A DNA stretch of 64,000 nt from positions 17,352,530 to 17,416,529 of the forward strand of contig OZ026601.1 in the NCBI GenBank assembly GCA_964020085.1, given 5' to 3'. Below are positions 1 to 64,000 of the stretch, piece by piece. The notes beneath the pieces were generated by a model. That model was not told where the DNA came from and did no database searches. It saw nothing but the letters and a program-made list of their open reading frames with translations. The position numbers were made by a program, and so were the translations under genes. Source of the DNA: Micromussa lordhowensis. Lineage: Eukaryota > Cnidaria > Anthozoa > Scleractinia > Lobophylliidae. The stretch's first letter is position 1. Each line of letters starts with the position of its first letter.

Positions 1-960
1 CCGCCTGTTATTACACCAATGCCAGCATGTGTGGACCAGGTCGATGAAGGGGAGATGGTTGAAATTCAGAAAAGATCGATAAGGAGTTAATAAAGAAAGA
101 CTACACTCGCATTCAAGAAAAGTTGGAGGAAATAAGGCAGAATTTTGCCATTGCAATTACCAGTGGATCTCGAAGTGGAAGTGGAAAAATCTTATTGGAG
201 TATTTTGATTGGCTAAAGCAGATCTGGGGTGGAAGTCCATCTACTGAGCCCCTGTCCTGTGGGGTAGGTACAGATGATTTTACCGAATGAAAACGAGAGT
301 ACATTAGATACACAGTTAGAAAGCGATGATGCTGACGTTGAGGAACTTGCAAGATGAAGTTCCAGTCACCCTGAAAGAGATAACATGTTAAGCTCTGAAG
401 GTGAAAGTCTCAGTGGCAGTGATGGAAAAAAGAGCTGCAAGGGGAAAAAAAGGGCCTCTTCCAATCCTGTACCAAAATTAATTGATAATAAAAGGAAACA
501 TCTGGAGCGTCAACTAAGTGCATCACAGAGAGATCAGCTACTAATAAATGAATCAAAAGAGGACTCTCGGTTCAAAAGAGATATAGACGAGGCAATTTGG
601 CAGTCAAACAAGACTTTTAGTCAGTCAATGCAACAAATGAGCATGTCAATGCTGCAGGTAGCCCAGGGGTTTACTCGGTCAATTGAAGTTCTTGCCAGAG
701 CAATGGTCAACAAACCCAGCCAGCCACAATACCAATATCCTCCTTACATACCTGCTGATATGTCAGCTCAAGTAAGAATGCAGGGCCCAGTACATGCCAC
801 AGGTTACACCCAGATTAACACACGATACCAAGAGCAGGTGTACAGATATGAAGACAGCCAAACTGGGATCGACAACACTAGCAACCAGACGGACCGACGG
901 ACGGATTATGGACAATGGCTAAACAATCAAGAGTCAAGCTTTCAGTACTGCCTTTGTTGA
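1..960 (+). pseudogene. Myb/SANT-like protein, decayed, 5' end off window
   Basis: Three reading frames join into one decayed protein. It enters the window in frame 1, shifts near 80 to a segment reading GKILLEYFDWLKQIWGGSPS (about 105-285), shifts again near 285, then meets TGA at 355-357 before an open stretch from 385 to 960 (191 codons). The IWGGSPSTEPLS-type segment resembles cnidarian Myb/SANT-like proteins often found beside transposases. The 385-960 part is hydrophilic, Met/Gln-rich around SMQQMSMSMLQVAQGF and probably helical. The family call is from recalled similarity only; the frameshifts and stop are visible. No promoter or intron is evident. Confidence 0.5.
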
Positions 961-1263
961 AACTTTTAGGGACTTCAACCTCGTCTCAGACAAGAAATAC
1001 CGACTTTGACAGGTAATGTTTATTGTAGAATGCAGTAAATCTGCATGTGATATCCGCATGTCAGTTTTCGTTGTTCCGCCCTTGTTGTTCTATCCTAACC
1101 TTTTTTTGACAACACCATTAAGTGAAACACAGCGTTACTTACTCACTCATGCGTTCACCTGCTATAATTTCTTAAATGCGGCGTTACATATGTTTCTATC
1201 TCACGAATTCAAATCTGCGAACTGACAGGATAAAGCACATTTACTGTAAATTAGTTTTACCAC

Positions 1264-2042
1264 ATGGAGCATAGAATTTTGTCTTTGAATGTCAGAGGAT
1301 TGAACAAGAGTACCAAACGACGGCAGCTGTTTAGATGGTTGCATCAACAAAACGCGGATGTTATTTTCCTTCAAGAAACGTACTTGTCCCCGCAAACTAT
1401 CAAGCTCTGGGAAACTGAATGGGGGGGGGGGGGAGTTGTTGAAGTCATGGTTCTAGTCACAGCAGTGGTGTAATGATCCTTTTTAAGCCAAAGATCAATG
1501 TATCTATTGATAAAATCATCCGCGATAAAAACGGCAGATATGTTTTAAGCGAAGTATTTCTAGATGATGTAAAGTTTATTTTTGTGAATATTTATGCACC
1601 GAATGATCAGACGCAACAAATACATTTCCCTAGAGATTTGTCCAATTCTGTGCTCAATAATTATGCAAATGAAACATTAGTACTGGGTGGTGATTTCAAT
1701 TGTGCCTTAACTGAGCTTGATAAGCTAGGAGGCCGATTAGTTGAACTCAAGAAAGCGGTCATCCAGGAAATTAACAAGATGATAATTACTCATGATCTTA
1801 TAGATACTTGGAGAGGAATATATCCCAGTCTGCAAGGTTTTACTTGGAGCAATCCGTCGATGAAGATTCAGTGCAGATTGGATTATTTTGTAGTCTCAAA
1901 AGATATGCAATCGTCACTAAAATATGTCAAAATAATTCCCAATATTTTTTCTGATCATTACGCAATAAGTTTATCTATTATCTCTGAAGAAAAAGAAGTT
2001 AAGCGCGGTCCTGGCTTCTGGAAATTTAACAACTCATTGTAA
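1264..2042 (+). pseudogene. LINE ORF2: apurinic-like endonuclease domain
   Basis: Two frames make one exonuclease-endonuclease-phosphatase domain that would nick target DNA. Visible motifs: LSLNVRGLN (metal-binding Asn), FLQET (catalytic Glu), GGDFNCAL (Asp) and SDHYA (catalytic His). The frame breaks at a run of G residues around 1422-1434; after it SHGSSHSSGVM continues in the frame that opens at 1473. Homopolymer slippage or a sequencing/assembly error in the G run could explain this one break. The rest of the element is broken independently. Confidence 0.85.
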
Positions 2043-2062
2043 CTGACAAAGATTATACTGAA

Positions 2063-4974
2063 ATGATTTCTCAAAAAGTACCTGAATTTGCATCAAAATA
2101 TCGCGAGCTAACAGATAAAGGGTTCCTATGGGAAATGATTAAAATGGAGATAAGAGCAGCTACCATCCTTTTCTCGAAAAGAAAAGCTAGACAAAAGCGC
2201 GATGAAAAGAAAAAGTTATTAGAAAACTTCAATTGTCTTCAAAACCAAATCCGTGCAAACTTCAACAAAATGACAAAAGCTGAAATAGACAGCGTAAAAA
2301 ACAAACTTGCGAAAATAGTTGCCAAAAAAACCCAAGGTACAATAGTCCGAAGCAGATCGCGATGGTATGAATTTGGTGAAAAGAACAATAAATATTTTCT
2401 CAACTTGGAGAAAAGAAACTACAGAAAAAAAACACATAACTCCATTAAAAAAAGAAGACGGCTCTGTTCAACGTAACGCTAAACAAATACTGGAGGAAGA
2501 AGAGAATTTTTTTAGGAATATCCATAAATCGAAAAATATTTCTCTTGAAACAGATAACTCTAAACACTTTTTTTGAGTCAGCTGACCTTAAAACGCTTGA
2601 CAACGAAGAAGCAGAGCGCTGCGGAGGCTTGATAACAATAAAAGAATGTGCAGATGCGCTTAACAAGTTCCAAAATAACAAAACACCTGGTTCTGACGGG
2701 CTTACAATTGAATTTTATAGATGCTTCTGGGAGGTGCTTGGACATTTTATGGTGAATAGCTTTAATTACGCGTATCAGTACGGTCACTTATCCATCTCCC
2801 AACGGCTCGGAATTTTTTTCCTTGATACCAAAAAAAGAACAAAAATTTAGAATATTTATCAAACTGGAGGCCAATCTCCCTTTTGAACAATGGTTATAAA
2901 ATTGCCACAAAAGTCATTGCAATCAGAATGGAAAAAGTCTTGCCTAAAATTATTCATTCAAGCCAAACAGGTTACGTCAAAGGGAGATATATCGGAGAAA
3001 GTATTAGAACTATTTCGGATATCATGTCCTTCACAAAGACGCAAAATATCCCCGGGTTAGCCGTTTTTCTCGATTACGAAAAAGCTTTTGACTCAATTGA
3101 ATGGAATTATCTTCAGAAATGCCTGGAAACTTTCAACTTTGGTCCACAATTACGGCAGTGGATAAATGTAATGTATAGTGACATTTCAAGTTGCATCCTT
3201 AACAACAGCTTTGCTACTAGGCAATTTAATTTGGAAAGAGGTGTCGGACAAGGCTGTCCTCTCTCTGGCATCTTGTTTACTATTGAGATAGAAATTCTTG
3301 GGTAATTCTATAAGGCATTCAAATGAAATAAAAGGCTAAAAATCGATGAAAGAAACACTTTAAAACTTACGCAGTATGCAGATGATACTACTGTTTTTCT
3401 TAAAGATGTCCAGTCACTAAAAAATTTATTTAGTTTACTTGCCCAATTCGAAAATTGTTCTGGATTACGAATAAATCCAACTAAATCAGTGTTGCTGTGG
3501 TTAGGATCATTACGATATAGCAAAGATACACTTCTAAATCTAAGATTAAGCGAGGAACCCATTTATGCCCTCGGAGTGTTTTTTTCGTACGATGAACAAC
3601 TTGCAGCCAAAAAGAACTTTTTTGATCGACTTGACCCGTTAAGGAAAGCACTAAACATTTGGTCGTCAAGAGATATATCAATATATGGCAGAATCAATAT
3701 AGTGAAGACAATAGCAATCTCTAAACTTGCTTTCGTGTGCAGTGTGCTGAAAACGCCAGACACTTTCGCTACTGAAGTCAATAAACTGATTTTTGACTAT
3801 GTATGGAAGTACAAAAATTCAAAGATTAAAAAATCTACCTTGATTAAAAGCAAAGGGAACGGTGGTCTAAACATGGTTGATTTCACACTGTTTGATAAAG
3901 CACTAAATATATCTTGGGTGAGACGTCTCTGCTCTGAAGGCAATCAACCATGGAAATTCATCCCACTACACTTTCTATCTGGTGTCGGTGGAACACTTGT
4001 TTTTCATTGTAATTACGACCTGAAATATTTGAACTTAAGTGCAAAACTACCAACTTTCTACAAAGACATAATCTCGCACTGGCAAGAATTGAATAAAGTT
4101 GTTCCTACAACAAAGAAAGACGTCCTGGACCAAATTGTTTGGAATGATCGATTCATAACAATCAGCAAAGCCTCCGTGTATTTTCGAAACTGGCATCATG
4201 CCGGTATTCATAAACTTTCCTGTCTCCTCGATGATTACAATAATCAATTTCTGTCTTTCAACATATTCTCAGAAAAATTTAAAGTGAAAAGTAACTCTTT
4301 ACAGTATCACGGCCTCCTTTCAGCAATATACCGAGTCAATGGAAAAAACATCTTAAACAGGAACAGCAAGCTGCCACAGTTAATTTACCTGAAATCGATA
4401 TGCTTATGTGCAAAACAATGTACAAATCGCTAATTGATTGTCAAAATTTCCCTCCTCCTACGGCTGAGAAAAGACTTATAGAATGTGGTTTCGATATTTA
4501 CAAGCGTCAGAGAATATACTCCTTACCCTTTCTCGTGACTAAAGAAATTAAACTTTCAACATTCCAATACAAGATTATTCATAACATTCTCTACACCAAT
4601 TGCATTTGTACAAAATGAAAAAGGTTCAAAACCCTCATTGTCCCTTTTGTACAAACGTACACCAAACAGTCGGTCACTTATTCGTATCATGCCCCGTTTC
4701 TAATTCTTTCTGGTCGGATTTTATTAAATGGTATCAGTCTGTTTCTACAAACACCCTTAGCCTATCCAAGAATGAAATTATTTACGGAGTTCTCACGAAT
4801 TGGTCTTCTTGTTCAACCCTAAACCACCTAATTCTCATAGGTAAATACTTCCTCTATCACAAATCATTAAATAGCGTTAAATTTCAGTTCGCAGATTTCT
4901 TAAATCTTGTATATGACAAAATTGAAATCGAACGTAACATTGCCTCTATATCAAACAAACAAAATATTTTTTAA
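2063..4974 (+). pseudogene. LINE ORF2: reverse transcriptase and C-terminal zinc knuckle
   Basis: Consecutive frames at 2063-2476, 2545-2850, 2883-3305, about 3310-3490, 3489-4433, 4400-4618 and 4600-4974 carry one protein. Reverse transcriptase landmarks are PGSDGLTIEFYR, FLDYEKAFDSIEW and a YADDTTVF catalytic box near 3380 that lies between the longer open pieces. The C-terminal CPFCTNVHQTVGHLFVSC is the CCHC-type knuckle of L1/Tx1-like ORF2. With this many shifts it cannot make an active enzyme. Confidence 0.85.
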
Positions 4975-5034
4975 AAGAAGTGGTCCAGTTTCATAAAAAC
5001 GGAAGGAGTCACAGTTTAAATTTGCAAGGCCTAA

Positions 5035-5310
5035 ACAATAACAACATGCAGTAAGTAAGTAGTGCAACGTATTGTCAGGTTATGTAATGTATTGTAAGCG
5101 ATGTATGTAAGCAAGTAATGCAGTGTATTGTTTTGAAATATCGTGTAATCTAACGTAACGTAATGTAGGTAGTTAATGTCGTATAAGTGATGTTTACAAG
5201 TAAGTAACATAGTGTATTGTAAGTAAGCAATGTAATCATTAAGCATCTGCATGCAAGCAATGAATGTAAACTCAGTAATGTGGGGTATTGTAAGTAGATG
5301 TATGTAAGTA
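5035..5310 (+). repeat. GTAAG/GTAATG-rich degenerate tandem repeat
   Basis: About 275 bp are built from variants of GTAATG, GTATTGTAAG and TGTAAGTAAG. It follows the LINE ORF2 stop directly, so it is probably the 3' untranslated region or tail of that element. The LINE end near 18300 and the reverse complement of 62600-62700 contain similar GTAAGTAGTGTAAG-like sequence, which supports this as a family trait. Confidence 0.6.
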
Positions 5311-5566
5311 GAGTTAAAACGGGAGACTTAGAGAGGCTGTGAACAAAAAAAACCCAGCAATTTCATTCCTTGTAAAAAAGAACTGTTGCTTTATTGAGTT
5401 ACACTGTTTACTTCTTGCGTTAGATTTATATTTTTGTATTACAAAAAAATTCAACATGGACTGCCTGGACTAGAACAGTAAAATGTACATACCATAGTCC
5501 AGTCATAAACTTAATGACTTACTGAGTTAAAGTGTTCAGTTTATATTTTTGTCAATGCAAACAGAG

Positions 5567-6754
5567 TTAGTAATCATCAGGCAAGTTTTGCTGTATGTAC
5601 TTGGCTAACGCTGTACGAACATAATCACCCTCACTTGTCTTGCATGAATAGACTGGATCTGGCACGTTTGGGTGACTTTCTTCCTCAGTTTGGTGTCGAA
5701 GTATTTGAGCTCGAACTTCTTCATCATCCGGGCAGTTACCTTTAATTTTGCAGTAGTTGTGAAGGACAAAGCAACTGTAAGCTTCTCTGTAAGGTCAACT
5801 TTTCAAGTCAAGAATCCCCATCGAACGTTAAGTCTGCTGAAAGCGCACTTGACTTGATTTCGTGCAGAGCGAAGCATGTTATTGAAAAGAACTTCCTCGT
5901 TTTTAACACTTGTCTGGTACTTCTTCATGCAGAAAGGTGTTAAGGGATAGGCAGGGTCTCCTATCAAATAGTTAGGAATAGCCTCATAACCAGGTAGTAG
6001 GGTAATGAAGGTTTTGGGAAGTTGTCTAGTTTTCATTTTGTGGTTAATGCTGGAATTTGCAAACACTTTAGCATCATGTACAGGTCTAGGCCATTTGCAC
6101 TCAACATCCATGAAGTACCCTGTACTATCACATGCAGCCTGAATGTTGAGGGAGAAATACTGCTTATAACAAAAATAATCTTGCGAGTTTTGAGGAGGTC
6201 GTTTAAGAGGTATGTGTGTGCCATGAATGCAACCATATGCCTGGGTCATCCCAAATTTTACTTGAAACTCTGAAACTTTTCTTCGCATTTCTCCAGTGTT
6301 CCTTGGCAAATGTAAGTACTTTGGTCCCAGTATGATATTGATCGCCTCGCACACTGAATGTATGTGCTTAGATGCTGTACACTGATGAATTCCAAAGGCA
6401 TTCGCTGTCATCCACAGAGACCCCATGTCTTTAAGGGGCGCAGTTCGTCTGCTATTTCAAGGAAACACTCTTTACAGAAATTTTTGTTCCAAAACCAATC
6501 TGGAACATCTTCCCCTATCATATTTTGCCACCAAAATGGTCTGTGCGTCCATTTATAACCCAGACCAACCTGCGCTTTTGACGAAGTTGGCGAGCTTGGA
6601 GATTTCTTCTCTTTCTTAGCAAATACATCTTTTTAGCTGAGATATATGCAGCCAAAGACAGTTTTCGCTTCATTGTCATCATCTTGTAGGGTGTTATCAT
6701 GCCAAAACGCTGAAAATTGAGCGTGGCAAGAAGGCCAAACTGAGAGAGAAGCAA
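5567..6754 (-). pseudogene. PIF/Harbinger transposase (DDE_Tnp_4), catalytically damaged
   Basis: Similar to HARBI1-type transposases, which cut and paste DNA with a D-D-E triad. The central frame (6426-5803) contains YGCIHGTHIP where the family has the first catalytic Asp (GxxDGTHI), so it is now His (CAT). The second Asp is kept in GDPAYPL. The third residue, normally Glu before AFxRL, is Lys (AAG) in QVKCAFSRL. The C-terminus continues in another frame and ends YIQQNLPDDY at the stop at 5567. The N-terminus (6754-6518) needs a further shift near 6430-6520. Two lost catalytic residues plus two or more frameshifts argue for a dead copy. Confidence 0.85.
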
Positions 6755-6845
6755 TGCGCCTATATTTTCACGATTCGTGTTCTCTGCACCATGTTGATTC
6801 TCCTGAGACTCTTCCCGCGCAATTTCATATTTGGGCTGAGGCTAA

Positions 6846-6909
6846 TATTTCAGCCCGGGCTGAAGTTGGTCATGAAATCGCAACAAAATTTCAGCCCGGG
6901 CTGAAATTC
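6846..6909. repeat. Two palindromic ATTTCAGCCCGGGCTGAAAT-like sites
   Basis: The perfect 20-bp palindrome ATTTCAGCCCGGGCTGAAAT lies at about 6889-6908, and a near-copy ending GAAGT at about 6847-6866. Both are just inside the right end of the Harbinger remnant. They may be subterminal transposase-binding sites, but that function is inferred from position. Confidence 0.7.
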
Positions 6910-7169
6910 GCTTTGTAATCAGGCCCTTACTTTGTACGAGTGATCTACCTCCTATTGCAAGACACCATTTTGGAAGGGCAACTTATGGCAGCAGAACAAC
7001 TTCTATAGCAATTTTGTCACAGTTTTGCAAACCTTTATCAAGAACGGTACAGAACTTTAAATGTTCAGCAACTCCTTCATCCAATGGATAATGAGAAGAC
7101 CTTGAGCCCCTGTACACCAACAGCTGTTTTTCTTTTGACGACAAAAAATAATAGGTTTATCTTAAGACT

Positions 7170-8348
7170 TATTCACAGTTGATGCTGACCACATACTCCT
7201 ATTATCCCACAAAACCATTGGAATACTTGCTGAAAAAGCTTTTGCTGGAAACTGGTTTAATAACACCCACAATCTAAACCTCACTATGGAATTGCTCAAG
7301 GTTGAAACTACAAACCAGCTCTTTCAACTTGATGGTATACTTTACAAACAAGTGGAGGGCATTGCCATGGGCTCTCCACGTGGGCTACTATTAGCCAACA
7401 CCTTCATGTGCTCCATAGAAGAAGAATTAGAAGAGAAAAACGAGCTCACCTCCTTCTATAAATGGTACGTGGATGATACTTTCACAATCATGCCAGACCT
7501 CGACAAGCCAACGTTTTTCTCGATAAATTGACCTCTTGCCACGAGAACTTGAATTTCACTACGGAATTTCCATTGTTGGCATGAACATTACTAAATGTGG
7601 AAACAGACTTTAAACATCAGTACACAGAAAGTCCACAAACACTGTCCTGCTCCTTCACTATCACAGTCATGTGGACAAACGATACAAAAGGTGTTTACTT
7701 TCCACAAAGATCAACCACGCTTATTGCCTGTCATCGACTCGTACTGCCTTTTCCTAGGAATGCGATAAGCTTTGAACTACCTTTCTAAACCTGGATTATC
7801 CTGTAAATTTGATCAATTCTTCGATTAATAAATTTCTGCATAATATCGATAATATTAGTGCGCCTGATGAAACAAGTGATGGCACCTCTGAAATCTTCGT
7901 ACCGCTAACTTTCAAAGATCCGAAATCAGTTAACTCAGTAAAAAGAAAAATGCAAAATCTAAGCACAAAAATTGAAGTGCAAATCAAGCCTGTCTTTCAG
8001 TCTAAGAAGATCAGCCAACTCCTCTCCCTAAAAGAGGAGAAGCCCCCCATTGTAAACAATCAATTTCAACTTAACTTCAAACTTCAACTTCAACTTTATT
8101 TAAAGAATAGCGGGTATACAACCCGACACTTACACCAACACATTGGCGAGCATAAATATTCTGCAATTGGAAGACACTTGGAAGATCATGGCCTATCAAA
8201 GTCCGATTTGAAGGACAAACAATTCTCTGTTTTGAGAAAGTGTAGAATGAAGTTTGACTGCTTAATATTTCCGATGTTGTTTATTAAGAAGTTAAAACCT
8301 GGGCTAAATACCCAGAAGGACTCCATTCATGCTAAATTGTTTACATGA
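7170..8348 (+). pseudogene. Penelope-like element: RT catalytic part and GIY-YIG nuclease, decayed
   Basis: The frame around 7170-7531 reads FAGNWFNNTHNLNLTMELL, then VEGIAMGSPRGLLLANTFM and YVDDTF, the RT core of Penelope-like elements; usual GSPLGPLLAN has become GSPRGLLLAN. After shifts near 7530 and 7790 the frame 7809-8348 gives the C-terminal nuclease region with GYTTRHLHQ and IGEHKYSAIGRHLEDHGLS, ending at LNTQKDSIHAKLFT. The N-terminal RT fingers are missing. The GIY-YIG core strands just before GYTTRHL are replaced by a hexanucleotide-rich stretch. Confidence 0.85.
8062..8097 (+). repeat. CTTCAA-like hexanucleotide repeat within PLE nuclease
   Basis: Sequence here is mainly repeats of CTTCAA and AACTTC, translating as alternating Gln/Leu/Phe/Lys. 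It sits where a GIY-YIG domain would have its first strands, so it is either a microsatellite expansion or filler at a deletion. Confidence 0.6.
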
Positions 8349-8845
8349 CAATGCATGCAAATACTTTTTCGCATTTAATAGTGCTTTATTTTACTCTCCA
8401 AGGATTTGTGTTTTGTACATTTATATTCAAATAACTTTTTTTGATTTTCCACTGTGATGGTTTTAACGTTTGTCCTATCGCAATGTTTTATAGTTGTTAT
8501 TAAAAAGCCTATTCTTTTAATTATTCATGGAACACAATTTATTGACAATCAAATTTTAACTGTTGCATCTTTTACCCAAAAATTACCAGAGCCTAAATAA
8601 CAATGTATAACTCCAGGGTCTGAAGAAGAGAAAGTGTACTACAATCTATTGAATCCTAACAAACCATAGCGAAATTGTGCCACATGCCTATTTGCTGGGG
8701 TTGCTATACCGGATGAGATGGAATTCAAAGCACTTGAAATGTTCATTGGTCAAGCGCCCACCACAGCAGAGGTGAACGCGTTTAACCATATAGACCAAGA
8801 CAACATGAATTTTAATTGACTTTCAGGAAAAGCCAAGTGGGATCT
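8349..8845. other. Intergenic, no supported gene
   Basis: AT-rich DNA after the PLE stop. A short stretch near 8630-8770 reads like decayed coding sequence, but no frame is long enough to identify. Confidence 0.5.
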
Positions 8846-8854
8846 TTAATTTGG

Positions 8855-9414
8855 CAATCTCGTTCCCAGAGGTCGGGTTCCCTTAATCCCTTGAGGGCAT
8901 GAAACGAGAACCTCTGGGATAATCCATTTCAGCGTAACTTTTGATTGGTTGAAAACTGAGCATGAGCAGTAGTTTCATTAACTCAAAATGGCGGACAAGA
9001 TGCCGGTAAAGGCAGCGTCAAGTCATTATTATCTTTGTAGATGCTGCAATTTAGAGGTTAAGAACAATCCAATTGACTTGTTTGGAGAAAAGGAACAAAA
9101 TGAAAGGTTTCTAAATCATTTGGAAGAAATCACAGGGCTAAATTCCTTTCACGGCGATGGATTTCCCAGGAAAATTTGCAGAGATTGTTATGGCCGGGTG
9201 AACCAATTTTCGGAATTTAGGAGTCTGTGTCTGAAAATAGCCTCCGAGATCTGCGGTTTCTGAGCCATTTCGGCAGCCATTTTCCAAAATGAGTTCACAC
9301 CTGTGCAGTTAAGCCGATAACCAGATTTCTGTTGCGCTGAAATGGATTATCCCAGAGGTTCTCGTTTCACGCCCGCAAGGGACTAGGGGAACGCGACCTC
9401 TGGGAACGAGATTG
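8855..9414. mobile_element. Compact TIR transposon with 9-bp TSD, carrying a ZAD-like exon
   Basis: Terminal inverted repeats of about 82 bp (8855-8936 against 9333-9414) start CAATCTCGTTCCCAGAGGTC and differ at only a handful of positions. The element is flanked by an exact 9-bp direct repeat TTAATTTGG at 8846-8854 and 9415-9423. Each TIR also contains an internal inverted pair (TCCCAGAGGT / ACCTCTGGGA). A duplication this long fits Mutator-like or Merlin-type elements better than Harbinger or mariner, but no transposase is present to decide. Unlike an ordinary MITE, the 396-bp interior is mostly one open reading frame. Confidence 0.85.
8988..9263 (+). CDS. ZAD-like C2C2 zinc-binding protein (91 aa) inside TIR element
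   Basis: Intact 91-codon frame. It shows LCRCCNLEV near residue 17, IDLFGEKEQNERFLNHLEEI, then FPRKICRDCYGRVNQFSEF near residues 60-80. Two CxxC pairs about 45 residues apart, LF after the first pair and an ICxxC pair before a helix match the zinc-finger-associated domain (ZAD), a dimerisation module of some zinc-finger transcription factors. The start ATG lies in AAAATGGCGGAC, which resembles a YY1-type promoter-proximal motif. There are no C2H2 fingers downstream, so this is either a stand-alone ZAD peptide or a captured first exon. The TIRs lie on both sides. Confidence 0.7.
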   Translation: MADKMPVKAASSHYYLCRCCNLEVKNNPIDLFGEKEQNERFLNHLEEITGLNSFHGDGFPRKICRDCYGRVNQFSEFRSLCLKIASEICGF

Positions 9415-9423
9415 TTAATTTGG

Positions 9424-10241
9424 CAGGATGGTAAGTGATCAGGTAGGCATGTTTAAGTGAAGTGGGCATAAATGTGCACGTAAGCTTATTTGTTTGCGAA
9501 ATTTTATCTTAGCATTGTAGCTTCGATCGTTTCAAAAGCATCTGGTGTTTCTACTTCTATTTTAGTCACAAAGAGCAGTTCCCTCAACTCAACAGCAGCA
9601 AATTAAGCTGTTGTCTCTCTAACGTTCACTCGGACCTCATGTTACTTCAGCAATCATGTACAGCTGGACAAAAAACTTTAAGCCTAAATTACAGCCAAAA
9701 CTTTTTTTCAATTGAGGCACATTAACTCAACCAAATTTACGACCTTAAAAAATTGGGTTTCTTTTATGCTCTACCTGTGTTGAGGATGACGACCTAAAAT
9801 TTAACCTAAATTTCTTTGATTGGAGCTGTTTGATTCATCTTTGGTTGCCCTTCGGTTCTCTGTGTTGATTTAAGGCCTTAATTGGGCCCTGTTAAGGTTT
9901 ATCAGGGCCATAAAATTTCGTACAGAAAAGACTTTCTCCACTGAAATTAAATCAGTGCATGGTGCAGAAGGTGACAAACTTATCAAACCATCAGAGATTT
10001 CTTTAAAGTGCATATGAAGGAAAAAAAAAATTATTTGGTATGATAATTTAGTATTTTCTGAGTACAAAAATGAAAATTTCAGTGATTACGACCTTCTATA
10101 CAATTTTTTTTGGAGGGGGGAGCGCAAAGTTCCAATTTGGCGCCCGGATAGTGTTGCCATTTCTGCTTGGCCAAAAACGATACCATGGCAAGGATGTGAT
10201 GTCATTAGTTGCACAGAAGACAAGAGTATTGAAAAAGGTAT
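9424..10241. other. Intergenic, no supported gene
   Basis: No frame with recognisable content on either strand. It includes a poly-A run near 10019 and a poly-T/G run near 10105. Confidence 0.5.
9936..10046. other. Short A-rich stretch, no gene
   Basis: Contains the poly-A tract at about 10020-10030. I see no LINE coding sequence directly upstream, so I do not call it a retrotransposon tail. Confidence 0.3.
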
Positions 10242-10565
10242 TGTGACGCTGGTGGTCCCAGTGCTGTAAATTGCGCTAACAAGACTGGCTTGCCGGGAAT
10301 AACTGTGCATTATTTCCCGAAGGACGAAACTTTACGGCAGAAGTAGACCAGGTTTGTCCGAATTCACAGGAAAGATTTCGTCCTGGCAAAATCTTCAGTG
10401 TTATGTTCGGCGCATTTCAATGAAACATGCTTTCATTCTAGTAGCATTGCTGCTTTGGACAAGAGTGGAAACCCTGTAGACCAAAAGCGTTGTTTGAGTC
10501 CTGGATCTATTTCCTTAAAGAAGCAGTTGTGCGGGGTAGCCTTGTCCATTCTTATCTCTAAGTAG
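10242..10565 (+). pseudogene. THAP-type zinc finger, broken by TAG
   Basis: One frame reads SAVNCANKTG, then GITVHYFPKDETLRQK, then SSVLCSAHFNETCFHSSSI and ends at TAG 10563-10565. This is the THAP DNA-binding domain: a Cys pair, HYFP, the invariant Trp and C-x2-H. The Trp position is a stop (TAG at 10344-10346), probably from TGG, and the first zinc Cys before SAVNC reads Pro. THAP domains occur in P-element-like transposases and host regulators; no transposase follows here. Confidence 0.75.
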
Positions 10566-10568
10566 GGG

Positions 10569-11115
10569 TCAAACTTGCAACAACACTGTTCTGTTGGTCA
10601 TTGCTGCGAAGTCATCATGGTTTGTTATGCATTTTATATGTTCCATACTTCCATCGAAGGTTACTTTCTGCCAAACCTTAGCATTTTCACAAAAGCATTT
10701 GTGCTCCAAAGTGCAAGCTAAATTCTCTGTGGCACATTCTACACATGTACACCTACAAAAACATACACAGAACTGATGAAACCAACAAGAAAAACACTGT
10801 GCAAGGGTAGGCCAGAAAGCTCTTTAAATAAGAATTTATTTCGCCCTTAAGTTAGAAAACTAATGAGTAAATTACTCACCAATCATTTACAGCAACCTGG
10901 CTTTCAAATTGTGCACGTAATGTGGCAGGAATAAGACCATCTTGGTCAGCTTCGTTGTCTTTGCCTTCGTCGCTCAGATGTGCCAAGGGTTCTTTGGCTT
11001 AAGGCTGGACAATGCCAACAACCTCCATTTTGTCCGAGCTGCTACTTTCAGATCCACTTTTGTTTGAAGATGACTCTATGTAATCAGTGTACGTAATTCC
11101 ATTGCTTTCAGACAT
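10569..11115 (-). pseudogene. P2X7-like cysteine-rich domain protein, two exons, broken
   Basis: Exon 1 runs 11115-10880 from ATG: acidic and Ser-rich (ESSSNKSGSESSSSDKMEVV), with an in-frame TAA at 10999-11001, then DGLIPATLRAQFESQVAVND. A GTGAGT donor and a GTAG acceptor bound a 127-bp intron (10753-10879). The phases fit and create WCTCVECATENLAC, followed by KCFCENAKVWQKV and IKCITNHDDFAAM. This Cys/His pattern resembles the P2X7 receptor intracellular domain family, expanded in cnidarians as soluble proteins. The frame ends at TGA 10569-10571. The stop in exon 1 makes it a probable pseudogene. Its 3' end nearly meets the convergent THAP pseudogene. Confidence 0.65.
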
Positions 11116-11247
11116 TATGACAGCCAGAAACAACACGAATTATGCCCATAATGTTCGCTTATTAATGATTGTTTACATAATGTTAATGGTGGATGGTCAC
11201 GTTTACAAGAGCTCTTAGAATATGCCGGGTTATTCGGCCCTCGAGCA

Positions 11248-11790
11248 ATGATGGTCAATGCCTTTCTTTTTATTAAGAACAAAAGCAAGAAAAGAACAGA
11301 AAGGTCCTTCTCTTATAGTCCAACATCGACTGACCAGAGGAAGCCCAAGATGGCAGCGACGTCAACAGGCAAAGAACACAAGGTCGAAAAAGGACATAGC
11401 GGTCCCCTTGATGATGTCCTGAAACAAATTGTCGATTCAATCCAATCTTGGGGTGATAGATTGGAGAACAAAATAGAGCAACTCCAGACAGACATGGACT
11501 ACTTTTGCTTCGAAATAAAAGAAAACTTGGATGGTCTAAAAGCAACCATCAGTGGCATTGAAAAATCTCTTGAACAAGCCTGGGAGTATATCGAAGATCA
11601 TACCGCTGAGGTCAAAGCCCATAAGATGTCAAAGACTCTCAACAAAAGGAAATTGACGAGGTGAAATCTGAACTGCAGAAAAATTGCTTCTTCGTAATGT
11701 GGAAAGAGAAAACAACATTGCCTTAGAGACCTACATGCGTCACGAAAACTTGAAATTCATGAATCTACCAGGGGATCCCTCAGGAGCGTT
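11248..11790 (+). pseudogene. LINE ORF1 (coiled-coil nucleic-acid-binding protein), truncated
   Basis: The 138-codon frame has a basic N-terminus, then a heptad-like region (SIQSWGDRLENKIEQLQTDM and following) expected for the L1-type ORF1 trimer coiled coil. After a shift near 11660 the frame gives ERENNIALETYMRHENLKF, which matches the start of the RRM-like part seen complete on the minus strand at 13763-14217. It then fuses with unrelated sequence, so most of the RRM is deleted. Confidence 0.65.
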
Positions 11791-12029
11791 TTATATAATA
11801 GGTGTCATCATGTTCTTAATATTGTGTATGTGCTTTCCTTTTATTTATGGAAGAGACGACAACACTTTGTTTGTGACTTGCATATATTCCGTGTTTACAT
11901 CCTACTTTTTTAGGCACAAGTTCACCTTACAGCATGAGAGTCAAATACGACAGGCTAGGCTTAAGATAAGTCGAAACAATTTCAGGTCAATTAGTAACTG
12001 TTTTAATGCATTAATGATGATGGATCACG

Positions 12030-13513
12030 AAATTTCATCAATTAACTTTAAAATAATTTTCCTAAACATAAGAGGTTTAAATAATTCTATTAAATGTAGG
12101 AAAATCTTTAAGTGGCTTCATAGGCAGACTGCTCAATGCTTTTTTCCCCAAGAACCCTTAGTACCGAACAATCTATAAACACCTGGCAATCAGAATGGGG
12201 TGGAAATATCTTCTACAGCCACTGATCAAACCATAGCAAAGGTGTAATGATTCTTGTTAACCCCAGATATCAAGAAGTACCAAAGACAAAAATGGAAGAT
12301 CAATTATTTTGGAAATAACTGGTAACTGGATAATCAAGACATTGTTCTTGCCAATGTATACGCTCCAAATGACATTCCACAACAAATCGTTTCATCAAAA
12401 TTTGAACCAAACTCTACGCGGATTTTCAGACAGCAACTTGATAATTGTAGGGGATTGAAATTGTGCGCTTATGCCAAAAGACAGAAAAAGTGTGAAACAG
12501 GGTTCGAACAAACATACTGTCATAAACGAAATCAGAAACGTATGCTCTAACTTCGCTCTCACGGATATTTGGCGTGAATTAAATCCCCAAGCCCAGTAGT
12601 TTACGTGGCATGACAGAGCATTCAAGTCCCAGAGCCGACAAGATTTTTTTCTAATCACACCTGATTTAGTTTATCTAACAAAAGAGAGTAATATTATGCA
12701 CACTCCTTTCTCAGATCACTCTGCTATTACATGTATGTCGAATATACAATCGTTCGACCAACACAAAAAATCAGGCCCTGGTTTCCTGAAATTTAACGCA
12801 AGCTTGTTAGAAGATAGAGAATATGTCCAAAAAATGTGTGAAAACATTCCGGCTTTCATAGAAAAGTACAGGGACGTCTCAGATCTTGGCCTGAAATCAG
12901 AAGCTTTATACAATGCAGTACTCCAAAAGAAAAGCTAGATCAGAAAAGGACAAAGAAAAACAGCTACTAGTAAAACTGAATGATCTGCAAGAGAAACTAT
13001 GTTCCTCAAGGAATGACCTTTATTTGCTGACCGAGTTTTGTACACTAAAGGCAAAATTACAAAAACTATCAAACAAAAAAGTTAAAGGTACGATTTTGCA
13101 CAGTAAGGCACGGTGGTATGAGAATGGAGAAAAAAATTCTAAGTACTTTCTCCACCTAGAAAAGAGAAACTTCTTAAGGAAAAAGATTTCAAAGCTAAAA
13201 TTATCTAACGGTGAAGAAACTGACGACGCAGAAACAATACTTGAAGAAGAAAAAACCTTTTTTTAAAAATCTATGCTCTACTAGAAACGTTAATCCCAAT
13301 AACGCCAAGTTTGATATATTCTTTAACAACAACCAGTTAACACCTCTTAATGAAGAACAATCTAAAAACTGTGAAGGCGTGCTAACCGAACAGGAGTGCT
13401 ACCAAGCTTTAAAACACATGGACAATGGTAAAAGCCCGGGCTCTGATGGCTTCACATGCAATTTTTACAATTCTTCTGGGATTACGTTAAACAAAACATT
13501 GTTGAAAGCGTAA
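12030..13513 (+). pseudogene. LINE ORF2: endonuclease and N-terminal RT, decayed
   Basis: Starts INFKIIFLNIRGLNNSIKC (endonuclease Asn motif) and includes PFSDHSAIT (catalytic His) near 12710, then a lysine-rich linker (12913-13266) with ARWYENGEKNSKYFLHLEKR, closely like ARWYEF-type sequence in copy 1. It ends at GKSPGSDGFTC. At least four frames are needed. Confidence 0.75.
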
Positions 13514-13762
13514 TTTGCCGTTTTGAAAGGCAGACAAACAGATTTTGCAGGAAGCAGAGCATGATGAAATATATTAACGAACACATACGCACATATGCAG
13601 CATGACAAAACACAAATAAAAAATCCGCAGGCTAGGAAACGCATAGCGATTTGTAAAGGAGGAAGCCAAGCATTTCACAAATGCATTAAGAAAACAGCAA
13701 CATCGATCTTAACCTAAGACGCAAAACAGGGTAATACAAATGTGCACAAAAACATAATACAC

Positions 13763-14217
13763 TTATCCTACTGCAGATGTAGTCGGTGGTGGTCTTAATT
13801 CTTCTGGAATGTTGTTGACATGAAATGTATTATCTCCGATGATCAGGTTTCTGTCCACAACCTTTGCGTCAGCTCCTTTTTCTCTGGCCAAAAACATCAC
13901 TTTATTAGGACTTTCCACTCCATTTGTATAGCTTGGGCATTTTCTTGAGTGATGTATGCATCTTTGGGCCTCCTTGATTTCCTTAACTGATTTTTAATCC
14001 TGTAAACTTTGTCTCTGTTCTCTCTGCATAGAAAATGAGCTATTATCAGTCTGGGCTTTGCGTCATCTGCTTCACATGGCTTTTCAATTTGGTGAACAGC
14101 ATGAAATAGTATATTCTCAGGATCTATACGCAGCTCATTCTCAATGATGTCATATATAACATCAAAACAGTTCTCGTCTATTCTCTCTGGAATGTTCAGA
14201 AAGTGCAAATTTTCTTA
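13763..14217 (-). pseudogene. L1-like ORF1, RRM and C-terminal domain, 5'-truncated
   Basis: On the minus strand ENLHFLNIPERIDENCFDVI leads into an L1 ORF1-type RRM (KPRLIIAHFLCRENRDKVYR), then SRRPKDAYITQENAQAIQ. After a +1 shift near 13905 it continues FLAREKGADAKVVDRNLIIG to TAA at 13763. It belongs to the same family as copy 2 but lies in the opposite orientation. Its coiled-coil N-terminus is absent. Confidence 0.7.
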
Positions 14218-14689
14218 AAGAAGCCTGGCTTCGAGTTTGAGGCAATCCAATTCAATGCCTGCACATCAGTCTTGGCTAACACACAGCCTCGACCCAAAAC
14301 TTTTATGAAATTGATAGCATCATCCACTGTAGCATATTTTACTGTAGTGGAATATTTCATTCTGGTGGAATGAATGTATTGACTGAATCTCCATAAGGAA
14401 AGGATAAATGATGAATCATTCGAAATTTACCAGGGGCTTTCTTTGGTATCACCCCGAAAGGTGATACACGAAACTTGCTAAAAGGTGGATAATTAAAAGG
14501 GGCCTAGTATACACCCACTTTGCCTTTCCTTATCAGCTTGCTGTCCTCCACTTCTAGGTATTGCATTGCTGAAATCAAATTTTTTTGCACAAGAGGCCTT
14601 ATAGGTGCCCTGAAAATGTAATCTAAAGCCAAATGTGAAACCGTCAATCAAATTTTTCTGAAGTTTGTTCTCATAACCTGTGAGATATA

Positions 14690-15390
14690 TGGCTACCCTT
14701 GTAGAACCAGACACTATGTGTAATCTATTTAAATCCTATGTCATGAGGCTATGTAAAGGGTATGTAAAAGGTGCATATGGTTCATATAGAGGCCTTATTC
14801 AAAGGCTATGCTACGCATATGTCTCATCTATTTATTTTGGAGGGAAGCACTATGTTTTCGCTAGTCAAATGGAACCTTAACATAGTATATTAAAAGACTA
14901 TGTAGTTTTTTAAAAAATTTTCCAAAGTTTAAATAGCTTTAACACAGTGTCTGCATAGGCTTTAAATACAAATCACAGTCTCTAAATAACGCATGGAAGG
15001 TTGAAAGATGGACCTAGGACAATTACATAGCACTTGCATAGGGATAACATTGGACATAAATAGTTAAGGTTTTGAATAGCAGTGCAAATGTAGGGATAAC
15101 AAAGCTTTCACATAGTGCCTACATATGCTTTAAATGCAGTTCACATAGCATCTGATGAGACAAAAAATTATAGGCTTGCCCATGGGCAAGTTATATAGCA
15201 CTGACATAGGAATAACATAGAACATAAATAGGCTTGAACTAGGTTTTTAATATTAGTGGGACAGCATTAAAATAGGGATAACAAAACTTTTAAAAACCTG
15301 CCTGCAGATGCTTCAAAAGTGCAATCCACATACCATTTGATATAGCCCTGACATACATGTAGGGATAAAAAAGCTTAAAATGGTGATTTT
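14690..15390. repeat. Degenerate tandem repeat, unit about 175-180 bp
   Basis: Blocks such as CATAGGGATAACAT, GGACATAAATAG, TAGGGATAACAAA and ACATATGCTTTAAATGCA recur near 15035, 15080, 15205 and 15270, and more weakly from 14690. Copies are diverged, so the unit length is approximate. No coding sequence is apparent. Confidence 0.6.
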
Positions 15391-15974
15391 ATAGCTTTAA
15401 GTGTAAATGTAGATGACATGCCCCACCACCATACAATCTGCAAAACTTAAATTTAAGCCATGGGGTAAAATAATGCCCTTACTTTTTAGAAAATAACTAA
15501 TCAACACAATAACTGCAGGTTTTGTTTCAACTGTATTTTAATGTTGACCTCATTAAAACTCCTCAATGAAAAAAAGAAAGGCTCTGTCTAGATCAAAGCT
15601 AACCAAAAAATGACACTTTGTTTAATCAATCAAAAAATGTCTTCCACTTCACTTGATTGTGTATTGTTGCTTTCAGCCTGTGAAAGGAAAAAAGTTTGAA
15701 TACAGTATTATTTGCCTGATCCATTCATATGTTTTGCTGATTGACTTTTCTTCAGACAGTCCAGGATATTTCCTTGGTGTATGTTCTGATATTAAGACCC
15801 TAACTGACTCATCTGCTCACCCAATTCAAAAAGTTTCTTAAAGTTATCAGCCACAGAGGCTTAAAAGGGAGAGGGATGATTAAAAGATACAGTATCATAA
15901 AGAATCATTTTTGTTCATAGTTCAACTGCAAAATTTTCAATTAATAAATAGTAATATTTCCTTCATACCAATAC
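15391..15974. other. Intergenic or intronic, no supported gene
   Basis: AT-rich. A 62-codon frame at 15653-15841 (+) has no recognisable features. It could be intron sequence downstream of the minus-strand exon at 15975-16129. Confidence 0.4.
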
Positions 15975-16129
15975 CTTTTTGCGTTGCAGGCTAATAATGG
16001 TATTACATTTCATCCGCATTGCCTGCTTAATGGTGCTGCGGGACATTGGTGGTGGTGGCTTTGGTGCTTCACCCTCCTTTGATTGCTTCAGGGTTGGTTC
16101 CTTAGTTAGTTTGGCAACCATTGAAAAAT
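15975..16129 (-). CDS. Probable internal exon, unidentified proline/lysine-rich protein
   Basis: The minus-strand segment is bounded by a TTTTCAG acceptor and an AAAAAG|GTATTG donor. It encodes VAKLTKEPTLKQSKEGEAPK followed by PPPPMSRSTIKQAMRMKCNT and ends SLQRKK. Splice signals and a low-complexity basic/proline composition support a real exon. I do not recognise the protein, and no partner exon could be joined with confidence. Confidence 0.45.
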
Positions 16130-16403
16130 CTGAAAATACAAATCGAGGTTGAAAATGGTCCAGGAGACAAAAAGAATTGAAACTCAACCAAGCTTAATTT
16201 TTTTTTCTGAATTTAAGTTTTACCTACAACATATAATACACTGTAACCAATTCAACAGCCATCAGGTACAAAAGTAAGGGAACCTTGTTAGTTTGCCCCG
16301 ACTTCAGTAAAAGTAAGTGACCTTTGAAATAAGAACGAAAATACAAACCCTATTGTAGCTGAGCTCTGATATACATGTACATGTAATTTAGCACATAATT
16401 GAT

Positions 16404-17008
16404 TTAACTCTGGACATGCCCATCTCCTTTACAGTTCAGGGCGAATAAAATGGCTCCTCGGTAGCTTCAATAAAGTGCTTGATGGCCTTCATCGTTCAAG
16501 TGAATGCTATCCCTTTGAAAATGTTCCGCGAAGGATTCCGTAGACCGCGGTGTAACTTGAATTTCGCCCTGTGAATGCCTTTAACCGCTTCCCTCAGTAA
16601 GCCATTCAAGTGCCAAACCATTTCGTTGTATCCCAAAACTGGCTGGTTTTCCTGAGCAAAATTTGACATAATACCAAACATCTTAGTGGTAAATCTTTTA
16701 ACAGGAGCTCAACTAGTGTGAGTATCGACAATGCGACCATGTCCGAGTCTGCTTCCTTGTCACATAAATCATTCGAGCCGATGTCCATAATTACAACATT
16801 TGGGGGCGGTATCCCAAATTGTTTGTAAATCAAACTTGATCAGTTTGTCCACTGTTCTCCCCCCGAATCCGATCGTTTTGGCATTGCACAAGTTATCAGC
16901 TCTGAACGTACGTGAATAAACACCACTATCTTGGTTACGTTCAATAAAGTCGACCATTCTTCGTACAAAGGAATGGCCAACAACAAAACACATGGCGGAG
17001 ATTTGCAA
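16404..17008 (-). pseudogene. SGNH/GDSL-type hydrolase, decayed
   Basis: Reads CFVVGHSFVRRMVDFIERN (block I nucleophile Ser after GH), FGGRTVDKLIKFDL, NVVIMDIGSNDLC (block III GxND), then in the last frame DSIHLNDEGHQALY, which holds the catalytic D-x-x-H pair. A TGA follows directly, and the frame resumes SYRGAILFALN to TAA at 16404. Frameshifts near 16830 and 16620-16500 break it. Families of this fold hydrolyse esters; in animals they also occur as the esterase-type ORF1 of some CR1-like LINEs, a possible origin. No matching RT is adjacent. Confidence 0.7.
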
Positions 17009-17337
17009 GCCATCAAGTTACCCCGAACACCCTACTTTGTGGAGATGATTTGCTTCCGATAACAACAATGTCTATACTTAGCTTTGTTTGGCGTCCGTTC
17101 CTGTATTTTGGATCTGAAAAAACCTCTTTTCCTGCAGTCAAGAAGACAAAATCCTACCAAATTGGCCTGAACAACACAAATGGTGAACTGCTCGGAGAGC
17201 TCGAGTTGTGGAAAAGAGGACAGTAACCTGGCCTCATACGCTTAAGTATTTGATTATCTAAGTCCCGGATGACCCCCAACCACTTGCTGGGAGACTGGCA
17301 CTAACAAGCAGCATAAAATCATTTATTCCCCTGGTGG
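17009..17337. other. Intergenic, no supported gene
   Basis: No recognisable coding or repeat signal between the SGNH pseudogene and the LINE fragment. Confidence 0.5.
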
Positions 17338-18391
17338 GTGAATAAATTTCCTTATTGGCGAACACAACAACGGGGCCTAAATATGATCAATTTTATTCCC
17401 ACTGAAGCCACGTCATACTTGGGAGGTTTAACCTTCCTCTCAACCTGTAACTGTAACAGCAAGAATCTTAATATTAAAGAGCTACCACTCTTTTATGAGA
17501 GAATGTTACAGTACTGGTTTGAGTTTAAGGGTCTGCAGAGTAATAAAACTTCTTACACAAAGAAAACAACTATATGGAATAACCAAGACATCAAAATTGA
17601 TAACAAGACGATCTTTTTCAGTACTGGGTTTGATAGGCACTTACACCGTAAAAGACCTTGTCGACCAGAATCTAGATTTCCTCACCTATGAAGAATTTCA
17701 ACTTTGATATCAGTTGCAAACAAATTTTTTGACCTATTATTGACTAATAAATGCTATTCCACAAGAATATAGAAAAGCAATAAAACAAACAGGTGTACTG
17801 CAAGAACATCTTGCACAACCATGGGAGAACTTGAAAATGTTAACAACCAAAGTCATTCATAAATGTTTTGCTATTTACGCTTAAAAACAAAAACAAGATC
17901 TCAAGCATATGCTTGTTTCATGTCCGGTGGTAACAGAATTTTGGAAAATCTTTCTGGAATGGTATGAGACTCTAACAGCAACAAAACTAGAATTATCAAC
18001 CATGAAAATCTTGTATGGTATTATAAAAAATGACTACTTTTTAAAATTAACTAATCACCTCTTACTAATTGAGAACCTTTGTATTTTCCTACTCATCTAA
18101 CAATAGTGATAAGCAAGGCTGAAATCGAAAAAAAAATATCAATAAGGACTTATTCAAATGAACGTTATTACAATAAATGGAAACCTTTAATTGACAAGGA
18201 GTTTGTAACCTAGGGCTGTCTATTACTTTTCTTTGTGCTTTGTAGGATTTAACGCAACCATTTTTTTTGCAAGTCATAGAAGGGAATGTAACTGTATTTT
18301 TTTTCTTTTGTTGTATTCTAATGTATTGTAAGTATTATTCGTACATATTGTAAAGGTAATATAGATATTGTTAATAAAAAAAAAGAAAAAA
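17338..18391 (+). mobile_element. L1/Tx1-like LINE, copy 3, 5'-truncated, with poly(A)
   Basis: Frames at 17338-17691 (starting near RGLNMINFIP, equal to GGLNMVDFTLF in copy 1) and 17900-18100 (HMLVSCPVVTEFWKIFLEW, the end of the zinc knuckle) are the C-terminal part of ORF2. The 3' UTR contains TCTAATGTATTGTAAG and ends in an A-rich tail at about 18374-18391. A 5'-truncated, poly(A)-ended structure is typical of target-primed reverse transcription. Confidence 0.75.
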
Positions 18392-18399
18392 TGTTCGCT

Positions 18400-18965
18400 T
18401 GTTAAAATATATGCTATATACAAGGCCACTTCCTCAACACTGCCTTTGGTTATACCAACAAGTTTAATTGTAGCGTCTTCAAGAAACTGGGGAAACTACC
18501 AAAACATTGGAAATCTGAGGTTCCTACCAAGTGGAAAAGGAATTGCATCACTGGCGCACTCCATAGAGCCAATGCATCTCTACCGACTTGACAAGGACAT
18601 AAAAACTCTAGAAACTACTTTTATCAATACAGGTTATCTGAAATGTTTTATTTCGCATACAATCAACAACTTTCTAAACGACTCGTCACAAGATGACAAA
18701 ATCATTCCAATTTTTCCCTTTGAAGAACAAAAGAAAGTTTTCTTCAAGCTCCCTTTTTGCGGTAAAAAAAGAAGAAAAACTCACGATGTTTATTGCAAAA
18801 CTCGACAAGTTCACTAATTTCAGTTTCATCTTTGTAATCTTGTGGGAAACTAGGCAAATCAAAAGCCTCTTTAACAACAAAGACAAAAACACTCACAGAT
18901 CCAAAGTTGTTTACAAAGGTGATTGTTCTTGTGGCATTGATTACATTGGCGAGACCGTGAGAAAC
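18400..18965 (+). pseudogene. Penelope-like element: C-terminal region with GIY-YIG start
   Basis: Frame 18368-18817 carries HLYRLDKDIKTLETTFINTG and FISHTINNFLNDSSQDDKII. After a shift near 18770 it continues to HRSKVVYKGDCSCGIDYIGE, the Zn/GIY-YIG core of the Penelope nuclease, and stops at 18965 soon after. RT and most of the nuclease are absent. It begins directly after the poly(A) of the LINE copy, which suggests the LINE was inserted at its left edge. Confidence 0.75.
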
Positions 18966-19198
18966 TTAGCAGTACATGACTGCTAAGCGGGACATGGGTT
19001 AGAATTTCCGGTGACGTCATGGTTTTTATCCTAATCGCATTACAAATCTGTCATTTGTGGGTGTTTGTGGTGTATGAGTGGTTGACAGAATAAGTTAATG
19101 GCGTAAACCAGATCACCAGCCATATTTGGCTGGTTAAAAAAGTTAAAATAGTTAATATTATAAACCAAAAAGCTGCATCGCGCGAAATTCAAAGTACT

Positions 19199-20434
19199 GT
19201 GGGACGAACATCAGTATGTCTGCAAATCCATGTTCTCTTCGCCTCCATCAAATTCGCAGACAGTTGCTTGGTCCGAGCAGAGTTTGTTATGCCATATCGA
19301 ACGAATGCTTTTATAAACCATGAGAATTCATCAGAAGTGATTCATTTCCATTTTTCGAAGCTGAAATTGCCGAAGTCTATATTCTCTTACCTCACTGACA
19401 AAAATGGCGGGATTGTGGATCCATCATGGTTTGGATCTTCCAGAAAGAAAGATATAGTCATTGTCGCTTCTCTCTTAGGAATAGTTGGAAGGGCATTTCG
19501 AAGAAAGAACTTGAGGGAAGATGAAACCAGTAGGTCGGATATTGGAAAGGTTTTGGGCTATGGGCTGTTGTATGGTCCAGATGAAAGCCATGAAAAATTT
19601 GTGAAAAATGTGTTATCCACTGCATTGTGTACAGTTGCCGAGAAGAAAGGAATCAAAAGAACATTCGACCCATCTCTTAGTGATAATTTGACCACCAATT
19701 ATGTTCAGTCACTGAGGGTCCCCGACTGGATCCAGCTGTATGTAAAGCTGGCAATGAAACTGCCAAACAGATCTTGGCAAACTCTCCTGAATTTTTTTAA
19801 ACATCGGCCGCAGCGGCAGGTACGTTAGAATATGCATCTTAAAGTAAATGTGTTACTTCTTTTTCATACGGTTCATCGAGAGCTTGCAAGTATGAAATAA
19901 AGTGAAAGTTCAAAATACTAATAATAATGATATATTACTCTAATCTACTCATTAGGCTGCTATTATTACATTCAGCTGAACTTCTGTGGATGACCAACTC
20001 TTGTAGGCAATTGCCTGAAGATCTGAAGGGAACATTTCCATGATACAAAATATCTCAGTTTGAGTGAAATCATTATGTTCAAGACCTCTTGAAAGCAACA
20101 TCTTTCCCAGTTGATCACCTGACCTTGCCCACTGAATTATTTCTTTTGAGGTTAGACTGTAAAATAGTAACTATTTAGTTTTTCCTACATGTTTCATAGA
20201 AAACCACTGACTTTGAACTCCCTCTCACAACAAATGAAATACAAGCCCAAAAAGATCTTGTCTTTTCAGTCACAAGAAATTTATTTAAAGTGGAATCCCT
20301 TGCTGAAGAGGCACATTGCTATGGCATCAGCATGAAGATGGCTGTGGTATGGCAGATTCGGCAAAGTAGATTGCATCAAACTGCATCAGAGTTTCTTGAA
20401 TTTAACCTTAAACTTGATGGAAGACCTCTAGCAG
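19199..20434 (+). CDS. Unidentified two-exon coding sequence, 3' end missing
   Basis: Exon A (19199-19819) ends RPQRQ at a GTACGT donor; exon B (20200-20434) follows a TTTCATAG acceptor and ends at a GTATTT donor. Exon A ends in phase 0 and exon B reads on as KTTDFELPLTTNEIQAQKDL then SLAEEAHCYGISMKMAVVWQ, leaving phase 1. No third exon is found because PLE sequence starts at once. The start is uncertain: another frame has MSANPCSLRLHQIRRQLL at 19215, suggesting a shift near 19300. HFSKLKLPKSIFSYLTDKNG and QLYVKLAMKLPNRSWQTLL are not assigned to any family. It could be a transposon gene. Confidence 0.5.
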
Positions 20435-20734
20435 GTATTTAATATTTGTAGTTATTGACACAGACATTTATGAGGCAAAAATGAAAGAACAGTTAAGAAA
20501 TCCGCTTCATTACGAGAAATTGGATTCTAATCCTAGCACAGATTTTGTTAATGTTATTTTTCAATGGGGTAAGAAATGCCTCGAGAAGGGACAAATCAAT
20601 GAAGACATTGCCCTATGGGTTGTCAATAACAACACTAAGTCGGGTAAAACTTTTGGCACTATTAAGACCCATAAAGAAGGGAATCCCCTTAGACTTATAT
20701 ATTACATTTTGCTGTGGCACAGCCATAGAAAACC

Positions 20735-22666
20735 AATCAACCAACCATTTATTATTATTATTTGAGTCTATAGTTTAAAGGATTACACACCCGCTTATAG
20801 CAGAGCTAATCTAGGCGGGTTGTACTATTTACAATATATATTTACTGTGCAAAAAGTGATAGCAATTGTCACTACCGCGAATACTTAGCTAGTACCAATT
20901 TCGCCAGTTCCTTTTACTTTGAACCGGTCATTTCATCTGACATAGAGTTAGAAATCTCGCTTCTACAATCTAAAAAGGCTTATGGGCTATATTCATGTCC
21001 TATTCGCGTTTTGAAATGCACAAAGAACGTACTTTCACCTCCCTTAGCCGAGCTTATCAACCTCTCTGTTCAAACTGGAAAGTATCCTTCCAAGTTAAAA
21101 CACGCAAAAATTATCCCGGTATACAAAGGCGACGATGAGACCGACCCTAGCAACTACCGTCCTATTTCGTTACTTTCCGTCTTTAACAGGATTTTTGAAC
21201 AAAATTATGTACAACCGATTAAAATCATACATCGAAGATAATGAACTTTTATATAAAGCCCAGTATGGCTTTAGAGAGACATTTTCCACTCAGCATGCAA
21301 TTTTGGACATTGTGAGTATGATACAAACAAATATGGACAAAAAAATGTTTACATGTGGCATTTTTCTGGACTTTAAGAAAGCGTTCGATACGGTCAATCA
21401 CATTATTTTACTTGATAAATTGCACCATTATGGGATTAGAGGTATTGTACATGAGTGGTTTACGTTGTACTTAGCTAATCGAACACAAACAACACACATT
21501 GACAGTGACCATATTTCATCCAAGAAGAACTCGATAACTGGAGTTCCACAAGGGTCTGTTCTAGGTCCTTTACTTTTCCTGATTTATATCAACGACATTT
21601 ATCTGTGTAGCAATAAACTTGGTTTTTATCTATTTGCTGATGACACAAACCTATTATATGCTGACAAGGACCTGAATACCCTGGAAACCGTTGTTAATAA
21701 TGAGCTAAATAGTGTCTGTAACTGGCTTAATGCTAATAAACTAACCATTAATGCAAAGAAATCAAACTTTGTCATCTTTAGGCCAGCACAAAAAAGAATT
21801 AATCATCAGCCGTGTATCAGAATTCCGGATAAGAAAAATAATGGATTCGCGCTTCTTGAATGCAAAGATTATGTAAAATTTTTAGGAGTACTGATTGACA
21901 AAAACCTAACCTGGAGGCCTCATATTGATCATATCGCCTCGAAGATTAACAAAATAATAGGTATAATTGCCAGGCTGAGGCACCATGTACCTTTAAATAC
22001 CCTTCTTCAAATTTACCGTTCGCTGATATTTCCCTACACGCTCTACGGTATACTTGCTTGGGGTCAGGCTTCTCAGTGTGAATTAAAAAAGATTCTCACT
22101 CTGCAAAAGCGCGCACTCCGCCTAATTTTCTTTGCCAGTAATAGATCCCATGCCATCCCTCTTTTTGTTGCTTCCAACATCTTACCTGTTAATATGCTCT
22201 ACATTGAAACGGTCTCCACCATAATGCATGATGTTTCTACTCATTGTACACCTAAAAATATTCGTGAACTTTTTATACATGCATCTGACGTTCATGCATA
22301 TAATACGCGTTTCTCGGCTGCAGATAATCTTTTTGTACAGAAATCTAGATTGAATATGAAACTTAAGTCATTTCCTGTGTTCGGTACGAGATTGTGGAAC
22401 TGTGTACACCCAGATTGGCATAAGCTCACGAAAAGAGCATTTAAAAGAAAAATTCATAAGTTGCTTCTTCTAACTGTACTTGAGATTGAGGGCTATTATG
22501 TTGATGCCCATTCTGTAATATTGAATTTAAACACAAGTAATTATTACACCCTATAGCTATCAATTTCGCATGTAGTCATATTTTTTACTTTACACATTTT
22601 TAATTTGCTTTACCCTTGTACTGTTATTGTACGTGTATCTATTTAGTAACTGTATCACCCTAAACC
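20735..22666 (+). mobile_element. CR1/L2-like LINE inserted in PLE, 5'-truncated
   Basis: 1.9-kb insertion with RT coding in the + direction, bounded by the 5-bp duplication AAACC. The 5' part begins inside the region before RT, so it lacks endonuclease. I see neither a poly(A) nor a microsatellite tail at the 3' end. Confidence 0.8.
20870..22556 (+). pseudogene. CR1/L2-like reverse transcriptase, one frameshift
   Basis: First frame: SDIELEISLLQSKKAYGLYS to DPSNYRPISLLSVFNRIFE. A shift near 21200 leads to the main frame ending at 22556: KAQYGFRETFSTQHAILDI, GIFLDFKKAFDTVNHIIL, GVPQGSVLGPLLFLIYINDI, FYLFADDTNLLYA (catalytic box) and the C-terminal region ending LNLNTSNYYTL. RT is otherwise complete, so this is a young copy with a single visible break. 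Confidence 0.85.
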
Positions 22667-22877
22667 TTTCAGCATTCACAGAATTCACAGAATTCTATCT
22701 CAAGCCTCTTGCCCAAGGTTTACCTTCCTTTGTCAAAGACACCACTCATTTGTTAAAAAAAATTGAAGATCTAAACCGAACAGGTCCTTTTCCTAAAGAA
22801 AGCCTTCTAGTATCATGGGATGTTGTAGCCATGTTTCCTACTATAGACAACGTATATAGGAATTAATGCCATAAAGG

Positions 22878-23250
22878 AAAATATTCATGGCGCTGCTATG
22901 CTGTGTGGTGAAAATGTCGGCGGATCGTCCAGATTGGGACGGATCATGATGACCCATCACAAGTGTGACTGATGGTGACGTTTCGTGACTGCTTGCAGTT
23001 CGCGAGAGACTTAGAAAATATTCATGGCGGTGCTATGTTGTGTGGTGAAAATGTCGGCGGATTGTGATGACCTGTCGCAACTGTGAAGGATGGTGACGGT
23101 TCGTGATCGTTCGTTAGTTGGTGATTGAAAATATTATTCATGGCGGTGTTATTCAGGAGAGGGAAAATTTCGTCAAGGCGTCCCGATTAGGACGAATCGC
23201 AATGATCCCTCACTACCATTACGGATTGTGAAGTTTCGCTACCATTAGTT
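22878..23250. repeat. Three imperfect tandem units of about 120-135 bp
   Basis: Units begin near 22878, 23015 and 23128 with AAAATATTCATGGCG, followed by GCTATGTTGTGTGGTGAAAA and GATGGTGACG-like blocks. The third unit is most diverged. No coding frame spans them. Confidence 0.7.
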
Positions 23251-23611
23251 TTTGAGAGATAACAGTGGAGGCGGGGGGGTGGAATATTGTCGTGTTGTGT
23301 ATTGTAACCGAACGCTATGCCATATTGGAATATGTGCAGTAGCGTGGTTACTATTCGAATCTGTTATACATGTACTACAATAATATGGTATTTAGTGAAT
23401 GTGAAGTGGAGTTTCGATGTTGGTATTAGGCCTTTGGCATGTTGAAGATTGAATGGTAGGAGCACAACTCTAAAGAAGATGAAGTGGTTTCCGAATGGTT
23501 TGGGCCATAAGGCTTACTTAAACGTGCGAACATGAATATTTTGAGCAAATTGATCAAGAAACTATCATGACTTGTAAAGGGGCTATCAACTTGGGTCAGC
23601 AACTCTTCAAT

Positions 23612-24033
23612 CTTCAGAAGCGTCATCGTTATTATAAACTTGATCGTGAACCAAGTAATGTGCCAGCACGAAGTCAGGTCTTATGAGCAACAAGAATAGA
23701 AACGTTAGAGATTTTGTTTTTGTTGTTTCGAGAGTATATGTTCGGGTGCACTTTAGTAAAACTCCTTAAGAGACCTCGTAAATTATTCCAATTAAAGGTT
23801 AAAATATCGCGTACACTGTATTCTTCAGAAGCGTCATCGTTATTATAAACGTGATTGTGAACCAAGTAGGATGCCAGCACGAAGTCAGGTCTTATGAGCA
23901 ACAAGAATAGAAAGGTTAGAGATTTTGTTTTTGTTGTTTTGAGAGTATATGTTCGGGTGCACTTTAGTAAAACTCCTTAAGAGACCTCGTAAATTATTCC
24001 AATTAAAGGTTAAAATATCGCGTACACTGTATT
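23612..24033. repeat. Tandem duplication, 211-bp unit
   Basis: A 211-bp segment beginning CTTCAGAAGCGTCATCGTT (23612) is repeated at 23823 with only a few base differences; both contain GTTCGGGTGCACTTTAGTAA and TTAAAATATCGCGTACACTG. High identity points to a recent duplication. The minus-strand frames over it are the same sequence read twice, and I do not claim they are genes. Confidence 0.85.
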
Positions 24034-25343
24034 CTGTCAGTATTGTTTTGTAATGGAGTTTAAATAATTCTTGGATTGCACTGTCACACAATCCTGACAC
24101 AAGGATAAAATTTGTTGAAAGCCATTCAGTGGATAAAGTCAAGAAACTTTATGTTATAGGAGATGAATAAAGATTACATTTGTTGAATTTTTAAGGTTGT
24201 GCGTTTTCTCCAAGTTCAGATATTTATCGAAACATTAGCGCGAATTAGGTTGCTACCTAGGCGACTGGTTATTTGTACTGAATAAACAAGCATTACATAA
24301 GGTTCTTATGTTCTTTTCCTAATACCTTAACTTCTGAAAGGGCCAAAATTCATGAGATAAGTTCATGTGTTTCGTAAAACGCGTTTGTGACATCTGGTGA
24401 TGATGAGATTAAATTTGTGTTTTCCTTACTTTTTTTGCATAATTGTTATGTTGACCTAAACTTTGAGAGAGGGAGAGTGTGTGATTGCATTTTTTTTGGC
24501 TGGTTTGTTGTTGACCGTTACCCAAGTCTTTCTAGATTTTAGTACTTCATGTTGAGTTGTAGGTTGCCACTCTTTGCCATTATAGATGTACATGTATGGT
24601 TTGTAATTTGTTACAAGACATTCCTATGTTTTGTGAGTTAAGTGCAAGCTTGCGTGGTTACAACTTGCATTTTGTAATTGGTTTTATTTTTACACAACTT
24701 TTTGCAAGTCCACCAACTTTTTCATTCTATATTACTTTATTTAATATGGAGATTGTGTGTAATTTTTATTGTTGCGTTTTGTTATCGTAAAATGGTGGTA
24801 AGTGGGAATTGTTTTTTGTAAATGGGGTTGAAGATTTTTACAGTGTTCATGATTGATAGCATCATCTGTCTTAGGAAGTGGCCTTTATTTAATGTTGGTA
24901 TTTTGAACTGTTGGGGCGCCTTAAGAATGTAAATGCTGCTATGTTTGGGCAACTGGTTGGGATTGAAATAAGCATAAAATGTATTTTTTTGAAGAAATAT
25001 TTGCTGGATATTAGGACTGTATGTACTTTAGGGCATAATGTGTTATTTTGCGTACTTGTTACTGTAATTTGTATGTTGATCAAGTTGTGAGTAAAATCAT
25101 ACTGTAATATTTGTGTGCATGGATTTAGAACTTAAGCTGTTTTCTGTAACACAATTAATAGTAATGGATCATTCTCTTCAATTATTAAGTGATTAATACA
25201 ACAGGACCCAATGTTTCTTAAAAGTAGATTTGCTGTGGAAAAAATTAGAGCGTATTTTGTTGTGACAGACACATAATGGTTTTTTTGTAGCTTACTGCCT
25301 ATAGAGGCGTAAGCTACTATGCTGTCCTTCTGAGTGAGTGAGT

Positions 25344-25376
<33 letters not shown>

Positions 25377-26668
25377 TGAACTCTGCCGATTACAGGCCAT
25401 CGGGAGAGCTTTGGCAATTAGTATGCAAGCCAGCGTAATGGCCGCCGCCTTCGGGGAAATGTCTATTTGCTCAAAATTGGGGCCAGATCTTTCGGAGATG
25501 GGATACAGAAAGTAATTTGGGACCATTTGCTGGCTTCTAAGGCTGAAATTATCCAGAGGTAAGCTTTTATAACTTGAACGTGACGAAGGCCACAAATTGA
25601 ATAAATTATGGACTCTTCGCACTGTCTCGCTTTCTTTTTTGTTTCGTTTTCTTCTGTAGCTTGCCAAGGTCTAAATCTTCTAAGAAAAGTTCGAAAAAGA
25701 TTCAATTTTAAGCTCTCATGGATTTTTTTTTGTGACTGAAACGTCAGTTCGTCTTCCTTCGTTCAGTAAACATGGTCAAAAGAGGTCACAAATAGAATCC
25801 TAAATTAATTCCGGTTTCGTTCGATTTGGCTTAAATTTTAACATGATGAAGCTGGATTGTTAAGGAATAGATTTTACTACTACCAATGTGTGGTAGGTAT
25901 TAACGCTAAAGAGATATATCGCTTCGAAGTCAGAGTTTTGAAAAGAATTCTTTGAAAAGCGTTGGTTTGGCTTGACTTTCTAATAAGAGATTTTTGTTGA
26001 TCCTGACGGAAATAATATCCGGAAAAGGTCATTTCAGCGACGATTCAAACAAATGTTAATTTATATTTATGTTCTGAGCTGAATTTCTAGCTGGTGGCAA
26101 AAGATCTTTTTCAAGAAAGCCAAGATTCACCTCGGGAAGCAACTAATCACTATCAAGAGAGCCAAGTATTTTGTTTTCGTTCTGGATGCGTTGAGATAAT
26201 TGTGGACAAATGCTCTCAAGTTGTGATAAACCACAGTTTCTGGTGCTTCATCATGAGTGAGGACGAATTATGAAGTACCCTTTACGTTTGAAGTACATTG
26301 TAATTTTCTCCTAATACATTTTGTTAACTACAAGCTTTGTGCTAAAATATATTTTTCGTTCATTACAGAGCGTGGTTGCATTTATCTTTAGTTGTAAGTA
26401 ATTTCTAGTGTCGTTCTTTCAGGGCGTTTTAATAAGTTATTCTAAGTAATAGCAGGTACAGTAAGCTACATGCAGTCATCGATTGCCTATTTTTATAATT
26501 ATAGTTCAGTGATTTGAAGATGACAGTTTTGAAAGCAAATTTTACTATTCATGTATATTGGGTGTTCATCCTTGTATAACTCAAACTGTAAGTGGTAGGT
26601 GTAATACTTTGAGGTCATATACACTAGATGTACATCAAAGCTTATCTAAGTTAATATTTGTTATCCAA
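24034..26668. other. Long T-rich stretch, no supported gene
   Basis: About 2.6 kb, T-rich on the + strand. It includes a (GTGA)n microsatellite at about 25331-25352. The frame directly after it, to about 25515, reads ELCRLQAIGRALAISMQASV, which is coding-like but has no start and no family I can name. I saw no splice-bounded exon elsewhere here. Confidence 0.4.
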
Positions 26669-26673
26669 ATTAT

Positions 26674-26980
26674 TGTAACGTTGCTGAGGGTAAAGGTAAA
26701 GAGGCACGCGAACGTAAACAGACTGAGTTCTTCACAACACAAGGTTTATTTTCAACAACTCTTTACACTCTCTAACTCCGGTCCTAAGCCCTAAATGAAC
26801 ACAATGGGCTATACAGAATAAAACAAAGAGGCGCTATCCCAGTTCATAAGAGAGCCTTTGTCGTGGTCTAACCACAGGAAATTCGGTAAGAACAACAATG
26901 CTTGACTATGTATACAAAGAAACCTTTCAAACATAAAGTGTGACATTCAACACTGGTCACGAAATCCTAGCTTCGCTACA
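26674..26980 (-). repeat. Gypsy 3' LTR
   Basis: 307 bp, matching 32487-32793 along its whole length. On the + strand it starts TGTAACG and ends GCTACA, giving TG...CA ends on the coding strand. Confidence 0.9.
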
Positions 26981-26993
26981 CTGCTCCCTCCTC
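26981..26993 (-). other. Polypurine tract of Gypsy element
   Basis: The + strand CTGCTCCCTCCTC is GAGGAGGGAGCAG on the coding strand, directly upstream of the 3' LTR, where plus-strand DNA synthesis is primed. Confidence 0.75.
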
Positions 26994-27096
26994 GAAAATA
27001 TGCGTCCCGCATTGACACGTCCAAATAAACAAATGCAAAAGCTAATCCCCCCAAAAAAGCTAATGATATTTGACAAGGGTACAACGTTCAAGAAGT

Positions 27097-28554
27097 CTAG
27101 TCTAACTGGTAATCCTGCATCCGAGCAGGGGGTCTAACCGCTCTTCTAGGGCGTCGCACAGCTGGGACAGGAGCCGGTTCAGCACTTGGAGGATTCTTGG
27201 GCTCCACTGTAACAGACTGCGGTGACGTGGGGCCAGGACTGGGAGTTTTAACTGGATTTTCTGAAGCTCTGTGGGACTCTGTCTGCTTGGGGGTGCTACC
27301 CTCGGACAGCCAATCAGGAGCATTTGGTCCACGATATGGCTTCAGACGATCATGGTGCACAACTTTGGGCTTTGATTTGGCCCCTTTCTGGATGCGGTAG
27401 AGTACATCACTCATCCTTTTCATGACTAAATAGGGACCATCGAATTGTCGCATCAACTTGGGGCAGATATCTTTCTTCTTCTGGGGACTGTACAGCCAAA
27501 CTGCATCGCCCTTGTCGTATCGACGATGACTTACGGGGCGGTGATCATAATTCCTCTTCTGGCGATCGCTACTCAACTTCAAGTGCTGGCGGGCAAACTG
27601 GTGGATCCGCTCCATTTGCTCACTTAATTTGGCAGCGTACTCCATCGTACTGTTTCCAGTACGTTCTGCTTGCCCGATAACCAGGTCGAGTGGGAGAAGT
27701 GCCTCACGACCCAACATCATTTCATTCGGTGAGAAACCAGGAAACTCATGTACAGAGGAACGATACGCCATCATAAGGAGAGGTAGGTAGAGATCCCAAT
27801 CCGTTTGGTTTTTGTCAACAAATTTAGAAAGCACGGCCTCGAGGGTCCTGTTGAATCGCTCAACCATGCCGTCAGACTGTGGTTGCAAAGGTGTGGTCCT
27901 TGTCTTGTCAATTTCAAGGATCCTGCACATCTCCTGAAACAACTTAGATTCAAAGTTCCGCCCCTGGTCAGTGTCAAGCTGCCTCGGTACTCCAAATCTT
28001 GAGATAAACTCAGGAACGACGACGTTAGCCACAGTCACAGCTTCCTAATTGGGCATGGGATAGGACTCTGTCCATTTCGTAAAGTAATCTGACATGACGA
28101 GGATGTATCTGTTGTCGCTATCAGTGGTCGGTAGGGGGCCCATGACATCAATTGCAATCCTTTCCATTGGGGCTCCGACATTGTAAGTCTTCATTGGCGC
28201 TCGTGGAGTTTTACTTGGCTTCTTCCTCGAGGAACAAACATCACAACGAACGCACCATGATTCAACATCTTTTCGTAGACCACACCAGTAGAAATGTGCT
28301 TTCACCCGCTCGTCGTTTTCTTGAAGCCAAGGTGTCCCGCTGCAGTCTGTCCTTAAACTGTCGGGGAGAACCAGCTTCCAACTAATATCGTCTCCTCTTT
28401 CTGACTCCCACTTCCTGAACAGTACGCCATCTCTGACAGCTAACATGGACCACTGCCCCCAGTAACACTTCAACATAGGACTCTTTCTACTGATGGTTTC
28501 CCAAGGTGGGCGTTCTGCATCTGCTCCTTTAGCCTGATGAGGGTCCCGAGGCAT
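27097..28554 (-). pseudogene. Gypsy integrase, DD35E, one TAG stop
   Basis: The N-terminal zinc region (HFYWCGLRKDVESWCVRCDV) precedes the core: IDVMGPLP (first Asp), DTDQGRNFES (second Asp) and SDGMVERFNRTLE (Glu). A C-terminal GPY/F-type module reads QFDGPYLVMKRMSDVLYRI. The frame is continuous except for TAG at 28045-28047 between MPN and EAVTVANVV, probably CAG to TAG. There is no chromodomain; the tail is proline-rich and ends ARMQDYQLD. Confidence 0.9.
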
Positions 28555-29919
28555 GGGTCACGCAGCTGGGCTTCCCTTATCTCCATGTTGGACAATGTCA
28601 CCAGCCAAGAACTTGCACCGGTACTTACATCCTGCCCCTTGGGAACAAGATGTTCTGCAGTCTTCATTGCTGTTGCGCAATGGTATTCCTCGTCGTCTGC
28701 CTTATTCCTTTCGCTGTCATCTTCCACTGGGTCTGAGTGGTGGAAGCGTTCTTCTTTCTTCTCGCTGTGTTCACAATGCCTGCAGTTGTCACACGGACGT
28801 CGGGAAAGGCCTTCTGCATTTCCATGGTTTTGCCCTTGGCGGTGTTCAACTTCCAGGTCATATATGCCGAGGATCTCGATCCACCTTGCTGTCAGCCCTT
28901 CTGGGTTCTTAAAGTTCATCAGCCACCTCAGTGCACCGTAGTCTGTTCACACTTTAAAATGTCTTCCATAAACATAGTGGTGGAAATGCCTCACAGCGGT
29001 TACTAGGGCCAACAATTCCTTCCTTGTTACACAATACTGCTGTTCAGACTTCGTTAGGCTACGGCTGAAGTAGGCGATAACCTTCTCCTCTTCCCCTTGT
29101 TTCTGTGACAATACAGCTCCGATGCCTGTGTTGCTGGCATCAGTGTCTAGGATGAAGGCGCCCTCTGACGTAGGGGAAGCTAGCACTGGTGTCTGAGCCA
29201 AGACTTGTTTGAGCTGGTGGAACGCGACGTGACATTCACTTGTCCACACAAAGACTCTATTATTTTCTGTTAGACAGTCTAAGGGAGCAGCAACGTTAGC
29301 AAAGCCATGCACAAATCGTGCGGACTGCCTTGATCTTTTCTGGATCCGTTGACACGCCCTCCTCACTGACCACGTGACCAAGGTAGACAACTCGCTTTTT
29401 GAAGAGGTGACATTTCTTTGGGCTCAACTTCAGCCCTGCTTCCCCGAGTCTGGTGAAGACTGAATGCAGCCGCTCCAATTCCACTTCGAAGGTCGCTGCA
29501 TGCACGATGATGTCATCAAGATACAGAAGGCACACCTCCCAAGGGAGACCACTGAGTACCCTTTCCATAAGCCGCTCGAATGTAGCAGGTGCATTACAGA
29601 GCCCGAAAGGCATCACAGTGAACTGGTAAAGGCCACTCCCCGTGGTGAATGCTGTCTTCGGTCGATCCTTCTCTGCAACCTCAACCTGCCAGTAACCACT
29701 TGCAAGATCAAGCGTACTAAACTAACAGGAGCCAGACAGGATGTTGATGGAATCATCTATGCGCAGGAGTGGGTAAGAGTCCTTTACCATGGCAGAATTG
29801 AGCCTGCGGTAATCCACGCAAAAATGGGTGGTCCTATCCTTTTTATGGACTAAGACAATTGGGGATGCCCATGGGTTGGATGAAGGTTCGATGGCTCCAC
29901 GCTTTAGCATGCTCGCCAT
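28470..29919 (-). pseudogene. Gypsy reverse transcriptase and RNase H, with stops and a deletion
   Basis: RT: SPIVLVHKKDRTTHFCVDYR, then TAG at 29722-29724 where Trp is usual, FSTLDLASGYWQ, MPFGLCNAPATFERLM and YLDDIIVHA. After KIKAVR (near 29320) the frame shifts and RFVHGFANVAAPLD follows at once, so the connecting segment before RNase H is deleted. RNase H reads FILDTDASNTGIGAVLSQ, with TGA at 28947-28949 in place of Arg after HFKV, then TDYGALRWLMNFK. The linker to integrase shifts frame near 28515. The TGA fits CpG decay. Confidence 0.9.
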
Positions 29920-29930
29920 TTCTCCCTCCG

Positions 29931-31043
29931 CTACTGCCCGTTGACTAATGGGTAAACATCTACGGTTTTGACGAATAGGCTTGCTTTCGTTTGTGCGGAT
30001 TTCATGCTTGTTCTTCCCATGTCATCGGCAGAATGAGCAAACACATAAGCAAACTCAGTTAACAGCGCTGTGACTTCATTTTTCTGAGTTTCTTCCAGAC
30101 ACGATGCAGTTCTCTGGTAGAAGTCATCGAGGTGGCGTGGTAACACCGTGGTAGAAGGAGTCACTCTACAAGCTCTCCCAGCAGGTGCATCTTCTGTCCG
30201 CCCTCCCGGTTGGCTGGCTTCGGAAATTCCCTCCACTGGTTGGCACCATGCAGCAATAGTGTCTCGGTAAACAGTTTGGGGTTGGTCTGTTGGGTTGAAC
30301 AGTCTCAGGGGGACAACGGCATTGGTTAGGTCCATGAGAGTCTTCGCAACCAGTAGCTGACTCTTCCGAGTGAAACGTACTTGACCCTCTGTGATGCTAA
30401 GGAAAGCTTCCCCACATCGGTCGATTACTTTAGCCGGAACAAGGCTTTCACTCCTGGGTGGTATAACAGTTGTCACCTGCACGACAACTCTCGCACACCT
30501 CGGCAACTGGTCTCCTCCCACACATTCAGTCACATGCCCATTCAAAGCAAACTCATGACGTCCCTGTCCTAAGGTCAACCGACAATTATGCTTTTTAATG
30601 AAATCCATGCCAATGATCCCATCCAGCTCTATCTCCACGACCCACACATCGTGAAAGACTTCCTCTTCGCCCAAGCAAATGCGGAAACGTCGGCGGCCTA
30701 AGAATGGAAGGCAGTTGCCATCGGCGAGAAGCATGCTGGTCTCCACTCGTTCAAGGGGTGGGCATTCCGGGGCATTTATCCTGTTCAACACAGATGGCTT
30801 GACAATTGTGACATTTGCTCCTGTGTCCACTAGAAAAGTCACTTCAACCCCAGAAACATGTCCTTTAGCCAAGGGGCCATCCTCGGTGTTGGCTACCTTT
30901 TCTACTACTGGCTGAAGGGTTGGGAGCCTTGCAGTGGAGGGGGCAGCTGAGTTCTGGCTTGCAAGCGTGGCTGGGAGCCGTTTCCTGACTGTGGTTGCCT
31001 TTGTCCTGGGCAATCGCACTGTAAGTGGTTGAGGGCACCACAA
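29931..31043 (-). pseudogene. Gypsy protease region (retropepsin) of pol
   Basis: An open 370-codon frame with VTFLVDTGANVTIVKPSVL, the aspartic protease active site DTG, and a flap-like GIIGMDFIKKHNCRL 65 residues later, which is a typical retropepsin ILG-type motif. Downstream is a spacer of about 200 residues before RT, which begins in the next frame. It overlaps the gag C-terminus in another frame, consistent with gag-pol frameshifting. This piece itself is intact. Confidence 0.85.
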
Positions 31044-32367
31044 GTGAAGCAGCCTGAGTAATTGCCTGGTAGATACCTACTCCCAAAATGGTGCACTCCA
31101 ACACATGGTCGTAAGGGCTTTTCTTGTTTTGCTAGGAGTTTGTTGACAAATTGCCGTAGTTCTCCGACTTGCTGTTGGAGGTCATTCCCGTGAGGGGACA
31201 TGGGCGCAGGTGCTTCGGGAGGAGGTGGAAAGAAAAGGCTTCGATTTCTAAGGCCGTCGTTAGTGCTTCTTGCAAGGATTTCGGCCTGACTTGATGAATA
31301 CGCCACAGTACCTTACTCTCAGGGAGGGCATCTATATAAATGGTCTCTCGCCAGGGTATCTTGTAGGGTCGATGGCGCATCTGGATAAGCTTGGCGGCTG
31401 AGGCGCTCAATTGCCTGGCTTAGTTGAGGCAATGCTTCATCGCGTTTCCTTGTGCGACAGCGAAGCTGAGCCCTATACATCTCGGTTTGGTGTTTTGAGC
31501 CAAACCGGGATTCCAACGCCTCAATTAACGCTGAGAAATCTTTCCCCTTACTAGGATCTAGATCCCCTAAGGTCGCGCGGGCGGGGCCCTGGAGAAAGGC
31601 TGCCAGGTAAATGGCCTCGGTGCGATCATCCCAGCCGTTCAGTTTGGCAACAATTCAAACTGGGCGCAGTAGTCGTCCCACAAACTCACTCCATCATAGG
31701 GGCTCGGTCTAATACGCAGTTTCTTGCTCGGGGATGGTGCTTATGATTGTGGGAGGAAAGGCTGTTGTCCTGTCCTGATGTGCTCTTTCGTGCCAGCCAG
31801 CTGGTCGATCTTTTTAAAGAAGCCCATAGTTCATCCCCATCATCATTCAAATGATGGTTCCTGTCGCCTTTGGTAGAGTGTTGTGGTGTTACAGCGCATA
31901 AATCAGTGCTGGTTTGTGTGAATTGGCGTGGGACGGATTCTGGCGGACTGGATACTAAAGGCTTGTCACTGTCATGCAACACGGGATGTGTTGTCTTACC
32001 CATGCGAATCTGTGCTTTTACTCGCTCATCGTCTCTTGTCTTTTGGGACAGTTCAAGGGCTCTTAGCTTCTCTGCCATAGAGCTCATAGAGCCGACTATC
32101 TCGTGCGTGGAGTCGCTTTTGTACCAAAGCGAGGCCTTGTTCTACATGCAAGAGCGTCTCCCGAAGTCCGCCCGTAGATGCCACGTCAGCCTTGTGCGTT
32201 TTGCCATAATTCATTTCAGCGGGAGTTAAGCGCCTCCAGGATGGCAAATCATCTTGGATTGGGGTAAGCCTCTCGGCCGAAGGTGGGAAACCAGAATCGA
32301 AGCCCCGAGAGGGTGTAACTTCGTCGAAGGTAATTAAGTCATACTTGCCTGTCGCGTGGAATGCCAT
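30905..32367 (-). pseudogene. Gypsy gag with zinc knuckle, frameshifted
   Basis: Frames 32367-32053, 32087-31686, 31516-31319, 31410-31132 and 31306-30905 overlap in series. It begins MAFHATGKYDLITFDEVTPS and has a coiled segment (LRETLLHVEQGLALVQKRLH). The middle capsid-like part is broken by several shifts near 31690-31520. It ends with CFTCGALNHLQCDC, a C-x2-C-x4-H-x4-C nucleocapsid knuckle. I assume translation starts at 32367, about 120 bp inside the 5' LTR. Confidence 0.75.
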
Positions 32368-32467
32368 GTGTTTGCAGTCAAAAAGTCAAATGTACAAATT
32401 AAATTTCAGGGCTAAAGGCCTACTTTACCACTTTCCTGACTACTCTGATACTTGAAAACTGTAGTTC

Positions 32468-32486
32468 CACCACCGCTGCTACCAAA
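32468..32486 (-). other. Primer-binding site of Gypsy element
   Basis: Just inside the 5' LTR the coding strand reads TTTGGTAGCAGCGGTGG. TGGTAGCAG is complementary to the 3' end of initiator-type tRNA-Met (CTGCTACCA); the next bases diverge. The tRNA assignment is from memory. Confidence 0.6.
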
Positions 32487-32793
32487 TGTAACGTCACCGA
32501 TGGTAAAGGTAAAGAGACACATGAATGTAAACAGACTGAGTTCCTCACAACACGAGGTTTATTTTCAACAACTCTTTACACTCTCTAACTCCGGTCCTAA
32601 ACCCTAAATGAACACAATGGGCTATACAGAACAAAACAAAGAGACACTATCCCAGTTCATAATAGAGCCTCTGTCGCGGTCTAACCGCAGGAAATTCGGT
32701 AAGAACAACAACGCTTGACTATGTATACAAAGAAACCTTACAAACATAAAGCGTGACATTCAACACTGGTCACGAAATCCTAGCTTCCCTACA
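32487..32793 (-). repeat. Gypsy 5' LTR
   Basis: 307-bp partner of 26674-26980. It should contain the promoter of the element; I saw no certain TATA box. Confidence 0.9.
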
Positions 32794-44575: not shown

Positions 44576-45119
44576 ACACAATCAAAACATTTTCTGAGGT
44601 TTGTTTTAATGTTATTTGATTTCCTGTACTGCATTTATGGAAGTTTCCTGTTTATATTGCATGTTTCCTTGCACAACATCCCATACAAAAAGTCGTTTAT
44701 ATCGATTGGTTTATTACATGTATGTCGAATTGAGTAGAAAATCAAGTCCTTGAAAGAAAAGGATTTGTCCTTGAAAAGTCCTTGAAAAGAAAGGTCTCAG
44801 GTCTGTATGGACCATGGAAGCCCTTCTTGACCCCTGGTGGGTGGCAGCTCGAGAAATGCGTGTACTGAAATGTTCCAGTAGTCTAGACTCTTTTGCAAAC
44901 CGCTCGCCTTTGTAAACTTTTGTGTCAAGGAACGTAGTTTCCTTGTCGGAAACATCAGCCATAAACTTGATAGTTGGATGGTGGCTATTTGCTTGTTCAA
45001 TAAATTGCATGACTTCGTCTTTGTTTATATTCCAGATAGAGAATATATCGTCAATATACCTTTTCCAGGCTAGTGGTTTTTTAGCGCTTCGTTCTAGAAT
45101 TTGTGATTCTACCTTTCCC

Positions 45120-45537
45120 TAAAGTCAGAAGCAATTCCCAAAAAATTGTGGATATCACTTTGTTAGTGGTGTCTAAACATTTTTCCTTGAAAATGAAAGC
45201 TACAACTTGCAGTTATCAAATGAATCAAATTGAAAGGTGCACCAATGAAATACCATTTTTCTGTCCCCTTGTTGCATATGTCAGATTATTTATTGCTCCC
45301 ATTCATACAAAATATCTTTCTTTGATTACATATGCAGTTAAATGATGTCTATAGTGTTAATGTATCCTGATCTTTAATTTGCTTCAACATGCAGGATCCC
45401 TTTTGAGATTAAAACTAATGAACTGAGAATTGGTAAAATTAAATGGAACTAGAACAAATGTAGCTACTATGTACAAAGGTAACCTAGTTAAGTGTATTAC
45501 AATTGAATTTGATTCATGCACTTAGTATATTTTTTAC
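45120..45537. other. Intergenic or intronic, no supported gene
   Basis: AT-rich; no splice-bounded frame recognised. Confidence 0.4.
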
Positions 45538-45722
45538 CTCATATATCACTCCTTGTCTGGTGGTATGTTCATTTAAAAGGCTCACAATTAATGACCCAGG
45601 TGTGTTGGTGTCATTTATGTCTTTGCTTCCTTCTTTCGCTTTACTATCATCACAAAATACCAACGCTGTCTTCTCATGGTCACAACAATATCTTGATCCT
45701 TTTGAAGGTGTATTTTGACAGC
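45538..45722 (-). CDS. Probable internal exon, Cys/His-containing unidentified protein
   Basis: A TTTTAACAG acceptor and GAG|GTAAAA donor bound 185 nt that read CQNTPSKGSRYCCDHEKTAL, VFCDDSKAKEGSKD and LLNEHTTRQGVIYE. CQ-x8-YC-x2-H suggests a short zinc-binding motif like those near KDZ-type transposases, but the match is weak. A coding-like stretch (YYRLIDGKFKFARLHST) lies upstream on the same strand near 46050-46120. Confidence 0.45.
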
Positions 45723-46458
45723 CTGTTAAAAGTAAAGGCATCGAATAAAACAAATGCAAAATGGGTTGTAATTTTGTTATGTTACTCAAATGTGGCAATA
45801 CATGTATAACTGGACACAATTATTATCATCCTTTCAATTGCCACATTTGCATTATTTTTAACAATTTTCCCTTCTGCCACAAGTGCAGTATTGTCTGCTT
45901 CAGGCAATTTGAATCTCTAAAATCATACTAATATCTTTTGATATTTGATACTTTAACTTGATTATTTATACATTTTTCCACCTAAAATAAAAACAATGTT
46001 ATAAGTAAAGCCTTTGGAAGCAAATGTCTCACTGCTATCAAAGCTTACCCCTGTCCTCTGTAGAATGAAGCCGGGCAAATTTGAACTTCCCATCAATAAG
46101 ACGATAGTATATTGCAGGTCACTCAGAGACAAGTTCTTCCTTTCCCTAACAATTATCACTGCAGCCATGGAAGCCATTTTAGTCCTGGGTGGGCAGGAGC
46201 ACTGTAAACTCAGGAGTTGTGGTCATAGCAAACTAATGGCTTGAAAATTACCACTTAATCAACAGATTTCCACCCTAACCAGAAGGTCACCCCCTTTCTG
46301 AAACTGTCAATAAATTGATAAATAAATTTGCAAATATATAAAATAAAATTGTAGACGTCATTTAGGAAGTTGCCCATTTGAGTTTTGATATTAGTATCTG
46401 TAATTTTTGCCTAAGCAAACTATACAAATTCTACAATATGACACAATAATATATCAAA
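45723..46458. other. No further gene assigned
   Basis: Contains the coding-like stretch near 46050-46130 (minus), but I found no consistent exon boundaries. Confidence 0.35.
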
Positions 46459-46571
46459 GACACACATATACGATGAGGGTTCTATTACCGGGGGCAATCC
46501 CCGACAGCTCGCAAGCTCACCGCCGGGGATTCCCCCCGGTAATAGAACGCCTCATCGTATATGTGTGTGAG
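46459..46571. repeat. Long hairpin, arms about 45 bp
   Basis: ACACACATATACGATGAGG then TTCTATTACCGGGGGCAATC on the left is mirrored by GATTCCCCCCGGTAATAGAA then CCTCATCGTATATGTGTGT on the right, with a loop of about 20 bp (GACAGCTCGCAAGCTCAC). Only one- or two-base differences separate the arms. There is no target duplication I can be sure of. It lies just upstream of the Polinton-type sequence. Confidence 0.85.
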
Positions 46572-46646
46572 TGGAAACATGCGTTATTGAAATTTGTAAT
46601 AGAATTATTTTTATGTTGAAGAAATGTGCCGTTTTTATAGAAAGCA

Positions 46647-48540
46647 ATGGCTGCTGCAAATTTTTCGAGAGATGTTCTTGAAATGTTTTATGGCCCGATC
46701 GAGGAGAATCAAGGGCTCCCAACTCCAATTAGCCCCAGCATAAGGGGTGGTTTTGAAATTGTAAGAAACAATTTCAACGAATGGCTACGCGTGTGGAAAA
46801 TGCGGGTCAAAAGGGACAACAAAGGCCTGTTTTTTTTTCAAAAAACGAAAAATTCGTTTATCAACGTTTGCACACATGAAGTTGACACCATGAAGAGCGT
46901 AAAAATACAATTTAGCCTTCTTGTTAGATTTTATATGATTCGAGATGAAAAACTCCAACAAATGGACCATTATTTCAATCGGATGCGACCAGTAATCTTG
47001 AATGAACACAACATGGATATATTAACACCTTCGTTGAATCAGTTTATTGATGAGGTTAAAGGAGAGATAGAGGCCTGGTCTGAAGCCTTGTTAAAAGATT
47101 ATCAGCTCTATTGTTTGACCAAAGCAAGAATTCTAACAGCAAGCATTTCTGCGAACGTTGCCTTCACGGCTATTCAAAGAGGGATTTGCTCGAAAGGCAC
47201 AAACCAGAGTGCAAAGGACTGTTGAAAAGCCCGACAAGAACAGACATGACGAAACAAGGCGAAAGCAAGATGTCTTTCACAAACTACCACAAGCAGATGA
47301 AAGCGCCCTATGTGGTTTATGCAGACTTTGAATGTCTAGTGAGAAAGATAGCCACATGCGAGCCAGACAACAAACATAGCTTTACAATGAAAACAGAGAA
47401 GCACGAGCCATGCGGCTTTTCTTATGTGATAGTGAGGAGTGATGGGCAGACTTTTGGCCCATATACTTACAGGGGTGAAGATGCGGTCTTTGTATTTCTG
47501 AGACGCCTTCAGAATCAAGAAAAGAAAATGCAAAAAGACATGGAAAACAAAAGGCCGCTTGTAATGACAAATAGGGACTGGCAAAAACACAAGAAGGCAA
47601 GAAAATGCCACATCTGCAACAAAAGCTTGTATAAAGACCTCTATCTCGATTCGAGGTCAGTGTATGACCCTGATTCAGGAAAATACATCAGCCAAAGCCA
47701 CAGAAGTTGCTGTTTTACTGCAATGAAATATTTATTTGGCCCGGAAAGAGAAAAAAACCCAGAAGACGCAATCAGTCAATGGATCGCAAAAACTCAAGAA
47801 ACATGTCTGTTCTGTGCAGAACACCTAAATCTCGATTCGATGGCGGTGTATGACCCTGTTTCAGGAAAATACAGCGGCCAAAGCCACAGAAGTTGCCGTT
47901 TTAATGCAATGATGTATTTCATTGGCCCGTGAAGAGAAAGAAACCCAAAAGACGCAATCGATCAATGGATTGCAAACACTCAGGAAACATGCCTGTTCTG
48001 TGCAGATCCACTGCTTGTGCACAACTTCAAAGATTCAGTGAGAGACCACGATCACATGACAGGAAAATACAGAGGTGCAGCACACAGCGACTGCAACTTC
48101 AAGCTCAAACTAAACCCGAAAACAATGCCAATACCAGTAATCTTTCACACCTTGAAAGGATACGACGGTCACCTGTTGATGCAAGCGATGGCGAGGGTTC
48201 AGGGAGAAATCAAATGTATCCCGACGAACACCGAAAAATACATCTCATTTTCACTTGGAAACCTGAGATTCATCGACAGCGTGAATTTCCTGCTGAGCAG
48301 CCTTGACAAGCTGGTAAAGGGGAGTGATGAGTTCCCCATCATGAAAAAACTGATGCCAGAAGAAAACAAGCGGCGGTTGCTGCAGAAGAAAGGCATCTAC
48401 CCATACGAGTACACGGACTCGTTTGAAAGGTTTGGGGAAACAGAACTCCCAGAGAAAGAAAAGTTCTACTCAAGCCCGAGTGGAATGGGAATAACAGATG
48501 AAAAATATGCGCACGAAACAGCCTCAAAAAAACTTTAGCC
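46647..48540 (+). pseudogene. Polinton/Maverick-type DNA polymerase B, N-terminal and exonuclease region only
   Basis: The N-terminal frame 46647-47225 begins MAAANFSRDVLEMFYGPIEE. A deletion plus frame change near 47085 leads to the frame 47111-48538, read through a TGA at 47930-47932. Landmarks: a CxxC...H..C finger (FCERCLHGYSKRDLLERH), Exo I YADFECLV (D-x-E), a zinc module repeated in tandem, VRDHDHMTGKYRGAAHSDCN, and HTLKGYDGHLL (Exo II). The polymerase palm is absent because PLE sequence begins at 48540. Protein-primed polymerases of this type replicate Polintons and adintovirus-like elements. This copy is non-functional. Confidence 0.8.
47645..48016 (+). repeat. 186-bp (62-codon) tandem duplication within polymerase B
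   Basis: The segment starting CTCGATTCGA at 47645 recurs at 47831. Both encode VYDPxSGKY..QSHRSC then GP-EREKNP and QETCLFCA, and the second carries the TGA. A related third module, VRDHDHMTGKYRGAAH, follows and is the family-standard one. The first two appear to be duplicated zinc-binding inserts. Confidence 0.8.
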
Positions 48541-50321
48541 CTAAACATGAGAGCACAAAACGAGAAATACATTAAGAATTTCTCAAATAAAGCTCTTTCA
48601 GATGACGAGGTGAAACTTCTTTCTAGAGGTCTTAAATTCATACCAACCCCCCCTGTTCCTATTTCTAACAAATCCTTACTAAAGGATTTTGATAGATTCG
48701 CTAGAACTATGCGTTTAAAATACATGTTCGCAAATAAAAAGAAAACTACAGCTGACCCCTTCCATGTTAAATCTACATGGCAACCACCGATACAAAGCTC
48801 GGTTGCCCTCAAAGATTACTTGGAAGAGACTAAGCTTGAGCTAGCTTCTATAGTTTTCAACCCACAAAGAGACAATATCTCAGCGAACGAAAGAAAAGCT
48901 ATCAGCTCACTTAAACGCAACAGCGAAATCAACCTTAAAAAAGCCGACAAAGGAACAACAACAGTCATTATGGACACCGCACAAAAAATACAAGAAGGCT
49001 CACAACAGTTATCAGATGATAAATTCTATAAGCCTCTACCATCTCCTATTGTGCCTCAAACAACCCGAAAAGTCTACGCAATAGTTAACAAGCTATTCCG
49101 TTCGGGTCACATTGACAAAATGACTCACAAATGGTTAACAACAGACCTTAAACAACCGCGAATACCTGAATTCTACACGCTGACTAAAATTCACAAAAAA
49201 ACACCGGTCGGCAGACCAATTGTTTCTGGTAGCAGCGGTCCGACAGAGCGTATTTCCAGTTTCGTTGACTCACTTTTACAGCCAATCGCCACTAAACAGG
49301 AGTCATATCTTAAAGACACTACCGATTTTATTAACTTTATTGAAAACACGCAAACTCCAAACGATGCAGTGTTAGCCACACTTGACGTTAGTTCTCTTTA
49401 TACAAACATTCCTCAATCAGAAGGAATTGATGTTATCTGCCGTTACTATAAAGACCATTATGAGCAAAAACTACCCATTCCCACAAACGACTTGCGGGAA
49501 CTAATGCGGCTCATACTTGAAGAAAATTCTTCCAAATTTAACGAAAGACACTTCTTACAAATGCACGGCGTTGCCATGGGAACAAAAATGGCGGTCGCTT
49601 TCTCTGTTATTTTCATGGCAGACCTTGAAAATCGACTGCTTATGGCTAGCCCTTTCAAACCTCTAGTTTGGAAAAGATTTATCGATGACATATTCTCACT
49701 GTGGAACATTCCCGCTAATGAAGTTTCGCCAACTCTTTCCACCATTCAATCAAGTTTACTTGCGAAATGTCATCAGAACGCGCTGTTTTCCTCGACACCG
49801 AGGTCCTTAAAGGACCCCGTCATTCAACTCACAAAATCTTGGATTTACAAACACACTTTAAGCCTACTGATACTTTTCAGTATACGCACTTCTCATCTTG
49901 CCATCCCTTTAACTCTAAAAAGGGTTTTATCAAAGGAGAAGCGTTACGTCTTTTGAGAACAAACTCAGTCAAAGAAAACTTTGAAAAAAACAAACAAGAA
50001 TTTGAGGAAAGGATATGTCAAAGAGGCTATCCCGTAAAACTCGTTCAAAAAATTCTGAGTGAAGTTCAGTTCTCTGACCGACAGGAGGCTCTTCGCAACA
50101 AAACAAAACAAACGAAAGAAATACTACCGTTTGTTACAACTTTCAACCCAGCCGCACCGAATCTTAAAAAGATTTTCATGAAACGCTGGCACATCATTCA
50201 ACAACAGCCTAGGCTCAAAGATATATTTAATCAGCCACCGATTGTTTCTTATAGAAAGGAAAAATCGCTCAAGGACGTTCTTGTCCGCGCTAAAATTCCT
50301 TTAACAAAACAACAATCATAA
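48541..50321 (+). pseudogene. Penelope-like RT, nearly complete, one frameshift, no GIY-YIG
   Basis: Frame 48547-49956 covers the N-terminal region and RT: LKKADKGTTTVIMDTAQKI, FYTLTKIHKKTPVGRPIVSG, LATLDVSSLYTNIPQSEGI, MHGVAMGTKMAVAFSVIFMA and FIDDIFSLWN. A shift near 49775 leads to 49767-50321: FLDTEVLKGPRHS, FIKGEALRLLRTNSV and SYRKEKSLKDVLVRAK to a stop at 50321. The order and motifs are those of Penelope-like elements. There is no nuclease domain in the next 370 bp. It is inserted in the polymerase B gene. 48547 may not be the true start, since coding similarity begins at the junction. Confidence 0.85.
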
Positions 50322-50515
50322 CAAGAACGAAGTACTTTCACTTCGAAGGAAATTTGCATATGATCACTGCTAACGACTCTTTATATTAATACACGCATGC
50401 CGACTGCGTAACAACGACAGAGTCAAAATAACCGATCATTAATTCTAGATCCGTTTTAGATGATCTTTTTCCATTACGAACGTAGAAGCTGTGGACTCGT
50501 GGCCTTTATTTAAAC

Positions 50516-50695
50516 CTCAACTGTGACTGGCATAACCGAATGAGGTGGCTCAACTTCGCCAACACCGCCAACCAACGACATTGATAGAACCATTGCAGAT
50601 TCTATCTTTAATGGTTGCAGTAATGAACTCTTTAAGTGGATGGCATGCCACCAAATTTGGAAAACACATCTGAGGAGGCAAGTCACTGCAGTAAG

Positions 50696-50696
<1 letters not shown>
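50516..50696 (-). pseudogene. Interrupted ORF, downstream half (DIRS-like RT lead region?)
   Basis: The minus strand from the junction reads YCSDLPPQMCFPNLVACHPL then KEFITATIKDRICNGSINVV. After a shift near 50580 it gives EVEPPHSVMPVTVE to a stop near 50516. The upstream half is at 59401-59632. PP..VMP(L/V)TVE-type text precedes the RT in some DIRS-like elements in cnidarians; this assignment is from memory. Confidence 0.45.
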
Positions 50697-50727
<31 letters not shown>

Positions 50728-51065
50728 GATATCCGTTAAACGGATAAAAACGTTTAGTATCCGTTTAATATCCGTTTAAACGCTTCGTAAAATCCGTTTA
50801 ACGTTTTTACCAAATCGTTTAAACGGCAAGGCCATCCGTTTATCTTATAACCTAAAAGCGTTAAAACGGCAAACGGGAGCGTTTAAAATATCCCGTTTAA
50901 CGGGAGCGAGCTTATCGATCAGTGTTTCCTAAACGAACCGTTTAAACGGCCATGACGTACCGATATCCGTTTATTGACCTAACAAATGGTCTAGACGACC
51001 GCTATCCGTTTATAACAACGTTTAAAAGGGAACCGAGTTATCAGATGAAGAAAACGGTCTTAAAC
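50697..51065. repeat. Left TIR and subterminal CGTTTAAACG zone
   Basis: The perfect 56-bp TIR is followed by about 310 bp with three full CGTTTAAACG palindromes (near 50771, 50814 and 50940) and many partial ATCCGTTTA or CGTTTAAA copies. Repeated short palindromes near both ends are the usual layout of transposase-binding sites. Confidence 0.8.
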
Positions 51066-51704
51066 GGAAAACTCAAACTGCTTACATTAAACCCCTTCAA
51101 ACTTTCAACCTGCACGTGAAAGGTCTAAATGGCAAAGATTCGTAATCCGTGTAATTAAGCTCAAACCTAAAATTTACCGAGAGAAATTATTTGGATTACT
51201 TCACTAGAAATTTTCCCGTAGCTCAATAGGCAATTTTCTATTCTTATTCTTTTCGAAGGTTAGATTTTCACTCACGTACAAACTTAAGTTGTGCACTGCA
51301 ATAAATCCAAACACTTTGAGGTGACAAACATCATTTATTTAGCTTTGACTTACTGGTGAACGGGCGCTAAACCTTCCCACTGAAGCCCTTGTCGCCGGGT
51401 CTTCGGAACGTGTTCGATTGACATACTGTAATAGTAAACATTTCTAGACACATTCTCCGTTTTTTCCTTAGTCAATATAAAATTATTCGTTCTCCAAACT
51501 GACCTCAAGCGATTTCAAAGAATAACTTCATCACAAAACTCCACGTGACGTGAGTCTGTCTAGTGCCCAGGAAAATGCGCGCAATGCTTCGTCATAGCAA
51601 CAAGCATTTGTTTACAACAGCTTTCAAGTGTTGCATGTATACTCTCGAAGAACGATGGAAGGAGAAGACGAAATGGTTTTGAGCATTCCGAAAATGAAAC
51701 TGAG
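51066..51704. promoter_or_regulatory. 5' region of the transposase-like gene, no clear core promoter
   Basis: AT-rich. It should contain the promoter of the gene at 51705. I could not point to a convincing TATA box or start site. Confidence 0.3.
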
Positions 51705-53405
51705 ATGTCTGCCAGTGTAAGGAAATTCTTACAAGACGGCTGTAAATGTTCCTGCGGTCCCAGAGATGGTCCTTGTTCGTCACAGTTTACTGAAGAAACG
51801 GTCATGTCAAATTTGAATAATTGCCTCGAATTGTCTTCAAGCGAACTTGACCTGGTTATTTTGGCAAACATCCAAGCTGTCTCTCGCAGTGAGCAAGTTG
51901 GAGAAAAAAGGAATAGAAGCCCTCGATGCAACTTCCTTTTTCAATCTTAACCTATTTGCAGAGAAATGTTTTTGAAGTTGTATGGTTTAAGCTACTCACG
52001 CTTTCGAAGACTAAAGGAGCATTACGAAGATAACGGCTTATCAAGGAGAACTCATGGAAACTGCAAGAGACTGCCACCTAATACAGTTCCTCATGCTCTA
52101 GTAGAAGATGTTAAAGTATATCTGGCAAACTATGTTGAGGAAAATGCCATTTCACTCCCTGGAAGGATCCCCGGCTACAAAGACGACGACATTAAACTGC
52201 TTTCTTCACATGAAACGAAGATGGGCGTTTGGCACGCTTTTGAAAGTGCGTGTAAGGCGGCGGGAAAGCAGGCTGTCTGTTATTCCAAGTTCATTGATTT
52301 ATGGCAACAATTCCACCCCAGCGTTATTGTCGCAAAACCGATGACTGATCTTTGCCTGACTTGTCAAGAAAACACTTCAAAACTGCTTAGAGCTGCAAAT
52401 CTGCCAGATCAAGAAAAGTCGCAATGCGTTCAAGCTCAACAGGAACATTTAAACTTGGCACTTGGTGAGCGAGACTTGTATAGGGATGTTTGTCAACAGG
52501 CGACAGCCAATTTTGAAGCCATTGAAGACACCATTGATTTAAGTGAAAGTCACGATCCTTGCTCACTGAATACAACAATGCACTATTCATTTGATTATGC
52601 GCAACAAGTGCATATACCTAGCAACCCAATGCAGCCTGGCCCTATCTACTTTAAAACACCGAGGAAATGTGGCATTTTCGGCATCACGAATGAAGCGATA
52701 CCTAGACAAGTGAACTATTTAATTGACGAAGCTGTTGATGTTGCAAAGGGCGCGAATTCTACAATAAGTTATGTTCACCATTATTTTTCAAACCATGGAC
52801 TGGGGGAAACACATGCTCATCTACACGCGGACAACTGTTCGGGACAGAACAAAAATAACTTCTTTTTATGGTACTTCGCTTGGAGAACAATAACTGAACT
52901 TCACCACCGTATCACTTACTCTTTCCTCATTGCTGGCCATACCAAGTTTGCACCCGATCGCTCTTTTGGACTCATAAAGAAGGCGTACAAGGTTAAATTT
53001 ATCTCTTCTATTTATGAATTTGCAAGAATGGTTGAGTCTTCGAGTTCCAGGGGAGTGAACAAGTCACAGTTAGTAGGCACCCATGACAATAGAGTTATCG
53101 TGCCAGTGTACGACTGGGCGTCATTTCTTGGACAGTATTTCCGTAAAATGCCAAACATCAAAAAGTATCAGCACTTTCGATTCTCCAAGGATGAACCAGG
53201 AATTGTTTATTTTAAGGAGAATCGATCCTCTGCCGAAGAGTCCCTTATGTTATTGAAAGATCCTGCAGTTTTCCCACCTCGTGCTGTTCTTCCTGGGAAA
53301 ATTGATCCAGAAGGATTGACTGATGACAGAAAGAGGTACTTGTACCGTGAAATCAGACAATTTTGCAAACCAGGAACCGAAGATCTTGTTGCCCCAGCTC
53401 CATGA
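51705..53405 (+). pseudogene. DUF7869-like putative transposase, one in-frame TAA
   Basis: One frame of 567 codons including two stops. Residues 1-81 read VRKFLQDGCKCSCGPRDGPC and DLVILANIQAV; TAA follows at 51948-51950, then PICREMFLKLYGLSYSRFRR. From Met at 51966, landmarks are a CxxC pair at residues 130-133, MHYSFDYAQQVHIP (D210), HADNCSGQNKNNFFLWY (D289) and GHTKFAPDRSFGLIKKAY (D331), ending GTEDLVAP. The DNCSGQNKN and GHTKFxPD blocks resemble DUF7869-type proteins of transposons; D210/D289/D331 are my guess for an RNase-H-like acidic triad. The TAA makes this copy doubtful unless translated from the internal Met. Confidence 0.6.
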
Positions 53406-54329
53406 AGTATTCAGAAACTGAACAATTACCATCCAGAGCCATCGATCAAAGGCCATTGTATGCACTGTGCTACTCTGATGCATTTAGATTTTAGCTTATT
53501 TTATATCAATTACATTATTACTAGTTAAATGTTTATTTCCTCTATAATAAATGGTAGACCTGAGTGCAAACCAATGTTTTGTTCTATTCATTACTTGTTT
53601 TTTTCTGTGTAGTTGGGCTCAATTTCCCCTAATCTGTAGTCTGCGTAGCAAGCATTGCCGTAGAGAGCTTTTCCGCATTCTGGCCGCGAGAGCAAAAGCT
53701 CGCGTGGCCAGAATGCAGGAAAGCTCTTCGTACGAGAAGGCTTGTTATGCAGGCTACCCAATCTGCCTCTCGTGTTCAATATTCGTTTCGGGCAAGTCAC
53801 TTCCCTTTCAGTGTCAAATGGAAAAGAGCCTGTAAAATAAAAAAACTGAGATAAGTCCTAGTATCAATGGTCCCGCAAGGAAAAATACTGACTTATCAAA
53901 ATTTACGAATTGAGAAGTACGAATGAATGGAGAAAGGCTCTAAAACAAGTGCAAACCGTGAGTTTGTGCGAAGGCAAACCAGAAACAGGTAGATTTGTAG
54001 CAAAGCACAAAGTGCAGTACTAAAGCTTCAAGAGAATTGAGTTCAGAATTTAGCTTGTTTTATGACACTGATTGTTCAACTGTCCGCATTAAACTAATCG
54101 CGCATAATTTCATTCAAATAGGGCAACATAAGAACAATAGTAACAAATATTTATGCTAATTCTGCTGTCATCCATCTGGTTGTTTTCGCAACGTACCACA
54201 ATTAGCCAATGACAGTTCGTGTTTTGTGCCTGTATAGAAACAGCATAGCAACAAATTTTTCATTTCAAACAACAACCTGCTCGTGTACGCACCGAAACAT
54301 TTATTTCCTGTCCAGAAGCTTAATACAGT
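53406..54329. other. Intergenic spacer with a small foldback element
   Basis: Between the two transposon genes. It holds the foldback at 53636-53760; otherwise AT-rich with no frame. The BEN gene promoter should lie in its last few hundred bases. Confidence 0.4.
53636..53760. repeat. Foldback/MITE-like inverted repeat, about 125 bp
   Basis: GCATTCTGGCCGCGAG and CTCGCGTGGCCAGAATGC face each other across AGCAAAA. The outer arms (GTCTGCGTAGCAAGC against GCCTGCATAACAAGC) extend pairing to about 55 bp per arm with mismatches. It is a short palindromic insertion inside the larger transposon. Confidence 0.75.
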
Positions 54330-57300
54330 ATGTCAATTAATGATAAAGTCCAAGTTCTCTGGAAGACGAATTGTGGATGGAGAGATCGCCCCCACTGGCC
54401 AAAACGTCGTGAAATCAAGCTCCGACAAGGCGATTCAGATGAAAATTCAAATCTACCACTCAAACCTGGCGACCTCGTGAGAATCAATTTTGGTTCCCGC
54501 TGGTATGATGCAGAAGTCGCTGAGCATTGGAATCCAAAATCAAAGAAACTGAAAGGTATGTGTCTTCAGTTGCTTCGAGTTATGATTAGAATAGTTGTTA
54601 AAAAATTTTTCCGGTTTATTATTCGGGCTGGCTCGCCGGCTCGGCAGTCGTGTAAAGTGTTTAAAGAACGAGTAAGGTATATATTTTAGTGGCTCGGCGG
54701 CTCGGCAGTCGCGTAAGGTGTTTAAAGAACGAGTAAGGTATATATTTTAGTGGCTCGGCGGCTCGCCGGCTCGGCAGTCGCGTAAAGTGTTTAAAGAATG
54801 AGTAAGGTATATATTTTAGTGGCTCGGCGGCTCGTGGCTCGGCAGTCGCGTAAAGTGTTTAAAGAACGAGTAAGGTATATATTTTAGTGGCTCGGCAGCT
54901 CGTGGCTCGGCAGTCGCGTAAAGTGTTTAAAGAACGAGTAAGGTATATATTTTAGTGGTTCGGCGGCTCGGCGGCTAGCCGGCTCGGCAGTCGTGTTAAG
55001 TGTTTAAAGAACGAGTAAGGTATATAATTTAGTGGCTCGGCACCACGCCGGCTCTGCAGTCGCGTAAAGTGAGCCACTCGGTCTTTAGACATTCAAGGCA
55101 ACTGGCGAGCCACCGAGCCGGCTCAACAAATATACCTAGAAAATTGGCCCTGTATTCTGTAGTTATGCCAAAAAACCTATTAGTAAGGATGGAAGCTTGG
55201 CCATTGAAGGTATCGAGTCAGTTCGGTTGAAGGTTGTTTCGATCGAGAATTCATTCGATCAAAACCAAAGGTCAGTTTGATCGAAGCAAAGGTTGTTTCG
55301 ATATAAGGGCAAATGATGATAAAAACTACGGTCTTGCAAGCAAGCGTACAAATAAAATAATGAAAGTTCTTGTGTTGTGTATTGATTGTGTAAGATGCGC
55401 GACGCGGCACCTTAGCTGCCGTTTTCAATATATGATTTTGTCCATAATTTCGTTGTCGGCATTCGAGCGTTCGTTATCAGAAACGAAATAACTCTATGTC
55501 TTACTTGATCTGTCGTTGCCAAATTGTCTTTTAACAAACAGCAAACTCCTGTCAAAGACTTCAATGGGTCCTTAGCTGTTAAGCGCGTATTTCTAATAGA
55601 AACCCAATCCTTGAAACGGTATCCGGTCAACTCGCCTACCCGCCCACTCGCCCACGCCAACGCCTACTGGTGCGGAGTAAAATCGCTATAAGAGTCTCAT
55701 TCGACCTGTCGTTAATAGAAAAAGAATGTAAGAAATAATTTTGTTTTCACTCTCTCTTGTCACCAGCCAAAACAACCAGCCCAACCGAAAAAAAGGAACC
55801 CGCCACTTTGCCAGTGAAAACTCCAACCGCGACTGAGGGATCCGCAACTTCGCCAGCGATAGCCCAAACAACGAGCAAAAAAACTACCACCCCAGCAGTC
55901 AATGATCCCTATAAGGATTTCCTGGCAGAGCAGAAAGAAAGGGAACTTGCGTGGAAGACACAGCGAGCAGTAAAAAAGGCCAGACTCGACAGTTGTAAGA
56001 ACTCAACGACAATTGAGGAACAGGCAATCGAGATATCAGATGCTGGTGACGAGTCTGTGGATCAGGTCAGACGCTTGCAACAGCAACTCGATGCTAAGAC
56101 TGACGAATGCTGTCGCCTGAGGAGCCAACTTTTAAAACTCAAGGAGGATAATGCCGAGACTGTAAGAACCCATCTTGAAAGCCAAGAAAGACTGTTTAAG
56201 GTTAGTTAAATTTCTGTATTTCTTTCTCTCGTGAATAATTTCAATTAAAGCCTGTAAAATTCACAAAATTTTGTATAAGCCAAAGATTAACTCTAACTTT
56301 AGAAGAGAAAGTAACTGAAAGTACCAAATTGTTGGACTTATTTAAGAGTTTCTGTCTTGGGGAATAAGCTGTACACGGTGAACAAACCGTAAAATTTAGC
56401 AGATCGCAGACCCATCTGAGGAAACTTAACCTTTTTTTCGCTTATCGGATTTAAAGAAAGGCGAAAGTTGTTTATCCGTTGATTGTTCTTTCAAAGTACA
56501 TTAGTTTCACATGGTTCTGAGAATAGTGGGTAAAAGCAAAACGTAATAAGACTTAATATTATGTATTTCCTTACAGATGATGGAAGCGATGAATGACTCT
56601 GTAAAAGCCATTGAAGAAAAAATGTCAGTCGCATTCACCAAAATTGACGATCGCCTGGAATCGTTAGAGGCGCAAACGGCCGGTTCTTTGGTGAGCAAAT
56701 TTTAAAGGTTTATTCTTCAAGCAATTCTGGTGATGTATTTTCCCGGAAATTTCGTCTGATACTGAACATAACTTTTTGCATGGGAGTTGTAACATTTATT
56801 ACATAGTGAGAAAATTAAAAAAATTGGAAAAATAGTGAAATTTGGGAAATATAACTTTGCTTTCCACTATACATTTTTCAGCAAACCTGCTGCTTTAAAG
56901 TGTATCCGAATTGTGTTATCATATCTTTTTGCTTTTCTTTCTAGTTCAACGGATCTGTCAACTATGGTGCTCCTAACAGTGCTAATGCGCTGATAGACCC
57001 AACTTCTGATCCCTCATTAAGCGAATCTGATGACCTACCAACCATCGATGCTGAAACCTTAGCTACAGTCTGTGGTGATCCTATCTTCCCAGAAGCCATA
57101 CTCAGCACTTTGAACAATCCAGGAACACCTCTCCAGCAGCGCATTCCAGCAGCAGTGACACCTTCGCCAAACACAGTGGCATCTCAGCTAGCTGATGTTA
57201 GACCAGAACTTATCTCCACTTGTGTGACACCAAGTAAAGTCAGCAAAGTCAAGCAGATGCTTGCTAGAGAAAGCGAACGTCACAAGTGCACTTTGAAGTT

Positions 57301-58260
57301 GCTACCCTACTTCTTTACCAGAGAAGAACTAGCAAACAGTAACACTGACGGCACGCACGGAAAAGATTGTCTAGACGGAACTAAACTTAATGCTTTGAAA
57401 GTTCTAGTTTTTACAAAGTTCCCTGCAAGTTCTGAACCAGAGAAAGATAAGGTTTGGAGAGACCTCAAAGGCAGAATAAACGCAAAGTGTCGTTCCAGTA
57501 AGTTTTTTAACGGACAGGGACGCAGGGATATACGTAGTTTGTGAAGTAATGTAGTGGCAAAGATGTTAATTTGATATTAATATGAATAAATGCAGGTACA
57601 TGTTTTTCTTTGCTAAGTTGTCTCAATTTGTCTGCATCGCGTGGCACTGACACCCAAACAAACCGCGAGCTATAAATCTGATTGCAAAAGTTCGGATGAA
57701 CGATGGGAGGGCTTGAGTTGTTTCAAACCGCAAGTTGTTCAGTTTTCGTCAGTCAGCTTCGATTCAGAATAATTATTGTTTGTTTACGTCAGAAAATCCG
57801 TGAAAAAGAATCTTAGGGACGCCGTTTTCCATTTACAAACAATTTCGGAAAATGTCTATTGGAAATTTCCGATGCTTGTTAATGCTTATCGGCATATGTG
57901 GTTATGAGAAGTCTGACATCGGGCCCCTCTCATCTTTCTAGGTTTACAGTGCTAGAGACTTCACCTGTAAACGAAGAATTTCAAAAGAACTTTTCAAAGT
58001 TGTTCATGCAACAGTTTACACGCTGGAAACGTTACACCGGCAAAAAACACTTTGAACAAGCAAGAATTTTTACCTACCACTTTTATATGCAGCACATACG
58101 TGCTGCAATAAATTTCATACATCTGGCACTAGAACGCGGCAGGCAGAGCACTCGTAGTAGCCCTGAAAGTTTGTTTGCTAAAAGCTTCCAGAAAACTCAC
58201 CCTCATCAGCTGCCATTTTTGTTGAAACACGAGGGAGCCGAAGGAGGCCTGGACGCTTAA
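54330..58260 (+). CDS. BEN-domain protein, five exons, 545 aa
   Basis: Exons 54330-54555, 55767-56200, 56577-56690, 56945-57497 and 57950-58260; donors GTATGT, GTTAGT, GTGAGC, GTAAGT; all acceptors end in AG. Lengths sum to 1638 nt (545 residues plus stop), and every junction keeps frame. Residues 1-75: a Tudor/SH3-like segment (LKPGDLVRINFGSRWYDAEV). 76-220: Thr/Pro-rich, then a coiled coil (VRRLQQQLDAKTDECCRLRS). 221-258: more helix. About 370-442: BEN domain (LLPYFFTREELANSN, CLDGTKLNALKVLVFTKFP, VWRDLKGRINAKCR). 443-545: an unassigned helical, aromatic region. BEN domains bind DNA and recruit chromatin factors, so a role as the element's DNA-binding or silencing-evasion factor is plausible but inferred. 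Exon 4 could instead run on to a stop at 57544. Confidence 0.7.
54620..55075 (+). repeat. Minisatellite, six units of about 61-76 bp, in BEN intron 1
   Basis: The block AGAACGAGTAAGGTATATAT recurs at about 54665, 54726, 54797, 54863, 54932 and 55008, each followed by GGCTCGGCGGCTCG-type sequence and GGCAGTCGCGTAAAGTG. Unit length varies because the GGCTCG element is repeated one to three times. It is much more GC-rich than its surroundings. Confidence 0.85.
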
Positions 58261-59135
58261 AAGACTGCGAAAGGCATGGAACGGATAGAGACGAGAAATA
58301 TGTAAAAGGAACATAAATTTTCCATGGGGAAGTTTCCACCGGGAAAACAGGACTACATTGTAGCTTTTCACAAATTTTTTGGTAAATGGAAAATGCTCTA
58401 TAGGTATCATGAGACAAGTTGTGCAACGCGGGAGCCTGGACCGTAGAGTAGAGTGGGCTTCACGCGCGTGCGCCCTGGGCTGTTGCTCGGACTATATTTT
58501 CCCCGAGAGATAAGGTTAGTTTCTGCCAGTAGGGCTGTGCAATGCAGATATATATCGGAAATTAGAGACGCAAGAATTGAAAAAAAAAAAAACAAAACCT
58601 GAGGGACATGATCGCGAAGAAAGTGAAAGCTTCAAGAAAGCAGGTAAGGTCAATTTGACATGTGAACAACATTCGTCACGATCGCAGTGTTTCTTCATTA
58701 ATCGGTTTTGGTTTGAAGCTTTTCTTGCCGTGACTAATTATTCTTTCCATATCAGTCGGGAGCTTTCTTTGCTGTATAATTAACTTTTACTTTTCTTGTT
58801 TTGATTTCCATAAAACGTTTTCCATGCTTATTTTTAACTGTTACTTTCCGTAAAACGCTTTTAGTTTTGTTTGCCGACATGTAAGCTTACGATATTTTGA
58901 ATTTGCTAGAAAGTTTCACATGCTCCTGCTCGCTGTTTGTTTTTCATCTACCTGAGCAAAAGTTTTGCCAGCGTCATTCGCATGTTTTCAGGGATTGCTG
59001 TACAAGTGTTTTCAATATTTTGAATTTTTGCTTTCAAATGCAAAAACGCTTTTAGTTTTAGTTTGACAGTTCTGTTTGCTTTTTATTTCGTATCTACTTG
59101 AGCGAAAGGTTTTCCAGTCACTTGACACTTTGACC
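58261..59135. other. 3' flank of BEN gene, no gene
   Basis: T-rich, with degenerate CGTTTT/AAACGC motifs from about 58815 merging into the right subterminal zone. No open frame of interest. Confidence 0.4.
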
Positions 59136-59369
59136 ATCCATTAATCACCCTACCGTTTAAACGCTTTGTTATCTGTTTACAGTTCTCGTTGCCGTTAAAA
59201 CGCTTTTGCTGTTCATTTGAAAGTTCCGCTTGCCGTTTAAACGCTTGTGACCTACCGTTTAATGATTAATTCTTATCCGTTTAAACGGTATGAGAAAACG
59301 TTTAAACGGTCTGGAAGCCGTTAACTATCCGTTTACGATACGTCCGTTTTTATCCGTTTAACGGATATC

Positions 59370-59400
<31 letters not shown>
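59136..59400. repeat. Right TIR and subterminal CGTTTAAACG zone
   Basis: Contains four CGTTTAAACG palindromes (near 59153, 59232, 59278 and 59300) and then the perfect 56-bp TIR. It mirrors the left zone in motif content, though outside the TIR the sequence is not an exact inverted copy. Confidence 0.8.
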
Positions 59401-59401
<1 letters not shown>

Positions 59402-59632
59402 AGTTTTACCTTGAAAGGCACCGTTGAAGGGAGTGAAGAAATCAAAGACATCCACGCCATTTTCAATAATGGCTAGTACGAAATCTCTTTTCTCGTAACC
59501 CACAGAGATTTGATTCCATTGGTCTAAACATGTGGTAAGGTTTCCCGCCACAAACAAATCTGGATCGCGAAATCGAAGCCTGTCTGGAGATGCGAAAACG
59601 TGGCCCTCAGCAACCATTTCTAATGACGGGAG
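59401..59632 (-). pseudogene. Interrupted ORF, upstream half (DIRS-like?)
   Basis: The minus frame reads GPLPSLEMVAEGHVFASPDR, LFVAGNLTTCLDQWNQISV and ENGVDVFDFFTPFNGAFQGK, up to the transposon. An in-frame TAG lies just upstream. Joined with 50696-50516 the frame stays open past the junction. FVLxIIxxG followed by an aromatic-rich turn is seen ahead of RT in DIRS-like proteins, so the tentative label is a tyrosine-recombinase retrotransposon remnant. Confidence 0.45.
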
Positions 59633-59639
59633 TGGCCCA

Positions 59640-59935
59640 GCCTAGCTACTGGGGTTATTATTCCTGCCGCACCATGACACTGATTTAGGACGCTGCTTAA
59701 GGTATCAGTGTACCCCAAATTTGATCATTTTTCCAAAAAATTTTTTTTTGCTTTTTCAGATAGATCGTATTGCAATCTTTCATTTAAAATAAAATCTATG
59801 AAAAAAGATTGATCCTAAGGAAAGTTATTAACAGAAAACGTTTCTTGCCATTAATTATCTCTAATTGACAGCTGTCAACACGTTGTCACGAGAAGTAAAC
59901 TTGCATCACGGGACAGACACTATGTTCGTGAGTTT
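59640..59935. other. Spacer, no gene
   Basis: AT-rich with A/T runs near 59735. Nothing else recognised. Confidence 0.4.
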
Positions 59936-60142
59936 ACGATACGATACGATACGATAACTTTATTTATACACGGTATTTCCATCAGTAAATTAAGTTAATT
60001 ATCTATAATAATGTATCTATCTACCTAACTATAATAAAATTTATTAGTAACAATTCAAATAAAAATAAATAAAAATCCTGCTTTTCATGGAGGCCGTGTC
60101 TAAAATATACTTAAAATTAAGGTGTTACTTGCAACTAAGATA

Positions 60143-61993
60143 TTACTTGAAACTGTGGCGACTTAATTTAGATTTGAAATCGGTAAGTTCCAATCTTTGA
60201 TAATAGAGTCTTCTCCACCCTAGTGCGCGGAACAGATCATCCAAATTACTATCATAGCTCGCAGACATTAGGATGCGAGCTGCGCGATTTTGAAGCCTTT
60301 GCAGTTTTTCAGAAAGGCCCTTGTTACAGTTTCCCCACACTACATTACAATAATCAAAATGTGGTTGAATGAGGCTATTATAAACATTAACTAGAACATT
60401 TAAAGGAGTAAGATGCCGAATTCTTTTAATTGCACCAATGGCACACGCTATCTTCTTAGAGACATTTTCAATATGACACTCCCAGTTTTTATTTTGATCG
60501 ACATAAACTCCAAGGGATTTAGCAGAGGTTACTTGTTCTATTGCGTTTTCGTTTATAGCAAGAGAGGGACTTTCCATAAATTGTGATAACTTCTGCCTTG
60601 ACGCAATAAGCATAAACTCAGTTTTTGTCATATTTAGGGTGAGCTTGTTAGCTGACAGCCATTCGTACACATTACTCAGGTCGTGATTAAGGCAATAATT
60701 TATATGCTCAATGTCAGTACTGGCAAGCGTCAGGCTGGTATCATCTGCGTACATTCTGGGTTCCGAATATGTCAGACAATGTGGCAAGTCATTAATATAA
60801 ATCAAAAACAGAAGAGGTCCCAAAATTGTTCCCTGGGGAACACCACATCTTAGACCTTTGGGAGTTGACTTATGAGAATTTAGATGACAAATCTGTGTTC
60901 GATTAGCTAAATAAGAAGCAAACCATTTATGGCTGGTCCAACAAATCCCATAGTGGTGCAATTTTCTTAACAAAATATCGTGATCTACTGTATCAAATGC
61001 CTTTTTGAGGTCTAAAAAGACTACGGCATTAACAAGACCACGGTCTATATCCATTGCCCAGCTATCTGTAGCTTCGATAAGTGCTGTAAGCGTGGAATGC
61101 AAAGACCGAAAACCAGATTGATGGCACAAGAGAAAGTTGTTTTTAGTTAAATAATGACAAAGCTGGTCGTAAATTATCCGTTCGAAGACTTTGGCCACAA
61201 TTGGAATTACTGAAATTGGTCGGTAATTCGTCGGATCAGAGCGCTTCCCAGAATTTTTATACAATGGAGTGACTCTGGCAGATTTCCATTCGTCGGGAAA
61301 GATGCCAGTCATTAAGGATTGATTAAATATATGAGTAAGAGATTCCGCTAGTACATCGGGACATTCCCTTAGAAGTTTCGCTGATATATTATCTAATCCA
61401 GTCGCCTTTGACTTGCAAAGTTTTGATAGTAGTGCAAAAACATGTGTTGGTGTTTTTTTTTCAAAAACAAAATTTTTATCAGTTTCAGTAAGAAATTCTT
61501 CAAAGGATTTATCAACTTCTGTCACGTCTCTACTAAGACTTGGCCCAATTTCTGTGAAAAAGGAATTTAGCATTTCTGCTATAGCTGTTTGGTCGCCAGA
61601 ATTTACCCCATTATATTCCATCTTATTAATAACAGTTTTATTGGACTTTCGCGAAGTCAGTTCATTAATTGTTTTCCATGTTTTCCTTTGATCTCCAAAA
61701 CAATTTTTGAAGGCATTTTCATAATAAGCTTTTTTCGCGCTATTAATTTCCCAGTTCACTTGATTTTTAACCATTCGAAATTGGTTCCAAATAAATGGAT
61801 CTTTTGTCTTAATAGCCTTTCTTTTGAGGCGGTCTCTGAAATTCATCCGCTTTTTCAGAATAGAGGTTATCCATTGGGATTTAGAATTTCGTGTCCGTTT
61901 GGTCTTCATCGGTGCGTGCTTTTCACACACATTCAAGAACAATTCTTTCCACCTTTTCCACATATCATTAGGATCATGCAATTGCTTTGTCAT
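60143..61993 (-). CDS. CR1-like reverse transcriptase, open frame (616 codons)
   Basis: Contains the linker (KKRMNFRDRLKRKAIKTKDP), then RT: LPTNYRPISVIP-type block (SDPTNYRPISVIPIVAKVFE), HQSGFRSLHSTLTALIEATD, VVFLDLKKAFDTVDHDILLR, CGVPQGTILGPLLFLIYIND and MYADDTSLTLA (catalytic), then the thumb and a C-terminal PHFDYCNVVWGNCNKGLSEK. It ends LTDFKSKLSRHSFK. RT looks complete and may retain activity, but the endonuclease is in another frame and truncated. Confidence 0.9.
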   Translation of the reverse strand: MTKQLHDPNDMWKRWKELFLNVCEKHAPMKTKRTRNSKSQWITSILKKRMNFRDRLKRKAIKTKDPFIWNQFRMVKNQVNWEINSAKKAYYENAFKNCFGDQRKTWKTINELTSRKSNKTVINKMEYNGVNSGDQTAIAEMLNSFFTEIGPSLSRDVTEVDKSFEEFLTETDKNFVFEKKTPTHVFALLSKLCKSKATGLDNISAKLLRECPDVLAESLTHIFNQSLMTGIFPDEWKSARVTPLYKNSGKRSDPTNYRPISVIPIVAKVFERIIYDQLCHYLTKNNFLLCHQSGFRSLHSTLTALIEATDSWAMDIDRGLVNAVVFLDLKKAFDTVDHDILLRKLHHYGICWTSHKWFASYLANRTQICHLNSHKSTPKGLRCGVPQGTILGPLLFLIYINDLPHCLTYSEPRMYADDTSLTLASTDIEHINYCLNHDLSNVYEWLSANKLTLNMTKTEFMLIASRQKLSQFMESPSLAINENAIEQVTSAKSLGVYVDQNKNWECHIENVSKKIACAIGAIKRIRHLTPLNVLVNVYNSLIQPHFDYCNVVWGNCNKGLSEKLQRLQNRAARILMSASYDSNLDDLFRALGWRRLYYQRLELTDFKSKLSRHSFK

Positions 61994-62578
61994 CCCACGG
62001 TTGTTCTAAAATATCCGCATAAAAATGTGCGCTATTAAAATGTTTAAACTGTCTATATGTTATCAAGCTAACTCCTTTGGAGAAAGTGGGAATTGAAATT
62101 TTTCGATATACGTAAACTAAACTGTGGTCACTTATGGCAACATGAGACACCCCCGAACAATACACATTCTCTGGCTGATTTGTGAAAATCAGATCAATTA
62201 AAGTACTTGTAGTAGGTGTAATTCGGGTAGGTTCGTTAATGAGTTGATCCAATCCATAAATGTCTGTTATGTTTAGAAGAGCTTTCACATTAACATTGTC
62301 TTTGGATTGCACGTCACAATTTAGATCCCCCATGAGAAAATGTTCTATGTTTTCAGAATCTAATTTGCCTAATAATGTGTTGACATGCATAAAAAGTTCA
62401 TGGGGTGAATTAGGGGGTCTGTACCATGAAGAAATAACAAAGGGTTTTGAGTTGTGTTTACAAATTTCAATTGATAATATTTCCAGGAGCTGACTGTCCA
62501 AATCTGTGCGGACAGTATAGCTTATGTTTGAACGAATGTAAAAGCATACGCCACCACCAAACCTGCCATTTGTTGACC
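61974..62578 (-). pseudogene. CR1-like endonuclease, N-terminus missing
   Basis: Reads RSTNGRFGGGVCFYIRSNIS, then VISSWYRPPNSPHELFMHVN, FLMGDLNCDVQ (Asp/Asn motif), TLIDLIFTNQPENVYCSG and AISDHSLVYV (catalytic His). The catalytic Glu region upstream is removed by the insertion at 62579. The frame ends 61974 with a one-base shift relative to the RT frame. The usual single ORF2 would join both. Confidence 0.85.
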
Positions 62579-64000
62579 TTTTTTTTTTTTTTTTTATTAA
62601 ATAGACAATTTTATTTACAAGACGATCACTTACACTACTTACAGTATTAATATTTTACTTACATTTACACTTACATTGTACTTGCTACTTACACTACTTA
62701 CACTAATTATACCTTTTTTTACTGGACATGTACGTACACTACTGTTACACCACAAATTACAAAAATTACTCAACCTAGTTACAAAACTACGCATACCTAC
62801 AGTGTTAATAAAGTATACTAATAGCTACTACATGATAATTAACTTATTGAATTTAAAAATTATTTTCTTAAGATTTTCCATTTCTTTTCATGAAAACTAC
62901 ACCTATCCCTCTTCTTAGCGATATAATATTCAATGCGTTCTATATGCTTCAGTTTGACTATAAATTGAGAAAATAGAGGCTTAGATTTGCTCAGTCGGCT
63001 TGAATAAATTACTTGCTTACCAATGATAAGGGCGTGATTAAGAAAAAACCAATGCGGGCTTTCGTTTATATAACCTAACATGATCTCGCTATCCTTAAGC
63101 TCAATGATTGTAATATTTAAGTCATTCAACCAGGAAACAATTTGCATCCAAAAGTTATTGCTGAATCGACAGTGTAAGAACAAATGCTCGAGGGATTCTT
63201 CATACTCTCCACAAAACGTGCACAAAGAAGTGTCCGATAACCCTATTTTATATAACAATTTGTTGGTATATACAATGCGATTAAGCAATTTGTATTGAAA
63301 AATTCTCGTTCTTATATCTAAAGTCACTTTGTGTGGGATTAAATAAATCTGTTTCCAGTTAAAATCTTGGTCGTTGTATATGGAGTTGTATTTTAGCCTC
63401 GCAGTAGGGTGTACACGTATATCCTCTACAAGAAACCAGTACAGCTTTTTACTAGTGAGTTGAATCAGATTGATATCACCGGTCTTTGAGTGGAAAATTA
63501 ATTCTGTAAAATCCGTAAAGTCCGGATCTGGGGTTTGAGAGCAACATGTAGTTCCTGAATCTAACAAAACCCTCCATGATTCCGGTATTGCTTTTGAAAG
63601 TCCTAATATCAACAGATAATTATTTAAATTAAGGCCTTTTTCTGAAAAAAAATTCCAAGGTTTTAATTTTCCGTTCGTGAGGAAGATATCCTTAATTCTT
63701 GAGATTCCAGCCAGAAGTGACTTTTTACAAAATTGAGGTTTGTTATAGATTCGAATATGTTTATTATTCCAAAGGATCTGTTCCATAACGTGGTCGCGCG
63801 AAGATGGTTGTTTCTCGGTGAGTGTAGCCCAAGCTTCAAAACACTCGCGATAAAACTTTGGAAAGGATTTAGGTAGGTCAGCAACATCATAATTGCAGTG
63901 AAGAAGGAATTTATCGCCGTAATTTTTAAGATGGTGCGAGAGGATTAACTTCCATGGACTATGGTAATTTTCAATAAACTTTTTAAGGCACATGATTCTT
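62579..64000 (-). mobile_element. L1/Tx1-like LINE, copy 4, extends beyond window
   Basis: The minus strand ends in a poly(A) tail (T run 62579-62595 on +), preceded by AT-rich UTR with GTAAGTAGTGTAAG repeats as in copies 1 and 3. Coding 63993-62860 is the C-terminal half of ORF2, cut by the window end. The tail abuts the CR1-like endonuclease at AAGGTCAAC, giving a nested insertion. Confidence 0.85.
62860..64000 (-). CDS. LINE ORF2 C-terminal region with zinc knuckle, partial
   Basis: An open frame of at least 377 codons: FLLHCNYDVADLPKSFPKFY, WKQIYLIPHKVTLDIRTRIF and the knuckle LCTFCGEYEESLEHLFLHCR (C-x2-C-x9-H-x4-C), then NFWMQIVSWLNDL. It aligns by eye with 3970-4974 in copy 1. The RT palm should lie past position 64000. 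Lack of breaks suggests it is the youngest L1-like copy here. Confidence 0.85.
   Translation of the reverse strand, partial: RIMCLKKFIENYHSPWKLILSHHLKNYGDKFLLHCNYDVADLPKSFPKFYRECFEAWATLTEKQPSSRDHVMEQILWNNKHIRIYNKPQFCKKSLLAGISRIKDIFLTNGKLKPWNFFSEKGLNLNNYLLILGLSKAIPESWRVLLDSGTTCCSQTPDPDFTDFTELIFHSKTGDINLIQLTSKKLYWFLVEDIRVHPTARLKYNSIYNDQDFNWKQIYLIPHKVTLDIRTRIFQYKLLNRIVYTNKLLYKIGLSDTSLCTFCGEYEESLEHLFLHCRFSNNFWMQIVSWLNDLNITIIELKDSEIMLGYINESPHWFFLNHALIIGKQVIYSSRLSKSKPLFSQFIVKLKHIERIEYYIAKKRDRCSFHEKKWKILRK

Follow-up and report, generated by a model that had tools for sequence, protein, structure and literature searches.

The transposases of the Sola superfamily are reportedly of the DDD type, a description said to be that of Bao et al. 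in 2009. En/Spm (CACTA) elements, which have CACTA ends, a 3-bp duplication and a different transposase, employ the two-protein system TnpA/TnpD and are like the element analysed here in combining a transposase and a DNA-binding partner with repeated subterminal motifs. VANC of the VANDAL elements is, to our knowledge, not a BEN protein. The likeness in this case consists of an element-encoded protein acting on fast-diverging noncoding repeats, as described in the sections of PMC10398659 drawn on here, while VANDAL elements differ in being plant elements. For Sola2 elements, the portions of PMC3627910 used here describe multi-kb sizes, an extra gene in some (Fanzor1) and 4-bp AT-rich duplications of the form AWWT (ATAT, AAAT, ATTT). 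Compared by description only, IS481EU elements also have 4-bp duplications in several families, and their TGT...ACA termini would be shared only in the case that the edge T/A is part of the element here; they differ in having ~15-bp duplications as well and were described from parabasalids, according to the part of PMC10045372 consulted. Mariner-type elements duplicate TA in the same account (PMC10045372), unlike the element described below. The cores of Mos1 mariner and retroviral integrases are RNase-H-like with an acidic triad, as is predicted here for the DUF7869 protein. The BEN domains of BANP and BEND3 (7yuk, 8yzt, 7w27) have the fold that is predicted for the partner protein considered here, but these are host chromatin factors, not transposon-encoded, and their published targets differ from CGTTnnAACG.

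Within the 64,000 nucleotides of Micromussa lordhowensis DNA that were analysed as a whole (the window), we delimited a DNA transposon of 8.7 kb (Table 1). The perfect 56-bp terminal inverted repeats (TIRs) and the 4-bp AAGT target site duplication (TSD) of the original prediction were both recovered: positions 50696-50752 and 59345-59401 are complementary at 57/57 positions, which leaves 56 bp once the edge T/A goes to the TSD. The flanks read AAG/T...A/AGT, which formally fits 56-bp TIRs with AAGT duplicated (4 bp) and 57-nt TIRs with AG duplicated (2 bp) equally well, and because the empty site is the same under both readings the edge T/A is assignable to neither TIR nor TSD. Both predicted + strand genes were present, their DUF7869 (PF25273; 64.6 bits, cut-off 26) and BEN (PF10523; 36.4 bits, cut-off 23.2) domains scoring above the Pfam cut-offs. 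No Pfam families were found in the two flank ORFs and no Rfam families in the window.

Table 1. Positions of the element's features in the window.
Feature	Position	Strand	Remark
TSD AAGT, left copy	50693..50696	.	T may equally be the first TIR base
Left TIR, 56 bp (57 with T at 50696)	50697..50752	+	
Left subterminal array: CGTTTAAACG palindromes and CCGTTTA half-sites, CpG-rich	50753..51070	.	limits approximate
DUF7869 transposase gene (likely)	51705..53405	+	TAA 51948-51950 splits it into 51705-51950 and 51966-53405
BEN gene exon 1 (model)	54330..54555	+	
BEN gene exon 2 (model)	55767..56200	+	
BEN gene exon 3 (model)	56577..56690	+	
BEN gene exon 4 (model), with BEN domain	56945..57544	+	read to stop codon
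Right subterminal array with CGTTTAAACG palindromes	59148..59344	.	limits approximate
Right TIR, 56 bp (57 with A at 59401)	59345..59400	-	
TSD AAGT, right copy	59401..59404	.	A may equally be the last TIR base

Copies of the element and pairing of the two genes

When the genome (581 Mb) was searched with the left end, 40 of 147 candidates were scored matches, and the TIR pair is thus not unique to the window. At 12 of the 20 matching loci that were examined over 10 kb each (L009-L028) a second, inverted end lay within range, which together with the window makes 13 end pairs. Identical 4-bp ANNT flanks were present in 11 of these: ATAT in five (L013, L014, L019, L020 and L022), AAAT in L011 and L026, ATTT in L016 and AATT in L028, all nine being of the form AWWT, as well as AGAT in L012 and AAGT in the window, while the flanks of L015 and L018 did not match. 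The target is written ANNT since A at -3 and T at +3 were found in all 11 copies with matching flanks. Recurrence of the left end and identical flanks in 11/13 pairs argue that the ends are not a chance arrangement; recurring TIRs and a TSD of fixed length are what membership among cut-and-paste DDE/D transposons calls for.

Both genes were found in all nine end pairs of at least 4.8 kb (window, L011, L013-L016, L019, L020 and L026), although these nine amount to about five families and are partly non-independent (L013-L016 form one family, L020/L026 another). The element is therefore confirmed as a multi-copy DNA transposon family in which the two genes are kept together across families. Four small copies were also seen: L012 (3.1 kb) retains the DUF7869 gene in part only, and L018, L022 and L028 (1.0-1.4 kb) carry neither gene and are MITE-like. 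Among the eight loci with no second end in range (L009, L010, L017, L021, L023, L024, L025 and L027), L021 and L025 matched both genes, L010 the BEN gene only and the other five neither. The window's own subfamily is rare; close resemblance among the 24 loci compared was limited to L009, with 99.5% across 831 bp at the left. The genome's next match to DUF7869 over its full length stands at 76% identity.

The pairing may extend to a lineage 50-54% identical in DUF7869, where a BEN match lies beside DUF7869 within the same 10 kb in three of four loci (L030-L032), there as adjacency within 10 kb in loci whose element ends were not found; the 10 kb of the fourth, L029, held no BEN match. The layout varies, both genes lying on the same strand in the window, L013-L016, L020, L026 and L031 and being convergent in L011, L019, L025, L030 and L032.

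The BEN protein and the palindromic ends

The four-exon model of the BEN gene yields a protein of 457 aa. In this model the gene is spliced, as in the original prediction, whose fifth exon was rejected: the annotated Oculina protein P0121 (57% identity over 98% of the 457 aa) continues past the proposed exon-5 splice site with a tail like unspliced exon 4, and four exons would suffice. A profile search with the BEN protein retrieved 38 proteins, the named ones coming from Oculina, Montipora and Acropora. In other families tblastn blocks broke near codons 73-82, 203-221 and 253-262 (e.g. L011, L014 and L020), as shared introns would give, with a further break near codon 410 in L019 and the distant L030 and L032. 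Differences between the window and L020 fell mostly in third codon positions (97/74/204), by which the BEN protein appears to be under constraint; the bias is less clear against distant loci (50/40/64 for L030).

In a structure model made of the homologue P0121 (pLDDT 63.9, six sequences), a long helix spans 173-251 and the C-terminal domain is helical. The N-terminal beta-rich part of this model was of low confidence. Rows 1-24 of its Foldseek matches were BEN domains, with DNA-bound BANP first (7yuk, E 2.7e-5; 93 columns at 1.7 A, 30% identity), and the profile of the BEN protein matched BEND3 and BANP chains (E 1.4e-6 and 8.4e-6). As modelled, the partner protein is a coiled coil joined to a BEN domain whose nearest structural match is DNA-bound BANP.

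The ends of the element are occupied by palindromes. In the window element CGTTTAAACG occurs three times in the first 500 bp, four times in the last 500 and nowhere between, and CGTTnnAACG is present nine times in the element and absent from the rest of the window, compared to a mean of 0.09 and a maximum of 2 in 2000 first-order Markov sequences generated for the two 500-bp ends. The CpG o/e of the ends was 1.31-2.13 in 13/13 copies, to which the motif itself contributes and for which the end slices overlap in the smallest copy, compared to 0.82-1.08 in the interiors of the ten copies long enough and 0.68 in the rest of the window. According to the parts of the sources consulted, BANP and BEND3 favour unmethylated CpG (PMC11472053) and several BEN domains bind palindromes (PMC10206803, PMC7764960), and on that account the BEN protein is a good candidate for an array binder. 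Binding to the terminal palindromes, e.g. the CGTTTAAACG and CGTTCGAACG arrays, is plausible on these grounds.

When counted over whole loci, the centre of the arrays was mainly TA in the window, L011, L012, L017 and L022, mainly CG in L020, L021, L025, L026 and L027, both in L018 and TA with AA or TT in L013-L016, while L019 had AG half-sites. Across six families this centre (TA, CG or AG) followed neither BEN nor DUF7869 similarity, and a co-variation with either was rejected: the BEN domain of the window (TA arrays) is nearest to that of L020 (CG; 70%) and only 59% identical to that of L011 (TA). The classes of centre thus do not speak for either protein having co-evolved with the array.

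This last result would suit a BEN protein that stands outside the transposition reaction as a captured regulator, acting on host chromatin as insulator, repressor or tether and kept for that, as would the resemblance of its BEN domain to host chromatin factors and the different order and strand of the genes among families. We consider such a role possible if rather unlikely, given that the two genes stay together in every large end pair, that a BEN match adjoins DUF7869 at three of the four loci of the 50-54% identical lineage, and that palindromes such as BEN domains bind abound in the ends.

The DUF7869 protein and a probable relation to Sola2

The original prediction had treated the DUF7869 gene as one product, yet its frame is not open in the window copy, where the internal TAA leaves 81 + 479 codons. 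This copy can no longer encode a full-length transposase in one frame and would therefore now depend on enzyme supplied by others. An open frame is present in relatives such as P0001 (583 aa; 96% over the 479 residues), and one search returned 1615 homologues at E <= 0.001; the named close matches came from Oculina, Montipora, Acropora and Stylophora, and no relatives were found in viral contigs. Two DUF7869 rows with frames of ~2200 codons were rejected as fusion proteins, their length being due to N stretches.

The core of the predicted fold is RNase-H-like and similar to Mos1 and to retroviral integrases, with 6-13% sequence identity in the structural alignments. Foldseek returned no matches to the transposase model at E <= 0.001, and the profile of the protein gave no sequence match among solved chains, its three rows (E 0.29-1.4) being unrelated. 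The aspartates D210, D289 and D331 (D314, D393 and D435 of P0001), the acidic residues named in the original prediction, are kept in 74, 73 and 74 members of a chosen set of 74 homologues. Predicted fold and conservation thus bear out the proposed nuclease-like fold: the protein is predicted to be RNase-H-like with three catalytic acids and is likely to be a cut-and-paste transposase. None of the three outcomes that were to overturn the original prediction occurred, whether a unique TIR pair, other copies devoid of both genes or, as far as prediction goes, a fold unrelated to nucleases.

The original prediction had set Sola aside from general knowledge as part of its case for an undescribed transposon. 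The family itself proved real and has two genes, whereas its rank as a new superfamily is doubtful, since the duplications match the form published for Sola2 in the part of PMC3627910 used here (AWWT in 9/11, AAGT and AGAT being the exceptions). Judged on this published form, the family probably belongs to Sola2. Alike are the 4-bp AT-rich duplications, the multi-kb size and, in some Sola2 elements, an extra gene; different are the TIRs (12-21 bp in the elements of PMC3627910, about 57 here), the palindromic subterminal arrays and the BEN partner gene. The portions consulted of PMC3627910, PMC9976928, PMC12477816, PMC10294476, PMC5199201 and PMC4455052 contained no Sola2 motif or sequence.

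That DUF7869-BEN elements constitute a superfamily of their own, their 4-bp AT-rich duplication shared with Sola2 by convergence, appears unlikely to us. The long TIRs with palindromic arrays and the BEN partner are absent from the Sola2 descriptions in those sections of PMC3627910, and DUF7869 is named in no paper that we found in the open-licence literature, but both the length of the duplication and its AT-rich ANNT form agree with Sola2.

A two-gene transposon with a proposed BEN partner

We prefer, and hold to be probable, a reading in which the element is a cut-and-paste DNA transposon with two genes that most likely falls within the Sola2 group of the Sola superfamily and has a BEN partner acting on its ends. 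The DUF7869 protein, as a DDD transposase, would cut at the GTGACC...GGTCAC ends, followed by insertion into ANNT sites (mostly AT-rich) with a 4-bp stagger. The BEN protein may dimerise via its coiled coil, and its BANP-like BEN domain would bind the repeated CpG-containing palindromes inside each end, thereby pairing or marking the ends for the transposase, keeping them open and free of methylation, or both, much as TnpA does in En/Spm or VANC in VANDAL elements. A further reading, which we regard as distinctly doubtful, would make DUF7869 an unassigned transposase family and the BEN protein a sequence-specific factor, adopted by its elements long ago and encoded in them, that recognises the arrays of CpG-containing palindromes in their ends, with centres (TA, CG or AG) varying by family, and shields these ends from silencing as an animal VANC. 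A chance or nested arrangement, with a host gene or another element caught between two ends as the BEN gene, is very improbable and largely refuted by the same two genes lying between matched ends in nine copies from about five families, even though other repeats are abundant by eye in the window and the examined loci.

BEN genes are known among host chromatin factors and, according to the part of PMC4574769 used here, in bracoviruses; no report of a BEN gene paired with a DNA transposon was found in the open-licence literature. New in this family are the pairing of DUF7869 with BEN and the palindromic CpG-rich arrays. The analysis describes a family of DNA transposons with two genes, the second of which encodes a BEN protein, and offers a likely function for DUF7869, a Pfam domain of unknown function. 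The pairing may reveal the way in which some transposons of animals recognise their own ends or protect them, and arrays this clear allow a test of whether animal transposons code for factors with a marking or protective role there.

Insertion site and surrounding retroelements

The ORFs flanking the transposon on either side look by eye like the two pieces of a single reverse-transcriptase-type repeat ORF that was split by the element. A Pfam search of these two ORFs returned no match. The window is densely packed with retroelements, as judged from four further ORFs or regions that were assigned by eye from the ORF list. Among them are reverse transcriptase ORFs of LINE type, an ORF resembling Penelope and a region with Gypsy-like integrase/protease character.

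Repeats within the transposon

The intergenic stretch leading from the DUF7869 gene to the BEN gene holds a hairpin, and a minisatellite was located in the BEN gene.

Features of the transposon and its surroundings in the window
Feature	Position	Strand	Description
Left flanking ORF	50510-50722	-	reverse-transcriptase-type by eye
Right flanking ORF	59372-59617	-	reverse-transcriptase-type by eye
Hairpin	53664-53727		30-nt arms, 87% complementary; 4-nt loop
Minisatellite	54629-55071		BEN intron 1; unit ~68 bp, 5-6 copies
Retroelement-type	21135-22556	+	by eye
Retroelement-type	27097-31043	-	by eye
Retroelement-type	48547-49956	+	by eye
Retroelement-type	60143-61993	-	by eye

Repeated motif in the distant lineage

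At L030, a distant DUF7869/BEN locus, the motif GGCGAATTTGGCG, which differs from the array motif of the window's element, is repeated at 6706-7206 and 9757-9974. These repeats may represent the end array of the L030 lineage.
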